From NCBI GenBank assembly GCA_039033415.1, contig JBCCCR010000023.1:1-64000 (forward strand): 64,000 nt of DNA, in the 5' to 3' direction. The notes under the pieces are model-generated. The model searched no databases and was not told the DNA's origin. It worked only from the letters and a program-made list of their open reading frames with translations. The number at the start of each line of letters is the position of its first letter. Position 1 is the first letter of the stretch. The translations under genes were made by a program, and so were the position numbers. Source of the DNA: Pseudomonadota bacterium. GTDB lineage: Bacteria; Pseudomonadota; Gammaproteobacteria; Xanthomonadales; SZUA-38. This document shows positions 1 to 64,000 of the stretch, in pieces.

Positions 1-3000
1 ACCCGTCCTGATCAAGATCAGACGCCACAAACTGGGCGATCGGGTTGGTGCCGCCGACAGCGCCGTTGATCGACCAGCGCAAGCTGCCGTCAGCGTTGCG
101 AATTTCGCTGCCAAACAGCACTTCATACTGACCATCACCCTCCAGATCAGCGATCCACGGCAGAGCTTCCACTACCGGGCTGGAAACAGCCGTGTTGAAC
201 TGCCAAAGGAGGTTGCCCGTACCGTCCAGCACGCTGGGCCCAACCACGATCTCAACAGCACCATCGCCGTCGAGATCAAACACTTCGATCGCGGTGCGGG
301 TTTCATCGAAGTTGCCGGGCAACACTGGCGTTACACTTTCCCAAAGCAGGTCGCCAAGATTGCTGTAGCCATACAGGTGACGCTCGCCGGTCGCGGCATC
401 GTTAGCCACGAGCACTTCCGGCACGTTGTCACCGTCAATGTCCGCAATGGCAGCACCCACATCGATGGTAGCAGCGCCGGAAACCCGCCACAGGAACGTG
501 CCTGTAGTGGCATCCAGGGCCGTCAGATCCGGACCTATGCCGATGATCGCCTGGTCGTCTGCCGTGTTAATTACCCCATTGCCGTCGGTATCGGTTAGAG
601 GCGCTACTTGAACCAGCTTTAGGTCTTCGGTACTGGTCCAGACTGACTTAACGTTCAGTGCCGAGCGATCGGTAAGGGGCGCGCGGCAGTAGGGGTTGAA
701 AACCTCAAGGGCTTCTCGCACCAGGTTGATCTCACCGCCGACCGTATTGTTGAGCCCGGACTGCAACAGCCACTGATTGTCGGGCCCAGAGTTGGTTACC
801 GTGGCACGGGGTGGTGCCTCAATAATCGCTAGCTGGTTGGTATCGACGTTGCCACCGATAGCCCGCACGGTGAAGGTGGGAGCAAAGGACTCGCTTTCTT
901 CCGGCGTGATCTCACTGAACACGGGAGCGTAGTTCACCAGAAGCTCGTAGTTTTGCACCCCCTGATTCCCAAAGGGATCGGTCGCCGACACCGAGATCGC
1001 GTGGAGCGTTGAGACGCGATCCTGCGGCACAGTCGGTGTCCAAGATAGCGTGCCACTTGCCCCATCGACGGTGACACCAGCCGGCCCCGCCACCAGACCG
1101 TAGGTAATCGCATCGCCGTTCGGGTCAAACGCATCAATCGTGTACGCGTGCGTCGCCTCATTCAACTCCAGTGGTGGCAGCGAGATGATGATCGGTGCCG
1201 CCTGGGTATCTGCCGAGAGCGCTTCCCAGGTGACGTTGGCTGATTCGATCGCGGGCCCGGAAATAAAGGTTGCGGTTTCTGTTCCGGCGTCGATGCCGAT
1301 ATAGCAGTAGTTGGCTGTACCCGTATCGTTCGTCGCAATCGACTGGCGAATGGTTCGTGCGCCGCTGACGCGAACGTCGATACGAGCGAACGGTACGGCA
1401 TAATCCAGTCCGTTTTTCGTGGTGATTGTGAAGCAGGCGTTTGCCCCTACAGTCTGAGTCTGGTTCAGCGGGGTTACTTCAAGACGATTCACCGGCGGCA
1501 GGTCACCCAAGATAGCGTTACCGTTGGTGCCGTAAGACTCAGCTGGCCCCCAGCCATAGATTGTGACTCCAAACTTTTCGGCCGCCGACATGGTGTGCGT
1601 GCCATAGGAAACTTCGATGGCTCCACCTAGGTATCCCGTATCCTCAATCGGCACCAACGTGCTGATGTCCGCAGGCTGGCCGTCAAGCACTAAAGAGGCT
1701 GCCGCCGTATCCGGAATAATCACGTTGACGTAGTGGGAATTCAGTCGATCGGTTCCCGCCGTTGTAAAGATGTACTCGTCGAGGTAGGCGGTGGTTGGCG
1801 GCAACAGCACCATGAACGGATCGGCGTCACTGTTGCCAGGTTCTGTAGCCCCTCGCTCCACAGCGTCAAACGCCTGACCGGTTGCGATCTGAGCCGCATG
1901 GATGGGCGCAGTGGAGGTAATCTCCGCCACCCCATCAATCACGCGATCAACAAACTCAAGGGCGTCCAGATACGCGCTTTCGACACCATTAACCCGAACG
2001 ACCGTATCATCGGTAGTGGCGACAAAGCGGAACAGGTCACCGTTAAAGCGAGTGGCGAAGGGTACGGACAAAAAGCGCGTTGCCAGCTGATCATCGCCCG
2101 GCACCTGCTCGATCATGTGGTCACAGGAGATGGTTTCTTCGTTCGGCACGTTCGCGCAGATAGCGCCAGCAAAGACCCCAATCGGCCGACTCGAACGAAG
2201 CGTGGTGCCGGTAACAAAGCGGGCTCGCGAGCCAGGAGTGTTGGTCCAGACGTCGCCCTGTTGAAGCGTGATGTTGAACGGCGCCTGATTGAAGGTTCCG
2301 TTACCAATCATCTGAGTGACACCGGGTCCAGGAGTCACGGTGACCAGTGTGTTGTCTTCGGTTGCAACTATGCCGAACGCGCCTAGCTGCAGCGAGTGAA
2401 ACGCCGGAATGGTGTAATCGCTCGCCAGTACGTTCGTAGGGTAAACCTGGGCCGCATCGGTCGAGGCCGTCCGCTCGTTGAAGGCCATCACGGTAATCGG
2501 CGCATCAGCGCTGACGTTCACGCCCACTGGATCAGGCGTTCCGTTGGTTCGGGTAACCACCGAAATTGGCAGCTCGATGCGCTCCAATCCACCCGCAGGA
2601 ATCGTGAAAGGAATATCGATCGCCAGACTGGCCACGGAAATCGTGCCGCTCGCACCACCCGGCGCAGCAATTGACAGCGCCGGAACGGCAGGCGCGCCTG
2701 GGTCGATGTCATTCCGCAAGAACGTCAGCCAAAAGTCGGTGCCAAGGTAGCTGCGGTTAATCGTGGAGCCAGGTACCGTCACGACGTAGTCCTGTTCAGC
2801 GAACGCGCCTTGCGGGTCGCTCGCTCGAACCCTCACGTCCACTGCACCGAGCGTGTCCGAAAGGGGTACCCACGAAATGAGACCCGTCGCTGAGTCGATG
2901 CTCATGCCCTGCGGGGCAATGACCAACGAGTACGTTAGGCTATCGCCGTCCGCGTCGCTCGCGTCCACGTCATAGGCGTAGGCTGCGCCTTCAGCCGCAT

Positions 3001-6000
3001 CAAGCACCGGCGTCGAGGTAATCTCAGGCGCCGCGTTGTTAACCTGGACGTCGAGGTTCACCACGGCGGCTGCCGAGTCCGCCTGCCCGTCACTGACCTG
3101 GAAGGTGAAAGAGTCTGGCCCCGAAAAGCCGCTGTTTCGGGTGTAGGTCAGATTAGGGGCCGTGCCGCTGAGCGTTCCGCCCGCGGGTGAGACGACCACC
3201 TGATAGGTGAGTGGATCACCATCGACGTCCGATCCGGTGAGTGTCAGCGCAAGGCTCGCCTCAGTAACTACCAAACTCTGCGGATCGGCGACCGGCGCAT
3301 CGTTTTGCGCCAAAATCTGGACGGTAACAGTTGCCGGATCAGATTCGGCGATGCCGTCACTCACCGTGAAGCGGAACGTATCCTCGCCGTTTTCATCTGC
3401 GTTGGGCAGATAGGTGAGGTTAGGCGGCGTACCACTAAGTGTGCCTCGGAGCGGGGCCTGAGTAATGGCAAGGGTTATCGCGTCGCCATCGGGGTCCGTT
3501 CCCGCCAGCGTCAGCGCTACGGCAACGTCTTCGTTGGTACTAATAGAGAGGTCGTCAGCCGTAGGCGGGTCGTTGATCGGTTCAACCACCAGAGTGATGG
3601 TTGCAAGGTTGGAGTCTGCGGCCCCATCGTTAGCCACAAAGGTGAGCGAATCGGTGCCGCTAAATCCGGCGCCCGGCGTGTAGTCATAGTCTGAACCCCC
3701 GCCGACCAGAGTGCCGTTCGCCGGTGCGTCAACGATCGCGAAGGTCAGAAGGTCACCATCAGCATCGCTGGCGGTTAACCGCACCATGGCAGTCGTATCT
3801 TCGGCCAGGTTAATCAAGTCGTCCTGCGCCAGCGGCAGGTCGTTGACTGCGGTAACCGTTAGCGTAACCGTGGCTCCCATTGAGCTGACGGTTCCGTCAA
3901 AGGCCTGGTAGGTAAACGAGTCAACCCCGTTGAAATCCGGGTCAGGCGTATAGGTGAGATTTGGGCTTGTACCCGTCAGTTCACCATGTTGCGGCTGCGA
4001 GGTGAGTGCGAACGTCAGCGCATCACCATCTTCATCGCTAGCCGACAAAACCACCGACACCGGCTCGTCCTCGTTCAGCGTCTGGGCAATGTCAACGGCA
4101 ACCGGCGGGTCGTTGACCGCATTAACAACAATCGATACCAGCGCCGGGACTGAATCACTGAGGCCGTCATTGGCCACAAAAGAAAAGCTGTCCGAGCCGC
4201 TGAAACCCGGATTGGGGGTGTAGCTGAAGTCTGGACCATTCCCTGAAACCACACCGTGGCTCGGCGGTGTTGACACGACATAATTGAGCGATGGTGACTC
4301 CACGTCGCTCGCGCTGACGCTCACCACAACACTTGAGTCTTCGTCCACCACCGCCGATGCGCCGATAGCTATCGGGATGTCGTTAACCGAAATGACCGAA
4401 AGACTGACAGTCTCTGCCGAAGAGTTTGCCGTGCCGTCGCTCACTAGGTAGCTGAAACTGTCGGTGCCGAAGAAGTTGGCAGCAGGCGTATAGACGAAAA
4501 TGGGACCGCTACCGGTCAACGTGCCGCTCCCCGGTTGGCTTAGGATTTCATAGCTCAGGGCGTCGCCATCTAGATCCGATGCGACTAGCGTAATGTTAGC
4601 TGTCGCGTCCTCATTCAGGCTCACCGCATCGCTATTGGCCATGGGTGGATCATTCACCGGGTTGACCGTCAAGGTCACGGTGGCGACATTCGAGGTATTG
4701 GAGCCGTCACTAGCAACGAAGGTAAGCGAGTCGGTGCCATTGAAGTTTTGCTCTGGAATGTAGGTGAGTGCCGGCGGCGTCCCGGCCAGAGCACCCCGAG
4801 TAGGGGCCGCCAGTACGGTGTAGGTCAGCGAGTCACCATCCGGATCGTTGGCGCTCAGCACAACCGGCACGTTCTGGTCTTCGTCCGTGACCACACTTTG
4901 ATCGACGGCCGTTGGCGCATTGGTGTTTGCGCATAGATCAACGAAACCCGCCTGAAAATTTTGGTTCACCTCAACTGTGCTAAGCGCCCGTTCGTAGACA
5001 GCCACCAAGTGGAGATCGCCGAGGAAGCCCCGTTCACGATCAAGCTCATTTGCCACAGCGAAGGCGTAGTGCGGGTCCCAGTTGCTGAAGTCTCCACCGA
5101 CTAGACCGGTCACGTTTTCGGAACCATCGACGTAGATGGTCGAATTGCCGGACGCATCCCGGGTGTACACCACGTGCGTGAGCGTTTCCATAGCGACATT
5201 CGTCGCGGTACCCGTAGAAGGGTTGGTCCCATTCAGACTCGTTTCGGTGGTGCGTAGCCGCGCTTCATACCCGCTAGCCTTCTGACCCAGCGTGACGTTA
5301 CGGCGGCTCGCCGACTCAGACAGCGTGGCGATGCGCGCCGGGCTGCTCGGTCCCTGAGTCAGATTATCCGGGCGCACCCAGGCCTCCAACGTTAGCGCGC
5401 CGGTCGATAGGATTCGATCCGTGAGCTTGCTGGCTGGCCCCGCGGAGCGAATCAGTGTTTCCTGGCGAACACCAAGACCGCCACAAGTCAGCCACTCCAC
5501 GTAGCCCGGATCTTCAATGGTGAGATCAAGGGGGAGACCCACGCCTGAAATATCAAGCACCGAGGTACCCTGCCCCTCCAGAAAATCATACTCAGCGATA
5601 AGCCCATCAGCGACTCGAAAATTCGCGCCTGGCGTCACCACGCGGATCGTGCGGTACGCGGTATTAGCCAGACCTTCGTTATCGGTGACCGTCAGGGTAA
5701 CGGTGTAGTTTCCGGCCATGTCGTAGAGATGACTAACCTGCGCCCCAGTTCCCTGTGTTCCGTCACCAAAATCCCAGGCGTAGCTGACCAGATACCCTCC
5801 AAAGTCGCTTGAAGCAGATCCATTGAAGCTCACCGATAACGGTGCATTGCCCACCACAGGAGTCGCCTCGATAACGGCACTGGGAGGCGCTGGGCATGGG
5901 CTGGAAAACCCAGCCAAAAAGTTCTGCTGGGCCTCCTGCGAACTTAGCGCCCGATCATAAATCGCGGCGATGTGGTACGTGCCAAGCCAGGGTCGATTAC

Positions 6001-8500
6001 CCGTCGCCTCATTGCCGAGGAGCAACGGGTACCCGTCAGACCAATTGCTGGTATCTCCAGTAACCGTCTCAGTCCCGCTGAGCACACCGTTGACGTAGAC
6101 CGAGGCCAGACCGCTCGAATCCCGCGTGTACAACACGTGGTTCGGCTGCCCTGCGACGAGGGTTCCGGGATTGGACGACAAACTGGGGGCGAGCCCGTTG
6201 GGGCCCGTTTCGCTGGTGCGGAATCGAACCGTGTATGCGTCTCCATCCTGACCCAGCGTGGCGTTGCGGTTCTGCGTGTCGGCAGACAGGCTGAGAATGC
6301 GCGCCGGTCCGTCCTGCTGGTTATCGGCTGGCGTGATCCATGCTTCCAGCGTGAGTTCGCCCCCGCTGCGGACGGCAGCTGCAACCCCGTCAGCCGGGAT
6401 CAGACTGCTGATTAGGGACGGCGACTGGAGCTCCAATCCCCCGCATGCACGCCACTGGGAATTCGCCGGGTTGTCGATCGCCAGGTCCAGTCGCACAGGG
6501 TCGTTCGACCGATCAAGAATCAATCCACCCTCGGTCTGATCGAAAGCGTAGTAGGCCAGGAGGTCGTCCGACACTCGCGGCTCCTGGTTGGGATCAAACA
6601 CCCTGATCCAAACCGTTTGTGAGTCACTCTCGCCACCAGCGTCCGTTGCCGTTAAGAGAACCGGGTACTCCCCCGGCTCCGTAAAAACGAAACTTGTCGC
6701 TATGCCTGTAGCCGTCGCGCTATCGGTGAGCTGCCAGCTGTAGCTCAGCGGGTCGCCGTCCGGATCTGTGCTTCCTGAGGCATCAAACTGTACCGATAGC
6801 GGGGCAACGCCATGATCAACATCAGCAGTTGCCTGAGCCTCCGGAGGTCGGTTGCAGGAGCCGATGTAACCGGCTTGATAATTGTGAGCGACCTCAAGTG
6901 CCGTTAGCGCCCGATCCTGGACCTCCACCAGGTACAAATCGCCGAGCCAAGGCCGTTGTTCACCAACTTCGTTGCCAATCAGAAACCCAAACGACTCCTC
7001 CCAGTTGCTTGTAGAGCTTGGGACGTTCTCCGTGCTAACCAGAACACCGTCGATATACAAACGCGCCTCTCCGCTAGCGTTTCGCGTGTAGGCGACGTGG
7101 GTCGGCCCCGCCGCTACCGCACCAGGTGGGCTCGACGTACTTGGGTTTAGCCCGTTGTCTCCGGTACCGGTAGTTCGCAAGCGAACGTTGTAGCTGTCCC
7201 CGTCCTGCGCCAAGGTGAAATTTCGTGCACTGGTTCCGCCCGATACACCAGCGATTCTCGCAGGCCCCGTTTGCATCACGTTGGCCGGCACAACCCAGCC
7301 CTCGACCGTTAATTCGTTGGAGGCTTTGACCGCTGCGATCAGGGCGCTTGCCGAGCTCCCATTTGAAATGACCGTTGGCGCGTTGAGGCGAAGACCGCCG
7401 CAGCTCAGCCACTGAGTTGCCGTCGCGTCCGAGATCGTCAGGTGGTTGGCCGCAAAAGATGTGTCGTTGACGGTTGCACCCTGCCCTTCCTCAAATCGAT
7501 AGGAGGCAACAGCGCGATCACTCACTCGCTGTGAAGGGTCAAACACCTCTACGTCAACGCTCGCAGAGGCGACGTTTCCCGTGTCGTCAGTAACTGTAAG
7601 CGTCGCTGAGTACTGCCCGGCGCTCGAATAGGCGTGGCCGACTGTGACTCCCTGTGCGCTGCTGCCGTCGCCAAAGTCCCAATCGAATGACACGAGCGAA
7701 CCGTCACAGTCCGTGGAGTCGGTGCCCGAAAAGTCGATGAGTTCACCCGTACTCAGGGCAGAACGCTGCAGGCTGATGATCGACTCGGGTTGTCCTGAGC
7801 AGGGATTGGCAAGGTCTTGTATCGCCGTCGTGGCCAACGCCCCGTCGTAGAACTTCAGCTCATCAATCAGCCCATGAAACGGGCGATCTCCGGCGCCGGT
7901 GGGTTGATTGCCAACGCCGACAGCAATGCTGGGATCTTGGGCAACAGAGCCCGTGAGCGGGAGGCTACCGACAATAACGCCGTCTTTGTAAACGCTCAGG
8001 ATTGACCCGTCGTACACCATTGCAGCGTGGGTCCAGGTATCGGCACTTAGCGGTTCACCGTCAGCAATCAGAGTCTGCGTCGTGCCGTCAGTTTTGACTC
8101 TAGCTCGAAGGTAGTAAAAGCCACCCTGCTCGACCGTACTGAGCATCCAGAGATGGTTGCTCTCCGAAGTACCCGTGGCCTTGGAAACCAACCTTGCTTC
8201 ATCGGTCGAAAAGCTCTCTGGTCGTATCCAAACGGCGATCGTGAACTGATTGGCGGGAACATCGATCGCGGGAAGATCAACCCGATCGAGGAGTCCGTCG
8301 AAGTTCAGGCTTGAACCGGCAATTCCGTTGGCCCGCCACTGACCTGTATCGACAGTTGCCGAGGACGCAGCGTTCAATGCGTCGGCGGTAGCCGAACCCG
8401 TGTTTTCGTTAAATTTCCAGTAAGAAAAAACCCCTTGTCCCAAAGACGCACACGGGACCGAGAGCGCCAGGACGGCACCCAGAATCGCTTGGACTGACAT
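1..8500 (-). CDS. Giant secreted LamG/PKD/cadherin-like/IgGFc-binding repeat protein (3' end outside window)
   Basis: An open frame runs from an ATG at 8500 to the left edge without a stop (2833 codons seen). Residues 1-21 form a signal peptide (hydrophobic core ILGAVLALSVPCASLG). In order I read: LamG-like lectin fold (about 24-225), PKD with WDFGDGS (238-320), LamG (329-547), PKD-like (551-634), LamG (644-867), PKD with WDFGDGT (872-951), LamG (964-1189), seven tandem cadherin-like Big_9 repeats of about 90 residues, each with a DxDGDxLTY core and an N-D-P-P linker (1192-1814), a He_PIG-type Ig domain (1821-1907), an IgGFc-binding-type domain opening with YLGTDFWLTF (1914-2331), another He_PIG domain (2431-2514) and FG-GAP-like DxDGDG repeats up to the edge. 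A purine-rich AGGGGG lies upstream of the start. It is probably a surface adhesin or glycan-binding protein; this is inferred from domains only, and the C-terminal anchor is not visible. Confidence 0.88.
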   Translation of the reverse strand, partial: MSVQAILGAVLALSVPCASLGQGVFSYWKFNENTGSATADALNAASSATVDTGQWRANGIAGSSLNFDGLLDRVDLPAIDVPANQFTIAVWIRPESFSTDEARLVSKATGTSESNHLWMLSTVEQGGFYYLRARVKTDGTTQTLIADGEPLSADTWTHAAMVYDGSILSVYKDGVIVGSLPLTGSVAQDPSIAVGVGNQPTGAGDRPFHGLIDELKFYDGALATTAIQDLANPCSGQPESIISLQRSALSTGELIDFSGTDSTDCDGSLVSFDWDFGDGSSAQGVTVGHAYSSAGQYSATLTVTDDTGNVASASVDVEVFDPSQRVSDRAVASYRFEEGQGATVNDTSFAANHLTISDATATQWLSCGGLRLNAPTVISNGSSASALIAAVKASNELTVEGWVVPANVMQTGPARIAGVSGGTSARNFTLAQDGDSYNVRLRTTGTGDNGLNPSTSSPPGAVAAGPTHVAYTRNASGEARLYIDGVLVSTENVPSSTSNWEESFGFLIGNEVGEQRPWLGDLYLVEVQDRALTALEVAHNYQAGYIGSCNRPPEAQATADVDHGVAPLSVQFDASGSTDPDGDPLSYSWQLTDSATATGIATSFVFTEPGEYPVLLTATDAGGESDSQTVWIRVFDPNQEPRVSDDLLAYYAFDQTEGGLILDRSNDPVRLDLAIDNPANSQWRACGGLELQSPSLISSLIPADGVAAAVRSGGELTLEAWITPADNQQDGPARILSLSADTQNRNATLGQDGDAYTVRFRTSETGPNGLAPSLSSNPGTLVAGQPNHVLYTRDSSGLASVYVNGVLSGTETVTGDTSNWSDGYPLLLGNEATGNRPWLGTYHIAAIYDRALSSQEAQQNFLAGFSSPCPAPPSAVIEATPVVGNAPLSVSFNGSASSDFGGYLVSYAWDFGDGTQGTGAQVSHLYDMAGNYTVTLTVTDNEGLANTAYRTIRVVTPGANFRVADGLIAEYDFLEGQGTSVLDISGVGLPLDLTIEDPGYVEWLTCGGLGVRQETLIRSAGPASKLTDRILSTGALTLEAWVRPDNLTQGPSSPARIATLSESASRRNVTLGQKASGYEARLRTTETSLNGTNPSTGTATNVAMETLTHVVYTRDASGNSTIYVDGSENVTGLVGGDFSNWDPHYAFAVANELDRERGFLGDLHLVAVYERALSTVEVNQNFQAGFVDLCANTNAPTAVDQSVVTDEDQNVPVVLSANDPDGDSLTYTVLAAPTRGALAGTPPALTYIPEQNFNGTDSLTFVASDGSNTSNVATVTLTVNPVNDPPMANSDAVSLNEDATANITLVASDLDGDALSYEILSQPGSGTLTGSGPIFVYTPAANFFGTDSFSYLVSDGTANSSAETVSLSVISVNDIPIAIGASAVVDEDSSVVVSVSASDVESPSLNYVVSTPPSHGVVSGNGPDFSYTPNPGFSGSDSFSFVANDGLSDSVPALVSIVVNAVNDPPVAVDIAQTLNEDEPVSVVLSASDEDGDALTFALTSQPQHGELTGTSPNLTYTPDPDFNGVDSFTYQAFDGTVSSMGATVTLTVTAVNDLPLAQDDLINLAEDTTAMVRLTASDADGDLLTFAIVDAPANGTLVGGGSDYDYTPGAGFSGTDSLTFVANDGAADSNLATITLVVEPINDPPTADDLSISTNEDVAVALTLAGTDPDGDAITLAITQAPLRGTLSGTPPNLTYLPNADENGEDTFRFTVSDGIAESDPATVTVQILAQNDAPVADPQSLVVTEASLALTLTGSDVDGDPLTYQVVVSPAGGTLSGTAPNLTYTRNSGFSGPDSFTFQVSDGQADSAAAVVNLDVQVNNAAPEITSTPVLDAAEGAAYAYDVDASDADGDSLTYSLVIAPQGMSIDSATGLISWVPLSDTLGAVDVRVRASDPQGAFAEQDYVVTVPGSTINRSYLGTDFWLTFLRNDIDPGAPAVPALSIAAPGGASGTISVASLAIDIPFTIPAGGLERIELPISVVTRTNGTPDPVGVNVSADAPITVMAFNERTASTDAAQVYPTNVLASDYTIPAFHSLQLGAFGIVATEDNTLVTVTPGPGVTQMIGNGTFNQAPFNITLQQGDVWTNTPGSRARFVTGTTLRSSRPIGVFAGAICANVPNEETISCDHMIEQVPGDDQLATRFLSVPFATRFNGDLFRFVATTDDTVVRVNGVESAYLDALEFVDRVIDGVAEITSTAPIHAAQIATGQAFDAVERGATEPGNSDADPFMVLLPPTTAYLDEYIFTTAGTDRLNSHYVNVIIPDTAAASLVLDGQPADISTLVPIEDTGYLGGAIEVSYGTHTMSAAEKFGVTIYGWGPAESYGTNGNAILGDLPPVNRLEVTPLNQTQTVGANACFTITTKNGLDYAVPFARIDVRVSGARTIRQSIATNDTGTANYCYIGIDAGTETATFISGPAIESANVTWEALSADTQAAPIIISLPPLELNEATHAYTIDAFDPNGDAITYGLVAGPAGVTVDGASGTLSWTPTVPQDRVSTLHAISVSATDPFGNQGVQNYELLVNYAPVFSEITPEESESFAPTFTVRAIGGNVDTNQLAIIEAPPRATVTNSGPDNQWLLQSGLNNTVGGEINLVREALEVFNPYCRAPLTDRSALNVKSVWTSTEDLKLVQVAPLTDTDGNGVINTADDQAIIGIGPDLTALDATTGTFLWRVSGAATIDVGAAIADIDGDNVPEVLVANDAATGERHLYGYSNLGDLLWESVTPVLPGNFDETRTAIEVFDLDGDGAVEIVVGPSVLDGTGNLLWQFNTAVSSPVVEALPWIADLEGDGQYEVLFGSEIRNADGSLRWSINGAVGGTNPIAQFVASDLDQDG

Positions 8501-9043
8501 ACAAAAGGCGCCCCCTGAGACGCCAAAAATTGGGCCAATCCGTGCGAGTTCCTGGGCCCACGGATCGGGCGCTAACCCCGATAGCGATCCTAAAAAGGAA
8601 TTTTTGCCATGTCAATTGATTCCCGAAAATGCTCAGAAGATCGATTATCGCTCGGGCAAGAGACGGCTAAACCTGTGCCGCATTGCCAAAGCGTCCCACA
8701 CGAACTCCGGTGAAGCAGAAGGGGGCTCCGTGACCATTGTTCCCTGACTGTTTTTCCCTTCTTACCGCTCTGTGTGAGAAGTTTGTCAGTTCTAGATACC
8801 GCCGATGGGCGTATACGTGGCAAAGCCCAGATAGCTTGGTAAACCCAGTCTTAGAAATCCGAAGTTCATTAGGGGGACCTGCCTAACGAGGCTACACAAC
8901 GCGAGTGAACATTTGGCCTAATATTTCGCAGGCTGGAGCAGGGGTTTCAAGGACTTTCGGCAAGTTTCGGTGAGTTATATTAGGCCGCCGAATACCTTTA
9001 ACCTGTTGTTTTATATGATTTTTTAGGGTTTTCGAGAACCGGA

Positions 9044-9088
9044 TTTGTAATCAGTAGGTCCCGGGTTCGACTCCTGGTGCCGGCACCA
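9044..9088 (+). pseudogene. 3' half of tRNA-Thr (UGU anticodon); probable attachment-site scar
   Basis: The 45 bases begin with the anticodon loop TTTGTAA (anticodon TGT) and continue through the 3' anticodon strand TCAGT, variable loop AGGTC, a T arm with stem CCGGG/CCTGG around loop TTCGACT, acceptor strand TGCCGGC, discriminator A and CCA. This follows the layout of bacterial tRNA-Thr(UGU). The 5' half is absent: upstream bases do not give a D arm, an acceptor 5' strand, or a full anticodon 5' strand (only 3 of 5 pairs form). A break at the anticodon loop with an intact 3' end is what tyrosine integrases leave when they use a tRNA gene as target. Because the original terminator follows the fragment, the inserted DNA would lie to the left. 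Confidence 0.82.
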
Positions 9089-9107
9089 TAAAATCAAAAG
9101 GTTATGG

Positions 9108-9124
9108 CGTCTTCGGGCGTTTTT
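9108..9124 (+). terminator. Rho-independent terminator of the ancestral tRNA-Thr
   Basis: A short CGTC/GGCG stem (one U-G pair) closes a TTCG tetraloop and is followed at once by five T residues. It lies 20 bases after the CCA end of the tRNA remnant, the normal place for a tRNA terminator. It suggests that this is the native 3' end of the locus and not a copy carried by an element. Confidence 0.6.
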
Positions 9125-9297
9125 CACGCCTAATATAACTCCCCGAAACCCTCTGAATTCCGCCACAACCTCGTCAATCGGGCTACTGAGCCAAAATAAG
9201 CGCGAGCCACTGATTTTATTCCGGCTTTGCTCGTCAGCATTCAACAGCGCTCGTTGGCCTTTCACGTCCCAGATTTTTGTGACCGGGACTGGAACTT

Positions 9298-9596
9298 TGG
9301 GGTCAGGTTCAAGTGCCAGGTTTGGCTGACAAGTCTGATCGGGAATCATCCTCACCGGTTTGGTCAATCGGACCTCAAGGGGCCTTGCCGACCCGAGAGA
9401 AGATACAAAGCCCTAACTTAGTCATTTTCGAACGACCACTGTGCCCAAACGGCCTCGGTTTTGCACAAAAACTGCACCCGCACACATTACTCAGCGTGGC
9501 AACAACCGGCAGGCGATTTTCGCTGGCGAGATTGACCTTGCCGCACAAGTTTCGAAAAGCCTGTGAATTTATGCCTGGCACTTGAACCTGACCCCA
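9298..9596. mobile_element. Internally deleted, non-autonomous derivative of the RAYT element
   Basis: The left end (9298-9319, core GGGGTCAGGTTCAAGTGCCA) and the right end (9575-9596) are perfect 22-base inverted repeats. They are the same ends as on the complete element at 20.4-21.2 kb. The first 250 or so bases parallel that copy at high identity, including the leader and the first codons of the transposase. The middle of the transposase gene is missing and the sequence passes directly to the right end. It sits 12 bases beyond the stop of the PepSY gene. It resembles a MITE arising by internal deletion and would need the transposase in trans. Confidence 0.8.
9441..9566 (+). pseudogene. Truncated RAYT transposase remnant inside the deleted element
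   Basis: Starting at the GTG that matches the intact copy's start, 41 codons remain open (VPKRPRFC then QRGNNRQAIFA) before a TGA. They align with the N-terminus of the RAYT at 20547-21191 (VPRRPRFC, QRGNNRQAIFA). The catalytic HVHLL motif and the tyrosine region are lost, so it cannot be active. It shares its upstream leader with the complete copy, so the two elements derive from one ancestor. Confidence 0.75.
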
Positions 9597-9608
9597 TAAA
9601 TGTCGTTT

Positions 9609-10223
9609 TTAACCTCTCACCTGGATATTGGGTACAAAGGCGAGGAAAAGCAGAACCGGTGTCGCCAGGCCCAAACAAATAATCCAGATTGATTGGCCTC
9701 GGCGGCGGCGATTTTGGAAAACGATAATCAAGCCGGTCACCGCAAAAACCAGCATTGCCAATGCGGAAACTTCGACAAACCACGCCCAGGCGGACCCGGC
9801 GTCCCGGTTTTTATGCAGATCGTTGAGCACAGCCAGCGTTGAGCCGCGCTGTACATCGAGAAGGACGCCTTCAGACGTGATGATGGCCTGCGCGTCGCCG
9901 GCCGGCGCCTTGTAGCTGAGGGCCACCTCCCCATAGTCCTGGTCAAGCTCGATGCTGTCGGGCACGCCGAGCCCGGCGGCCTCGGTCAGCAGCGCTTGTA
10001 GCGCCGTCAGGTCCGGCGCCCAGCTGTCCGAATCGAGCGTTGCCGCCAGCTCCGGCGGCAGGCTCAGCTCCCGCGAGCTGGCGCGCGCGCCGTCGTCGTC
10101 GTACCAGCCCCGGCTGAGCGTAAAGCCGGTAACGCAGAAGAACACCAGCGTCACAAACAGCAGGGAGGAGCTGTAGAGGTGAACCGTCCGCGCCAGGTTA
10201 AACCACCACATGCGCGATTTCAT
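9609..10223 (-). CDS. PepSY-associated transmembrane protein
   Basis: The protein has 204 residues, with membrane segments at about 13-36, 150-171 and 180-198 and a periplasmic domain between the first two. The signature NDLHKNRDAG followed by AWAWF just before the second helix matches the PepSY_TM_like family (NDLHKGRxxG), whose histidines are candidates for heme or metal ligation. Its ATG overlaps the TGA of the TPR gene (ATGA), so it is the last gene of the TonB operon. Members of this family often accompany iron uptake receptors and are thought to handle electrons for ferric reduction. With the ApbE-DUF2271 gene close by, a role in periplasmic iron reduction is plausible; that is inference. 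Confidence 0.8.
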   Translation of the reverse strand: MKSRMWWFNLARTVHLYSSSLLFVTLVFFCVTGFTLSRGWYDDDGARASSRELSLPPELAATLDSDSWAPDLTALQALLTEAAGLGVPDSIELDQDYGEVALSYKAPAGDAQAIITSEGVLLDVQRGSTLAVLNDLHKNRDAGSAWAWFVEVSALAMLVFAVTGLIIVFQNRRRRGQSIWIICLGLATPVLLFLAFVPNIQVRG

Positions 10224-11575
10224 GGGGCCGCCGCTCGCTGCGTGTTAACGATATTCGTCAGCGACTGCACGGCACCGTTGAGGTCGTAGGCGCCGGGAAA
10301 CTCCTTGAGCGTGTCCTGCAGCTTGCGAAGCGCCGCCGGATAGTCCGAACGGGCAATGAGCGACTTGGCCTCACCGACCATGGCCTGCTGCCGGAACTCC
10401 GTTAGCACCGACGCTCGCTGAAAGGCCAGAGCGGCGCGGGAGGCCTGACCCTGGCTCAGGCTCAGCTCGCCCAGCGCCAGCAGCGCCGGCCCGTTGCTGC
10501 CGTCTCGATCCACCGAGCGTCGGTAGTCCGCGATCGCCTGGCGCGGCTGATCGCTCTGCTCCGCCAATCGCCCGCGAATGTAATAAAAGCGGCTCTGCTG
10601 ATCCGGCCGGTAGTTCGACAGCCGTTGCTCCATGGCATCCAGTATTTGCTTTGCGTAGCGTTGTTCACCAGCGCGCAGCAGCCAGTCCGCCAGCTCGCTC
10701 ACGAACGATACGTCTGCGCTGGACGCCAGCACCGAGGCTGAGGCCAGCGCCGCGCCGCGCTTCGGATTGCCGGCCTGCACCGCCAGCTGTGCCGCCACCT
10801 GGCGGTTCTCGGCCGAGTCGTCCCCAAGCCGCAGGCTCACCTCAAGGCTCGCCAGGGCGCTGAGCGGGTTGTCCTGGCGCAGAGCCAGGTTGGCTCGCTG
10901 CTGCCAGAGCATCGAGTCGCTGGGGTTCTCGGTCAACATCTGGTCGATCAACGCGCTCGCGCCGCTCTCGTTGCCCGATTCGGTTAGGGCTAGCAGCAGC
11001 CCCGAGCGCCACTGGCGGTTTTTCGGCTGCAGCAGCAGCGCCTGCTGATAGCCGCTGACCGCACCCCAGGGGTTGCCCAGCTTGATATTGAGATAACCGA
11101 GCTGACCAAACGTCTGGGCGTCGCCCGCACCGAGCCGTACCGCATCCGCAAGATGCTGCTGCGCTTCGTCGTATTGGCCTTCGATTAGGTAAAGCGTGCC
11201 GAGCCCGGCGTGCGCGCGGGTGAAGTCGGGCGCAAGCTTCAGGGCCGCCCGATAAGCCTCAATGGCGGCCCCTCGCTCGTCCAGGGTCGAGTAGAGCTGG
11301 GCCCGGAGCATCTCAAAGGCGGCGCTCACGGGCGTTTCCTGGCTCTCCAGGAGCACGAGCGCGCCCCGATAGTCCTGCTGCCGTACCAGAGCGCCGAGCT
11401 CCTGGGCCAGCGCAATTTCCTCTCCCGGAATCGAGGGCTCCGTATCCCATACCACCGGCGCGAGCGGCTTAAAGATGGCCTGAGGTTCGGGGACGGTCAC
11501 CGTGAGCTGCGCAAGCGATGCCGAGCAAAAGAGCAGTCCCACAAGATTCAGTCCTGTTAGCTGTGTTGGCTTCAT
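10220..11575 (-). CDS. TPR protein of the TonB2-type operon
   Basis: There are 451 residues: a signal peptide (1-22), a short linker, then tetratricopeptide repeats over most of the chain. Recognisable units include AAIEAYRAALKLAPDFTRAH and AVSGYQQALLLQPKNRQWR. It is therefore a periplasmic scaffold. Such a TPR protein regularly follows tonB in the TtpC-ExbB2-ExbD2-TonB2 operons of Vibrio and relatives. The start overlaps the tonB stop (ATGA) and its own stop overlaps the PepSY start, so translation is probably coupled. Its partner in the energy-transducing complex cannot be told from the sequence. Confidence 0.85.
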   Translation of the reverse strand: MKPTQLTGLNLVGLLFCSASLAQLTVTVPEPQAIFKPLAPVVWDTEPSIPGEEIALAQELGALVRQQDYRGALVLLESQETPVSAAFEMLRAQLYSTLDERGAAIEAYRAALKLAPDFTRAHAGLGTLYLIEGQYDEAQQHLADAVRLGAGDAQTFGQLGYLNIKLGNPWGAVSGYQQALLLQPKNRQWRSGLLLALTESGNESGASALIDQMLTENPSDSMLWQQRANLALRQDNPLSALASLEVSLRLGDDSAENRQVAAQLAVQAGNPKRGAALASASVLASSADVSFVSELADWLLRAGEQRYAKQILDAMEQRLSNYRPDQQSRFYYIRGRLAEQSDQPRQAIADYRRSVDRDGSNGPALLALGELSLSQGQASRAALAFQRASVLTEFRQQAMVGEAKSLIARSDYPAALRKLQDTLKEFPGAYDLNGAVQSLTNIVNTQRAAAP

Positions 11576-12216
11576 GTCGCACTAAAGACCAGAGGCCAGA
11601 CGAAGGCTGCTCGAACCCGCTCGCCGTCTTTCTCGGGTGGCGTAAAGCGGGCCCGGCCCATCAGCGCGCGGAGCTGCGGTTCGATCTCGGGATAGGGATT
11701 TTCGACAATCCGGCGCAGCGTCACCGCGCCCGTCGTGTCGATGACCACCTGAGCCCGGACCCGAATCTTCGTCACGCCCTTCGCGCGCAGCGCGGCAGGA
11801 AACTGAATTCGCAGGTCGGTCAGCAGCCGCGGCCGGCCATCCAGCTGGGCCAAGCCAAACTCCTGCATGCTCGCCGTCACGTTGATATCAAACTCCAGCG
11901 GACGGACCTCGCTCACCGGCGCTTCCAGGTCTTCGACCTTCAGCGACGGCCGCAGAGTCGCCGGCGGCAGGCTTAGCGGCGACGTGCCGGCGGAAGTCAG
12001 ATCCAGCGGCAGTGCGTCGGGTGCGCTCTGCTGGCTGCGCGTAGTCGGTGGCGGTGGTGGCGGCGGCGGCAGCGCCGCGTTTATCTCCAGCCGCTGCAGC
12101 TTGGGTCCCGCTTCCGTTGGCGCGTTGAGTCTCTTGAGCAGCGTCAGCGCAGCCACAAGTCCCGTCGTGAGCGTGATGCTCAGCACTACCGAAAGGCTTT
12201 GGCGCAGTATGCTCAT
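11572..12216 (-). CDS. tonB: Energy transducer TonB (TonB2 type)
   Basis: The 214-residue protein has an N-terminal membrane anchor (about 8-25, LSVVLSITLTTGLVAALTLL), a polyproline stretch (PPPPPPPPT near 51-59), a linker, and a C-terminal TonB fold of about 100 residues containing VRAQVVIDTTGAVT and YPEIEPQLRALMGRARF. It would carry proton-motive energy from the ExbB/ExbD complex across the periplasm to outer-membrane receptors such as the two in this window. The spacer is short compared with classical TonB, as in TonB2 proteins. ATGA overlaps on both sides tie it to exbD and the TPR gene. Confidence 0.92.
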   Translation of the reverse strand: MSILRQSLSVVLSITLTTGLVAALTLLKRLNAPTEAGPKLQRLEINAALPPPPPPPPTTRSQQSAPDALPLDLTSAGTSPLSLPPATLRPSLKVEDLEAPVSEVRPLEFDINVTASMQEFGLAQLDGRPRLLTDLRIQFPAALRAKGVTKIRVRAQVVIDTTGAVTLRRIVENPYPEIEPQLRALMGRARFTPPEKDGERVRAAFVWPLVFSAT

Positions 12217-12623
12217 GACTCCGATCGCGTCGCCAGCAGTACGTTGTCAGCGCCGGCGATCTTGAGCTGGTCCATCACCTGGACCAGCAGCTGCGTTGGC
12301 ACCGCCGCATCAGCCTGGATGATGACCGGCGTGTCGGGCGTGTCGAGCAGCGGACCGACGGCCGACGGAATACCCACCAGGCCAATCGTTGCCCCGGCGT
12401 GCACCACGTCTCCACCAGCGGTTACCGCGACAATGATCAGGTTGCTGCTGACGCGCGCCCCCGACGTGGCGGTGGGTTTGTCGATCTCAACACCCGCCTC
12501 GCGCACAAAAACCGTGGAGACGATAAAGAAGATCAGCAAGATAAATACAATGTCGATGAGCGGCGACAGATCGATGCGCGTCTCCGCGTCATCCTGCAGC
12601 CTGGCCTCCAGGCGTCGGCGCAT
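12213..12623 (-). CDS. exbD: Biopolymer transport protein ExbD
   Basis: 136 residues. The short cytoplasmic N-terminus leads into one membrane helix with the family signature IDLSPLIDIVFILLIFFIVS, whose aspartate (LIDIVF) is the proton-responsive residue of ExbD/TolR. A periplasmic domain follows, with GDVVHAG and VIIQADAAVPTQ. It works with ExbB and TonB in the inner membrane. The ATG overlaps the exbB stop as TAATG and the stop overlaps the tonB start as ATGA. Confidence 0.93.
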   Translation of the reverse strand: MRRRLEARLQDDAETRIDLSPLIDIVFILLIFFIVSTVFVREAGVEIDKPTATSGARVSSNLIIVAVTAGGDVVHAGATIGLVGIPSAVGPLLDTPDTPVIIQADAAVPTQLLVQVMDQLKIAGADNVLLATRSES

Positions 12624-13054
12624 TATGACGTTGCCTCCGCGGCGCGCGCGGCGCGACCGGAACGCAGCGCCTCAACCTGCGCGGTCCGCCGGCGCCCCTG
12701 GAGCCAGGCGAGCGCAAGCCAGCCGGGAATCACCAGCAGCAGGCCAAGCTGGGTCGAGTACATGGCCGACGCAATGCCTCCCGTAGCCAGCGTTTCGGGG
12801 TTAAAGCCGTAGTCAAGCGCCATCTGCGCAAAGGTGTCCATCAATCCTACCACCGTGCCGTATAGCCCAAGGAGCGGGAGCGCGCCGAGCATGGTACGAA
12901 GACCGGGGGCCCACAGGGAGCAGCGGTGACGCCAGGCGGCGTCGCGGCGGCGGGCGAGCAGCAGATCGAGCAGCAGCGCGTACACCACAACCGCGGTCAG
13001 TAGGATGAGCCACACGGCCGGGTTATCCAGCTGTTGCTGAAGATCCGTCAGCAT
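12623..13054 (-). CDS. exbB: ExbB-type MotA/TolQ/ExbB proton channel protein (small)
   Basis: I prefer the ATG at 13054, four bases after the upstream stop, giving 143 residues (MLTDLQQQLDNPAVW...); a longer frame reaches back into the preceding gene. There are three hydrophobic segments and the conserved MotA/TolQ/ExbB core LPLLGLYGTVVGLMDTF followed by GGIASAMYSTQLGLLLVIPGW. This is the small ExbB of a TonB2-type system, companion to the large TtpC-like protein encoded just upstream, and forms the proton channel with ExbD. Confidence 0.9.
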   Translation of the reverse strand: MLTDLQQQLDNPAVWLILLTAVVVYALLLDLLLARRRDAAWRHRCSLWAPGLRTMLGALPLLGLYGTVVGLMDTFAQMALDYGFNPETLATGGIASAMYSTQLGLLLVIPGWLALAWLQGRRRTAQVEALRSGRAARAAEATS

Positions 13055-13058
13055 GCGC

Positions 13059-14369
13059 CTAGCCCGCAGCCTCGGCCAGCCGGACCGCGGTCGACTCCAG
13101 CTGAGAACCATAAGAGTCGGCCTTACGCTTCAGCAGCGCGTGAGCGATCAGCGAGGGTACGGCGACCACCAGCCCCAGCTCGGTCGTCACCAGCGCCTCA
13201 GAAATCCCGCCTGAAACCGCCGCCGGGTCACCGGAGCCAAAAACGGTCATGGACTGAAACGTTCGGATCATGCCCGAGACCGTGCCCAGCAGGCCCAGCA
13301 GCGGCGAGACCGTGGCCGTGATCGCCACGGCACCTATGAGCCGCTGCAGCCGGTGGCGCTGGCCCAGCAGAAAGTCAAAGAGCTGGTCTTCCTTTTGCTG
13401 GGTGGAGCCAGGCGCGGTGGCCAGCTCCACCAACGCGTTCAGCGGCGCCGGATGGCTCGCGGCGGCGCTGGCGTCGCCGGCCTTGATCGATCGGACGGAG
13501 CTCACCAGCGCGGTAACGCGGTCGGCGGTCATCCGCGGCAGCCTGAGGAACTGAATCACTTTGATCAACGCGATAACGAGCGACAGCAGCGCGAAGGCCA
13601 TGATCGGCACCACCCAGACGCCGCCGGCCTGCAGGTGCTCTGCCAGACCCTGGCGCGCACTCTGGAGCTCCAGGTAGCGACCCTGCGTGGGATCAAGCGT
13701 CGCCAACGACCGACCACCGCCGGTCAGCGCCTGAAGCGAAGCCAGCGCCTCGCCTTCAAACGACCAGCTCAGCCGAGGCTCGACGCCCTTCTCCTGAGTC
13801 AGCAGTCCACCGCCGCCAGCGTGGACAAACCAGGTCAGCGGTCCGACGCTCAGCGCCTGGCCGTCGACCGCCTGGCCAGTGACGTCGATTGCGGAGGTGG
13901 GGCCAAAACCCGGCGAGAGCTGCGCGTCCAGGCGCACCAGAGATTGGCGAAGAATCGCAGTCACCGCTTCGAGGCTCTTGCCGTCGACCGACGCCATGTC
14001 GGTGCGGCGCCCGTAGTCCAGCAGCAGGCTGCGCTGGTAGTTATCCTGCTCCTGCCACTTTTCAACGCGGCTTTGCAGTACTTCCAGGCCCAGAGTCTGA
14101 TCGTCGGCGGCGCGCTGGAACTCTGCCGCCTCGCGCCGCAGCTCCAGCACCTGCTGCTGGGCCTGACCCAGCTGACGACTCAGCCGGACGGACGCCGCGG
14201 CCACCCGCTGCTCGGCGGCGGCCAGGCGCGTGCGGGCGTCGTCAATATCAGCGAGGAGAGACTGCTCGACGTCCGGTTGAGCCAGCGAAACGAGCGGAAG
14301 GTATGTCAGCGCAAGCAGTCCGGCAAGCAGCCCCCTCACGGTGTGCCGGATTAAGACAGACTTGTTCAC
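13059..14369 (-). CDS. TtpC-like large ExbB-family protein
   Basis: 436 residues from a GTG start that overlaps the DUF3450 stop (GTGA). Residues 1-30 are a signal peptide (GLLAGLLALTYLPLVSLAQP) followed by a long coiled coil (about 34-130, rich in A, Q, R and E). After a periplasmic domain come the membrane segments and the MotA/TolQ/ExbB core (ATVSPLLGLLGTVSGMIRTF, then GGISEALVTTELGLVVAVPS). This is the architecture of TtpC, the accessory protein of Vibrio TonB2 systems. It probably bridges the ExbB/ExbD channel to the periplasm. I do not use the symbol ttpC because orthology is inferred from architecture alone. Confidence 0.88.
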   Translation of the reverse strand: MNKSVLIRHTVRGLLAGLLALTYLPLVSLAQPDVEQSLLADIDDARTRLAAAEQRVAAASVRLSRQLGQAQQQVLELRREAAEFQRAADDQTLGLEVLQSRVEKWQEQDNYQRSLLLDYGRRTDMASVDGKSLEAVTAILRQSLVRLDAQLSPGFGPTSAIDVTGQAVDGQALSVGPLTWFVHAGGGGLLTQEKGVEPRLSWSFEGEALASLQALTGGGRSLATLDPTQGRYLELQSARQGLAEHLQAGGVWVVPIMAFALLSLVIALIKVIQFLRLPRMTADRVTALVSSVRSIKAGDASAAASHPAPLNALVELATAPGSTQQKEDQLFDFLLGQRHRLQRLIGAVAITATVSPLLGLLGTVSGMIRTFQSMTVFGSGDPAAVSGGISEALVTTELGLVVAVPSLIAHALLKRKADSYGSQLESTAVRLAEAAG

Positions 14370-15181
14370 GGTGACTCCAGCTCGATGGGCAGCGTCACGG
14401 GCGCGGCGAGCGTCGGGTCTCCGAGCATGCGCACGGCCGCGAGGACGGACGCTGGATCAAGCTCGGGGATCTGATCTGCGCCACGCCAGCGCCAGCCATC
14501 AGCCTCGGCCCGGCCGAAGCCGGCAAAGGCGCCGTCCTCACTGGTATACCAGCCCTGAGAAAGCCCGAGAAAAACCTGCTGGACCGCATAGCGCGTGCCG
14601 GTGTCGTCGGTCATGGTGGTCTGATGCAGCGTGATTCGCTGATCGAATTCGGCCGCTTCGCTCAGCATCCCAACCACCTGCTGCAGCCGCTCGCTGTCGC
14701 TTAGCGCATCCCCGGCCGCCAGCGTGTCCAGATGGGCCTGCCAGGCCGCGTTCAGAGGTGGCGGCAGCCGTTCGTGAAGCGCCGTCAGGACCGTAAGCGT
14801 CCCGTCCAGCGCTTCGCGGAGCGCCTGCTGCGCCTGCTCAAGACGCTGCTGCTGGGCGGCAAGCTGGATACGACGCTGGTCCACCTCGCTGCGGGCGCCT
14901 CGCTCAACCTCCAGAAATTCGCTGAGCGTCTGCCGCTCGGCCTGGAGGAGCTCCAGCTGCAGCTTGAGCAGCGGCTCTCGCACCCGCCACTGGTTTTCCA
15001 CCGTCGAGATCTGCTGCTCGAGCGTTGTCCACTGGCGCACTAGCGCGTCCAGCTCACGCCAGTCGTTCGACCGCGCAACCGGCGCCAGCTGAAAGGCTAG
15101 GAGCAACACGGAGAAGACGGCCGCAGCTTGCAATCGCCACGCCGTCAACCGCGGGGAGCGCGCGATGTGTTGTTGTTTCAT
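14366..15181 (-). CDS. DUF3450 family periplasmic coiled-coil protein
   Basis: First gene of the seven-gene TonB operon; 271 residues. A signal peptide (about 1-39) is followed by a strong coiled coil at about 50-130 (VEQQ..LLKLQLELLQAERQTL, then AAQQQRLEQAQQALREAL) and a C-terminal part with LGLSQGWYTSEDG and GWRWRGADQIPEL. This matches DUF3450, a family found upstream of ttpC-exbB-exbD-tonB. Its biochemical role is unknown; co-occurrence suggests a periplasmic partner of TtpC. The ATG at 15181 faces the Fur-like palindrome at 15297-15315. Confidence 0.85.
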   Translation of the reverse strand: MKQQHIARSPRLTAWRLQAAAVFSVLLLAFQLAPVARSNDWRELDALVRQWTTLEQQISTVENQWRVREPLLKLQLELLQAERQTLSEFLEVERGARSEVDQRRIQLAAQQQRLEQAQQALREALDGTLTVLTALHERLPPPLNAAWQAHLDTLAAGDALSDSERLQQVVGMLSEAAEFDQRITLHQTTMTDDTGTRYAVQQVFLGLSQGWYTSEDGAFAGFGRAEADGWRWRGADQIPELDPASVLAAVRMLGDPTLAAPVTLPIELESP

Positions 15182-15296
15182 GGGGCAACTTTTATTGCTT
15201 GTGAATACAGATCGCCAACGTCAGCTCGAGGAGACCGGGCTGCCGTTAGCCGGCCGATGATCATAGCGCGACCATCATACAAATACGAATGCTTTT

Positions 15297-15315
15297 GCGA
15301 ATGACTATCATTTGC
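15297..15315. promoter_or_regulatory. Fur-box-like palindrome between divergent iron operons
   Basis: GCGAATGACTATCATTTGC is a 19-base imperfect palindrome (half sites GCAAATGAT and GCGAATGAC around one base), in the 9-1-9 layout of Fur operators. It lies in the 195-base gap between the DUF3450/TtpC/ExbBD/TonB operon (minus) and the EF-hand/ApbE/receptor genes (plus), so one bound repressor could control both. Overlapping AT-rich half sites precede it (ACGAATGC, CATACAAATACG). The palindrome is seen in the sequence; Fur binding is inferred. Confidence 0.6.
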
Positions 15316-15376
15316 AATCCTGGTCAATTAATGGGAAATTAACGGGATAGCCAGTTGTTACCAGAGGATTCCCAGC

Positions 15377-16366
15377 ATGAAACGTGTGATTTCTACCGCC
15401 TTGATTCTTGCCATGAGCGTCACCGCCGCCATTGCCGGCTCGAGCGACAACGCGAGCAGCAGCAAAATCAGCGCAAAAGACCGCATGAATCAGTGGAAGC
15501 AGGAAGGCAGACGCCTATCTTTTATCGACCGCCACGACCATGACGGTGACGCGCGGGTCAGCACAATCGAATTCGAACAGTCGCGCCGCGATCGCTTCGA
15601 CCTGACGGACGCCGACAACAACGGCGTTGTCACCGTTGTTGAGTATCAGAACGAATGGGAAGACCGCATGGATGCTCAGCTCGAGCTCGACCGACGAGCG
15701 CGGGTCAAGCAGGCCGAGGTCCGCTTTGGCGCGATGGACAAAAATGACAATGACGTCATGGAGTGGGAGGAGTACGCGGCGTCAGGCGATCGCATGTTCA
15801 CCCGTCGCGACACCAACGAGGATCTTGTGGTCGACGCCATGGACCCTCCGAGCAGCTACAGCTGGACACCGAAGCCCGACAGCGAGCTGACGGCGGAAGA
15901 GCTTCAGCAGCGGCGTGATCGCCAGATCGCGTACGCCCGAAACATGCTGGAGATGCCAACCACGCACAACCTCGAAGGCATGATGGTGAAGTACGACCAA
16001 AACGCTGACGAGCGCATCGACCGCGAAGAGTTTGACGTCAAGCGACGTGCGGACTTCGACCATACCGATTTCGACGGCAACGGCGTGCTGACCGCAGAGG
16101 AGTACGTCAGCGAATTTGAGGACCGGATGGACGAAGCGATCGAGTCCTTCCGGGTCTCCTCCATCAAGCAGAGCAAGCGACGCTTCGAGTCTCTCGACGA
16201 CGACGCTAGCGGTGAAATGAGCTTCGCCGAGTATCGCGAGTCCGGCAATCGGATCTTTGCCCGATACGACGTGAGCGGTGACGGCTACATCGCGCAGGAG
16301 GACCCGATGCCGGTGCCTTTCGAAGAGGAAGAGCCCAAGCAGGAGATCGCCGCAAACGCCGAGTAA
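15377..16366 (+). CDS. Secreted eight-EF-hand calcium-binding protein
   Basis: 329 residues with a signal peptide (1-20, ending IAG) and an AGAGGA ribosome site. I count eight EF-hand loops in two blocks of four: DHDGDARVSTIEF, DADNNGVVTVVEY, DKNDNDVMEWEEY and a degenerate DTNEDLVVDAMD; then, after a linker of about 40 residues, DQNADERIDREEF, DFDGNGVLTAEEY, DDDASGEMSFAEY and DVSGDGYIAQED. The two blocks align with each other, so the gene arose by internal duplication. The protein is very acidic and presumably periplasmic. It is first in a set with ApbE-DUF2271 and a TonB-dependent receptor, which suggests a metal-handling or calcium-sensing role in uptake. Function unknown. Confidence 0.85.
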   Translation: MKRVISTALILAMSVTAAIAGSSDNASSSKISAKDRMNQWKQEGRRLSFIDRHDHDGDARVSTIEFEQSRRDRFDLTDADNNGVVTVVEYQNEWEDRMDAQLELDRRARVKQAEVRFGAMDKNDNDVMEWEEYAASGDRMFTRRDTNEDLVVDAMDPPSSYSWTPKPDSELTAEELQQRRDRQIAYARNMLEMPTTHNLEGMMVKYDQNADERIDREEFDVKRRADFDHTDFDGNGVLTAEEYVSEFEDRMDEAIESFRVSSIKQSKRRFESLDDDASGEMSFAEYRESGNRIFARYDVSGDGYIAQEDPMPVPFEEEEPKQEIAANAE

Positions 16367-16390
16367 TCGGTATCGGCGAAGGGTCCCATC

Positions 16391-17869
16391 ATGACTACGA
16401 AAGGCCTTCGTCGCAGCCTCGCTGCGACTCTAGTGCTGTGCTGTCTAACCAGCCAGGCCGAGACGCTTCAGTCGCGCCACGTCGAAGGCGTACTGGGGTC
16501 CAGCATGGACCTCAGCATAGCGGGCGCCACCAGCGATGAAGCTGAGGCCGCCTTTGCGGCGGCGGTCGCCGAGACCGAGCGGCTGGAGCAGCTTCTCAGC
16601 AGCTATCTCGACGCCAGCGAGCTTTCTACGCTGAACGCAGAACGCTCGCTGCCGGAGCTATCACCCGAGCTGGCTGAGCTGATCGATCTTTGCCGCCGAT
16701 GGGAGGACCGCAGCGCCGGCGCCTTCAGCTGCAAGCTCGGAGGGGTGCGGGCCCTGTGGCGTCAGGCGGAAACCGATCAGGAACAACCCAATCGTCGCGC
16801 GATCCGCGCGCTGGCGCGAACGCTGAAGCAGACCCCGCTCCCGTCGGCCGACAGCCGGCCGTACGTGCTACCCGATCCGATCGAGCTGGATCTCGGCGGG
16901 ATTGCAAAAGGCTACATCATCGATCGCGCTTTGGCCGCCGCGCAGGCTGCGGCGCCCGATGCCTCTGGCATCAAGGTCGACATTGGTGGCGACGGCCGCT
17001 ACGCCGGACAGCCGGGCGCTGACGCCAGCTGGCGCGTGGGCTTGGCGCCGCCGGAGGCCGTCGACAACGCGACCGTCAGCGCACTGGCGCTGGCCGACAA
17101 GGCGGTGGCTGCATCGGGGCACCGGTCGCGTTTCTACAAGATCGGGCGGCGACGTTACAGCCACGTGCTGTCAGCGCGAGACGGCTGGCCTGTCTATCAG
17201 GGTGCCGCCTCCTACGTGGTCGCCGATTCAGCGCTGGCGGCGGACGTCGGCGCCACGGTGCTCGCGAGCCTGCCGCCTGGCGACGGGTTCGAGTGGGCCG
17301 GCGATCAGGCGGGTCTTGAAGCGCTGATGATCCTCGAGGCGGGACGCCAGCTTGCGTCCGACGGGTGGCGCGCCATGGAGCTTTCCGATGTCACAGACGC
17401 CGAAGCGCCGCTGCTGACGCTCACCTACACGATCCCCAAGATTTCCGCCGGCAAGTATCGCCGCCCCTACGTCGCGGTATGGATTACCGATACGGAGCGT
17501 CAGCCGGTTCGAAACCTCCTCATTCTGGGCGAACAGGAACGCTGGGCGCAGGAAAACCCCCGCTGGTGGCGCGCCGTCGGGCGCCGCGATGCCAGCGTGC
17601 TCGAGGGCTACGCAAGGGCAACCCGCCGCCCCGGGACCTACGAGGTGGTCTGGGACGGCCGTGACGATCGCGGTCAGCCGGTGTCCGGCCAGCGCTTTCG
17701 ACTGCATCTGGAAGCGGCCCGCGAGCACGGCGACCACAGCTATCGCACCGTCGATCTGGACCTTAGCGCGCCGGAAACGCTGGAGCTGCCGGCGGAAGGT
17801 GAGCTCGGCAACGTAGCAATCACTTGGTCCGACGACCTGCCGACGAGCAACGTCGCCAGCGCGCCATGA
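16391..17869 (+). CDS. ApbE-type FAD:protein FMN transferase fused to DUF2271
   Basis: 492 residues with a signal peptide (about 1-24). Residues 30-320 show ApbE landmarks: SYLDASELSTLNA, ELDLGGIAKGYIIDRAL, KVDIGGDG, AVAASGHRSRFYKIG..YSHVL and the metal-site region ALAADVGATVLA. The motif that is usually DPTVGPL..W is altered (FSCKLGGVRALW). Residues 335-480 match DUF2271 (LTLTYTIPKISAGKYRRPYVAVWITD, later WDGRDDRGQPV). ApbE enzymes attach FMN to extracytoplasmic proteins; DUF2271 often sits beside ApbE and PepSY genes in iron loci, and here the two are one chain. The fused domain may be the enzyme's own target or a redox partner (inference). Only 24 bases separate it from the EF-hand gene. 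Confidence 0.85.
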   Translation: MTTKGLRRSLAATLVLCCLTSQAETLQSRHVEGVLGSSMDLSIAGATSDEAEAAFAAAVAETERLEQLLSSYLDASELSTLNAERSLPELSPELAELIDLCRRWEDRSAGAFSCKLGGVRALWRQAETDQEQPNRRAIRALARTLKQTPLPSADSRPYVLPDPIELDLGGIAKGYIIDRALAAAQAAAPDASGIKVDIGGDGRYAGQPGADASWRVGLAPPEAVDNATVSALALADKAVAASGHRSRFYKIGRRRYSHVLSARDGWPVYQGAASYVVADSALAADVGATVLASLPPGDGFEWAGDQAGLEALMILEAGRQLASDGWRAMELSDVTDAEAPLLTLTYTIPKISAGKYRRPYVAVWITDTERQPVRNLLILGEQERWAQENPRWWRAVGRRDASVLEGYARATRRPGTYEVVWDGRDDRGQPVSGQRFRLHLEAAREHGDHSYRTVDLDLSAPETLELPAEGELGNVAITWSDDLPTSNVASAP

Positions 17870-17989
17870 CAACCAAACAACATCAACAACCAAGAAAGAC
17901 CTTGGGGACATTTTCGTCAATCCAACGCCCGCTGTAAGGGCCGGGTGACCAATCCACCCGAAAGCAGGAGCTACTCCAGGAGTTAAGCA

Positions 17990-20326
17990 ATGAAAGCAAC
18001 ACAACGAACGTTACTAAGCATCGCCATAGCGACGTCTTTGGCGGCTAACGCCCAGGACGGCATGGACGAGCTGGACGAAACTGTCATCGGTGCTGAGGAG
18101 GCGGTGGCCGTCGACGACCACGTGCTCGGCACGGACGACCTCATCCGCCAGATGACCGACACCATTGAGGACACGGTGCGCTACATTCCCGGCGTTCAGG
18201 TAAACGACACGGGCAACCGCTTCAACGACGACGGCTTCAACATCCGCGGCCTTGAGGGCGACTTTGTCGCGGTCACCATTGACGGCGTGGATCAGGGCGA
18301 AACGCTCAACCCGCCGACCTTTGCCCCCTACGGCGCCTTCGGCTCCAGCCGCGGTGCGGTGGAGGTGGAAACCGTCAAGGCCGTGCGCATCACCCGCGGC
18401 CCTAATTCGGTCACCGACGGTAACGGCGCGCTCGCGGGGTCTGTGATTTACGAGACCAAGAGTCCGAGAGACTTCCTGACGTCTGAGAAAGACAGCGCCA
18501 TCGCGCTCAAAACCGGCTTTGACGATCGCTCCGACGAGGCGATGATTTCGGCGGCGTTTGCCAATCGCTTCGGCAGCCTCGAAACCCTTTTGATCTATAC
18601 CCTGCGCGACGGCAACGAGCGTGAGTCGCACAGCAGCGGTGCCGACATTCTTGGGCCGGAGCGCGGCCAGGCAGATCCGATGGATCGCGAAGAGCAGTCC
18701 ATCCTTGCCAAGGCGGATTACTATCTGACGCCCGATCAGCGCCTCGGTCTGGTGGTAGAGCAGAACCGCCGCGAAGCGACCTCATTCCCGCTGTCGCGTC
18801 AGTCTCCGGTCTATTTTGACTTCATTACGGACGACACCAACGATCGGGATCGCGTCGGCATCGAGTATGAGTGGACCAACGCCGGGGTCACCATGTTCGA
18901 CAGCCTGCTTGCCGCCGCCGATTATCAGAACCTCGAGACGCGCGGCATTTTCCAGTTTGGCTTTTCGGGCTTCAACGGCGATCCAACCGACGACTATCTG
19001 CGAACCGAAGACCGTGCCTTCGACCAGGAGAGCGTGACCGTCGGCGTGGACTTCACGAAGTCGCTGGACTGGGGAAGCCTGAACCATCAAATTAGCTACG
19101 GCGCTGAGTACCAGCAGGGTGACGTACAAAACCGGCGGTTTGACATCCGGTTCAATACGCTTTCGCCGGACAGCGGCCTTCGGTCGTTTGTCGAAGACCG
19201 CAGCTGGGTGCCGGACACCGAGTCTACGCAATTTACGGTCTATGCGCGCGACGAGGTTGAGCTGAACGATCAGTGGTCCGTCTTCGGCGGCTTCCGTTAT
19301 GAGACGACCGAATACGATCCGCAGGTGAACGACCTGTTTACCGACCCGGTCGGCGAAGCCGTGCAGGACGCTGACTTCACCGCAACGGTGGGTGAGCTCG
19401 GCGTGTCGTTCTCGCCAATCGCTGGCCACACGTTCGGTCTGGCGGTCGGCCAAGGCTACAAGGCGCCGACCACTCAGGATCTTTATCTCGACGTTTCTAG
19501 CGACACCATAACGGACATCAACACCGGCCAGACTTTCACCGATTTTGACGAAATCTCAAATCCGGGTCTGGATGCCGAACAGTCGACGAACTACGAGCTT
19601 AGCTACATGTACGAGTCGCCCCGGGCGCAGGTGGCCATCACTGCATTTCAAAGCGACTACGAAGACCTGATCCAGACCGTACCCGGTTTTGTATCTTACG
19701 GTCAGGAGGTCACCGTGCAGCAATGTGGCTTCGGCGGCTGCAATAACGTGACTCTCACCGGCGACAGCATCTTTCGCGCGGAAAACGTCGGCGAAGTGGA
19801 AGCGGCTGGCTTTGAGGTGGACGCACGCCTGCGGATGACCGAGCTCTGGGCGATGCGCTTCGGCTACTCTCACGTGTCCGCCGAACACCGTAACGACAGC
19901 CCTACCGGAGCGTTTGAGAATGGTGACGTGCTGGCATCGGAGTCCCCTGATTCGGCCGTGCTGGGACTGGATTACACGGCACCCGCAGGAAACTGGGGCG
20001 CATCCGCATTCTGGACGTGGACGGATTCTCGACCCGAAACGGACGACCTGAGCATTGCCACGCTCAATAACTTCGACGGCCCGGTGGCGTTCGCCGACTC
20101 GTGGAACACGCTCGACCTGCTGGGCTTCTACGAGATCGAACGCTACGGCATGCGGATGTCGCTGGCGCTGCGAAACGTGCTCGACGAGGACTACTTCCGC
20201 TGGGAGGTGATCAACGGCGTACGCCCCGGCAACGGTGGTTTCTTTGCCGGAGCAGCAGGCAACGGCTTCGAGCGATTCACGGAGCCAGGTCGCAGCATCT
20301 CCTTTGATTTGAGTATTGCCTTCTAA
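17990..20326 (+). CDS. TonB-dependent outer-membrane receptor (heme/siderophore type)
   Basis: 778 residues: signal peptide (1-22), a TonB-box-like stretch (DELDETVIGAEE, about 26-37), a plug domain (VRYIPGVQVNDTGNRFNDDG, FNIRGLEGDFVAVTIDGV) and a 22-strand-type barrel ending in the terminal phenylalanine of outer-membrane proteins (FDLSIAF). The extracellular region has GYKAPTTQDLYLD and NPGLDAEQS, near the FRAP and NPNL motifs of hemoprotein receptors but not exact, so the ligand is uncertain. An AGGAG ribosome site precedes the ATG. It is third in the EF-hand/ApbE/receptor set, opposite the TonB operon that would energise it. A strong hairpin follows the stop. Confidence 0.88.
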   Translation: MKATQRTLLSIAIATSLAANAQDGMDELDETVIGAEEAVAVDDHVLGTDDLIRQMTDTIEDTVRYIPGVQVNDTGNRFNDDGFNIRGLEGDFVAVTIDGVDQGETLNPPTFAPYGAFGSSRGAVEVETVKAVRITRGPNSVTDGNGALAGSVIYETKSPRDFLTSEKDSAIALKTGFDDRSDEAMISAAFANRFGSLETLLIYTLRDGNERESHSSGADILGPERGQADPMDREEQSILAKADYYLTPDQRLGLVVEQNRREATSFPLSRQSPVYFDFITDDTNDRDRVGIEYEWTNAGVTMFDSLLAAADYQNLETRGIFQFGFSGFNGDPTDDYLRTEDRAFDQESVTVGVDFTKSLDWGSLNHQISYGAEYQQGDVQNRRFDIRFNTLSPDSGLRSFVEDRSWVPDTESTQFTVYARDEVELNDQWSVFGGFRYETTEYDPQVNDLFTDPVGEAVQDADFTATVGELGVSFSPIAGHTFGLAVGQGYKAPTTQDLYLDVSSDTITDINTGQTFTDFDEISNPGLDAEQSTNYELSYMYESPRAQVAITAFQSDYEDLIQTVPGFVSYGQEVTVQQCGFGGCNNVTLTGDSIFRAENVGEVEAAGFEVDARLRMTELWAMRFGYSHVSAEHRNDSPTGAFENGDVLASESPDSAVLGLDYTAPAGNWGASAFWTWTDSRPETDDLSIATLNNFDGPVAFADSWNTLDLLGFYEIERYGMRMSLALRNVLDEDYFRWEVINGVRPGNGGFFAGAAGNGFERFTEPGRSISFDLSIAF

Positions 20327-20337
20327 GCTTTAACGCA

Positions 20338-20370
20338 CTGCCTGGCGTACGACCACCGTACGCCAGGCAG
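20338..20370 (+). terminator. Strong hairpin after the TonB-dependent receptor gene
   Basis: A perfect 13-bp stem (CTGCCTGGCGTAC / GTACGCCAGGCAG) with a 7-base loop lies 12 bases past the receptor stop. No T run follows, so it may act by blocking exonucleases or through Rho as much as by intrinsic termination. The RAYT element begins 14 bases downstream. Confidence 0.65.
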
Positions 20371-20383
20371 CTGGACAACGTGG

Positions 20384-21256
20384 AAATTATGGGGTCAAAA
20401 TTATGGGGTCAGGTTCAAGTGCCAGCCTTGGCTGACAAGTCAGATCAGGAATCATCCTCACCGGTTTGGGCAATCGGACCTTATGGGGCCTTGCCAACCT
20501 GGGAGAAGATACAAAACCCTGGCTTTGTCATGTCGGAACGACCACTGTGCCCAGACGCCCTCGGTTTTGCCCAAAAAATGTACCCGTACATATCATTCAG
20601 CGCGGCAACAACCGACAGGCGATTTTCGCTGCCGAGAGTGACCTTGCCGCATACGCGCATTGGCTAAGAGAAAGGGCTGAAAAGTTTCAAGTAGAAATTC
20701 ACGGCTGGGTGTTCATGACCAATCATGTACATCTACTCCTAACGCCATCGACCGATTCGGGTATTTCAAAGCTGATCCAAAGCCTTGGCCTACGATACGC
20801 GCGGCACTTCAATTACACGTATGCCCGATCTGGCTCACTCTATGACGGGCGGTTCAAGTCCTGCCTGGTGGAAGATCACAACTACTTGCTGACATGCCTT
20901 CAGTACATAGAACTCAATCCACTACGCGCCGGCATGGTGACCGACCCCGGAAATTACCCCTGGTCAAGCTACCGCTCTCACGCGTTCGGCTTGCCGGCAA
21001 AAATGTGGAGTCCACACCCGCTGTATCGCTCCCTGGGCGAAAACCCAAAGCAACGCCAGCAAGCCTACCGCCAGCGCATCACCCAGCAACTCGATCAAGT
21101 CGTCATGACCAAAATTCGCCACTGCATCAACACCGGTATGACACTAGGATCAGATAAGTTCAAAGCCCAGATTCGCGCCCTGACCAACTAGCCTTTCTGC
21201 ACGACCTCATGCCTGGCACTTGAACCTGACCCCACAAATTTTGACCCCACAAATTT
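20384..21256. mobile_element. Complete RAYT element with inverted ends, inserted at the 3' end of hmuS
   Basis: The inner ends (20404-20425 and 21213-21234) are perfect 22-base inverted repeats containing GGGGTCAGGTTCAAGTGCCA. Outside them on each side lies a second, shorter copy of the tip: AAATTATGGGGTCA on the left, and its counterpart with GTGGGGTC on the right. The full ends are therefore about 42 bases long and look nested. The element carries one transposase gene and lies between the convergent receptor and hmuS genes. Its right end supplies the final codons of hmuS. REP-type ends next to a RAYT gene are established; whether this copy still moves is unknown. Confidence 0.82.
20547..21191 (+). 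CDS. REP-associated tyrosine transposase (RAYT, Y1/HUH family)
   Basis: A GTG at 20547 gives the canonical family N-terminus VPRRPRFCPKNVPVHIIQRG; an in-frame ATG further upstream only translates the element's leader. The 214-residue product has the HUH metal-binding motif (NHVHLLLTP), the RYARHFNYTYARSGSLYDGRFKS block and YIELNPLRAGMV with the catalytic-tyrosine region (LLTCLQYIELN). RAYTs nick single-stranded DNA at REP hairpins. The frame is intact and the motifs are present, so it may be active and could mobilise the deleted derivative at 9.3 kb. Its TAG stop interlocks with the hmuS stop as CTAG. Confidence 0.88.
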   Translation: MPRRPRFCPKNVPVHIIQRGNNRQAIFAAESDLAAYAHWLRERAEKFQVEIHGWVFMTNHVHLLLTPSTDSGISKLIQSLGLRYARHFNYTYARSGSLYDGRFKSCLVEDHNYLLTCLQYIELNPLRAGMVTDPGNYPWSSYRSHAFGLPAKMWSPHPLYRSLGENPKQRQQAYRQRITQQLDQVVMTKIRHCINTGMTLGSDKFKAQIRALTN

Positions 21257-22306
21257 CGCGAGCGACGGCTCTGCCGTTGGCAGCTTGCCCACCGTCCGAT
21301 GCCAGGCCTTCCGCTCAGTCGAGTCCACTTCCCCAGTCCCGAATACCTGAACGATAAGCTGTCCGGCACCGTCGAACGCCTCAACGCTGAGCGCAGGGCC
21401 CCGACGGGTGGGTTTCTCAACCGCCCAGACCTCGGCGATCTGATCGAGGCGTAGGTGCAGATTGAAGCCCGGGTCGAGCACATTTTGCCACGGACCCATC
21501 CGCTTTAGCTGATGGATCGGCCCGGAGTGAATCTGGATACAGCCCCGGTTCCCAACGAAGATCATTACCGGGAGGCTGCTGGCGCTCAGCGCCTGCAACA
21601 GCTCGTCCACCGAGCTTTCGCTCAAAGCGCGGGCGAACGGCTCGCCGGCCATGCGGTAAGCACCGAGTCGATTCATCTTCAGCCGCGAAATCAGCGTCAA
21701 AAACTGGTGGGTATCGGTGAGGCCCGCCCACTGCTCCAGGAGGCGATCACGCTTGGCCACATCGCCACGCGCGGGCTCCGGCATCGACCGCTCTAACGTC
21801 TCCAGCAGCCCGGTCGGTGGTTCCAGCTGTTGCTTGCGCAACGCCTCCCACGCAGCGAGCTTCGATCCATCACGCAAAAACACTTTGTGGACAGCGTCCC
21901 CGGCCTCGTCGAAGACCTGGATGCTGCGCCGAACGCCGTCATCCAGCGGCTTTTCGAGCATGAACGCATGGCACCACTTGGATGGGAAGATCCGCAGGTC
22001 GATGTGCTCGCTGAGCACCATCGCCGCGTGATCGCCGGGACGATAGTTGTCATAAACACCGTCTTTTTCATGCACGCACGCGTCGTTGCGGGTTAGCGCC
22101 ATCACCTCGCCCATGCCTTCAAGCTGAGGTATCAGCTCGTCCGGGTGCGCAGGAACGCGCCAGGCGTTGCTGCCGCACTGCGCCGCCACCAGCTGCGCTT
22201 CGCTAACGCCATACTGACTGCAGAAATCTCGTTCGCGAAGCTTGGGGTGCTCTGCACGAAGCGCCAGAAGCTCGTCGGTTGTTGTCGGTCGGTTGCGGTC
22301 GGTCAC
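21188..22306 (-). CDS. hmuS: Hemin-degrading factor HmuS/HemS with element-derived C-terminal tail
   Basis: 372 residues from a GTG that overlaps the preceding stop (GTGA). Two tandem HemS-type halves are visible: the first with LEGMGEVMALTRNDACVHEKDGVY and DLRIFPSKWCHAFML, the second with LPVMIFVGNRGCIQIHSG, NVLDPGFNLHLRLDQIAEVW and FGTGEVDS. HemS-type proteins bind heme in the cytoplasm and release or pass on its iron. The last 21 or so residues (FVGSKFVGSGSSARHEVVQKG) are read through the inverted end of the RAYT element, so the native terminus was replaced or extended. It is the last gene of the heme operon. The core fold should be unaffected by the tail, but this is untested. Confidence 0.9.
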   Translation of the reverse strand: MTDRNRPTTTDELLALRAEHPKLRERDFCSQYGVSEAQLVAAQCGSNAWRVPAHPDELIPQLEGMGEVMALTRNDACVHEKDGVYDNYRPGDHAAMVLSEHIDLRIFPSKWCHAFMLEKPLDDGVRRSIQVFDEAGDAVHKVFLRDGSKLAAWEALRKQQLEPPTGLLETLERSMPEPARGDVAKRDRLLEQWAGLTDTHQFLTLISRLKMNRLGAYRMAGEPFARALSESSVDELLQALSASSLPVMIFVGNRGCIQIHSGPIHQLKRMGPWQNVLDPGFNLHLRLDQIAEVWAVEKPTRRGPALSVEAFDGAGQLIVQVFGTGEVDSTERKAWHRTVGKLPTAEPSLAKFVGSKFVGSGSSARHEVVQKG

Positions 22307-22605
22307 AGAACAGCCTGAAAGGTCTCGAGTTCCGGGTGAGCCAGGTAGGTACCCTTCGGAGCACTGGCCTGCGCGTGCGCCTTGCGAAATGCATCCGACT
22401 CCGTCCAGGCCTTAAAATGTGCTTCTGATTCCCACACGGAGTGCGAGGCGTAAAGCACATGGTCGTCCTTTTCTGGACCCTTCAGCAGGGAAAATGTCTT
22501 GAAGCCCGGCACGGTCTCAAGATACGAATCGCGCTGACGCCAAACGTTTTCGAAACCTTCTTCGAAGCCCTTGGCGATTTTGAATCGGTTCATTGCCAGA
22601 TACAT
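22303..22605 (-). CDS. ABM-fold heme-degrading monooxygenase-like protein
   Basis: 100 residues matching the antibiotic-biosynthesis-monooxygenase/IsdG fold: NRFKIAKGFEEGFENVW, VPGFKTFSLLKG, YASHSVWESEAHFKAW and SDAFRKAHAQAS. An N-terminal Asn, a Trp and a His (AHAQ) lie where IsdG/HmoA enzymes keep their catalytic triad. It would open the porphyrin ring of imported heme to free iron. ATG starts at 22605 and 22593 are both possible; the second gives the usual MNRF opening. It sits between hmuV and hmuS and its stop overlaps the hmuS GTG. Confidence 0.82.
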   Translation of the reverse strand: MYLAMNRFKIAKGFEEGFENVWRQRDSYLETVPGFKTFSLLKGPEKDDHVLYASHSVWESEAHFKAWTESDAFRKAHAQASAPKGTYLAHPELETFQAVL

Positions 22606-22622
22606 ATCAATCTCATCTCTTA

Positions 22623-23399
22623 TCAGGTGTGAATAACCAAGCGCTGCAGGCCAGCGTGCTGCTCGACCTGCACCGGCGTTGAGTAAACAGCGGACAGAAG
22701 TTCATCTTGCAAGACCTCTGACGGGGAACCGAAGGCAGCCAGCTCGCCATGCTGCAGGATCGCAATGCGCTGGGCGAACCGAGCCGCGAGGTTGAGGTCA
22801 TGCATTACAGCAAGCACGCCGATGCCACCCGCCGCGGCCTCAGCCGCTCGCTTGAGCAGCGTCAGCTCATGCGACAGATCGAGGCTGGAGGTAGGCTCGT
22901 CCAGGAGCAAATACTGATCCTGACCATCGGTCGCAGTGTCCTGCAGCTGGAGCAGCGCCCGGGCGAACTGAACGCGCTGCTGCTCCCCACCCGACAGCGT
23001 GTTGTAGGAGCGGGTGAGCAGATGCTCGATGTCACAGTCGACACAGAGCTGAGCGGTCGCCTCGCGGAACTGTGCATCTGACATTGTGCTGCCCACCACG
23101 CCCAGCGCGAGTACTTCCTCAACGCGGAAATCAAACACAATGGTTGCGTTTTGCGTCATCACCGCTCGACGCCGGGCGAGCTGCTGCTTGTCTATGGTTC
23201 CAAGCGGACTTTCGTCGAGAAACACGCTCCCTGCTGTCAGGTGAAGCTGACCGGCAAGCGCCTTCAGCAGGGTGCTCTTGCCCGCGCCATTGGGCCCGAT
23301 GAGTGCCGTAAAGACGCCTCGCTCGCACGAGAGACTGACGTCCCTCAAGATCGACGCGCTGCCAATAGTCACGCTGGCGTTTTCGCACCGCAGACTCAT
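22623..23399 (-). CDS. hmuV: Heme ABC transporter ATP-binding protein HmuV
   Basis: I choose the ATG at 23399 (MSLRCENASVTIG), which overlaps the hmuU stop as ATGA; a start nine codons upstream is also open. The 258-residue product has Walker A GPNGAGKST, signature LSGGEQQRVQFARALLQL, Walker B YLLLDEPTSSLDL and the switch histidine in VLAVMHDLNLAARFAQRI. It powers heme import through the HmuU permease. Sequence and operon context agree with HmuV and not with a siderophore FecE-type subunit. Confidence 0.92.
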   Translation of the reverse strand: MSLRCENASVTIGSASILRDVSLSCERGVFTALIGPNGAGKSTLLKALAGQLHLTAGSVFLDESPLGTIDKQQLARRRAVMTQNATIVFDFRVEEVLALGVVGSTMSDAQFREATAQLCVDCDIEHLLTRSYNTLSGGEQQRVQFARALLQLQDTATDGQDQYLLLDEPTSSLDLSHELTLLKRAAEAAAGGIGVLAVMHDLNLAARFAQRIAILQHGELAAFGSPSEVLQDELLSAVYSTPVQVEQHAGLQRLVIHT

Positions 23400-24511
23400 C
23401 GAGCCCGCACTCGAGTAATCAGCCATAAGAAGAACGGTGCACCAATGGCGCTGGTCACAAGGCCCACCGGAATTTCAGCTGGGATGGCCAGCGTGCGCGC
23501 CAGCGTGTCGGCAACCACCATGAGGGTTGCGCCGAGCAGCGCGGCGCACGGGAGCACAAAGCGGTGCGATGCGCCGCCCATCAGGCGGATCAAGTGCGGC
23601 ACGATGAGGCCCACGAAGCTGATAATACCCGACAGCGCAACTCCTGCACCGACTACGGCAGCACTGCCCAGGATCGCCGTTTTCTTGAGCCTCTCGACGT
23701 TGACGCCAACAAACTCCGCCTCGGCTTCCCCGAGCTGAAACTGGTCGAGACGACGACTTTGCCGTAGCAGCAAAAAAGCAGCCGCCACAATGGGAATGAG
23801 TGCGGGGATGACGGTTGTCCAGGTAGCTCGGCCAAACGAGCCCAGGGTCCAAAACACCAGTGCTCGCAGCTGGCGTTCGTCGCTCATATATTGGAAGGCG
23901 CCAATGCCAACGGTGGACAGTGCATTGATCACGATACCAACCAGCAGCATCGTGACGACGCTGAAGTGGCCAAATCGCTTAGCAAACAGATACAGAAAAC
24001 CCGTGGCACAGCCGGCGCCGGTAATCGCTGCCAGCGGCATGAGAAACGGCGCTAGCCACGCGGGCGTCGCGATGCCCGCGCCCAGGACGATATAACAGAT
24101 GGCGCCGATCGCAGCACCACCCGACACGCCGATCAATCCCGGGTCCGCGAGCGGGTTGCGAAACAGCCCCTGCAGTACAGCACCGGCCAGGGCGAGTGCC
24201 GCCCCGACGAACGCTGCCAAAACAATGCGCGGACCGCGAATATCGAACAATACCGTTTTTTGCAGCTCGGCTTCGGCGGAGTCCCCGAGCAGGCCGTTTA
24301 AAGATATGGGGATGGCCCCGGAGACGATTGCGGTCAGCACCGACACACTGAGCCCCGCGACCAGACCAACAGTCACCAGCCGCTGCCGGTCGGCGGGGCT
24401 GAGCCTGCGGTTTGTCGGCGGCGATATGGTCTGGGCTGACCCGGTCGCTACCGGACGATCGAGACTCCCAGCGCCGCTGCTGGAAGGCAGGTCGCTTCCT
24501 TCATTGGGCAT
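23396..24511 (-). CDS. hmuU: Heme ABC transporter permease HmuU (FecCD family)
   Basis: 371 residues with about ten membrane helices typical of BtuC/FecCD permeases. Family blocks include FDIRGPRIVLAAFVGAALALAGAVLQGLFRNPLADPGLIGVSGGAA, ALVFWTLGSFGRATW and GIISFVGLIVPHLIRLMGG (given as landmarks, not continuous text). A cytoplasmic N-terminal extension of about 40 residues, rich in Ser and Pro, precedes the first helix and is longer than usual. The start overlaps the hmuT gene by 11 bases and the stop overlaps hmuV, so the transporter is translated as a coupled unit. Confidence 0.9.
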   Translation of the reverse strand: MPNEGSDLPSSSGAGSLDRPVATGSAQTISPPTNRRLSPADRQRLVTVGLVAGLSVSVLTAIVSGAIPISLNGLLGDSAEAELQKTVLFDIRGPRIVLAAFVGAALALAGAVLQGLFRNPLADPGLIGVSGGAAIGAICYIVLGAGIATPAWLAPFLMPLAAITGAGCATGFLYLFAKRFGHFSVVTMLLVGIVINALSTVGIGAFQYMSDERQLRALVFWTLGSFGRATWTTVIPALIPIVAAAFLLLRQSRRLDQFQLGEAEAEFVGVNVERLKKTAILGSAAVVGAGVALSGIISFVGLIVPHLIRLMGGASHRFVLPCAALLGATLMVVADTLARTLAIPAEIPVGLVTSAIGAPFFLWLITRVRAR

Positions 24512-25355
24512 TCGGCGAAGCGTCTTTGAAGGCCTCGGCGAGCTGAGCGGCCGCCCCCAGCGTGCGTGGACCGAAGCCCAGCATCGTCATACCGTCCAGT
24601 GCAACGATCTGCCGGTTTCGGCCTGCCGTCGTCAGCCGTACCGCCGGGTTTGCCACGATGCCGTCAACACCGCCAGCCGCCTGAACGCCACGCTCCGGCA
24701 TCACGATGACATCAGGGTTTGCTTTGACCATCGCTTCCAGCGACATGGGTTTCCAGCCATCTACCGATCCGAACACGTTGGTTGCCCCAGCCATCGCCAG
24801 AAGGCCGTTGCCGGAGGTTTCAGCGCCGGCAGCTGTCGGCGTACCGTCGCGCAGGTTCAGCAGTACGGCCGCCTTGACCGTGCCTCGCTCTAGTGCCCTG
24901 AGCTCCTCAAGCGCGGGCTCAAGCTCGCCAGCGATCAGCTGATCAGCGCGCTCCTGGAGATCCAGAACCTGACCGACGCAGCGAACCTTGTCGATGATGC
25001 CCTGACCGGTGTGAACCTCTTCCAGGCGCATGATTTCAACGTTGGTGGACCTGATCTGATCCAGAACCTCGGGCGGGCCCATATCGTCCTCGCCCAGGAT
25101 CAGCGTTGGATTCAGCGACAGCATCCCCTCAGCAGACAGGGCACGGACGTAGCCGATCGACGGCAGCTCGGTAGCCTCCGGCGGGTAGTTTGACGTGGTG
25201 TCCACGGCAGCCAGCCGGTCCTGCGCACCCAGCAAATAGACGATCTCCGTGATGGACCCGCCAGCGACCGCAATGCGGGAGCTGTCTCCCGCACGTTCAC
25301 AACTCCACGCAGCTGCCGGCAGCAGCGCCGCCAGCAACAGAATTCGAGCAACCAT
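24501..25355 (-). CDS. hmuT: Periplasmic heme-binding protein HmuT
   Basis: 284 residues with a signal peptide (1-18) and the cluster A2/TroA-type solute-binding fold: RIAVAGGSITEIVYLLGAQ, LPSIGYVRALSAEGMLSLNPTLIL and NPDVIVMPERG. The tyrosine in GYVRALSAEG sits where HmuT proteins carry the axial heme ligand. It shuttles heme from the outer-membrane receptor to HmuU. Its ATG shares a base with the receptor's TAA (TAATG). Confidence 0.9.
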   Translation of the reverse strand: MVARILLLAALLPAAAWSCERAGDSSRIAVAGGSITEIVYLLGAQDRLAAVDTTSNYPPEATELPSIGYVRALSAEGMLSLNPTLILGEDDMGPPEVLDQIRSTNVEIMRLEEVHTGQGIIDKVRCVGQVLDLQERADQLIAGELEPALEELRALERGTVKAAVLLNLRDGTPTAAGAETSGNGLLAMAGATNVFGSVDGWKPMSLEAMVKANPDVIVMPERGVQAAGGVDGIVANPAVRLTTAGRNRQIVALDGMTMLGFGPRTLGAAAQLAEAFKDASPNAQ

Positions 25356-27601
25356 TACAGATCGATTCTCAGCGTGGCACCAGCGTTGAAACCGGGCTGC
25401 GTAAAGCGACCTGGCGCGTCAGCGCCGATACCAGCGGTGTCGATCCAGCGGATGTACTCACGATCACCGATATTGAACAAGCCGGCGTTAAGCGAAATCT
25501 TTGGCGTGAACTGGTAGTACCCGATCAGATCGACAATACCGTACCCGTCAGTGGCAAGACGGTCGCCATCGATATCGTCGGGGTCCTTCGCGTCAACCAG
25601 CGTCCAAAGCAACTCGGCGCCCCAGCGCTGGCTCGGCGCATCGTAGGCGAAGCCGAAAACGCCCGTCAGCGGCTCAACCGTGTTCAACGGGCTGCCGGAC
25701 GCATCATCTTCACCGTCAGCATAGGCGATGGAAGCGCGGACGCGGAAGTTCTCGAGCGCGTCGGAGTAACCCCCAAGTAGCCAGTCGCCGCGGAACTCGG
25801 CGCCCTTAATTTCAACCGCACCCCGGTTAATGGACTGGAAGGTGAGCAAGCCGTCGGCCGGGTCAATCCCACCGGTCGCCAGGAACTGAGGCGCAATGGC
25901 AAACGACTCAATAAAGTTCTCATAGTCGTTCCGGAAGGCGGTTAGCCGCCAGGTGCTGCGGTCGCCTGTGCCGCCGATGCCAATCTCGAAGCCATCGCTG
26001 CGCTCAGACTCAAGATTCGGATTAGCAATCGTTTTGTAGCCGCCGATGAAGTTGGTGAAGCCAACGTTGACGTCGTCATAGGGCGGTGCGCGGAAGCCTT
26101 CGCTATAGCGCCCGTAGAGCGACAGGTAGTTGGTCAGCTCGTACACCACGCCCAGCTTAGCGGTCACCTCCGAATCCTCGTAATCCTCCGGCAGCGGCGA
26201 CCCGGGGTTACCTGCGAGGTAGATTTCGTCAGCGGTGGCGTTTGCGTCGAAGTCGTCGTAGCGCAGGCCCGGAGAGATGGCCAGACGACCGTCAAGAAAC
26301 AGGATCTCGTCCTGAAGGTAGAACGCAGTCTGCTCAACTTCGGTCAGCGGAAAATCCCGCGTTGGAAATGCGGTGAATTCCGGCAGCGGGATCCCGTCGA
26401 CGGTCTGGGTAAAACCATCTCGGCGGCTGGCGTTGTCGGTTTGAAACCAGTCAAAGCCGTAGCTGATCAGGTGTTCAGCGCCAAACAGGTTCAAACCCTT
26501 GTCGAACTGGGCGAATGCACCGGAGATTTCCTGCTCGTAGCGGGAGGTGCGGTTACGGAAGTTGGGGCCAAACGTTGGGCTCAGTCGGTCTTCACTCGTA
26601 ACCTGAACGGTCTCGGAATCCTGCACATAGGCGGTGGCCTGAATGCGATTGGCGAAGGGAAGATCGCCCTGAAAGCGGTAGGAGACCGAGGTGCGTGTGC
26701 GCTCTCGAGTATCGACGGCATCCCGGGTTTGAGTCACCGTGCCCCTGCTCACCAAACCGTAGTCGGACAGCACCTGCGTATCTGCATCGTTTGTGAAGTA
26801 ATCGACGCTCACCGAAAACTGGTGCGCTTCGCTGGGTGCGTAGGTCACGCGGGCCAGAATGTTGTCCGATTCGATCGACTGCGGGTCGGCAAACTCGCGA
26901 GTTGGGCCCGTTCCCCCGACCGACCCATTCGTTTCGGTTTCAGAGAAATCGCGGCGGGTATAAGTCAGCAGGCCGGCAAGCTGCTCATTACCGCCGGCGA
27001 AGGTCACCGTTCCAACCGTACTCTCATCAGCGCTCGAGTAGCCGAGCTTGAGTCCGGTGTAAAACGGATCTCCATCGCGCAGGTAGTCCTGCGGCTGGCG
27101 AGTCGTGAGTGCCACGACGCCGCCGAGCGCGTCGCTGCCATATAGAGAGGACGTCGGTCCACGGGCAATCTCCGCCCTATCGAGCGACTCCAGATCGACG
27201 AAATCTCTCCTGGCGCTCAGGAACGGGCCGAATGAGAACTCTTCGGGCACCCGAATACCGTCGACAACTGTGAGCACGCGATTGCCGCCGATGCCCCGGA
27301 TGTTGAAACCACCGAGGCCGAAACGGCTGCCGGTGCCGCCGACGGATACGCCAGGTTCGAAGCGAACCAAATCGGCGATGTCGCGAGCGATCTCGCGATC
27401 GATATCCTCGGCTGTCTTGACGGTCACGGTCGCGGCGACCTCACTGATCGCCTTTTCGGTCCGGGTACCAACGACAGTAACGGTCTCCAGCTTAGCGGCG
27501 CGTCCTTCGTCGTTACTTTCTTCGGAGTCGTCTTGCGCATGCGCAAGGGGGATTGCTACAGCTATGGCTGCAGCCAGGGTCAGGGAAAATGCAGGTTTCA
27601 C
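25355..27601 (-). CDS. hmuR: TonB-dependent heme/hemoglobin receptor
   Basis: The likely start is the GTG at 27601 (VKPAFSLTLAAAIAVAIPLAHAQ signal peptide), six bases after GAGG; a TTG at 27619 is also in frame. The product of about 748 residues has a TonB box (LETVTVVGTRTEKAI), a plug (DLVRFEPGVSVGGTGSRFG, NRVLTVVDGIRVPEEF) and a barrel ending ATLRIDL. It carries both hemoprotein-receptor motifs, FRAP (GFRAPPYDD) and NPNL (IANPNLESERSDGFE). The histidine usually found between them is not evident. First gene of the heme operon, upstream of hmuTUV. Confidence 0.9.
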   Translation of the reverse strand: MKPAFSLTLAAAIAVAIPLAHAQDDSEESNDEGRAAKLETVTVVGTRTEKAISEVAATVTVKTAEDIDREIARDIADLVRFEPGVSVGGTGSRFGLGGFNIRGIGGNRVLTVVDGIRVPEEFSFGPFLSARRDFVDLESLDRAEIARGPTSSLYGSDALGGVVALTTRQPQDYLRDGDPFYTGLKLGYSSADESTVGTVTFAGGNEQLAGLLTYTRRDFSETETNGSVGGTGPTREFADPQSIESDNILARVTYAPSEAHQFSVSVDYFTNDADTQVLSDYGLVSRGTVTQTRDAVDTRERTRTSVSYRFQGDLPFANRIQATAYVQDSETVQVTSEDRLSPTFGPNFRNRTSRYEQEISGAFAQFDKGLNLFGAEHLISYGFDWFQTDNASRRDGFTQTVDGIPLPEFTAFPTRDFPLTEVEQTAFYLQDEILFLDGRLAISPGLRYDDFDANATADEIYLAGNPGSPLPEDYEDSEVTAKLGVVYELTNYLSLYGRYSEGFRAPPYDDVNVGFTNFIGGYKTIANPNLESERSDGFEIGIGGTGDRSTWRLTAFRNDYENFIESFAIAPQFLATGGIDPADGLLTFQSINRGAVEIKGAEFRGDWLLGGYSDALENFRVRASIAYADGEDDASGSPLNTVEPLTGVFGFAYDAPSQRWGAELLWTLVDAKDPDDIDGDRLATDGYGIVDLIGYYQFTPKISLNAGLFNIGDREYIRWIDTAGIGADAPGRFTQPGFNAGATLRIDL

Positions 27602-27623
27602 GACATACCTCGAGTGCAAACGT

Positions 27624-27660
27624 AAATCGAAACGATTTGCAATAATAATCTTATCTATTC
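27624..27660. promoter_or_regulatory. Palindromes and AT-rich operator-like DNA upstream of hmuR
   Basis: AAATCGAAACGATTT (27624-27638) is a 15-base palindrome, and the adjoining TGCAATAATAATCTTATCT is rich in the NATAAT-type hexamers from which Fur boxes are built. Both lie within 60 bases of the hmuR start, where an iron-responsive operator is expected. The match to the Fur consensus is loose, so the assignment is tentative. Confidence 0.4.
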
Positions 27661-27727
27661 TCGAATGGAACTAGGTATTTGTCGAAAGTGCGCGCAGCAC
27701 CTCACCGCCCAGTCGGGAGATAGAGAC

Positions 27728-27808
27728 CCTGCAACTCGGTCGAAACTAAGCCGGGGAACCCCTCGAGATCAGCGCGGAAACTGCGCATACGCGACACCGA
27801 GTTGCAGG
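27728..27808. repeat. 13-base perfect inverted repeat in the hmuR-fur gap
   Basis: CCTGCAACTCGGT (27728-27740) and its exact reverse complement (27796-27808) enclose 55 bases. The 394-base gap 27602-27995 otherwise shows no protein gene; it holds the hmuR upstream region, this pair and a REP half site near its end. The repeat could fold into a long hairpin or be a REPIN-like remnant of another family. Confidence 0.5.
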
Positions 27809-27954
27809 TGGCACGTCTGCGGAATAGACAATGGGAGCGCGGTGACGATCCAGCGGTATTTTTTCAGAGGTTTCGCCGCAAGACACGGCGGCCTGTTGCT
27901 TAGAGGTTGAGCCCGTTGTTGGCTTAGGTCAGGTCGTAGGACAACTAATTTAGA

Positions 27955-27990
27955 GTTCTTGGGGTCAGGACCAAGGCGATCTCGCCTTCA
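27955..27990. repeat. REP half site with hairpin beside the fur gene
   Basis: GTTCTTGGGGTCAGGACCAA (from 27955) resembles the tip of the RAYT element ends. It runs into a small hairpin (AAGGCG-ATCT-CGCCTT) ending six bases before the fur stop codon. It looks like a single degenerate REP sequence of the same family and may double as the fur transcript end. Confidence 0.5.
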
Positions 27991-27995
27991 CAGGG

Positions 27996-28466
27996 TTACC
28001 GCAATGTTGATGAACGCCGCTGACGTACGGGCCGACCTGTTCTCCGCGATCGCTTTCCGCGAGGAACGACATAGAGGTTTAGCGCGTAATCGACCAGCTC
28101 AAAGCCCGCCTTCTCGGCGATGTGCTTTACTTGGGCCTCAATTGCGGGGTTTTCAAAGCCAATGACTTTGCCAGATTCCGTATCGATCAGGTGATCATGC
28201 CTCGCCCCGCCGCATTTTTCGTAGCGCGCCCGCTGGCTGCCAAACTCTCGGCGCTGCACAAGTCCTTTCTTTTCGAATTCGGCCAAAATACGGTAGACCG
28301 TGCTGAGCGCGACAGACTTTTCGGAGCGCTCGTTGATCATCAAGTGGATTTCGGGGGCATTTGGATGATCTTCCGCCCGATCCAGAACATCGCAAACCAG
28401 CTCGCGCTGCGGCGTCCATTTCAGCCCAGCTTCCCGTAGCTGCTCTACCAATCGCGTTTCTACCAC
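27996..28466 (-). CDS. fur: Fur/Mur-family metal-responsive regulator
   Basis: 156 residues. The winged-helix domain has LKWTPQRELVCDVL and VALSTVYRILAEFEKKGLV; the metal site region reads RHDHLIDTESGKVIGFENP. Instead of the Cys-x-x-Cys of E. coli Fur it has DTES, as in Fur/Mur proteins that lack the structural zinc cysteines. The C-terminus ends with an unusual basic tail (GKRSRRTGRPVRQRRSSTLR). Next to the heme operon it is the obvious candidate to repress iron genes through boxes such as 15297-15315; the metal it senses cannot be read from sequence alone. Confidence 0.85.
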   Translation of the reverse strand: MVETRLVEQLREAGLKWTPQRELVCDVLDRAEDHPNAPEIHLMINERSEKSVALSTVYRILAEFEKKGLVQRREFGSQRARYEKCGGARHDHLIDTESGKVIGFENPAIEAQVKHIAEKAGFELVDYALNLYVVPRGKRSRRTGRPVRQRRSSTLR

Positions 28467-28880
28467 GTAACAACGTCTCCATGGCGCTATCCTGAGAAAC
28501 CGTGCGCCAGATTGATTAGGCTCCTACCTATATAGACGCTTTAGACCGCCCTGAATCACCCCCTGCGTGCGAAAAAATTTGGAAAACGACACATTCTTGC
28601 TAACGAACTCGCGTCCCATATCCGATTGAGATTGCCCGCGTGCTCGGAATTCTTGGGGCCAGGACTAAGTGCCAGCTCCGGTCAAGCGCACCTAAAGGAG
28701 ACCGAGCTGGCACTTGGTTGTGGCCCAAGGATTCAACGAAAATATCCCTATCAACTTAAAAGCGATTACGCGGTCGAACAATTGAGAGTTAGAGACAGTT
28801 TCTTGCAGTATCCGTATGACAATTCAGAACGCGTGTCATCTGCCAAATACGGTCATACGAACACTCGCTCCGTTGTTCGC
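28467..28880. other. Intergenic gap between fur and the NTR-like secreted protein gene
   Basis: These 414 bases hold the divergent upstream regions of fur (minus) and the 28881 gene (plus) plus an inverted REP pair at 28652-28729. A frame open from 28626 crosses the REP pair but lacks a signal peptide until the ATG at 28881, so I do not count it as coding. No convincing Fur box is visible upstream of fur. Confidence 0.5.
28652..28729. repeat. REPIN-like inverted pair of REP sequences
   Basis: The left arm (28652-28678, CTTGGGGCCAGGACTAAGTG...) and right arm (28704-28729) are imperfect reverse complements that share the exact core AGTGCCAGCTC/GAGCTGGCACT, with about 25 bases between. The arms resemble the RAYT element ends at 9.3 and 20.4 kb (GGGG-Y-CAGG then AAGTGCCAG). 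Two REPs in opposite orientation are the REPIN form that RAYTs are known to spread. Confidence 0.7.
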
Positions 28881-29729
28881 ATGAGAATTTTCGATGCCAC
28901 ATTCTTCGCTGCGTGCGCGCTGATCCACGCGACTGCTTGGTCGTGCGGCGCGAGACCCGAAACGACAGCCGAAGCGTACGCGGCTGTGCAAGATGTTGCT
29001 CTTGTGAGAATCACCGGCGTTTGGTTCGAGGAACACATCAAAGAATTCGATTTGCGAGCGCAGTTCGAATTGGTGGAGAGTTTCAAAGGGAATCTTGGCG
29101 AACGTGGGGAGATTTCCCATGCATTCGCGTCACACAGTCTGCTTCTGGTGCCCGGCGTCTACTACCTTCTATATCTATATCCTGGTCACTCCGTCAGCTT
29201 CTGCACTGGTTCTACCTCAGTGCCGATGACCCCGGACGAAGTGCCCGAACACTACCAGGCCATTTTTCGGGAGCTACGTATTCTCTCAAAAGTTGAACCA
29301 ATAAGTCTGCAAACCTCGCTTGAGGGCAAAGAGCGAAAGCCTTTTTGGGCGTCGCGGATTCGAAATTTACGACCACACGCCGGAGAGGTAGTGATTCATG
29401 ATTTGGTTGATGGCGTCATGTCCGGCGAAGCAACCTACACCGTCGCGCTTTACTCGTACCTAAATGGCCACCATGGCGATAAGAACCACTGGCAGTACCT
29501 TGTAGCGTTCAGCGGAGTCTACAGAATTGGACCGGTTCAGGTAGCGGGAGGTCGTCAACGTTTTGAGGAGCTGGAGATTACGAACCGCACCGCAATCCTA
29601 AAGGGACTCCGTCATCACCGAGACGACCCGATGTGCTGCCCGACAGTTCCGATTTCGATCCGATACCAAATCAACAACGGCACTCTGGTTGCTCTGGGGT
29701 CTGATCTATCAGAAACCGAACAGCAATAA
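28881..29729 (+). CDS. Secreted protein with NTR/TIMP-like N-terminal region, function unknown
   Basis: I start it at the ATG 28881, which opens a signal peptide (MRIFDATFFAACALIHATAWSC); 282 residues. After the peptide, ALVRITGVWFEEHIKEFDLR, FELVESFKGNLGERGEI and VPGVYYLLYLYPG with flanking cysteines follow the pattern of NTR/TIMP-like domains (variable strand, F.V...KG, then G..YL.Y). The C-terminal half (VVIHDLVDGVMSGEATYTVAL) is unlike anything I recognise. No clear Shine-Dalgarno is present. It lies between a REPIN and the glutaminase gene, 9 bases upstream of the latter. Confidence 0.65.
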   Translation: MRIFDATFFAACALIHATAWSCGARPETTAEAYAAVQDVALVRITGVWFEEHIKEFDLRAQFELVESFKGNLGERGEISHAFASHSLLLVPGVYYLLYLYPGHSVSFCTGSTSVPMTPDEVPEHYQAIFRELRILSKVEPISLQTSLEGKERKPFWASRIRNLRPHAGEVVIHDLVDGVMSGEATYTVALYSYLNGHHGDKNHWQYLVAFSGVYRIGPVQVAGGRQRFEELEITNRTAILKGLRHHRDDPMCCPTVPISIRYQINNGTLVALGSDLSETEQQ

Positions 29730-29738
29730 GAAACTAAG

Positions 29739-30653
29739 ATGCCCGAATACCAGTCAATACTCGAAGCCCTTTACCTTGAAGCTGCCAAAGCCACTGACCG
29801 AGGCGTTGTCGCCTCCTATATTCCCGAGCTGGCGAAAATTGACGTCGACCAGTTTGGATTGCATCTGAGGACTTCGGACGGCTCAGAGTATGGCGTTGGC
29901 CAACACGATGTTCCCTTCTCCATACAGAGTATTTCGAAGGTACTGGCCCTAGCGAAGGCCCTGTCGATCGAGGGAGTCGATCCGTGGGACCGCGTGGATG
30001 TAGAACCCTCTGGAAATCCCTTCAATTACCTGTCTTTGCTCGAACAGGAAAACGGTATTCCGCGAAATCCGCTGATCAACGCCGGCGCCATCGTTATCTC
30101 CGACATTCTGGTATCCCTGCTGGAAAACCCCAAGGCAGAGTTTCTCGCGTTTGTTCGAGAACTGGCCGGTGACGATGAGATCGACTACAACATCGACGTG
30201 GCGCGATCAGAGAGAGCAACAGGTTTTCGCAACTTCGCGGCAGCCAACTTGCTGAAGTCCTTCGGCAACCTGGAGAACAATGTTGACGAGGTGCTGGATT
30301 TCTACTTCCATCAGTGCGCGATCGAAATGAGCTGCGCACAGTTGAGCAAGGCATTTCACCTGTTCAGCAATCAGGGAAGGTGCCTTTCCAACAAAGCCCA
30401 TATCACCGGCAGCCAGGCCAAACGGATCAATGCCCTAATGCTCACCTGCGGCTTTTATGATGAAGCCGGCGAATTCGCCTTTGAGGTTGGTCTGCCAGGA
30501 AAGAGCGGTGTCGGGGGCGGAATCATTACCCTGCTTCCCGATCAGTTTGTGCTGGCTGCGTGGTCGCCGGGCCTGAATTCAAAAGGCAACTCACTGCTCG
30601 GAATGGCGGCGCTGGAGCGCTTTACCTCCGCAACAAGGCTTTCCATTTTTTAG
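29739..30653 (+). CDS. glsA: Glutaminase A
   Basis: 304 residues covering the whole glutaminase family. The catalytic serine-lysine motif is FSIQSISKVLALAKAL, with GNPFNYLSLLEQENGIPRNPLINAGAI, RNFAAANLLKSFGN and GLPGKSGVGGGIITLLPDQ as further conserved blocks. It hydrolyses glutamine to glutamate and ammonia in the cytoplasm. It starts 9 bases after the NTR-like gene, yet their functions seem unrelated. Confidence 0.93.
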   Translation: MPEYQSILEALYLEAAKATDRGVVASYIPELAKIDVDQFGLHLRTSDGSEYGVGQHDVPFSIQSISKVLALAKALSIEGVDPWDRVDVEPSGNPFNYLSLLEQENGIPRNPLINAGAIVISDILVSLLENPKAEFLAFVRELAGDDEIDYNIDVARSERATGFRNFAAANLLKSFGNLENNVDEVLDFYFHQCAIEMSCAQLSKAFHLFSNQGRCLSNKAHITGSQAKRINALMLTCGFYDEAGEFAFEVGLPGKSGVGGGIITLLPDQFVLAAWSPGLNSKGNSLLGMAALERFTSATRLSIF

Positions 30654-30896
30654 CCACTCCTCGTATAAGTCCGGCCACACCGACCTGGCTCTCGGGCAGC
30701 ACCCACCGCAAGCCGCCCCCAAGACTGAAGTGCGAACTTTCTCATCCGATGGACCCACCGCGCCCGCAAACTCCATAACCCGGTGACCGCAGGGGCTGAC
30801 CTGGCTCAGCTGTCGGCTTGACCAGGATTTCATTGTTGACCTCATTTCTGCGGGGATTGCGCTTCACCTAAGTAGCAAATCGAACAAGTCCGGTTT

Positions 30897-32846
30897 ATGA
30901 ATCGCACAGTTACCTTTCTCGCTATCGCTTCGGCGCTGGGAACTCCAGCTGCCTCAACGGCGCAAAATATCGATCTCGAGATGTTTACGAACGGGGTTCA
31001 GATCATCAGTGATGATAACCTCGGACTTGGGATCAGCGTTTCCGGGGCAGGCGACGTCAACGGGGATGGGTTAAGCGACGTCATCGTCGGCCTGTACGGG
31101 GAAGGTCCTAGTGGAGTCGGTGAGTCTTATGTCGTATTCGGGAAAGCGAGCAACGAAGCGATTGATCTCGGCACTATCGACGGCGCAGGCTTCCGCATTG
31201 ATGGTCGGGAGGCCGCCGAGCGCTCAGGGTTTAGCGTATCGGGTGTCGGCGATTTCAACGGTGACGGCCTGGCGGATCTAGCGGTTGGAACCCTTAATCT
31301 AACCCCAGCTGCGCCGGGCGAAACCTATCTTGTGTTCGGTAAAGCGACCGATACGCCGGTGGACCTTGGTGCGCTCAGCACCGATGGCATCCGCATCAGC
31401 GGAACTGGCAACGAGCGTTCGGGAAACAGCGTCTCAGGGGCGGGCGACGTGAATGGGGACGGGTTAGCTGACCTCATCATTGGCGCGTACAGAGCGAGTT
31501 TGAACGGCGTCCTTTTTAATGGGGCAGCCTACGTCGTTTTTGGGAGGAGCGACTCTACGGCTATCGATCTAGGGGTGTTGGGCGCCGGCGGCTTTCGGAT
31601 TGATGGCAGCGATGCAAGTGATCGAGCAGGCATCAGCGTTTCCGGTGCTGGCGATGTCAATGGCGACGGGCTGACAGACATCGTTGTAGGCGCGGACGGA
31701 GCCGGCTTATCTGGTGAGAGCTATGTGATCTTTGGCAAAACCGATAGCCTTGCCGTAGAAGTCGGCGACCTCGGCTCTCGCGGCTTTCTCATTTCAGGCG
31801 CGGCGGCTGACGAAGGGGCGGGGCGGAGCGTTGCCGCCGCAGGAGATGTCAACGCGGATGGCCTGGCAGACCTCATCATCGGCGCACCTAACGCAGATCC
31901 GAATGGAAACAACTCGGCTGGGGAAAGCTATGTGGTCTTTGGCAAAGCCGACAATAGTCCCATTGATCTGAGCGCGCTGGGTTCAGACGGCTATGTTATC
32001 CAGGGGATTGATGCCGATGACGAGTCCGGATTTGCCGTTTCCGGCGCCGGTGACGTAAACGGCGATGGCTTCGCTGATGTGATAGTGGGCGCCAGGGGCG
32101 GCGATCCCAACAGCAGGGAAGATGCCGGTGAGAGCTATGTGGTCTTCGGCAAAACGGACTCGACTCCGGTCGACCTAAACGTCCTGGCGAATGCGGGAAT
32201 TCAGATTGACGGCGCCGCGCCATCCAATAACACAGGCTACAGCGTGTCGGGTGCGGGTGACTTTAACGGTGATGGCCTTGCTGATCTGATCTTGGGAGCG
32301 ACAGGTGACAACTCGCCGCGCGGCGAGAGCTACGTGGTTTTTTCCACGCAGGTTGCGCCACCTGACGCAACTTATCGAGCGTATGCTGGTCCAGGCAACG
32401 CGCCACAGCTGGCCATTGGGGTCACCGGCGACGGCAGCAACGATAGCCATCCAGACTCGCGAACCTGGATCGACTTCGCTGACGGCGAAGCGGTCTCTCT
32501 AGTCACTGTCACGCTCACTCGCGGAAGCGGTGACTTTCCAGGTGCCGTCGCGGACGTATCCTGGGAGATTGCCACCAACCGCACCGGCTGGACATCAGCA
32601 CAGGTGGAGTTCCGCTACCTCGAGAGCGAAATAAGCGCAGGCGACGAAGACTCGCTTCAGCTCTACTACTCGGTTGATGGCGCTGCGCCCTTCCGGCCGC
32701 TGGTTTCCTGCGTGGACCCGCTCAGCAATACGATCTCTACGATCGTCAGCGAGACCGGCTTCTTTTTTATCGGGGAGCGGGTCCAGGACAACGTCGTTTT
32801 TGTCAGCAGTTTTGAAAGCAACGAAACACCGTGTGAATCTCCCTGA
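30897..32846 (+). CDS. Secreted FG-GAP beta-propeller protein, seven repeats
   Basis: 649 residues: signal peptide (1-22), then seven FG-GAP units of about 65 residues, each with VSGAGD-[VF]-N-G-D-G-L-x-D-[LIV]-[IV]-[IV]-G, a calcium-binding loop, and ESYVVFGK. Seven repeats make one closed integrin-alpha-type propeller (about 40-490). A C-terminal domain follows and the protein ends close to VFVSSFE plus 10 residues. That ending resembles the F-R-D-[GS]-F-E tail of three proteins at 52-61 kb. It is probably a secreted or surface-attached binding protein; ligand unknown. Confidence 0.85.
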   Translation: MNRTVTFLAIASALGTPAASTAQNIDLEMFTNGVQIISDDNLGLGISVSGAGDVNGDGLSDVIVGLYGEGPSGVGESYVVFGKASNEAIDLGTIDGAGFRIDGREAAERSGFSVSGVGDFNGDGLADLAVGTLNLTPAAPGETYLVFGKATDTPVDLGALSTDGIRISGTGNERSGNSVSGAGDVNGDGLADLIIGAYRASLNGVLFNGAAYVVFGRSDSTAIDLGVLGAGGFRIDGSDASDRAGISVSGAGDVNGDGLTDIVVGADGAGLSGESYVIFGKTDSLAVEVGDLGSRGFLISGAAADEGAGRSVAAAGDVNADGLADLIIGAPNADPNGNNSAGESYVVFGKADNSPIDLSALGSDGYVIQGIDADDESGFAVSGAGDVNGDGFADVIVGARGGDPNSREDAGESYVVFGKTDSTPVDLNVLANAGIQIDGAAPSNNTGYSVSGAGDFNGDGLADLILGATGDNSPRGESYVVFSTQVAPPDATYRAYAGPGNAPQLAIGVTGDGSNDSHPDSRTWIDFADGEAVSLVTVTLTRGSGDFPGAVADVSWEIATNRTGWTSAQVEFRYLESEISAGDEDSLQLYYSVDGAAPFRPLVSCVDPLSNTISTIVSETGFFFIGERVQDNVVFVSSFESNETPCESP

Positions 32847-32991
32847 TAAACCAGAGGCTCAAGAACGGTAACCGAGCCAAGCTTGATCGGTAGCTCGATG
32901 TCCTGATTGGTGAAAAGACGGAACGCTGTCTGTTGATCGTCACGACGTATCGAACACTGTAGCGAGGCGTTGCTGGACAAACTGGCGCAAG

Positions 32992-33840
32992 TTAGAACAC
33001 CACCGTTCTGACGCCGTTCATCTGGACTCGGTATTCGACGTGGGCGTGTATCGCTCGCGCGAGCACGCTGGCCTCCACTTCCCTGCCCATCGTGACCATC
33101 TGCGCCGCGCTCGTCGCGTGGGAAACGCGGCGAACGTCCTGCTCGATGATGGGGCCTTCATCCAGATCCGTCGTGACGTAGTGGGCGGTGGCGCCAATGA
33201 TCTTGACCCCTCGGTCGTGGGCCTGGTGATACGGCTTCGCCCCTTTAAAACTCGGCAGAAACGAATGGTGAATATTGATACAGCGGCCTGCCAGCTGTTC
33301 GCAAAGCCAGGGCGAAAGAATTTGCATGTATCTCGCCAGCACGACCAGGTCGATTTCCCGCTCGTTGACCAGCTCTAGAATCTTCGTCTCCTGCCGACGC
33401 TTGTCCTTTTTGTCTGCAGGAAAATGGAAGTACGGGATGCCATACCATTCGACGATGCCTCGATGGTCATTGTGGTTAGAGACGACCGCCGGGATGTCTA
33501 CCCGCAGCGTTCCTCGTTTCCAACGGTGCAGAAGATCGAGGAGGCAATGATCGGGTTTGGACACCGCCAGGATAATGCGAGGGCGGTATGACAGATCGTG
33601 GAGCTCCCATTCCAGCGCCATGTCACTGGCCATTGCGTCCAGCTCAACCCTGAGCGAGGCCACTTCCTCATCGCTTGGAACAACAACGTGCAGTCGGATA
33701 AAGAACGTTTTTGACACATCATCTCCGAACGACACCGCGTCACGAATGTCGCCGCCGCGTTCACTCACCGCCCTGGAAGCCCGGGTCAGAATACCGGGCC
33801 GGTCCGGGCATCTCATCAGGAGAATTAGTTCAATCGACAT
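32992..33840 (-). CDS. purU: Formyltetrahydrofolate deformylase PurU
   Basis: From the ATG at 33840 the product is 282 residues (a TTG at 33864 is also in frame). An ACT domain (ELILLMRCPDRPGILTRASRAV) is followed by the formyltransferase-like domain with VSNHNDHRGIVEWYGIPYFHFP, LARYMQILSPWLCEQLAGRCINIHHSFLPSFKGAKPYHQA and GATAHYVTTDLDEGPIIEQD (landmarks). The conserved Asn, His and Asp of the catalytic site are present. It releases formate from 10-formyl-THF. It stands alone here. Confidence 0.93.
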   Translation of the reverse strand: MSIELILLMRCPDRPGILTRASRAVSERGGDIRDAVSFGDDVSKTFFIRLHVVVPSDEEVASLRVELDAMASDMALEWELHDLSYRPRIILAVSKPDHCLLDLLHRWKRGTLRVDIPAVVSNHNDHRGIVEWYGIPYFHFPADKKDKRRQETKILELVNEREIDLVVLARYMQILSPWLCEQLAGRCINIHHSFLPSFKGAKPYHQAHDRGVKIIGATAHYVTTDLDEGPIIEQDVRRVSHATSAAQMVTMGREVEASVLARAIHAHVEYRVQMNGVRTVVF

Positions 33841-34103
33841 GGTCGCCACGTAATGCGAAAACAAAGCAGAGTAGCCCCCGAACCAGGCCTGCGCTAGTCG
33901 AACATACGATCAACGGTTGCTGTCGGTTTGGATTGAAAGACCGCTATACCATCTAGCCTATCGAAATCTCGGCTGAGTCAGAATGACCGGTTTGCGGGAA
34001 TTGGCATGGTCAAAACCCGTTCTTTTTTGGAAGCCGCGCTAGGGAGCCTCTTCGAAAACCGTGACTGCTATGATTCCGACGTACTGAAGGGAGAAAACAG
34101 CCC

Positions 34104-36101
34104 ATGGCTCACCACGTACCGCCCCACCTGACCGGGATCACGCTCCTCGCCGCGGCGGCGACCGCAACCGCGACAGATATCAGTCGTTACGACGTCATGC
34201 TCGTGGGCAACCGCGCCGGCGAGATGGTCATGGAGCAGGTGGCGCCCGACTTTGCCACGATGACCTTCTCCTTCAACGATCGCGGTCGCGGGCCGGACAT
34301 CAAGGCGGAATACCGGGTAAATGAGGCCGGCCTGCCGGTTGAGGTTCGCATCACGGGTGTCGACTACATGAAATCGGTGGTCGAGGAAAAGGTCTCCGTC
34401 AAAGACGGCGTCTGGGCCTGGCAGAGCTCTGCCGATGCGGGCAGCAGCGCCGACCCCGGTTTTTATACCTCGCTCGACGGACCGCCGGGCGAAACCACCC
34501 TACTCATCCGCGCGCTGCTCGCCGACGACGATCGTACGATTCCGCTACTGCCGCAGGGCGAGGCCAAGCTCGAAATTGTCGGCGACCACACGTTCGAAGA
34601 TGGTGAGAGGGTCCGGCTGGCCGAACTGAGCGGTCTGGGATTCGAGCCGTTTCCCGTCTGGCTGGACGAGCGTGACAATATCTTCGCCGTGGTGAGCGGC
34701 TGGTTTGGCATGGTGCCGGCTGGCCGCGACGACGTGATGGAAGTGCTTGCGGCGGCCCAGGATGCGCGCCGTGATGCTCGGTACCGCATCATCGGCGACT
34801 CGGCGGTTACCCCTTTCGACAGCCTTGTGGTCATCGACAACGCGCGGATTATCGACGTGGTCAACGGCAAGGTTCTTACCGCAAATGCTGTCGCCATCGA
34901 CGACGAGCGTATTTCGGCGCTGCTCGAGCCTGGCGACGATCGACCAGCCGGCGCAACGGTGGTTGATGCTGGCGGCCGGACGCTGCTCCCGGGTCTCTGG
35001 GACATGCACACGCACTTAAGCCCGGGTGATGGGGCCCTGCACCTCGCCGCGGGGGTAACAACGGTCCGCGATCTCGCCAACGACCACGACCAGGTGATGC
35101 AGATCCAGAGGTCGTGGGACTCGGGTGAGGCTCCCGGCCCTCACGTGTTCCGCGCAGGATTCATCGACGGCACAGGCCCCTTCGCTGGCCCGACGAAGGC
35201 CCGTATCCAGACAGCGGAGCAGGCGGCTGAATGGATCGACTTTTATGCTGAACACGGCTACTCGCAGATCAAGATCTACAGCTCAATCCCGATCGACCTG
35301 GTAGAGGGCATGGCGCAACGGGCGCACGGCCACGGCATGCGTTTCTCCGGCCACGTCCCGGCAGGCATGTGGGCGGAAGACGCGGTACGTGCGGGCTACG
35401 ACGAGATCCAGCACATCAACATGATCTTCCTGAATTTCTATAAGGACATTGTTGAGACCAGAAATCCAGATCGATTCATCAAGGTCGCTGAGCGCGGGGC
35501 AGACCTCGACCCAAAATCGGCACCGTTTCAGAAATTTGTCGAGCTACTGCTGGAGAACGGCACGGTCGTGGATCCGACGGTCGCAATTTTCACGGACCTT
35601 TTTGCCCACGTACCCGGCCAGCTTGCGCCGTCGCTCGGCACCGCTGAGGGAAGGCTTCCACCCCAGGTCCACCGCGGGAGCCTGAAAGGCGGACTGCCGG
35701 TACCCGAGGGGTGGCAAGAGCGCTACAAGTCTTCCGGAAAGCAGATGCTGACCGTTATTAAGGCCCTCCATGACGCGGGAGTACCGCTGGTTGCCGGCAC
35801 GGACGCCATGGCAGGTTTTGTTCTGCAGCGCGAGCTTGAGTATTACCAGGAGGCGGGCATCGCGCCTCTCGACATTATCAAGCTCGCAACCTACGGCAGC
35901 GCTCAGGTCATGGGCGTTGAGAACGAGGTGGGGCAAATCGCCGTCGGCCAGCGCGCCGACCTCATCTTGGTGGACGGCCGACCGGATGAAGACATCCGCG
36001 AAATTGGTGAAGTGTCGTGGGTGATGAAAGCCGGCGAGGCGGTGGACCCAGCGCTGCTCTACCAATCCATGTCGATACGGGTTGCTTCAACCGGCCGCTG
36101 A
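34104..36101 (+). CDS. Secreted amidohydrolase family protein with N-terminal extension
   Basis: 665 residues with a signal peptide (to about residue 25), an N-terminal beta-rich domain of about 220 residues of unknown role, then a metal-dependent hydrolase: LLPGLWDMHTHLS (HxH), the lysine region QIKIYSSIP, FSGHVPAG, DEIQHINMIF and VAGTDAM. The C-terminal ADLILVDGRP motif is typical of imidazolonepropionase-like amidohydrolases. Related enzymes are often periplasmic dipeptidases, but the substrate here is unknown. AGGGAG lies ahead of the ATG. Confidence 0.85.
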   Translation: MAHHVPPHLTGITLLAAAATATATDISRYDVMLVGNRAGEMVMEQVAPDFATMTFSFNDRGRGPDIKAEYRVNEAGLPVEVRITGVDYMKSVVEEKVSVKDGVWAWQSSADAGSSADPGFYTSLDGPPGETTLLIRALLADDDRTIPLLPQGEAKLEIVGDHTFEDGERVRLAELSGLGFEPFPVWLDERDNIFAVVSGWFGMVPAGRDDVMEVLAAAQDARRDARYRIIGDSAVTPFDSLVVIDNARIIDVVNGKVLTANAVAIDDERISALLEPGDDRPAGATVVDAGGRTLLPGLWDMHTHLSPGDGALHLAAGVTTVRDLANDHDQVMQIQRSWDSGEAPGPHVFRAGFIDGTGPFAGPTKARIQTAEQAAEWIDFYAEHGYSQIKIYSSIPIDLVEGMAQRAHGHGMRFSGHVPAGMWAEDAVRAGYDEIQHINMIFLNFYKDIVETRNPDRFIKVAERGADLDPKSAPFQKFVELLLENGTVVDPTVAIFTDLFAHVPGQLAPSLGTAEGRLPPQVHRGSLKGGLPVPEGWQERYKSSGKQMLTVIKALHDAGVPLVAGTDAMAGFVLQRELEYYQEAGIAPLDIIKLATYGSAQVMGVENEVGQIAVGQRADLILVDGRPDEDIREIGEVSWVMKAGEAVDPALLYQSMSIRVASTGR

Positions 36102-36159
36102 CCTACGGAAAGCGGCGCAGATTAAGGGCCGCGCGATGTCCCGGTTCGTGTTTCGAGTT

Positions 36160-37326
36160 CTAGTAGGCCGCGCGGTAGATCGCCAGCGCGTCCTCGTAGA
36201 CAACCTCACGCGGGTTGTTGATCAGCAGTCGCTGCTGCAGCATCGCGTCTTCGGCCAGGCGCTCAAGGCTGTCCTCGCTGACCCCCGCGAGCGACAGGCG
36301 GGCCGGCAGTTCGATCTCGTCGATCAGGCCGACGAGGGCGTCGATCAGGGCCTGGGCGCGGGCTTCATCACTGCCGCTGGGTCTGACTCCACCAGCACAG
36401 CGCACCACAATGTCGGCCAGCTCAGCGTAAGCGCCGTAGGCATCGGGCAGGTTGAACCGCAGCACTCCCGGCAGCACCAGCGAGTTGCTGAGGCCGTGGG
36501 GAACATGAAAGTGCCCGCCGAGGGGATACGCCAGCGCGTGAACGGCGGCCACCGGCGCATTAGCAAAGGCCTGCCCTGCCTGCATGGCGCCGAGGAGCAT
36601 CGCCGCTCTGGCATCGCGCTGCTGGCCGTCGCGCACGGCGGTACGAATATTTGTCGCCAGCAGTCGAAGCGCGTTGCAGGCAAGGTTGTCGGAAACCGGA
36701 TTTTTGAGGCGCTTGGACGTGTACGCCTCGATGGCGTGCACCATCGCGTCCACACCGGTCATGGCCGTGATGTGAGGCGGCAATCCCAGCGTCAGGTCGG
36801 CATCCAGGACGGCGACGTCGGGCAGCAGCACCGGTGAACTCACGCCCGCCTTGGTGGTCTCGCCAGTCGTGATCACCGACACCGGCGTCACCTCGGAGCC
36901 GGTGCCTGCCGTGGTCGGAACCAGAATCAGCGGCAGCCGGCCGCCGCGGACCTGATCGACACCATAAAGCTCCTGCAGCGGCTGGCTGCCGGCCAGCAGC
37001 ACGGCGACGAGCTTTGCGACATCCATGGAGCTTCCACCACCAACGGCGACAACAGCCTCAACGTTCGCGGCACGGGCTGCGTCGGTCGCGGCAAACACCA
37101 CCGACTCTGGCGGGTCTTCGGTGACGTCGGCGTATAGCTCAACGCCGATACCCGCCGCACGGATCGCCTTGTGCACCGGCTCGATGAGGCCGAGCGAGAC
37201 CAGCCCTGGGTCCGTCACCAGCAGAATATTCTCTGCGCCAAGATAGCGGCAGTGTTCTGCCAGCTTCAGCGCCTCGCCGGCGCCGCTGACCGTGCGCGCG
37301 ACGGTATTGATGGTAAAGGACTTCAT
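36160..37326 (-). CDS. Iron-containing alcohol dehydrogenase
   Basis: The ATG at 37326 gives 388 residues (MKSFTINTVARTVSGAG). An NAD(P)-binding half (VVAVGGGSSMDVAKLVAVL, VPTTAGTGSEVTPVSVI) leads to a helical metal domain with DAMVHAIEAYTSK, the HALAYPLGGHFHVPHGLSN region and metal ligands Asp/His/His/His. It probably oxidises or reduces a small alcohol or aldehyde. The C-terminus (NNPREVVYEDALAIYRAAY) is family-typical. No operon partner. Confidence 0.9.
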   Translation of the reverse strand: MKSFTINTVARTVSGAGEALKLAEHCRYLGAENILLVTDPGLVSLGLIEPVHKAIRAAGIGVELYADVTEDPPESVVFAATDAARAANVEAVVAVGGGSSMDVAKLVAVLLAGSQPLQELYGVDQVRGGRLPLILVPTTAGTGSEVTPVSVITTGETTKAGVSSPVLLPDVAVLDADLTLGLPPHITAMTGVDAMVHAIEAYTSKRLKNPVSDNLACNALRLLATNIRTAVRDGQQRDARAAMLLGAMQAGQAFANAPVAAVHALAYPLGGHFHVPHGLSNSLVLPGVLRFNLPDAYGAYAELADIVVRCAGGVRPSGSDEARAQALIDALVGLIDEIELPARLSLAGVSEDSLERLAEDAMLQQRLLINNPREVVYEDALAIYRAAY

Positions 37327-37579
37327 GAGGTCTACTTCGCGTGGTTTCTCAGATGATCGACACCTTGCCACGAGCGGTCGGCGAGGTCATCAGCTCGTTG
37401 GGAATCTCATAGCGCTATACCCAAAACACATCGACCATCGCCGACCCGAGCCTTCATTTGGCTAGGGCGTTTAGTGGCCATTCATTTGCACCGTTGAACA
37501 CTTAGGATATCGGATGACGATCGTCACCCTCTCAAATCCTCTTTGTTCCAGTATGATCGGCGAAAATAAGGAGACTCCC

Positions 37580-38275
37580 TTGATCCGCATTACCTTACTG
37601 TTGGCTGGCCTATTGGGTTTGCTGCCGCTGGCCCACGCTCAAGTCGACGAAGGCCAGACTGGTCTTTGGTCCATGTATTTCTGGAACACCCAGTTTGGCG
37701 AAGGTCCGTGGGGGCTGCAGGGTGACATTCAGTATCGTCAGTTTGACGTGGGTTCTGATCTCGAACAGCTTCTGATCCGTCAGGGCCTGACCTATCGGCC
37801 GCAAAGTCGACCCAACATTCTCTTGACGTTGGGTTACGGCAATATCACCAGCGGGGAGTTTGGACCGAGCGACCGGGACTCCAATGAGCACCGCGTATAT
37901 CAAGAAGCGTTAATCTCCCAGCGGTTTTCCGACCGATGGTATGTTCGACATCGCTTCCGGTTGGAACAACGCTGGGTTTCTGGTCAGGATTTCCGGTCTC
38001 GGCTCCGCTACGCCATTTTTGCCGATGTTCCGCTGAACGGTGACAACCTGAAGGAGGGGGCCATCTACGCGTCGTTCTACAATGAGATCTTCATCAACGG
38101 CGAGCGGGATATCGGTGGTGGCCGCAAGGTCAGTCTTTTCGACCGCAATCGTACCTACGCAGCCTTGGGCTATTCATTGCGCGACAAGCTGCGCCTGCAA
38201 TTTGGGTACATGCACCAGGAAACGGACAATCTGGGCAAAGGCCAGCTGCAGTTGAGCCTTCATCATTCCTTTTAG
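37580..38275 (+). CDS. DUF2490 outer-membrane protein
   Basis: The start is set by AAGGAG (37568-37573) six bases ahead of a TTG at 37580, which begins a signal peptide (LIRITLLLAGLLGLLPLAHAQ); an upstream ATG at 37514 would bury it. The mature chain has the DUF2490 pattern GLWSMYFWNTQFGEGPWGLQ, DIQYRQFDVGSDLEQLLIRQGLTY and alternating amphipathic strands ending LQLSLHHSF, so it is probably a 10- to 12-strand outer-membrane barrel. Function unknown. Confidence 0.85.
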   Translation: MIRITLLLAGLLGLLPLAHAQVDEGQTGLWSMYFWNTQFGEGPWGLQGDIQYRQFDVGSDLEQLLIRQGLTYRPQSRPNILLTLGYGNITSGEFGPSDRDSNEHRVYQEALISQRFSDRWYVRHRFRLEQRWVSGQDFRSRLRYAIFADVPLNGDNLKEGAIYASFYNEIFINGERDIGGGRKVSLFDRNRTYAALGYSLRDKLRLQFGYMHQETDNLGKGQLQLSLHHSF

Positions 38276-38287
38276 TGCCTGTTGAGG

Positions 38288-38304
38288 TGGCCGCGACGCG
38301 GCCA
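38288..38304. terminator. Short hairpin between convergent genes
   Basis: TGGCCGC-GAC-GCGGCCA is a 7-bp GC-rich stem-loop in the 46-base gap between the DUF2490 gene (plus) and the hydrolase (minus). It could end transcription from either side, though no T run follows. Confidence 0.45.
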
Positions 38305-38321
38305 TCCGCAGCCCGCTGGAA

Positions 38322-39050
38322 TCACGCCGCCAGCCGCAGGCCTTCGACAATTTTGCCTGCTAGCAGCGCTGGCTGGTCCACACTTTTCCAGTGCGTCGCA
38401 TGGTCAAGCACCAGCCTCGGCAATCCCCGAGAAGCCAACCAGGCCTGCGAGGGTTTGGATAGGTTGTCGGGGTTGTATAGATAAACCGCAGCGGGGGCCG
38501 ACGCCAGGAGCTCCCCCGGATGCTGACTTTCGGAAAACGAGCGCGCGTTGCAGCCCAGCTCCCACAGTGCTTTTGGGTCAGCCTGGGCGACCTGCTCACG
38601 ATAGCGGGCGACCTCCGGTGTGCTCGCCGCCAGTTGCCCGAGACGTTCCAGGAAAGCCTCGCGAAACGCCTGCGGCTCGGAAAAATCGCCGGCACTGCCA
38701 GAAAAATAGGCATCTTCAGCCGTCAGATTGCCCTCCAGCGAAACAACCGTATGCAGGGGACTGTCAGCTCGAGTCGTCGCCAGCGAGGCGATAATCGAGG
38801 CAACCGAATGCGCCACGATAAGCTCAGCGTTGCTGGCTTTTGCCTGCTCAACGACAAAGTCAGCCAGCGACTGAAGCGTCGTTCTCCCGCTTGCTGCCGG
38901 GCGGCCAAATCCGGGCAAATCCAGAGGCAAGATCCGGAAAAGATCGGCGAGCTCGGTATCGCGCAACCCGTCGTACATGCTCGCGTTGTCACCGAAGCCT
39001 GCGATACAGAGCATGCTGGGTTTATCGGTTGCCGAATTGGCCGCCACCAT
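38322..39050 (-). CDS. Alpha/beta hydrolase
   Basis: 242 residues of alpha/beta-hydrolase fold: MLCIAGFGDNASMYDGL (oxyanion loop), LPLDLPGFGRPAAS, a nucleophile elbow AHSVAS (an unusual variant in which the flanking glycines are Ala and Ser), and HATHW as the likely catalytic histidine. No signal peptide, so cytoplasmic. Substrate cannot be inferred; BioH-like esterase is one possibility. Confidence 0.8.
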   Translation of the reverse strand: MVAANSATDKPSMLCIAGFGDNASMYDGLRDTELADLFRILPLDLPGFGRPAASGRTTLQSLADFVVEQAKASNAELIVAHSVASIIASLATTRADSPLHTVVSLEGNLTAEDAYFSGSAGDFSEPQAFREAFLERLGQLAASTPEVARYREQVAQADPKALWELGCNARSFSESQHPGELLASAPAAVYLYNPDNLSKPSQAWLASRGLPRLVLDHATHWKSVDQPALLAGKIVEGLRLAA

Positions 39051-39240
39051 CCTTCTCCCTAGCTGGCTCTCGCACGCGCTTGAGCCCTCTTAAGACAAAA
39101 TCCAGCGGCGCCAAATTAGCACAATCTTTGACCAGTTCCCGCGCTGATGATGGCTGAATGACGAATGACTTCGATGAGCCGCAATCAATGCGTCCAGCCG
39201 ACGGTTGACGCAACCCTGCTCGCAAGGCACGCTCGCGCGG

Positions 39241-39924
39241 ATGGTAGATCTGATCCAGTTCAACAGCCTTTTTGAGATCGGCTTCGCCCTGCATATCGCG
39301 GTCGCGTTTTTTGAGCGAATCTACGCGCGCGAGCTGCCGCTACGTATCGAGCGGATCGCCGCGCGCCTCAACGCGCTGGAGCGCTTCAAGCAGGAGCTGC
39401 TGGAGGCCGTTGCTCGACACAAGGAAACCGGGCAAAACACGGCTCTTCAGCTGGCTTACCGAACCGTGCAAAACCCCATTTGGGTGAGTCGCAATGATTC
39501 GCTACTGGACGAGCTGAATGATCTCGGGCATCTGACAACCGGCCGGCTCAGTGCACTGAAGCGCGCGTTGGGTGTCGTAACGGTATTGTCTATCCTGGTG
39601 GTGATCTACACCGTGGTTATGCTGTTTCTGATCGGGATGGAGGTGCCCCAAGTGAAGGAGCTTGATCCGCGGATCGCCAGCGCCCTGGTACTCGCACAGC
39701 TACTTCCCCTGCCCCTGGCTGCTGGCGTGTTTTTTCTGGTGGCGCGCCGCATGAGCCTGCAGATCGATCGAAAACTCCGAGGCCTCAGCGAACTGCGCCT
39801 CGTTCTTTCCAGCGCCGAAACCAGCGCAGGAGCTGCCTACGCCTCGATCGAGGAGATATATCAGCGCGATCTGGGCCGCCACGGACGCCTGCACGCCAGC
39901 GCCTCGGTTGAACCGTCGATGTGA
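39241..39924 (+). CDS. Membrane protein of unknown function
   Basis: From the ATG at 39241 the product has 227 residues (a TTG at 39205 is also open). A short N-terminal hydrophobic stretch (FEIGFALHIAVAFFERIY), a helical region rich in charged residues, then two membrane helices at about 120-145 (VVTVLSILVVIYTVVMLFLIG) and 155-178. The cytoplasmic tail ends HASASVEPSM. The frame has good codon use and a length consistent with DUF2721-like proteins; I do not assign a function. Confidence 0.55.
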   Translation: MVDLIQFNSLFEIGFALHIAVAFFERIYARELPLRIERIAARLNALERFKQELLEAVARHKETGQNTALQLAYRTVQNPIWVSRNDSLLDELNDLGHLTTGRLSALKRALGVVTVLSILVVIYTVVMLFLIGMEVPQVKELDPRIASALVLAQLLPLPLAAGVFFLVARRMSLQIDRKLRGLSELRLVLSSAETSAGAAYASIEEIYQRDLGRHGRLHASASVEPSM

Positions 39925-39959
39925 CGAGCGCAGCGAGTCGAATGGGCGAAGCGTAACTC

Positions 39960-40442
39960 TCAAGTCTCGGGACGATTAAACTCGAACACGGCGACTAGCT
40001 CCAACGGACTGCCCAACTCAGCGGCGACTGCCGCAGGCATCACCGGCGGCTTTCGGGCTCTGCGCACAGCCGACTCGCATAGAGTCGCCACGAAAGCGCC
40101 AGAATCGCTCCGAACGATCTCTACGCCATCGATACCGCCCGTCTCGTCGATTTGGAACTCGATCCAGACGATTTTGTCCAGATCTCGGGTCCCGTATCGG
40201 CGCATCTCATCACTAAGAGATTCCATCAAGGCAGACCGGACGTCTCGCAGGTACAACTGGGAGTCGACGGACGCATCGGCTATTCCAGATCCTACGAGGC
40301 CGACGCTCCACGTAATGTAATGCTTTCCGAGCTCGCCTCTCGGCGCGCAAGAGTTAAGCAGCACGAAAAGCACTGCAAAGAACAGGTATTTAGTAGCAGA
40401 CAAAGATTGCTTCTCCCGATTTTGGTCGAAGATTTGGTTCAC
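39960..40442 (-). CDS. Lipoprotein with a TonB-C-like domain
   Basis: 160 residues from GTG 40442; a TTG at 40403 with GGAGA upstream is a good alternative. LFFAVLFVLLNSC is a lipoprotein signal with the cysteine of the lipobox (LLNSC). The rest resembles the TonB C-terminal fold: IVWIEFQIDETGGIDGVEIV, LCESAVRRARKPPVMP and LELVAVFEF, but without a membrane anchor or Pro-rich linker. It lies just upstream of, and divergent from, the PadR gene. Role unknown. Confidence 0.65.
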   Translation of the reverse strand: MNQIFDQNREKQSLSATKYLFFAVLFVLLNSCAPRGELGKHYITWSVGLVGSGIADASVDSQLYLRDVRSALMESLSDEMRRYGTRDLDKIVWIEFQIDETGGIDGVEIVRSDSGAFVATLCESAVRRARKPPVMPAAVAAELGSPLELVAVFEFNRPET

Positions 40443-40517
40443 AAAGCCGTTTCTGTTTGCCTATGACAATGATACTTCCCCTTGACGTTCGACAAGAGTC
40501 TCCTGTAGTTTGTCGAC

Positions 40518-40853
40518 ATGAAGAAAAAAGACGAAGTGCTCCAGGGCACCCTGGATCTCTTGGTGCTCCACGTGCTGAGCGAAGGCCCACAACACGGCTG
40601 GGGCGTCGCCCAAACGCTGCGCCTGCGATCAAATGATGTGTTGCTAGTCACCCAGGGCTCCCTTTACCCCGCCCTTCATCGGCTGGAAAAGGAGGGGTGG
40701 ATCGAATCCGAATGGGGGACGTCTGAAAACAACCGCCGGGCGAAGTTCTACCGTCTCAGTAAAGCCGGACACGCTCACCTGGAAAGCGAGACGCAGCGCT
40801 GGCGTCGATTCACGGCCGGGGTCGATCTGGTGCTCGCAGGGAGCCCGGCATGA
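40518..40853 (+). CDS. PadR-family transcriptional regulator
   Basis: 111 residues: VLQGTLDLLVLHVLSEGPQHGWGVAQTL, then TQGSLYPALHRLEKEGWIESEW and RAKFYRLSKAGHAHL are the winged-helix blocks of the PadR family that precede ADOP-type permeases. The stop overlaps the permease start (ATGA). It probably represses the operon it heads and responds to a toxic compound (inference). Confidence 0.92.
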   Translation: MKKKDEVLQGTLDLLVLHVLSEGPQHGWGVAQTLRLRSNDVLLVTQGSLYPALHRLEKEGWIESEWGTSENNRRAKFYRLSKAGHAHLESETQRWRRFTAGVDLVLAGSPA

Positions 40854-43453
40854 TGCTCAGCTGGCGGACCGGAGGCGATCTGGATCAGCAGCTGGACGAT
40901 GAGATCCAGTTTCACCTTGAACTCGAAACCGACGCCAACATGCGTCGCGGCATGTCTCGCCAGGATGCTCAAAGGAAGGCCCAGCTAGACTTCGGCAGCG
41001 TCGAGGCCGTGCGCGAAGAGATGCGCGCCCAGGCTCGTACCTACTGGATCCGCCAGCGCTGTAAAGAGCTGTGGATCGGCTTGCTCCAGCTGTTTCGCGA
41101 ACCTAGCTACGCGTTGACGTTGATCGGAGTGCTTACCGCCGGCATCGGGCTAGGCATCGCCGTACTCATGGTCGCTCATCAGATTCTCATTGCGCCGCTC
41201 GACTACACCAACAGCGCGCGGGTTGTCGTTGTTCATGAGATGAATGCCGAGCAGAGTTCGGAACCCGAAGGGGCATCGCCCGGCAATTTCTTCGACTGGG
41301 TCGACAGGCAGTCGGGCTTTGCCGTACTGGGCGCTGCAGCACCTTTTGGGCTTGATCTGCGGCAGGGAGATCGAACGGTTTCTCTGGATACCTCAAGAGT
41401 CACCCTTGACTACCTTCAAGCGCTAGGAGTCAGGATGCGGCTCGGCAGCCGCTTTGACGAGAGTCATTTCCTGCCCGGCGCTGAACCGGCGGTCATCCTG
41501 TCATGGTCAACCTGGCAGACGCGTTTTGACGCGGACCAAACTCTGGTCGGAAAAACGATCGAGCTCGACGGTAGGCCGACGCAGGTCATCGGAGTCCTCG
41601 ACCCCGCAACGCCGGACCTGAGAGGCGGCAAAGCGCTGATTCCCATGGATATGGGTCCCGGGGAAGCCGCCAGTAGATCAGGTAACTACCTGACGGTCGT
41701 CGGGCGCCTGCAGCGGGGTGTGAGTTTGGCAACCAGCGCCGCCGACATGCGCAACATCGCCCAGCAGCTGGCCACGGACCATCCGGTCACCAACAGTGGC
41801 TGGATGACGCTGCTGGTGCCGCTGCGCGACCATCTGCTCGGCGAGGAGCAAAAAATCGCCAAGGCCCTGCTGGTTTCCTGCCTGTGCCTACTGGGCATCG
41901 TTTTTGCCAACGTCGGGGCACTGGCCATGGCCAGAGGACTCAGCCGTGCCCCGGAGCTAGCGACCCGTTTTACGCTGGGCGCGAGGCGAGGCGAGCTCAT
42001 TCGGCAGCTTGCGATTGAGAACCTGATTCCGGTGCTAATCAGCTTTGCGCTGGGTTTGGGGTTGGCCGCCGGCATACTGAAGTTACTTGCACCCAATGCG
42101 CCAACCGTTCTCGCTGACCTTGGCACTTTTCAATGGGGCCCGATACTAGTGCTCGCTCTGGCAGGTCTTGCGCTGCTCACGCTGCTGATCTCCGTGGTGC
42201 TTCCCGCGGTGCGGCTGACGGGCCACGGGCTGGCATCGGCCATGCGCATGACCGCTGCGCAGGCGACCCGCAGCAAACGTACGATCCGCGTCCAGCAGGG
42301 GCTCATCGCCATGCAGATATGTCTGGCGATGCTGTTGATTGCGGGCGCGGGCTTGCTGCACCAGAGCCTGCAGCGACTGCTGGATACCGACCTCGGCTTC
42401 GCCGATCAAAACCGTGTCGCTGTCGAGCTGTTTCTTTATGATCTGCATCCCAACCCGGCCGCGCGCAGCGCCTTTCAACAGGATCTAATCACTCAGCTGA
42501 AGGCATTACCCGAACTCGGTTCGGTGGCAACCGGCAGCGCGATGCCCTTGATGCCGGCACTGTATTCCCTGGAGGGCGTGGAGATTCTTGACGGCCGCGC
42601 CGGCAACGGGGTGCGCGCGGCAACCAATGCGATCTCTCCGGCGTATTTCGACGTGCTGGCTATCCCGGTGGTCGACGGACGCAACTTTTCCACTGACGAC
42701 GATTTCGACGCTCGTCGGGTCGTCGTGATCAGCCAGTCGTTTGCCGACAAATATTTTGCGCAAGCCTCGCCCTTGGGCGAGCAGCTTCGGTTTGGCGTCA
42801 TGGGGCGTCCCCAAGCCTGGACGATTGTTGGGGTTGTCGGGGATGTGCTTGACGCAGGACCCGCTAAGCCGCCTCAGGCCACCATCTACGTGCCGAATGC
42901 CCAGGCGCGGGTGGGTGGCATGTCCGTGATTGCGACTGCTGTCGGCGACCCAGAGAAGGCCCTGGCGTCGCTGCAAGACAGGATCTGGGAACTGTCCCCT
43001 GGCCAATCTATGTCGCTGGCGTCAACCGTAACAGCAAAACTTGATGATGCCCTGCGGCCGGCACGATTTGTCCTGGCGCTGCTGACAATCTTCGCGGCCA
43101 CAGCCATCGCTATCGCGATGATCGGTCTGTATGGCACAACGGCGTATTTCGTCAAGCGACGGCAACGCGAAACCACCATCAGAATCGCCCTAGGGCTCAC
43201 GCCGCTGCGAGCGCTGATGTGGGTTCAGTCGCAGACACTCCTGGCCTGCCTCGCGGGAATATTGGTCGGCGTCATCGTGGTGTTGACCGGTCTTGTATGG
43301 CTCCAGGAGCTAGTCCATACCACGTCGATCCGCGACCCATTTGTCATTGTGACGAGCGCCCTGCTGATTCTGGCGCTGGCAACGCTGGCAGCAACACCCT
43401 CGGCGATTCGCTCGGCCAACACAAACCCTTCGCTGGCGCTGCGCCAGGACTGA
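40850..43453 (+). CDS. ADOP-type ABC transporter permease (MacB/FtsX family)
   Basis: 867 residues. The N-terminal 70 (LDDEIQFHLELETDANMRRGMS, then AQRKAQLDFGSVEAVREEMRA) are the hallmark of acidobacterial duplicated orphan permeases. Two FtsX/MacB permease modules follow (membrane helices near 85-110, 340-450 and 730-840) with MacB periplasmic domains between. The PadR-permease order is conserved, but here HlyD and ATPase genes follow, so the complex need not be 'orphan'. It probably exports a toxin or lipid. Confidence 0.9.
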   Translation: MMLSWRTGGDLDQQLDDEIQFHLELETDANMRRGMSRQDAQRKAQLDFGSVEAVREEMRAQARTYWIRQRCKELWIGLLQLFREPSYALTLIGVLTAGIGLGIAVLMVAHQILIAPLDYTNSARVVVVHEMNAEQSSEPEGASPGNFFDWVDRQSGFAVLGAAAPFGLDLRQGDRTVSLDTSRVTLDYLQALGVRMRLGSRFDESHFLPGAEPAVILSWSTWQTRFDADQTLVGKTIELDGRPTQVIGVLDPATPDLRGGKALIPMDMGPGEAASRSGNYLTVVGRLQRGVSLATSAADMRNIAQQLATDHPVTNSGWMTLLVPLRDHLLGEEQKIAKALLVSCLCLLGIVFANVGALAMARGLSRAPELATRFTLGARRGELIRQLAIENLIPVLISFALGLGLAAGILKLLAPNAPTVLADLGTFQWGPILVLALAGLALLTLLISVVLPAVRLTGHGLASAMRMTAAQATRSKRTIRVQQGLIAMQICLAMLLIAGAGLLHQSLQRLLDTDLGFADQNRVAVELFLYDLHPNPAARSAFQQDLITQLKALPELGSVATGSAMPLMPALYSLEGVEILDGRAGNGVRAATNAISPAYFDVLAIPVVDGRNFSTDDDFDARRVVVISQSFADKYFAQASPLGEQLRFGVMGRPQAWTIVGVVGDVLDAGPAKPPQATIYVPNAQARVGGMSVIATAVGDPEKALASLQDRIWELSPGQSMSLASTVTAKLDDALRPARFVLALLTIFAATAIAIAMIGLYGTTAYFVKRRQRETTIRIALGLTPLRALMWVQSQTLLACLAGILVGVIVVLTGLVWLQELVHTTSIRDPFVIVTSALLILALATLAATPSAIRSANTNPSLALRQD

Positions 43454-43456
43454 ACC

Positions 43457-44719
43457 GTGAAGGCTGATTGGAACATGGATCGCCCGCGTCAGCGGTCAAT
43501 CGCCACCGTCAGCAAGCCTGCCGGCTGGATCGCCATGACGCTGCTTGGTGGACTGACGCTGGGGCTGTTTGTCTGGGCCGGCATCAACCTGTTCCTGGTC
43601 AAGGAAGCAGTAGACCGAGACGAACTCTGGACGGATACCGTGACGCGGGGAACACTCACCTGGGAAGTCGCGGCAGCGGGCTCGCTTCATCCGGCCAACA
43701 CGCGCGTTGTATCTACGCTGATCGCAGGCCAGGTCGTGGAGCGGCACCTGGAGGTAGGAGACGCCCTGAAGCCAGGAACACGGATTGTCACGCTGGAAAA
43801 TTTGAGCGAAAAACGTCGGCAGCTCGAAATCGGGCAAGACCTGCAGATGGCCCAGGCGGAGTTGTCCGAGCTCATGGGCGAGCTGGAAACCCGAGCGCTC
43901 GAACGCGAAAAGGTTCGCCACGAGCTGGCCTTTGAGCTGCAGGACGCGCGACGTCGCGCGGAAGCCAGCCGGTCCCTGGGGGTCGGCGTACTTCCGGAAA
44001 TCGAGATCCTCCGGCTGGAGGAACGGGTTGAGGCTCTGGAGACTCTGCTCAGCGTCGAAGAAAAGCGAGCGCACGCCGCGGCCGCATCCGCCGGCGCTCA
44101 GGTCCAGCAGCAGCGGACGCGTGTCGTACAGCTGGAGCGCCTCAAAGATTTCCAGGACCAGGTAGTCGACTCCCTGCAAATCAGAAGCACAGTGACCGGG
44201 GTGCTGAAGACCCTGCCCGTCCAGCCCGGACAATGGCTCGCCGAGGGCATCGCGCTGGCGGAGGTAGTCGAGCCGGGCGAGCTGATTGCGCGACTGCAGG
44301 TGCCCGAAAGCGCCGCTGCGGCTTTACGAACCGGCCTCGCCGCCCGGCTGAATGCCCGCGGTATCGAGCTTGAGGGAGTTGTCAGCCGAATCGATCCTGC
44401 GGTGAGTGCAGGCACCATTACAGTAGATATTGATCTTGAGTCAGCGCCCGAAACGCTTCGTAACGACCTGAGCATTCAGGGCTACATCGAACTGGATCGC
44501 CTGGAAAACGTACTGTCTGTTACCCGCCCGGTCGGCGTCGATCCACAAACGTCGGCACAGCTATATCGGCTCAATGAAAAAGTGGTTGAGCCGGTGGTCG
44601 TAGGCCTTGGACGCGTTGCGGGTGATCGTATCGAAGTGAAAAGTGGGCTATCGGCAGGCGATCAAATCGTGTTGTCTCAAGCTGGTAACAGCCAGCGCAA
44701 TCTTTCTGCAGCCAGGTAA
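43457..44719 (+). CDS. HlyD-family periplasmic adaptor
   Basis: 420 residues from GTG 43457, four bases after the permease stop. One membrane helix (about 28-50, WIAMTLLGGLTLGLFVWAGI), biotinyl-lipoyl halves (VVERHLEVGDALKPGTRIV and VLKTLPVQPGQWLAEGIALAEV) around a long coiled-coil hairpin (110-245). It is a MacA-type adaptor linking the MacB-like permease to an outer-membrane channel, not seen here. Confidence 0.9.
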   Translation: MKADWNMDRPRQRSIATVSKPAGWIAMTLLGGLTLGLFVWAGINLFLVKEAVDRDELWTDTVTRGTLTWEVAAAGSLHPANTRVVSTLIAGQVVERHLEVGDALKPGTRIVTLENLSEKRRQLEIGQDLQMAQAELSELMGELETRALEREKVRHELAFELQDARRRAEASRSLGVGVLPEIEILRLEERVEALETLLSVEEKRAHAAAASAGAQVQQQRTRVVQLERLKDFQDQVVDSLQIRSTVTGVLKTLPVQPGQWLAEGIALAEVVEPGELIARLQVPESAAAALRTGLAARLNARGIELEGVVSRIDPAVSAGTITVDIDLESAPETLRNDLSIQGYIELDRLENVLSVTRPVGVDPQTSAQLYRLNEKVVEPVVVGLGRVAGDRIEVKSGLSAGDQIVLSQAGNSQRNLSAAR

Positions 44720-44731
44720 AACGGACTCGCT

Positions 44732-45469
44732 ATGAATACCAATCGACCAATGATTTCACTTGACGATGCGGTGCGCGTTTTCTCCGCGGAAACCGTCGAA
44801 ACCAGCGCCCTCGACGGCGTTTCGTTGCGGATCGACCGCGGCGAATTCGTCGCCATCGCCGGGCCTTCAGGCGGCGGCAAAACCACCCTGCTTTCGGTCC
44901 TGGGCCTGCTAGACACCCTGAATTCCGGCGGCTACCAGCTTGACGGCGAGGACACGATCGGCATGAGCGCTGGCGAGCGAGCCGTGATTAGGAATCGCAA
45001 GATTGGATTTATCTTTCAGTCGTTCAACCTCCTCGGCGATCTAACAGTCTTCGAGAACGTCGAGCTTCCCTTGTCGTACCGAGGCATGAGCGAAAAAATT
45101 CGGCGGCTGCGGGTCCAGGAAGCGATCGAACGTGTCGGGATGGCCCATCGGTCCGGTCACTACCCGTCGCAGCTATCGGGGGGGCAGCAGCAGCGGGTTG
45201 CGGTGGCACGCGCTATCGCAGGCAATCCCGCCGTCCTCCTGGCGGACGAACCGACGGGTAACCTGGATATGGACAGCGGCCAAGAAGTGCTCGACCTGCT
45301 AACCGAGCTTCACCGCACCGGGTCCACCATCGTTATCGTCACCCATGATCCCGCGTGCGCGAGACGCGCCGGCCGGATTGAATATCTTCTGGATGGCCGC
45401 CTTATCAAATCCGCGGACGTAACGCTTGAGCTTCAGCAACGAGGTTTCGTCTCGGTTGCGGCGGGTTGA
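44732..45469 (+). CDS. MacB/LolD-type ABC transporter ATP-binding protein
   Basis: 245 residues with Walker [15 protein letters not shown]-loop [20 protein letters not shown], signature [17 protein letters not shown], Walker [14 protein letters not shown] and H-loop [16 protein letters not shown]. It supplies ATP hydrolysis to the ADOP-type permease encoded two genes upstream. Starts 12 bases after the adaptor stop. Confidence 0.93.
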
Positions 45470-45569
45470 TCGTTTGGCGATCAAACGGGTTATTCCTCAG
45501 CAGCGGGTCACCGCTGCGCAAGCTGATGGTACGAAACAGCGTGACTGCCACCGCCCCCGGCACAGTTGA

Positions 45570-46178
45570 TTGAAGTCGGTGAGGGGAGTCACAGGGTACG
45601 CCGCTGCGTTGGATCGTTTTGTGGCGGCCACGGAACGGGTCAGTTTCGCCGAACTTCATGCGCCCTACCTACCGCTGCTGCCGAAAGCCCCGGGAAGAAT
45701 TTTGGATGTGGGCGCCGGCATTGGTCGCGACGCATCTGTGCTGGCTGAAAAAGGCCATGTGGTGACGGCGGTTGAGCCCCTGCTCCAGTTCGTTGACGTG
45801 GCGGAAAGAACCTACGGCGAGGCGAAGATCCGATGGGTTGTAGACTCGCTGCCAAAGCTGGGACGACTCGATAAGCCTGACGAAGACTATGATTTCATCC
45901 TGGTGTCGGCAGTGTGGCACCATCTGACTGCCGACGAACGAATAAGCGCCATGTCCAGACTCTCCGAGCTGACGTCCCCGGGCGGCATTTTGGCGCTGTC
46001 GCTGCGGAATGGTCCTGCAGGTGTGGGAGCGCACGTTATTCCCACCGACAGCGGGGAAACCATTGAGCTGGCCGGGAGCCTCGGCTTCGAAACCGTTGTT
46101 TCATCTCTAAACCAGCCGAGTCTGATCGCAGAGAAAGCCGAGGTGACGTGGTCGAAACTGGCTTTCCGGCGACTCTGA
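45570..46178 (+). CDS. Class I SAM-dependent methyltransferase
   Basis: 202 residues from a TTG; a GTG three codons later is possible. Motif I ILDVGAGIGRDASVLAEKGH, an acidic motif II (VTAVEPLLQFVDVAERTYG), YDFILVSAVWHHLTADER and LTSPGGILALSLRNGP place it in Rossmann-fold methyltransferases. The substrate cannot be read. It stands alone after the efflux operon. Confidence 0.8.
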   Translation: MKSVRGVTGYAAALDRFVAATERVSFAELHAPYLPLLPKAPGRILDVGAGIGRDASVLAEKGHVVTAVEPLLQFVDVAERTYGEAKIRWVVDSLPKLGRLDKPDEDYDFILVSAVWHHLTADERISAMSRLSELTSPGGILALSLRNGPAGVGAHVIPTDSGETIELAGSLGFETVVSSLNQPSLIAEKAEVTWSKLAFRRL

Positions 46179-46298
46179 CAAAACGAGCCGAGAAGAGATA
46201 CGTAAGACAGAGTCCGTGCGGTAAGCGAACGCGGGTCACTCAGACTCACTTTACGTTTCCCCAAGTAACGACAAGGCTCTCTCCGCGATTTACATTCC

Positions 46299-48050
46299 CT
46301 AGGGTGGAGCAACTGGGATTCGCGGAACCAGCAGGTAGGAGTCATATGCGCCGCCAAAATGCAGGACATGTAGGCCCTTGTTGTCCGACGTGACCTTTTG
46401 GAAGATCGGTGCGTGAACCGTGTCGCGCGGACTCACCGTCAGCCTGAGTCCCTCGCCCGCATAAAAGAAGGTGCTGCTCGGACAAAACGCGAAATGAAGC
46501 GGCACCACTTCGCCGGGTTTCAGCGGCAAATGAGAGTCTCCGGCCGGTATGGGTAACCATGGCTTGGAGGCGTTGACGTCGAGCGCTCTGCGGGAAGCGC
46601 GGCAGTAGCCGCGCGTCAGAACGTCCTCCTCGCTACCCACCGATCCGTTAAAGCGAATCGGAGCTCTCGTCTTGTCCAGCTTATCCACATAGCCACAAAG
46701 GGCCACATCCTGCGGACTCGGCAGGCCGGCCGCTGCCGGCCTGACCTCAACCCACACTTTCAACATCATGTAGCCAGACAGTTCGGTGTCGTCATCGAAA
46801 ACCATTTCGAAGCGCGCTTGGCCATTCTGGGCGTCGTAAGAGACCTCTGCCGACGACTTGGATTCATCGTTTGCTAGTCCATCTGACGTGAGAAAGAGGC
46901 GCTCGTACTCGGTGTGTGGTAATGGCCACTCACGCTCACGGCGCACCTCTTTGATCGTTTCGCGATCCGATCGAACCTCAAGCCGAATGTAGGGCGCCTC
47001 CGCAAAGTCGTTTTCGACCTGCCTCAAAAAATGATCCATAAACTGCCGCTGAAGCTCGAGGCATTCCGGCGAGTAGAACTCGGCCCACTTGCCGTTTCGA
47101 TGGGTATACAGCCATTTCTTGTCGCTGCTCGCCTTTTCGTACGCACGAAAAGTGCCCATCGTGTGCAGCTCGTGATCAGAAAATGATGCACCGACAAGCA
47201 TCGGCACAGTGATGTTCTCAAGCGGCGGTGCTTTTGCCCGCCAATAGTCGTCATACATCGGATGGCGATCCAGAATCTTCGGGGGAATCGCCTCTTCAAT
47301 CGCCAGATATTCCTCAAGAGGCACGTTCATCGATTCCTTCACCTCGGTGTGCCACCAGAAATCCAGAAAACCGATGTCGGCGACGCCAGCGCGACAAACC
47401 AGATCGTGGTAGAGGTTTGAAACGCCCTCCCAGGGAATGATGCACTTGAGGGCATTCGGAAGCTTTTGACCGTCAGGGACGGCGGCCGCCAGGTATTGGC
47501 TAATACAAAGAAAGCTCACACCGCACAGGCCAACGCCTCCGTCGGACCACGGTTGCTCTCCAACCCAGGCAATCGCATCACGGAATGTCTGACCCTGATG
47601 CTCTGACAGGATGGTGGGTGGTCCGCCGCTATTGGCAAAGCCCGGCAGGTTTAGGTTTACGAGGTTGTAGCCGGCAGGCACCCAAAAGCCCGGATCCGGA
47701 GACTCCCAGCTGGTCAGCGTGGAGAACCTCGGCCGTGCACCGGCCTGTGGGATCAACCGATACTGCGACGGCGGGCCGCCAAACGGTGTGTTTCCCAATA
47801 CGCTGATTTTTCGGTTGTCATAGGGATGTGCGCACATGATGGTCGGGCGCGCGGCATCACCGGCCGATCGCGAGCGAAAGATATTGGCGGTCAGCTCAAA
47901 GCCGCCTGGCACCTCAATCGGTACGTCAAAGTGCGACTCGATGTCGGGGTCAGGTTCGTAGAGTTCGCACTGAGGCCGGAAGAACTGGCGGCTGCGCAGC
48001 GCGCGTTTCAGCATGGGCCACGCGGCCCCTAGCGTATCGAGCTTTCCCAT
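46299..48050 (-). CDS. CocE/NonD family hydrolase (peptidase S15-like)
   Basis: 583 residues. The catalytic domain has the nucleophile motif GGVGLCGVSFLCISQYLAAA, an upstream IMCAHPYDNRK block and VPMLVGASFSDHELHTMG, which probably carries the acid/His triad. The C-terminal 230 residues form a jelly-roll PepX_C domain (LMLKVWVEVRP-like, RGYCRASRRALDVN). Such enzymes cleave acyl or proline-linked bonds; substrate unknown. No signal peptide. Confidence 0.85.
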   Translation of the reverse strand: MGKLDTLGAAWPMLKRALRSRQFFRPQCELYEPDPDIESHFDVPIEVPGGFELTANIFRSRSAGDAARPTIMCAHPYDNRKISVLGNTPFGGPPSQYRLIPQAGARPRFSTLTSWESPDPGFWVPAGYNLVNLNLPGFANSGGPPTILSEHQGQTFRDAIAWVGEQPWSDGGVGLCGVSFLCISQYLAAAVPDGQKLPNALKCIIPWEGVSNLYHDLVCRAGVADIGFLDFWWHTEVKESMNVPLEEYLAIEEAIPPKILDRHPMYDDYWRAKAPPLENITVPMLVGASFSDHELHTMGTFRAYEKASSDKKWLYTHRNGKWAEFYSPECLELQRQFMDHFLRQVENDFAEAPYIRLEVRSDRETIKEVRREREWPLPHTEYERLFLTSDGLANDESKSSAEVSYDAQNGQARFEMVFDDDTELSGYMMLKVWVEVRPAAAGLPSPQDVALCGYVDKLDKTRAPIRFNGSVGSEEDVLTRGYCRASRRALDVNASKPWLPIPAGDSHLPLKPGEVVPLHFAFCPSSTFFYAGEGLRLTVSPRDTVHAPIFQKVTSDNKGLHVLHFGGAYDSYLLVPRIPVAPP

Positions 48051-48108
48051 CAGCGGTTGCCTCCACGACGTTGCTGCGAAAGCTTATGACAACTCCCGTG
48101 GGTTCAGC

Positions 48109-48744
48109 TTAACTCGGGTTAAGCGCTGTCCGACGCCTTCTCTTAAACCGACTGAAACCCTGTGGCGTGATGCCAAGAAACGCCGCGATATCGCGCTGGC
48201 GAACGCGATCAAGAACCGCTTCGTGGTACCGCTCCAAGAATTGATAGCGGATTTCCGTATCGACGCGGCTCTTTGCGGACAACACCTCCTTATCAAAGCA
48301 AAGGGTCTCCATCGCTTTGAGCCGAAGGTAACGTCCAAGCTCACCACCGCCGATAAATTCATTGCGAAACAGCGTGTCGGGGATGGCAACCGCCGCCAGC
48401 TCGGTTAATGCGATCAGGTCATCGGCGGCGTATTGCTGTGTCCACGCGCTGGTCAGGTTCGCGCAGACCTGGCCCTTTTCAAAAAATCGGGCAATCGAAA
48501 TCTGCCCGTCAAGATGGGTTTGTCGCGATGCCGCTATCCCCTGGGTGATAAAAAACCATCGCTCGGCGATTTCAGTCTGCCGGTCGATCACTTCGTCAGG
48601 CGCAAATTGAACGACGTCGAATTGTGGCGCCAGACCCACCCAGTCGGCATCGCTCAGCGCTATGCCCAAGCGGGCCATGTCACTGAGGAGTGCAGCCAAT
48701 GGCTTCTTTATCGCACTCCGATTTTGGGGTTCTTCCAGGGCCAT
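48109..48744 (-). CDS. Crp/Fnr-family regulator, short HTH form
   Basis: 211 residues. The cyclic-nucleotide-binding fold spans about 30-150 (FAPDEVIDRQTEIAERWFFITQGIAAS, then GQISIARFFEKGQVC), followed by the dimerisation helix and a compact HTH ending IAAFLGITPQGFSRFKRRR. This short C-terminal end is common in a Crp subgroup with LGITP-x-x-FSR. Divergent from the AraC gene; effector unknown. Confidence 0.82.
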   Translation of the reverse strand: MALEEPQNRSAIKKPLAALLSDMARLGIALSDADWVGLAPQFDVVQFAPDEVIDRQTEIAERWFFITQGIAASRQTHLDGQISIARFFEKGQVCANLTSAWTQQYAADDLIALTELAAVAIPDTLFRNEFIGGGELGRYLRLKAMETLCFDKEVLSAKSRVDTEIRYQFLERYHEAVLDRVRQRDIAAFLGITPQGFSRFKRRRRTALNPS

Positions 48745-48900
48745 GTTTTCGCCTATGAAAACGCGCTCAAGCTTGGCAGCTTAGAGATCGATCAAGATTC
48801 AGTCCTGAACCAAGGTTAACTCGGCACCACACGCAACCCAGCCCAAAAAGAAGAAACACATGCCACAACGGAAGGTACACTAGAGTTCGTTCCACGCTGG

Positions 48901-49359
48901 GTGTCAACCGCTTCCATGCTCACCAAAGAACGACTAATTCGACTGTGCAGGGCCCGTGACCAGCTTCGCGATACGGATGGGGCGCTGTCCATCGATGAGA
49001 TTGCCAGCGACGCCGCTTTGTCGCGTTATCACTTTATTCGCCAGTTCAAAGCGGTGTTCGGGGAAACGCCTGTTCAGTACCGCACACGGATGCGCCTGGA
49101 CTGCGCCAAGCGCCTCCTGGTCGAAGAAAACCACTCCATCACAGACATCTGCATGATGGTAGGGTTTTCCAGCCTGGGCAGTTTTAGCGCCCTTTTTTCG
49201 CAACGGTTTGGCCGGCCGCCCTCAGCGTTTCGAAAAGCGCTTACGGGCTCTGGCGAATCGCTGTCGCCGGGCTGCATCACGCTGATGAACGCGGCTCAAA
49301 CGCACAATTCGCAAATTTTAAGAAGCGACGACCCAACCGAACCGGTTGAAATAGGCTAA
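48901..49359 (+). CDS. AraC-family HTH regulator
   Basis: 152 residues from GTG (ATG 48916 is equally possible). Two HTH motifs fill most of the protein: SIDEIASDAALSRYHFIRQFKAVFGETPVQYRTRMRLD (first, landmark) and ITDICMMVGFSSLGSFSALFSQRFGRPPSAFRK (second, landmark). There is no N-terminal sensing domain. It lies 22 bases upstream of a VOC gene and may regulate it. Confidence 0.87.
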   Translation: MSTASMLTKERLIRLCRARDQLRDTDGALSIDEIASDAALSRYHFIRQFKAVFGETPVQYRTRMRLDCAKRLLVEENHSITDICMMVGFSSLGSFSALFSQRFGRPPSAFRKALTGSGESLSPGCITLMNAAQTHNSQILRSDDPTEPVEIG

Positions 49360-49381
49360 CTCACCAAGCAGGAAGCCTCGC

Positions 49382-49768
49382 ATGAAGATCAAACTGAACG
49401 GCATTTTTGTTGATGACCAGCAAAAGGCGCTCGACTTTTACACCGACATCCTGGGGTTCAAAAAGAGCCAGGACTTTCCTGTCGGGGAGTTTCGGTGGAT
49501 CACCGTTGCATCACCCGAAGGCGGCGACGCTGAGCTTGCCTTAGAACCCAACGCCAATCCCGACGCCCGGGTTTTTCAGGAAGCCATGTTCAAACAGGGT
49601 ATTCCGATGACCGCCTTTGAGGTCGATGACCTGGAGGGTGAGGTCAAGCGCCTGACTGACCTCGACGTGGCGTTTACCACCGGCCCTACGGATGCCGGCG
49701 AGGTGACCTTTGCGGTGTTTGTGGACACCTGTGGCAATCTGATTCAGATCTACCAGCCCAAGTCGTAA
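49382..49768 (+). CDS. VOC superfamily protein (glyoxalase/dioxygenase-like)
   Basis: 128 residues with AGGAAG six bases before the ATG. The pattern KIKLNGIFVDDQQKALDFYTDILGFKK, AELALEPNAN and VFVDTCGNLIQIYQPKS fits the two-module VOC fold. Metal ligands near the usual positions are partly replaced (Asn for His), so catalytic activity is uncertain. Probably co-transcribed with the AraC-like gene. Confidence 0.87.
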   Translation: MKIKLNGIFVDDQQKALDFYTDILGFKKSQDFPVGEFRWITVASPEGGDAELALEPNANPDARVFQEAMFKQGIPMTAFEVDDLEGEVKRLTDLDVAFTTGPTDAGEVTFAVFVDTCGNLIQIYQPKS

Positions 49769-49775
49769 CGTTCGT

Positions 49776-49802
49776 CGGCGGCCAAGCGCATCTTGGCCGC
49801 CG
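49776..49802. terminator. Bidirectional terminator hairpin
   Basis: CGGCGGCCAAG-CGCAT-CTTGGCCGCCG is a perfect 11-bp stem between the convergent VOC and serine hydrolase genes. A T-rich GATTCTTATTTC follows on the plus side and the first serine hydrolase stop lies just beyond it. Confidence 0.75.
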
Positions 49803-49807
49803 GATTC

Positions 49808-50929
49808 TTATTTCCCGACGAACGAGGCTAGAAACAGCTGTGCAAGCGGCGCGTTTTGGACCTCAGCTCGGTCGAGTGGATTGCCCCAGTAAAGGCCTTC
49901 CGAGTTGGCCAATGCGATCATGGTCAGCCCGATCGAGGGGATCTTGAGATAAAGAGCCGAGTATGCCTGGTCCCACCAGCCGGCGTGCCAGATCAGCTGA
50001 AGCCCTTTATAGTCCTGGGCATACCAACCGATGCCATACGGCGCCGTTCCACCACCGGTAAATGGCGTTGGCTGGAACATCGCCGCGCGCGAACGGTCCG
50101 AAATCAGCTCACCGCGGTCCAGGGCCATATCGAATCGCGCTAAGTCCAAAACTGTTGCGATGATGCCGCCGGCCGCGCCGTCTCCCTGAGGGGGTGGTGG
50201 ATCAGCCGGAATGATTTGCCCGGTCTCGTCGATGCGATGGGGCGGGGCCAGCTTTTGGGCGAGGCGTTCCGGGAGCGGCAGCGCACGGTGCTGCCGGGCG
50301 GATTCCAACATTGCGGCCGGGGTAAGCACCAGTTCGGCAACCAGCGTCGAAAACGGTTTTCCCGCCGCCGCCATCACCGGCCGTGAGGCCCAGGAGAAGA
50401 CCACCGGGTTATAGGAAAAAGCGCTGCCCGGAACGCCGGCAGCGGTGTGGGAAAGCAGGTGGCGGAGCGTGTGGCTGGCGGGGTCACACTGGAGATTGCG
50501 TGCAAAAACTGAAGGCTGCTGGCTGAAGCTTGCGCAGAATTCCGACCACCGGCTGTATTCGCCAATCGGCCGATCCAGTTCGACGAGACCGTCTTCCACC
50601 AGCCTCATGATCGCAACACCGGAAATAGGTTTTGTCACCGACGCAACGTTGTAGGGCGTGCTGGCCGTTGCAGCCACTGCGTTCTCGAGATCTGCCCACC
50701 CCAGGCCTGCCGCCAGCAGGAGCGATTGATCCTTTACCACCGCCAGGGACAGACCGGGGATGCGATGTTCCTTACGCAGCGCCTCAACTCGCAGCAGGAA
50801 GTCGGTCGTTGCGGGCGTCCGCTCTGGTTCAGCGAAAGGCGCTGTGGCGACGACCAGCGAGCCCAGGAATACCGTTGCCAACGATCGACAAATGCGGCCT
50901 ACCGCAGGTAGCGTTAGTGGAAATCTCAT
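49808..50929 (-). CDS. Serine hydrolase, beta-lactamase class C/esterase type
   Basis: The ATG at 50929 has AAGGAGG six bases upstream and opens a signal peptide (MRFPLTLPAVGRICRSLATVFLGS); 373 residues. The catalytic Ser-x-x-Lys motif is NVASVTKPISGVAIMRLVE and a Tyr-x-Asn-like YNP follows at AFSYNPVVFSW. Late blocks GIGWYAQDYKG and IWHAGWWDQAYSALY hold the His-x-Gly-like motif. Periplasmic esterase or DD-peptidase; substrate unknown. Confidence 0.85.
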   Translation of the reverse strand: MRFPLTLPAVGRICRSLATVFLGSLVVATAPFAEPERTPATTDFLLRVEALRKEHRIPGLSLAVVKDQSLLLAAGLGWADLENAVAATASTPYNVASVTKPISGVAIMRLVEDGLVELDRPIGEYSRWSEFCASFSQQPSVFARNLQCDPASHTLRHLLSHTAAGVPGSAFSYNPVVFSWASRPVMAAAGKPFSTLVAELVLTPAAMLESARQHRALPLPERLAQKLAPPHRIDETGQIIPADPPPPQGDGAAGGIIATVLDLARFDMALDRGELISDRSRAAMFQPTPFTGGGTAPYGIGWYAQDYKGLQLIWHAGWWDQAYSALYLKIPSIGLTMIALANSEGLYWGNPLDRAEVQNAPLAQLFLASFVGK

Positions 50930-51159
50930 GGTTGTCCTCCTTCCGTTTGCTGGTTGTCGGGATTGCCTCACTTTCAGCGCAGCTGCTGACTGGCAATCTC
51001 GTACCCGCTAAGTGGACGAGGATCGAGCGGATATCCTTACGTCGTTCGGTTTTCCTTTAGGGTTCAGCGTCTGGCAACAGGCGAAGCAGCGACAGGACAT
51101 CTGCCCAGACAGATCAGACAATCGCCGCGCTGGAATTCAGCGTGAGGCAAGCAGAGGGT

Positions 51160-51978
51160 TTAAGGAGTCGTCAACGCCGACTGCCGGGGCGCCCGGTCTG
51201 AGAAAATGCGGCAACTCATCGTGTCCTGCGGTCCCGGACACTCCCACCGCGCCGGTTCGCCCGCAACGGCTTCATTGGTCACGTTGATTGCGAGACCGGA
51301 AAGATAAGCCACAAAGCGTGCGACATGGCTGTCGTCGATCAAGCGCCCCCTGCTCCAGCGATATTGCTCGGCGTCTTGGCGGTCGTAAATCCGATTGCCC
51401 GCAGCATCAGCCGCGCTGTCGAAGGCCATTTCGAACCGATCGGTGGAAATCTGCGTGATGTTGTACTGGATTTTGCTGTTGTCGGGGAATACCACCCGAA
51501 CGTAGGGCGTTCCGGTCATGAATCGGTCTTTCTGGATTACGAGCAGCAAGGTAAAGAAGCGGTGCCACCCGAGCCAGGCGCCGTGCTTGTCCTCGAGGGC
51601 ATCGTGGATTCGAGAAACGTAATTCTGGTTCTCGATCACGTCATAGGCCGATTCCGCGGAGCGGCCGGCATGAATGGGCGGGGCCTTCAGCGGTTCGCGC
51701 GGCCACAGGCCGCTTAAGGGTCCTGAGACAGTCAGCATCGCCAGCACGGCCACGACCCAGGTTCGCTGCTGCCACGGCGTCCGCCGGTCCTCACTTTCGG
51801 GGCTCGGCGGCACCAGCATCACCAGCGCCGCACAGGCCAGCCAGGAAAAGAGCAGCGCGAGAAACGCCCAGAGCACCTTACGCCAGCCCCGAACCCGACG
51901 GGTTAGAAGGACGAGCGTCACCGGCACAAACACAAAAAATAACGCGAAAAAGAAGGAGAAGTCGTAAGAGACGTTCAT
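51160..51978 (-). CDS. Membrane protein of unknown function
   Basis: 272 residues. N-terminal membrane helices at about 8-28 (FFFALFFVFVPVTLVLL), 33-57 (VLWAFLALLFSWLACAALVML) and 72-88, then a soluble part with YDVIENQNYVSRIHDALEDKHGAWLGWHRFF, an aspartate/asparagine-rich middle and a C-terminal cysteine pair (WECPG, MSCRIF). I recognise no family. Frame is well supported by length and codon pattern. Confidence 0.55.
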   Translation of the reverse strand: MNVSYDFSFFFALFFVFVPVTLVLLTRRVRGWRKVLWAFLALLFSWLACAALVMLVPPSPESEDRRTPWQQRTWVVAVLAMLTVSGPLSGLWPREPLKAPPIHAGRSAESAYDVIENQNYVSRIHDALEDKHGAWLGWHRFFTLLLVIQKDRFMTGTPYVRVVFPDNSKIQYNITQISTDRFEMAFDSAADAAGNRIYDRQDAEQYRWSRGRLIDDSHVARFVAYLSGLAINVTNEAVAGEPARWECPGPQDTMSCRIFSDRAPRQSALTTP

Positions 51979-52128
51979 GGATCTGAGCTAAGTGTCTGGC
52001 CTGGCGATTTCAAGTCCGTCGCAGGAAATTTCATCATCAATTGGCGGTTTTGTCTCTCCAATTCGATTCACAGCCTGAGATCGCCGAAACGTTATCGGCG
52101 GCTAGCTATTTGAGTCTGGAGAAGATTG

Positions 52129-54870
52129 ATGAACGATCGAAGAACGTTAAGCCTGGCAGCAGCCGTTTGCACGCTGTTTTTTTGCCTACAACACCCCATT
52201 AGCTACGCGGTCCAGTGTGACGCCGACGACCCGGGTGCCGATCACGTGCTGCTCGGTGATCCCCGTGGTATCAGGACTGCGCTCACGGAAAATCGCTGCG
52301 CAGAATACATTCTGGGAGCCTCAGAGCACGCGATCGGGAACCCAATTTTTCTGCGGGACGTGGACGCACTGATTTCTGGAGGGTGGGCGTCCGGGTCGTT
52401 AGATAACGACAACCCAGAACAACTGGACGTGCCAACCGTGGTCGATATCGTGATCGGCAGAGGCTTCACGATCGAGGCCGATCCAACCGGGCCGCGTCGT
52501 ACGATCGTACTGGATAACCTGATCATCGAAGGTTCGGGTCGGCGGGATACACCGGAACGCGGCCGAGGTGGCGGAATCCTTGCTGACGGGCCAATCGACC
52601 TGTATCTAAGAAACGTCATCATCCGAGACAACTTCGCTATCACCGGTGGGGCGGTTCATCTGACTAACGGTGCTCGTTTGTTGAGCTATGACGACACCAA
52701 CCCGCCGGCGTTTTCCGCCGACACGGAGACTTTTTTGGCCGCCGGCGACACGCGTCGAGCCACCCGCAGCCACCTCTCAGGCAATACCGCTACGCATGGT
52801 GGGGGTATCTACTGTGACGGCGGGTCTTTCATCAACCTGCGCCAGGTCATGATTGAATCCAATATTGCGGAACGCTCGGGCGGTGGCGTATTTGCATCGA
52901 ACTGTGACGTGTCCGGTAGTGGCGTTTTTATCAACAGCAATGAGGCGGAGGAATTCACTGGTGGGGGCCTGTTTCTCAGGCACAGCACCATGGACCTGCG
53001 CGGCGGAACTGTTTTTAACAACGACGCAGGACAGCAGGCCGGCGGCATCTACCTCGGTGACTCCTCGGGTTACTGGCAGGGCAACATCAATGCCAATTCG
53101 GCTGCCCGAGGTGATGGTGGTGGAGTTTACTGCGAGGCGCCAGACGGCACTCGAAGCATCTTGATGCTAGGTCAGTCCAACATCAAAACGAACCGAGCGG
53201 CCCGGGCGGGTGGCGGCGTGTTCCTTTCTGACTGCACGCTAACCCATGACACGACCCGTTCCAATTACGCTATTGAGGTGGCAAACAACGCCGTCAACGA
53301 TGACTTCAGCGATCCGCTGGCGGTAACTGACAACGCCAATTTGCATGCCGGCGGTGGTCTGTTTGCCCGTCGGTCCAACGTTACCCTTGGCGACGTCGAC
53401 CAAAACATTGCTGTCCGCCTGTTCAGCAATCGCGTCAGCCAGCAGCGTGATAGCGATGGCAGCTTCAGGGACGTGGTCGAGAACCCGGTTCCGCCCCGCT
53501 TTCGGGAACTCGGTGCCTCTGGCGGCGCAATCGAGGTTCAGAACGGACGAGTTCGGCTCCAGAACTTTGAAATGCATGACAACCGGGCGCCAATCGGAGC
53601 CGCATTGGCGCTAACGGTTAATGGTGAAGCGGAGCTGCTCGCCGGTGAGGTCACGCAGAATCACGCAACCGGCCGCGATGTATCAGCCTACAGCAACAAC
53701 AGCTGCATCTCGGGTCAGGGAGCGCTCTATGCGGGCACGTTCAAGTTTCACCAGCTCCATGAGCGCCATCGTTTGACGTTGGACCGGGTTCACCTCGCCC
53801 GAAACCAGGGCTACGTCTGCAGCAACGTGTTTGTACTGAACGCCAGTTCGCTGTCGGTCAGACACGGTGACGCAAGCGTGATCAATTCAGCTTTCTTCGA
53901 AGATGCGGGAGATAGTGCCCGCTATGCCATCAATGTGGGTTCCGGCGGCCGTCTGGAAATGCGCCACTCCACCGTCGCGGTACAACCTTTCATTGCCGCG
54001 GTGGGAGACTCTCTCTTCGGCTATACCGGTGGCGCCGAATTCTCGCTCCACAACTCTCTTTTCTATATCCTCGGACGACCGCTATTCGGTAGCTCCCTAT
54101 CGCAGCGCTTCAACGCTCTCGACTTTCACTGTTCGGCATTTCCGGCACCCCTCGAAGAGTCCAGCGTGCTCGGAAGTTCGATCGATCGTTCCGTGGAAGA
54201 CTACATCGAGCTCGACCCGGACTTCGACCCGTTCGAGAACCTCGTTCAGGGCGATTTGCGGCTGGAAGAAGGCTCGCTCCCGGTCGATCGCTGCGCCCTG
54301 GCGCCGGAGCTTCAGCTGCAACACTTAGTAGACCTATCAAGCCAACCCCGACCGGTGGACAGTGGCCTCGGCGATCCGTTGCGAGTCTACGATGCTGGGG
54401 CTTATGAAAACCCAGTCGGGACTATCGTTCTTAGCAACGCGTCGGTCGACCTCCAGCAACCGGCACCCGCCACACTTTCAACCGAGGGAACGGAACTGCG
54501 GCTGATTGTCGATAACGTGGGACGAACCAATCAGGTCGATTCCTTGACCGTGAGCGGTGCCGACTCGTTTACTGACCTGGAATTCCTTGGGGTGGCAAGC
54601 GGCACAACCTCTCTCTGGTCTTGCACCAATCAAAATCAGCACGACCTGCTGTGCAACCTGAATCTCCAGCTCTTTTCGGGCAACCGGCACGTGCTGAGAT
54701 TTCTCGCTCGACCCAGCCCTGAGTCTGAGGAGGCCGAGATCACCGTCACCTTAACGACGCGGCAACCTGAGGTCACGCAAGACGACAATCACCTTGACGC
54801 CATTTTCGCCGTTACGAACGACAGCTTGCCGCCACCAGATCCTGAGATCTTTCGCGACAGCTTCGAATAG
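52129..54870 (+). CDS. Secreted right-handed beta-helix protein with F-R-D-S-F-E tail
   Basis: The ATG at 52129 follows GGAGAAG; 913 residues. Signal peptide (to about 26), then a long series of short parallel-helix rungs with GGAVHLTN, GGGIYCDGG, SGGGVFAS, TGGGLFLR and AGGIYLG repeats typical of Pmp/polymorphic-outer-membrane-like beta-helices (about 130-600). A later domain (about 770-890) contains an immunoglobulin-like DUF11-type stretch. The chain ends PDPEIFRDSFE, a tail shared with the proteins at 58084 and 60280. A hairpin follows the stop. Confidence 0.82.
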   Translation: MNDRRTLSLAAAVCTLFFCLQHPISYAVQCDADDPGADHVLLGDPRGIRTALTENRCAEYILGASEHAIGNPIFLRDVDALISGGWASGSLDNDNPEQLDVPTVVDIVIGRGFTIEADPTGPRRTIVLDNLIIEGSGRRDTPERGRGGGILADGPIDLYLRNVIIRDNFAITGGAVHLTNGARLLSYDDTNPPAFSADTETFLAAGDTRRATRSHLSGNTATHGGGIYCDGGSFINLRQVMIESNIAERSGGGVFASNCDVSGSGVFINSNEAEEFTGGGLFLRHSTMDLRGGTVFNNDAGQQAGGIYLGDSSGYWQGNINANSAARGDGGGVYCEAPDGTRSILMLGQSNIKTNRAARAGGGVFLSDCTLTHDTTRSNYAIEVANNAVNDDFSDPLAVTDNANLHAGGGLFARRSNVTLGDVDQNIAVRLFSNRVSQQRDSDGSFRDVVENPVPPRFRELGASGGAIEVQNGRVRLQNFEMHDNRAPIGAALALTVNGEAELLAGEVTQNHATGRDVSAYSNNSCISGQGALYAGTFKFHQLHERHRLTLDRVHLARNQGYVCSNVFVLNASSLSVRHGDASVINSAFFEDAGDSARYAINVGSGGRLEMRHSTVAVQPFIAAVGDSLFGYTGGAEFSLHNSLFYILGRPLFGSSLSQRFNALDFHCSAFPAPLEESSVLGSSIDRSVEDYIELDPDFDPFENLVQGDLRLEEGSLPVDRCALAPELQLQHLVDLSSQPRPVDSGLGDPLRVYDAGAYENPVGTIVLSNASVDLQQPAPATLSTEGTELRLIVDNVGRTNQVDSLTVSGADSFTDLEFLGVASGTTSLWSCTNQNQHDLLCNLNLQLFSGNRHVLRFLARPSPESEEAEITVTLTTRQPEVTQDDNHLDAIFAVTNDSLPPPDPEIFRDSFE

Positions 54871-54879
54871 ACCACTAAC

Positions 54880-54906
54880 CCGGGCCACCAACCATCGGTG
54901 GCCCGG
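54880..54906 (+). terminator. Terminator hairpin after the beta-helix gene
   Basis: CCGGGCCACC and GGTGGCCCGG form a 10-bp perfect stem with a 7-base loop, nine bases after the stop. No T run follows, so termination is probably partial or Rho-assisted. Confidence 0.65.
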
Positions 54907-54973
54907 CACCCATTGTGACCCGGCTCCCGCTGAGCCCCGTCTGCGAGTCACATAAGCCTGCTATAGTTTTCTC

Positions 54974-55543
54974 ATGGTTGCGTCGGGCCCAGATATCACC
55001 GCCCTGTTATCCCGCTACGGCGATGGCGACTCCGCTGCGCTGAGTGAGCTTATGCCGCTGGTCTACGGTGAGCTGAAGAAAATAGCCAGCCGCCAGCTGC
55101 GCGGCATGGGCGGGAACGGCCTGAACACCACCGGCCTGGTGAATGATCTATACATCAAGATCGCTTCACAGGATCCCCGAGCGGTGAACAACCGCGGCCA
55201 TTTTTATGCGCTGGCTGCGCGCGCCATGCGCAACCTCCTGGTTGATCATTTGCGTGCCCGCAGCGCCGCGAAACGCAACGACGGCGAGGCCCCTTTGCCG
55301 CTCGACGAGGAGCTGGCCGGCACACCCGATCTTGCAGCCTTCTGGCTCAATGTCGACGGCGCCCTAACCGAACTCAGCGAGAGAGATCCGCGGCTGGTCA
55401 AACTGCTGGAGTGCCGGGTATTTGGCGGCTACAGCTTTCAGGAAACCGCCGACGTCCTGGAGGTTTCCGTCCGAACCGTTGAACGAGACTGGATGCGAGC
55501 GAAGGCATGGCTGCGTGCGCGGCTGGATCGGGGCGAAGCCTGA
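54974..55543 (+). CDS. ECF-type RNA polymerase sigma factor (TIGR02999-like)
   Basis: 189 residues with region 2 (LMPLVYGELKKIASRQLRG, LNTTGLVNDLYIKI, HFYALAARAMRNLLVDHLRAR) and region 4 (VKLLECRVFGGYSFQETADVLEVSVRTVERDWMRAKAWL, landmark). These match the family of ECF sigma factors (Sigma70_ECF) paired with Ser/Thr kinases, as here. It may direct genes near it, including the secreted proteins around 52-61 kb; that is inference. Confidence 0.9.
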   Translation: MVASGPDITALLSRYGDGDSAALSELMPLVYGELKKIASRQLRGMGGNGLNTTGLVNDLYIKIASQDPRAVNNRGHFYALAARAMRNLLVDHLRARSAAKRNDGEAPLPLDEELAGTPDLAAFWLNVDGALTELSERDPRLVKLLECRVFGGYSFQETADVLEVSVRTVERDWMRAKAWLRARLDRGEA

Positions 55544-55619
55544 AACGTCGGTCGTGGCGGAATTGCGGCCGTAATTCGATAACTACTGTAGGCCAACTGA
55601 TCCCGCTAGAAACAAGAGC

Positions 55620-58061
55620 ATGTCAACCGTATTCGACGACTGGCAAACGCTGAACCCGCTCCTGGAGCAGGCGCTAGCGCTACCCAAAGACCAGCAGCAG
55701 GATTTTGTGAGTTCCGTGGAAGACAGGAGCCTGCGCCAGCAGCTTGCCACGTTATTGAAGGCAGCCTATGAGGAATCCACGTTCATCAGCCGCGGCGGCG
55801 CGTTTGCGGGAGACCTAGGGGACGAGCTGGTCGAGGATTTGACCCGCGGTCGCGACCCCGAGCCCAAGCGTGTCGGGGCTTATCTGCTGGTTCGTGAAGT
55901 AGGTCGCGGAGGGATGGCGCAGGTTTTCCTGGGGCGCCGTGCCGACGGGCTCTACGATCAGGAGGTGGCCATCAAAATTATGTGGCCAGGGCTCATCCGC
56001 GGAGATCTCCTGGATCGTTTTGAGCGTGAACGTCAGATTCTTGCGCAGCTAACCAGCCCTCACGTTGCAAGACTATTGGATGGCGGCGTAACCGAAGACG
56101 GCCGGCCGTGGCTGGCGATGGAGTACACCCCCGGCGAACGCATCGATAGATTCTGCGAAGCGAACGGGCTAACCGTTCCTCAGCGGATCGCTCTGGTTCG
56201 GGACGTGATGGGGGCCGTGGCGGCAGCTCATCGCCTGGGCGTCATCCATCGCGATATCAAGCCCGCGAATATCCTCGTTGAGCCCGATGGCAACCCTCGC
56301 CTGTTGGATTTTGGGATCGCCAAGCAGCTCAATCAGGGAGACGCAGAAACCGTCACCGATGCGCGGGTTCTAACCCCACAGTACGCCAGCCCGGAACAAA
56401 TCCAGGGGCAGCCGGTGAGCCGGGAGTCAGATGTCTACCAGTTAGGTCTACTGCTGTTCGAACTCCTCACGGGCGAACGCCCGTTCGCCGCCGCAAACAC
56501 CACGCCGCTCGACTGGCAGCGCCGAATGCTGGAAGAGCTCCCTCCCCGACCGAGCCGGGTGGCAAAAAACACTGGCCAACACCTGTCGCCCGACCTCGAT
56601 GCGGTTGTCCTCAGGGCGCTCGACAAAGATCCCGCCGTGCGCTACTCCTCGGTCGAAGACTTTTCCCGTGATCTCGATCATTACCTGCGGGGGCTGCCGG
56701 TGGATGCCCGAGCCGGGCGAAAGCTATATCGCGCTCGCAAGTTTGTCGCTCGCCATCGCTGGGCGGCCGCCGGAGCCACACTCGTGTTTTTGCTCCTGTT
56801 CGGCTGGGGCGCAAGTATGACCTGGCAGGCCCGTCAGATAGAGCTCGAGCGCGACGCGGTGCGCCTGGAGGCGGCCAAGGCGGCCGAGATGGCGCGCTTT
56901 ATGACCGATCTGTTTGAGTACGCCTCACCGGGTGTCACGCAGGGCCAGCCGCTGTCGATTCGAGCAATGGTTGATCGCGGTGCTGATCAGCTCGCCGCAA
57001 GGCTGGACAACCAGGATACGCTTAAGGCCGACATGCAGGAGGCGCTGGGGCGGATTTACACAACGCTGGGCGAGTTCGACGCGGCGATCGCCCAATTTGA
57101 CCAGGCAGCGCAGCTGCGATCTGAGCTTCCACAGCCGACCGTTGACCACGCCGATTTTCTTGAGGCGCGCGCCGCCGCGTTGCGCGGTGCCGGCGAGTTT
57201 GAGCCGGCACTGGCGCTCCTGGGCGAGGTGCTTACGATTCGCGTCGCAACGTTTGGTGAGCAGTCCGTCGCCGTGGCCCAAACCCACAGTTCTCTCGGGG
57301 ACACTTACGCGGAATACGGCAAGACCGCCGAATCCAGCGAACACTACCGCCAGGCGCTTGAGCTTCGGGAACGGCTGCTGCCGGAAGACGATCTGTCGCT
57401 GGCGATGTCCAGAGGGGATTACGGCATTGTGCTGCATCGGCAGGGGCTCGCTGAACAGGCCGCCCCCTACTACGAGCTTGCGCTGAAGATCCAGGAGCCC
57501 AGACTGGGGGCGTCACATCCGTCGACGCTGGACACGCTGCGCAACCTGGCGGTGGTGCAGTGGAGCCTCGGCAAAAATATCCGAGCACGGGAACTGCTGC
57601 TCGAGGTATTGGACCGCGAGCAGGCCATTTACGAAAAAGACCACCCACGCATGTCTTTCACGTTGGGATTTCTCGCCCGAGTTGCCGAGGACGAGGGCGA
57701 GCTGGGCCAAGCCGAAGACTACTGGCGACAAACCTACCGAGTGATGGCCAACACCTATTCAGCCGATCATCTGGTCACCGCTGGAGCCGAGCATGCCTTG
57801 GGTGAGGTCCTGCTGAGGCAGGGCAAACTCGACGAATCCTGCGGGCGCCTGGAAAACGCGCTCAAAATCCGCCTCACCGAACTCAGCGACGAAGAGAGAC
57901 GAGTAAATCAATCGCGTGTGCAGCTCGCTTTGTGCCAGGCCCAACGCGGCGAGTTCGCCGCGTCAGCCCAGCACCTGACGGCGGCTGAGCCACATCTGAC
58001 GTCCGACGCTGATCGAGCAGCGGCTGAACACGTTCGAAGCTTGCTCGCCGCTCGCCGGTAG
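55620..58061 (+). CDS. Membrane Ser/Thr protein kinase with TPR C-terminus
   Basis: 813 residues. Kinase domain about 87-355: glycine loop GRGGMAQVF, lysine in VAIKIM (Lys119), catalytic HRDIKPAN (210-217) and DFG (230-232). A single membrane helix (about 380-400, WAAAGATLVFLLLFGWGASM) separates it from a periplasmic part with TPR-like repeats (DAAIAQFDQAAQLR, EHYRQALELRERLL, APYYELALKIQEPRLG). This kinase-TM-TPR layout is standard for partners of the neighbouring sigma type. It would sense something outside the membrane and phosphorylate the sigma or a target; the signal is unknown. Confidence 0.92.
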   Translation: MSTVFDDWQTLNPLLEQALALPKDQQQDFVSSVEDRSLRQQLATLLKAAYEESTFISRGGAFAGDLGDELVEDLTRGRDPEPKRVGAYLLVREVGRGGMAQVFLGRRADGLYDQEVAIKIMWPGLIRGDLLDRFERERQILAQLTSPHVARLLDGGVTEDGRPWLAMEYTPGERIDRFCEANGLTVPQRIALVRDVMGAVAAAHRLGVIHRDIKPANILVEPDGNPRLLDFGIAKQLNQGDAETVTDARVLTPQYASPEQIQGQPVSRESDVYQLGLLLFELLTGERPFAAANTTPLDWQRRMLEELPPRPSRVAKNTGQHLSPDLDAVVLRALDKDPAVRYSSVEDFSRDLDHYLRGLPVDARAGRKLYRARKFVARHRWAAAGATLVFLLLFGWGASMTWQARQIELERDAVRLEAAKAAEMARFMTDLFEYASPGVTQGQPLSIRAMVDRGADQLAARLDNQDTLKADMQEALGRIYTTLGEFDAAIAQFDQAAQLRSELPQPTVDHADFLEARAAALRGAGEFEPALALLGEVLTIRVATFGEQSVAVAQTHSSLGDTYAEYGKTAESSEHYRQALELRERLLPEDDLSLAMSRGDYGIVLHRQGLAEQAAPYYELALKIQEPRLGASHPSTLDTLRNLAVVQWSLGKNIRARELLLEVLDREQAIYEKDHPRMSFTLGFLARVAEDEGELGQAEDYWRQTYRVMANTYSADHLVTAGAEHALGEVLLRQGKLDESCGRLENALKIRLTELSDEERRVNQSRVQLALCQAQRGEFAASAQHLTAAEPHLTSDADRAAAEHVRSLLAARR

Positions 58062-58083
58062 GCTCTGGCTCAATGATGTATCC

Positions 58084-60096
58084 CTAGCGTCCGGGTGGTT
58101 GCGCTTCAAAGCCGTCACGAAAGATGCTTTCGGGATCTGCACTGCCCATGACCGATATCGGATCGGACAACTCAGACGTGTTGCCGTCGGCGTCAGTGGC
58201 GGTGGCCACGACCACATCCCCGACCATAACGGGCAGAAGCGGCGAGATCGCGATAGACCGCAGCGTCTGAGCGTCAGACAGCGGATAAGCGTCTCGCCCG
58301 AGAAGCCTGGCGCCCTCCTCCCCGTCTGCGTCGACCAGAAAGAACTCGACGGTCAGCGGGTAAGCGCTGTTGGCCGGAGCCGAGTCGACCAGGTAGCTGT
58401 AGGTGAGCAGCATGTCGCCGTCCCCAACCACGCTAGAGAACTCCGGGTAGTTCTGCAGATTGTTGGCGCCGGCGTCAGCGTCACCTGGGTCGTTGAGGTT
58501 GCGCCCGTCATTGCCGATGTCGATTTCCGCGGTCACGTTCCCAAATACCTGGTTGCCGAGAAGCGCGTTGTTCTGGCCTTCAATCTCAAGACCCAGATCA
58601 CCGTTGAAGGCCACCACGTTGGCGTCTGTGAGCTCGCTACCGCCGATGGTATTGTCCCGCGTGTCAGAACCCGTATCGATGCCGTCAGCGCCATTGCCGA
58701 GCATGAGCAATCCGCTGCGGTCAGTGCCGACGAAGTTGCGGCGTACCCGATTGTCGAAGGAAACGTCAAAGAGCAAAATTCCGTCATTCGCGTTAGCGCT
58801 TACCACGTTGTCGGCAATCAAATTATCACTGGCGTCCTGAATGAAAACACCGTTGTTTTCGTTGCCGAGCGGCGTGATTCCGTCAGCACCAACCCCAATC
58901 AGGTTGCCGATAACGTCATTGCTGTTTGTTCGCTGAATAGAAATACCCTGCAGTCCATTGTCGGCCAGCACGTTACCCGCGCCCTCCGCAGGGCCTCCGA
59001 CAACGTTGCCGGTCGTAAAAAGCGCAATCCCGGAGGCCCCATTGCCTCGCGGCAGCAAGCCGGTCGCGTCCGTTCCGATCAAATTCCCCTGAATGATCGT
59101 ATCGTTGGCGTTATTAAAGACCTGGACACCGTCACCCTCGTTAGCACCGATCACGTTACCCTCGCCAGGTGCAGTCCCGCCGATACGGGTCCCTGGGGCA
59201 TTGCTTAGAAGGATGCCTGGCCCAATACCGCCGCCCGACGGACCGAAAAACTCCACGTTGGGCACCGGGGTGGTTCCATCCGCACCGATGCCAATGAAGT
59301 TACCGATCACCAGGTTTTCGTTTGCCGGGTTAGCCTCAAGTACCAAGCCGGCACCACCATTGCCCACGATAATATTGTCGCGAACGACCGATCCGGTTGT
59401 TCCCCTGAGGTTGACACCAAAAACGGTGTTTCCCAACGCGGTGTTGCCGCTGATATCGGAACCCACCCGATTGCCCGCGATCAGCACATTGCTGGTGTTT
59501 TGCACAAACAGGCCGTCCAGGCCGCTGGCGGCGATAACGTTGCCGACGCTGCCGATGCTTTCCCCGATGACGTGGTCGCTGCCGCCCACAACACTCATTC
59601 CCAATTCGTCATTACCGATGCCCTGAGTGCCCGTCGCATCCGTGCCGAGGAAGCTGCAGGTGAGCGTAAAACGGTCTGAGGTTCGGACCCTGATCGCTTC
59701 CAGCGGCGCTGAGTACACGCTGAATCCTTTGATCGTTACGTCGTCACCCTGAACCAAAAATCCGACTCCGCCAGCCTGCATTGCATCGACCGATACGTTC
59801 AGGGTTGGCGGCCAGGCGCTGCAGTCGCTGCCTGGCTGGGTGCCGGCGTCGACGACGATCTCCCCTGCCAGCGTTGGCAACGCCCCGGCAAGCAGTATCA
59901 CGTGCGGCCCCGACCCCGGTATCGCAAAAACCACCTCATCGCTGCCGGCAGCCGCGTTCGCGTCCGCAATCGCCTGACGCAGCGTCCCGGGGCCAGCGTC
60001 CGCGGTGCTGGTCACGGTGAACGTGGCCGCGTTGGTTAAGCTCGCCAGCGACAGCGCCGCCAGGCTGGTCAGTGTTCTAAAAATCCCGCCGGCCAT
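58084..60096 (-). CDS. Secreted parallel beta-helix protein with F-R-D-G-F-E tail
   Basis: The ATG at 60096 has GAGGAG seven bases upstream and opens the signal peptide MAGGIFRTLTSLAALSLASLTNA; 670 residues. An N-terminal FTVTSTADAGPGTLRQAIADAN block is typical of secreted beta-helices. Many rungs of the form NVIGANEGDGVQVFNNANDTI-, GNLIGTDATGLLPRGN and NLIGVGADGITPLGNENNG follow (about 80-520, landmarks). A late region with YPLTVEFFLVDADGEEG precedes the end ADPESIFRDGFEAQPPGR. The tail is shared with two neighbours. Probably an adhesin or polysaccharide-acting protein. Confidence 0.83.
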   Translation of the reverse strand: MAGGIFRTLTSLAALSLASLTNAATFTVTSTADAGPGTLRQAIADANAAAGSDEVVFAIPGSGPHVILLAGALPTLAGEIVVDAGTQPGSDCSAWPPTLNVSVDAMQAGGVGFLVQGDDVTIKGFSVYSAPLEAIRVRTSDRFTLTCSFLGTDATGTQGIGNDELGMSVVGGSDHVIGESIGSVGNVIAASGLDGLFVQNTSNVLIAGNRVGSDISGNTALGNTVFGVNLRGTTGSVVRDNIIVGNGGAGLVLEANPANENLVIGNFIGIGADGTTPVPNVEFFGPSGGGIGPGILLSNAPGTRIGGTAPGEGNVIGANEGDGVQVFNNANDTIIQGNLIGTDATGLLPRGNGASGIALFTTGNVVGGPAEGAGNVLADNGLQGISIQRTNSNDVIGNLIGVGADGITPLGNENNGVFIQDASDNLIADNVVSANANDGILLFDVSFDNRVRRNFVGTDRSGLLMLGNGADGIDTGSDTRDNTIGGSELTDANVVAFNGDLGLEIEGQNNALLGNQVFGNVTAEIDIGNDGRNLNDPGDADAGANNLQNYPEFSSVVGDGDMLLTYSYLVDSAPANSAYPLTVEFFLVDADGEEGARLLGRDAYPLSDAQTLRSIAISPLLPVMVGDVVVATATDADGNTSELSDPISVMGSADPESIFRDGFEAQPPGR

Positions 60097-60279
60097 CGCC
60101 TGGCTCCTCGCTTCAGTCTCTAGTGTTAGAGGCGAAAGCGGCAAAGAAACCGGATCAAGGTTGGTCCAGTTTTTTCGCCAACGGGGCGACGAAACCTATG
60201 CCTGAACGTGAGCCAATCGATTTCCAGTTGGGAACGGGCTGTGGCCGCGAGCAGGCCGTGCCCCGAAGGATTCCACGGG

Positions 60280-61512
60280 TCACTCAAAGCCGTCTCTGAA
60301 AACGGCGTCTCCGAGCAATACGATATCCACATTCCGAATCTCGACAGGGCCCAGCGGGGAAACCTCAATAATCTGTTCTGGAAAGTTCTCCGACACGACC
60401 GTCAGCTCGATCGGCGTTCCGGCCGTTACGAGCGAGCTATATTCGCCGCTCAGCGGATTTGAAGCGGTGATCTGATTGGTACTGGTAAAGATGACTGTTC
60501 CCACCGGTCCGCCATCACCATCACTGACGTTGCCGGTGATTCGCGCGCCGAGCTGATTGAATTCCGAAATGTTCATGAAAACGTCATAGGGAAACTCGTT
60601 GCCGTTTAACCCGAAACATTCACGGATGCGGATCAGCACCACCTCGCTGTTTTGAGTTACCCCAAGACCGGCGTCGACAATTTCTCGTCCGACCGGGATC
60701 GGTACGCCGTTGGGCGCGCACTCGTTGAATTCCGCCAGCGGTTCGGCGTTGGGATCGACAACGCGCGTCGCGTCAAAGATCTGCACATTCGGGGTGATCT
60801 GACTACCGTCACCGCAGATTCCTTCGCAGACATCAAACGCAAAGATACCGTTATTGAGCCGAAAGATGATCCAGTCCTCGTCGTCCTCTGCGTGGAACCA
60901 GTGTCGATCAGATCGTCGCGTCGTGTCAGCAGCGTTGCTGTCCGGAAACCGGGCCCTCAGCGGTGTATCGTCAACCTCGAAGCGATCGAGTTCAGGCAAC
61001 GGCTGTCCGGTCGTCGTTATGACGAATCCGTCTCGCCGCCCGCCTGGACGGACGTCGTTCAATCCGTCGCGATAAACATCATCCTCAATTTCGAGTAGAT
61101 AGGTTGCGGGCGTCGGGGCATTGACCGCCAAATCAAAAGCAATCGTACCGAGGGAGAGGTCGGGGATTTCAGGCCCACTGGCGACACCTTGGATCCGAAT
61201 CGCCACGCCAATAACCTCGCAAGTGACAACGACGTTTGCAGGCCGCCCAAGACTCCCGCCGCACCGCGTTAGGCTGGGAACCAGATTGATGGTGTCAAAC
61301 CGGATGAACGCTTCAAAAACGTCCACACCACTCCCGGTGCCTTCGTAGTCAACGTCGATGGATACCCGACTGCCGGGTTCTCCCTCCGTCGACCCGAGCT
61401 GGAGCGCCGGTGCCGCCGCCGCATCCTGCCGCCAAAACGCCATGGCCACCACCAGCACAACCGTCAGTTTGAACTTCACGGGAGATTTTTGAAGGGAGCT
61501 GACGGGTTGCAC
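60280..61512 (-). CDS. Secreted cohesin-like protein ending in F-R-D-G-F-E
   Basis: GTG 61512 is used here; a second GTG at 61479 starts a shorter peptide KFKLTVVLVVAMAF. About 410 residues with signal peptide, an N-terminal cohesin-like fold (LQLGSTEGEPGSRVSIDVDYEG, VDVFEAFIRFDTINL), a middle DWIIFRLNNGIFAFDVCEG and a C-terminal carboxypeptidase-regulatory-like region (ARITGNVSDGDGGPVGTVIFTS). The last residues are LGDAVFRDGFE. A periplasmic or surface binding role is inferred. Confidence 0.78.
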   Translation of the reverse strand: MQPVSSLQKSPVKFKLTVVLVVAMAFWRQDAAAAPALQLGSTEGEPGSRVSIDVDYEGTGSGVDVFEAFIRFDTINLVPSLTRCGGSLGRPANVVVTCEVIGVAIRIQGVASGPEIPDLSLGTIAFDLAVNAPTPATYLLEIEDDVYRDGLNDVRPGGRRDGFVITTTGQPLPELDRFEVDDTPLRARFPDSNAADTTRRSDRHWFHAEDDEDWIIFRLNNGIFAFDVCEGICGDGSQITPNVQIFDATRVVDPNAEPLAEFNECAPNGVPIPVGREIVDAGLGVTQNSEVVLIRIRECFGLNGNEFPYDVFMNISEFNQLGARITGNVSDGDGGPVGTVIFTSTNQITASNPLSGEYSSLVTAGTPIELTVVSENFPEQIIEVSPLGPVEIRNVDIVLLGDAVFRDGFE

Positions 61513-61703
61513 GGCCTGCCTGCGGATCGGTGGGCAGTCTTAAGATTTAGCACACCAACCCCGGGCTGGCGAGGCGAACGGACAGAAAACCTGCGATGGA
61601 TGGAGCTGAAACAGGATTGCCCTTGCACTAAAATCCGAATACCGGTTTCTGCGGGCATCGTGATGCGGCGCCCGGCCCAAATTTTCATGCTACGGAGAAT
61701 CCC

Positions 61704-62501
61704 ATGAACCCATCGATCACCCTGACGCGAACCTGCCGTAGCCTCTTCGGGCTCTTGAGTCTGCTGGCTCTCACGCTTGGCGCTAGCCCGGTGCTGGCGG
61801 ATTCGCATGCCGGCGGTGCTGCCGGAGACACCAAGATCGTCCTGATTACCGGCGCCAATCGTGGCCTGGGGCTGGAGTTTGCCAAACAGTACGCGGACGA
61901 TGGCTGGACCGTGATCGGCACGGCGCGCAGCCCGGCAAAAGCCGACGAGCTGAAAGCCGTGGCTGCCGAAATGTTTCAGCTGGACGTCACGGACCGGGCC
62001 AGCATCGCGGCGCTGGCGAAATCCCTGGACGGTCGACCCATCGATATGCTGATCAACAACGCCGGGATTTTTCCGCGCGTGGGTGAAATCGAAAAGGTGG
62101 ACGCCGATGACTATGCACGGACGCTGCTGGTGAACACACTCGGTCCGGTGTTGGTCACCCAGGCGCTGCTCCCAAACCTTCGCGCCGGTGACATGAAGCA
62201 CATTGTCAACATCACCAGCCAGCTCGCGAGCATCGAAAACAACGGCGGCAACTTCTACGGTTACCGTGAAAGCAAGGCCGGGCTCAATATGTTCACCAAA
62301 ACGCTGGCAGCCGAGCTGGAACCAGAGGGTTTTGTTTGCCTCGCGCTCCATCCCGGCTGGGTCCGTACAGACATGGGCGGGCCCAGCGCCACCCTGTCAC
62401 CGGAGGAGTCGGTCAGCGCAATGCGTGATGTCATCAGCTCGGTGAGCACTGGTGATAGCGGTCAGTATCGCGCCTATACCGGCGCTGTGGTTCCCTGGTA
62501 G
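61704..62501 (+). CDS. SDR-family oxidoreductase with an N-terminal signal-like peptide
   Basis: 265 residues. An N-terminal hydrophobic stretch (SLFGLLSLLALTLGASPVLADS, about 13-34) reads as an export signal. The enzyme domain has TGANRGLGLEFAKQY (cofactor loop), LINNAGIFPRVG, a Ser in ITSQLAS and Y-x-x-x-K in YGYRESKAG, the SDR catalytic set. The C-terminus (HPGWVRTDMGGPSA) is classical. SDRs are usually cytosolic, so export or a lipid-anchored form would be unusual. Confidence 0.85.
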   Translation: MNPSITLTRTCRSLFGLLSLLALTLGASPVLADSHAGGAAGDTKIVLITGANRGLGLEFAKQYADDGWTVIGTARSPAKADELKAVAAEMFQLDVTDRASIAALAKSLDGRPIDMLINNAGIFPRVGEIEKVDADDYARTLLVNTLGPVLVTQALLPNLRAGDMKHIVNITSQLASIENNGGNFYGYRESKAGLNMFTKTLAAELEPEGFVCLALHPGWVRTDMGGPSATLSPEESVSAMRDVISSVSTGDSGQYRAYTGAVVPW

Positions 62502-62535
62502 CCGCTCCCTGGATTGTCGCTAGGCTGAGCCTCTC

Positions 62536-62561
62536 GGCGACCGGTGGATGGGCCGGTCGCC
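62536..62561. terminator. Hairpin between convergent genes
   Basis: GGCGACCGG and CCGGTCGCC are exact complements (9 bp) around an 8-base loop, in the 98-base gap between the SDR gene and the last minus-strand gene. A plausible shared terminator; no long T tract. Confidence 0.6.
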
Positions 62562-62599
62562 TGCTCGGAGCTCGCTTCGGATTTTGTCCTAGCTTGCCC

Positions 62600-64000
62600 C
62601 TAGGGCAGCTGTAGGTCCGTGTCGCCCGTCATGGGCAACACGGTACCGCCCGGCTGGCGAAGCTGCCTGCCACTAGCGGTGCCGATCGCACCCGCCAACG
62701 TGCGCTCCACTCTAAGCCCAATAACCGGTAGCCCGCCAAGCCTGGCGACCATCCCCTGGCTTGGCCCGCTGGCGACCCGGGCATCGTCGAAAGCGAAACC
62801 GCCACGCTGACCGGTGCGGCTCGAATCACCGAAGTGGAGCACCATGCGCCCGTCGGCCCGGGCCTTGACGTCTTCACCGACGCGAAAGGCCGAATCCAGT
62901 ACCGGATCAGCGCTCACGTTCAGCACCTGAACCGTCCAGGGCAAATTGACGGAAAAGAATACCGGCGGGACCAGCACGTCGCCGACGCTGTTGGCAATTA
63001 GCACGGGGACCCGGGTTGGCGCACCTCGCTCGTCGCTGTAGGTCGAGCGGAACGGTAAGATCGGCACCGGCTTGTCAGCTGGGGCAAACGCTTCGTCTTC
63101 GAAATAGCGCCGGGTTGGAAACACCAAGATGGCGTCCGTACTGATCTCCAGAGCCTCGCTGATCCGGTAGGTGGCCGCCAGCGAAGCCTGACTCAGCGCG
63201 GCGCTGACCGCTTCATCGCCGGATCGCCACAGCAGGTCCACAGACCCCTCGTCGGTAAAGACCGTTGAACGCACGCCGTCCGATTCCTGGCCGCTGTTGG
63301 CGTTGCTCAGCTCGGACTCCCCGACATCGGTTGGCGTGGAGTGCTGCTGCCGGGCGCTAAATTCTTTGAGTGCAACGGGCACATATTCGTAGCTGACCCC
63401 AGAGGCGGCATCAACCAGCATGGCGCGCCCTTCCAGGCCGCCAGTAGGCGGCAATAGATCGACAGAGGCGTCAATGCTCCAGAATCCGTTTGGCGCAACC
63501 CAGGCGGTATGGAGGCCGAAACAGGCGTGATCGTTGGCGAGTGCTGCCGCATCGCCGGTCAGCTCTCCCATTTCAAAAATCTCGGCATACCCCTCTCCAA
63601 GCCGGCGATCGACATCAGGGTCGTCGTTGATCAGGTCCGACTGGAGCGCAACACTCGGCGCGCCGTCTGGCAAGACTCCATCGTTTTGGGACAGGATAGA
63701 CGGCACCGTGCAGGTCGAATCAACGGTACTGACGAAGGGTCGGCGACCGTCGGGTTCAGAACCCAGCAAAGCTGACCAGCTGTCGCCACCCCGGATATAG
63801 AGATTGAACTTCAGCACCGCCCGTCCTTGTTTGGCCTCGCGCACCACCACCTTGAGTGCCTTTGGGCGGCTGCTGCCGTTGGTTACGGAAACCACGGTGT
63901 CCATATGCCGCGTTGAATAGTAGGGATAGATCAGGACTTGTCCCGTCCCGTTGCTGCTGACCGAGACGGCCGCAGCTTTCGCTGGGAGCAGCAGGATCGC
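62600..64000 (-). CDS. Secreted protein of unknown function (5' end outside window)
   Basis: The frame is open to the right edge: upstream of an internal ATG at 63904 it continues as AILLLPAKAAAVSVSSNGTG, QVLIYPYYSTRH, the end of a signal peptide and the start of a mature chain. About 467 codons are visible. Later parts read DTVVSVTNGSSRPKALKVVVREAKQG, an Asn/Asp-rich middle, DPVLDSAFRVGEDVKARADGRM and a C-terminus MTGDTDLQLP. The opening 'QVLIYPYY... VSVTNGS' pattern is that of a family of secreted proteins I cannot name with certainty. The true start lies outside the window. Confidence 0.75.
   Translation of the reverse strand, partial: AILLLPAKAAAVSVSSNGTGQVLIYPYYSTRHMDTVVSVTNGSSRPKALKVVVREAKQGRAVLKFNLYIRGGDSWSALLGSEPDGRRPFVSTVDSTCTVPSILSQNDGVLPDGAPSVALQSDLINDDPDVDRRLGEGYAEIFEMGELTGDAAALANDHACFGLHTAWVAPNGFWSIDASVDLLPPTGGLEGRAMLVDAASGVSYEYVPVALKEFSARQQHSTPTDVGESELSNANSGQESDGVRSTVFTDEGSVDLLWRSGDEAVSAALSQASLAATYRISEALEISTDAILVFPTRRYFEDEAFAPADKPVPILPFRSTYSDERGAPTRVPVLIANSVGDVLVPPVFFSVNLPWTVQVLNVSADPVLDSAFRVGEDVKARADGRMVLHFGDSSRTGQRGGFAFDDARVASGPSQGMVARLGGLPVIGLRVERTLAGAIGTASGRQLRQPGGTVLPMTGDTDLQLP

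Follow-up and report, generated by a model that had tools for sequence, protein, structure and literature searches.

Islands integrated at tRNA genes have been collected by Islander, and Table 1 of its report lists 3760 islands with a 3' fragment against 159 with a 5' fragment; three or more islands in tandem were counted just 4 times (PMC4383910). Candidates without an integrase are rejected by Islander, according to the available part of that report (PMC4383910). The nearest precedent for the locus described here is the group of Dehalococcoides ssrA islands, for which the sections available give 15 islands without an integration module and sixteen with one (PMC3146451). Cis-mobilizable elements (CIMEs), as described in the accessible part of the source, have no integration or transfer genes, keep their att sites and stack in tandem by accretion (PMC5704250). 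By analogy, CIMEs and accretion would give a mechanism for an array at tRNA-Thr(UGU) (PMC5704250).

We analysed a stretch of 64,000 bases (the window), which corresponds to bases 1-64000 of contig C23 in a draft genome of 62 contigs and 6.4 Mb (G000). It was compared with a metagenome bin of the same genus (G001, a Lysobacterales MAG, draft of ~130 contigs), in which the array lies on contig C67 (JANQOZ010000102.1, 90,333 bases). Judged from the sequence comparison, window 8912-9289 is very probably an attachment junction in an integrase-free cassette array at tRNA-Thr(UGU). It would form the distal end of an island that carries a giant gene, and the native tRNA gene would lie to the left, between contigs C21 and C23. 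The features of the window were as follows.

2-8500, minus strand: gene for a giant surface-type protein with multiple domains, carried by the left island and running off the contig (domain matches; G001 homologue)
8912-9043, plus strand: P arm, on the island side of the attachment site, recurring upstream of four G001 fragments
8972-8986, minus strand: type I arm site GGCCTAATATAACTC, inverted copy, putative role
9044-9088, plus strand: core of the attachment site, formed by the tRNA-Thr(UGU) 3' half from the anticodon loop through CCA (45/45 to the intact G001 gene; phage matches)
9044-9050, plus strand: anticodon loop TTTGTAA, putative strand-exchange (overlap) region; the point where the fragments and the intact tRNA diverge; the same 7 bases close the 5' half on C21
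9089-9289, plus strand: P' arm, which in G001 also stands to the right of 3/4 fragments and of the intact tRNA
9127-9141, plus strand: second copy of the type I arm site with 1 mismatch; this copy and 8972-8986 both belong to the 22-nt inverted repeat that flanks the core
9291-9601, no strand assigned: shortened derivative of an IS200-like Y1-transposase element, located where the P' arm ends, with a 23-nt terminal inverted repeat

The tRNA half and its arms

As originally predicted, 9044-9088 is a 3' half of tRNA-Thr(UGU) that runs from the anticodon loop to CCA. It was identical to the intact gene of G001 at 45/45 nt, and its sequence starts TTTGTAATCAG and ends in CCA. No other site with at least 30/45 matches was found on either strand of the whole 115,084-base contig, and no whole tRNA gene was called in the window by ARAGORN. 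The Rfam search of the window gave no match at the gathering threshold and two sub-threshold matches nearby; on these results, the idea that the cut marks a group I intron or a member of some other RNA family was rejected. The TTTGTAA at 9044-9050 would be the region of strand exchange.

The same core was found in phages. Sirocco and F_HA1961sp matched window 9045-9089 at 45/45 positions. In the case of the Pseudomonas temperate phages LPPA56, UFJF_PfPro and Sirocco, the tRNA-Thr(UGU) 3' core was 93-100% identical and the match started at the same base. This core is presumably attP and is not so annotated. A gene annotated as an integrase was next to the core in LPPA56 and UFJF_PfPro, and none was seen in the 2.5 kb of Sirocco that were examined. 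Since two phages carry the core beside an integrase gene, the reading of the anticodon-loop cut as an attachment junction, which had been proposed from the window alone, was borne out. The LPPA56 integrase gave no match in G000, G001 or G003 in a search run without a positive control.

The P arm of the window was ~132 nt long, and the P' arm was ~200 nt long. The 5' half had been predicted to be replaced by unrelated DNA, and this was confirmed, since the DNA left of 9044 is the ~132-base arm and not tRNA, and the arm recurs at four other 3' halves in G001. The five P arms showed 63-87% pairwise identity. A P-arm model (R1) matched 2/398 genomes of the order, both of this genus, under strict filters that may miss distant forms. 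The window P arm was 87% identical to the G001 fragment f52253 and 68-71% identical to the other three fragments, and f52253 was its nearest relative in 99.9% of 2000 bootstraps. The window P' arm was 85% identical to that of f26891, 83% to the flank of the intact tRNA, and 77% to those of f52253 and f56426; the right flank of f32836 was unlike the P' arm. Its nearest relative was f26891 in 78% of the bootstraps, the intact-tRNA flank in 21%, and f52253 in only 0.5%. Because the nearest relatives of the two arms differed, the two sides of the core have separate histories, as predicted by recombination within the core.

The 22-nt inverted repeat flanking the core was matched at 21/22 positions, and the best of 60 shuffles gave 18. 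In the scan of C23, C67, C21 and 22 other loci, GGCCTAATATAACTC at up to 2 mismatches was confined to these junctions, except for one 2-mismatch site at C23 36155. The site was not found at f56426 at 2 mismatches. The inverted copies of GGCCTAATATAACTC around the core look like integrase arm-type sites, by analogy with the general layout of a lambda-type attP.

The right side had been predicted to be native, with the terminator of the tRNA intact, and here the original prediction was not supported. A consensus scan of 8900-9300 found no terminator, and the fold after CCA varied from -2.5 to -10.5 kcal/mol over six copies. The scan and the differing folds ruled out a terminator as proof of a native right flank. 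In addition, 9089-9289 is not specifically native, because the same P' arm follows the intact tRNA and 3/4 fragments in G001. Another island may lie on the right of the window junction.

The Y1-transposase derivative at 9291-9601 is not part of the island system. Its positions 9298-9545 were 88% identical to 20404-20651, which adjoins the Y1_Tnp gene at 20466-21191. The corresponding IS200-like element spans 20398-21241, and related copies were present on C67. Further to the right, window 29739-30653 (glutaminase) and 32992-33864 encode proteins that were 92-94% identical to proteins in the same order on C67. In the 20 kb before 29739, no match to C67 comparable to these glutaminase-region genes was found apart from the Y1 element. 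These 20 kb may include another island, the far end of which is unrecognisable.

Cassettes in G001 and the 5' half on contig C21

Matches to the 3' half were found in 31/41 genomes (the own genome and 40 relatives), and intact tRNA-Thr(UGU) genes were present in G001, G002 and G003. G001 contained six matches, five of them on C67 and all five in the same orientation. The first C67 match is the intact tRNA-Thr(UGU) at 23797-23872. Downstream of it, 3' halves were located at ~26.9, 32.8, 52.3 and 56.4 kb (f26891, f32836, f52253 and f56426). A weak arm match at C67 66879-66951 (E 1e-3 and 2e-4) was read as a decayed arm ending a fifth cassette. The lengths of the cassettes were 3.0, 5.9, 19.4, 4.1 and ~10.5 kb (n=5). 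P' and P arms were found at the ends of cassettes 1, 2 and 4 (3/5); the left arm of cassette 3 is different, and the right arm of cassette 5 is the decayed one. The four halves carried 1, 0, 0 and 4 mutations from proximal to distal, with most in the most distal one. This pattern was roughly as expected if old junctions were pushed outward and decayed. As a related genome against which the original prediction could be read, G001 shows an intact tRNA-Thr(UGU), then 3' halves, and the same giant-gene cassette.

The giant gene of the window encodes Ig-like, cadherin-like, LamG, PKD and IgGFc-binding domains. Its homologue in G001 is located in the cassette between fragments 32836 and 52253, and window 3-4886 showed 92.0% DNA identity to G001 44287-49170 over 4,894 nt. 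The predicted island on the left, with the giant gene inside it, was thus supported. The G001 cassette ends at f52253, which is also the nearest relative of the window P arm. Other DNA shared by the two genomes was mostly 86-88% identical, and the outliers were a 1.1-kb piece (80%), a 212-base tRNA-bearing piece (98%) and the glutaminase gene (85%). Because this other shared DNA spans 80% to 98%, an identity of 92% in the giant gene no more than hints that the cassette was shared later. In the protein comparison, the main alignment left out the N-terminal 1,186 residues on the window side and began at residue 831 of the G001 protein. At window 4886, the DNA changes from 92% identity to no similarity (4886-8500 on the window side, C67 49170-51716 as the counterpart). 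The P arm beyond the start of the gene is alike again in the window and G001 despite the differing N-terminal 1,186 residues.

Other cargo was seen in the array of G001. Proteins of cassettes 1 and 2 (L061:5067-5639 and L061:11654-12115) matched the immunity families Imm11 and Rap1a, which suggests that orphan immunity genes travel in these cassettes. Cassettes 4 and 5 (C67 53147-55412 and 57163-59428) contain related BNR/Vps10-type proteins in opposite orientation, with 66% DNA identity.

An intact tRNA-Thr(UGU) was not found in the own assembly, where a 71-nt query with the 3' half matched the window site only and, weakly, a tRNA-Arg. Rfam gave 42 tRNA matches in this genome (150/168 candidates scored), and 41 of them were called by ARAGORN. 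Thr(GGT) and Thr(CGT) were present, and Thr(TGT) was absent from the 41 called tRNAs. Gaps in the assembly are expected, because tRNA-Ala(TGC) and tRNA-Ile(GAT) were also absent from the called tRNAs.

The 5' half was found on contig C21 of the own genome. Over 18.4 kb, the reverse complement of C21 matched the DNA flanking the G001 array on the left at 88% identity. At ~6 bases past the end of this synteny lies A1, in which an upstream region is followed by a decayed 5' half and then an arm. A2 lies ~33 kb beyond A1 and consists of a related upstream region, an exact 38-nt 5' half (38/38) and an arm; A1 and A2 were 72% identical over 269 columns. A promoter-like TGGACA-16-TATCAT in A2, with 10/12 consensus positions, ends 9 bases before the 5' half and is a candidate promoter by consensus match. 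No promoter-like match was found at the decayed A1. A third site, A3 (L107:10722-10868), has an arm 95% identical to that of A2, joined to unrelated DNA, and would be either a secondary site or the product of a later rearrangement. The left array is less regular than the right because A3 is without a 5' half. When reversed, the A2 arm aligned to the window P arm with a score of 11.5, and the best of 300 shuffles was 7.0, so the A2 arm was read as a mirrored P arm. The C21 5' half and the window 3' half, rejoined over TTTGTAA, gave the exact 76-nt gene of G001, and ARAGORN identified it as tRNA-Thr(tgt).

Integrases and possible explanations

An intact tRNA-Thr and an integrase had been predicted further to the left. 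The first part held in G001, where the intact tRNA lies left of the same cassette. The second part was not supported, as no integrase was found on C23, C67 or C21. The leftward search for an integrase and a second 45-base copy gave none on C23, which starts at window base 1, inside the giant gene; the G001 array has further copies, and no integrase was found there. PF00589 had 13 matches in G000, 9 in G001 and 4 in G003, and gave no match on C23, C21, C67 or G003 C75. This profile alone was rejected as a test of absence, since it gave no match for 3/4 integrases at comparable sites and a sub-cut-off match for the fourth. A search with 19 integrase queries against ORFs of at least 60 aa on C21, C67 and C23 gave no match at E 0.01. 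In this search, 7/7 control loci were matched, two phage integrase queries had no control locus of their own, and C23 was covered for the window's own island only from window base 1 rightward. A Pfam scan of 20 proteins of the G001 cassette region (smaller ORFs left out) gave one Y1 transposase and no transfer or integrase domain.

For the left arms, a type II arm site, TGCCAATTTTGTGTCAA, was defined on the sequence of A2. Exact copies were also found at A3 and at the apparent far end of the G001 tRNA-Arg(TCT) island (C12), and copies with 2 mismatches were found in A1 and in the tRNA-Thr(CGT) island of G000. The near end of the tRNA-Arg(TCT) island, on contig C52, which is presumably linked to C12, carries an integrase. 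The integrases at tRNA-Arg(TCT), tRNA-Thr(CGT), tRNA-Met and tRNA-Lys were close relatives of one another. The anticodon-loop integrase family at tRNA-Arg(TCT) and tRNA-Thr(CGT) is the best helper candidate for the type II arms on the left. For the type I arms of the window, no matching integrase was found. The close-knit tyrosine integrase family beside these four tRNAs in the genus comprises L112, L113, L079, L110 and L122. On G000 C4, an odd tRNA-like sequence (L119:2359-2470) scored 35 bits in Rfam and was uncalled by ARAGORN, and 3 kb on, an apparent tRNA-Arg 3' half, seen by eye (L119:5460-5500), closely follows another integrase gene.

The P arm, tRNA core and P' arm would be what remains after site-specific integration into the tRNA-Thr(UGU) anticodon loop. 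Every new cassette would bring a fresh tRNA half, and the old half would be displaced outward. The right-hand cassettes would bring the 3' half, and the left-hand islands, as on C21, would bring the upstream region and the 5' half in mirrored form. The order would be C21, the intact tRNA and C23, with the intact gene in an unassembled gap, and integration would be carried out by an integrase acting in trans and encoded elsewhere. Integrase-free islands have probably accreted on both sides of one tRNA gene, served in trans. A wider proposal, which we regard as equally open to being right or wrong, is that an essential tRNA is permanently rebuilt from mobile DNA. Here, the right side would receive 3' halves and the left side 5' halves together with a promoter, at mirrored att sites around the near-symmetrical anticodon stem, with the integrases encoded elsewhere.

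An ordinary single island would have the fragment as its attR and native chromosome from 9089, and the unassembled DNA on the left would hold the intact tRNA and an integrase. However, the homologous cassette of G001 sits in a five-cassette array on a 90-kb contig that is without a detected integrase throughout, and the DNA flanking the window junction on the right is the P' arm, which is a repeat. On C21, the 5' half also shows further insertions on the left. We therefore consider a single island improbable, even though other families of the order have tRNA-Thr(UGU) islands with integrase-like genes beside the fragment (G036, G023) and C23 starts inside the giant gene, so that the DNA further left is unseen.

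It is very unlikely that the genome has no intact tRNA-Thr(UGU) and that the halves on C21 and C23 are products of an inversion or a split gene, possibly joined as RNA. The exact halves occur once each, apart, and no intact copy was found. The trailer and the leader are also able to pair at -19.4 kcal/mol, a value as low as that of 1.8% of 1000 shuffles, but such pairing is expected anyway because the arms are mirrored relatives. Intact genes are present in G001, G002 and G003, and the own assembly is also without tRNA-Ala(TGC) and tRNA-Ile(GAT), as expected from gaps. Splicing of such tRNAs is not known in bacteria. As little credence was given to a tRNA pseudogene formed by ordinary duplication or rearrangement with no integrase involved. 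It agrees with the finding of no integrase-type recombinase nearby, but the cut lies in the anticodon loop at five junctions and is mirrored in the 5' half, and the conserved arms contain inverted repeats and assort independently about the core.

Comparison with known systems

The window segment 9044-9088 and the four G001 fragments each reach the end of the tRNA gene, in the same orientation and on the proper side, as is found in tDNA islands. The intact tRNA at the other end was seen in G001, and the own genome showed a separate 5' half only. A tyrosine integrase inside the island was not found on C23 (from window base 1), C21 or C67. In the available part of the Islander report, tDNA islands resemble this locus in the tRNA target, the anticodon-centred crossover, the displaced fragment of the same orientation and the position of the island between the intact gene and the fragment (PMC4383910). 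In contrast to the islands described there, five cassettes stand in tandem in G001, where no integrase was found, and 5' fragments at the same tRNA also occur in G000 (PMC4383910). Arrays such as the tRNA-Thr(UGU) locus would be discarded by integrase-requiring island finders, e.g. Islander.

An autonomous element with the arms of the window was rejected, as the arm pattern was unmatched in viral contigs. An arm-bearing plasmid or phage was also rejected: 90 plasmid and 85 phage records matched, none covered 80% of the query, and the best 20 of 90 and the best 20 of 85 matched the tRNA part only. In named genomes, all four matches to the arm pattern were on one contig, that of G001, and the pattern was written from G001 and the window, whose own records may be left out. 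Unlike the window junction, the Pseudomonas phages were without matching arms.

A two-sided, integrase-free tRNA array was not described in the titles and abstract openings of the literature searched, which was covered in part. If the proposed arrangement is true, tRNA genes can gather cargo cassettes on both sides by way of trans-acting integrases, in a manner similar to that of integrons. The junctions in this case are tRNA halves. The cargo (giant surface-type proteins, immunity-family proteins and an esterase) is of a variable kind that may matter to the lifestyle of these bacteria.

Unlike CIMEs as the accessible text presents them, the tRNA-Thr(UGU) array showed no helper element, and its mobility is suggested by sequence (PMC5704250). 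Like CIMEs, cassettes 1, 2 and 4 of G001 have no integration genes found and carry putative attachment sites at both ends (PMC5704250). In the case of the Dehalococcoides ssrA islands, the sections available place the crossover in the T loop of tmRNA and describe repeats downstream only, which differs from the array at tRNA-Thr(UGU) (PMC3146451). The two systems share a tandem arrangement of islands downstream of a single RNA gene, with a repeat of the 3' end of that gene closing each island (PMC3146451).
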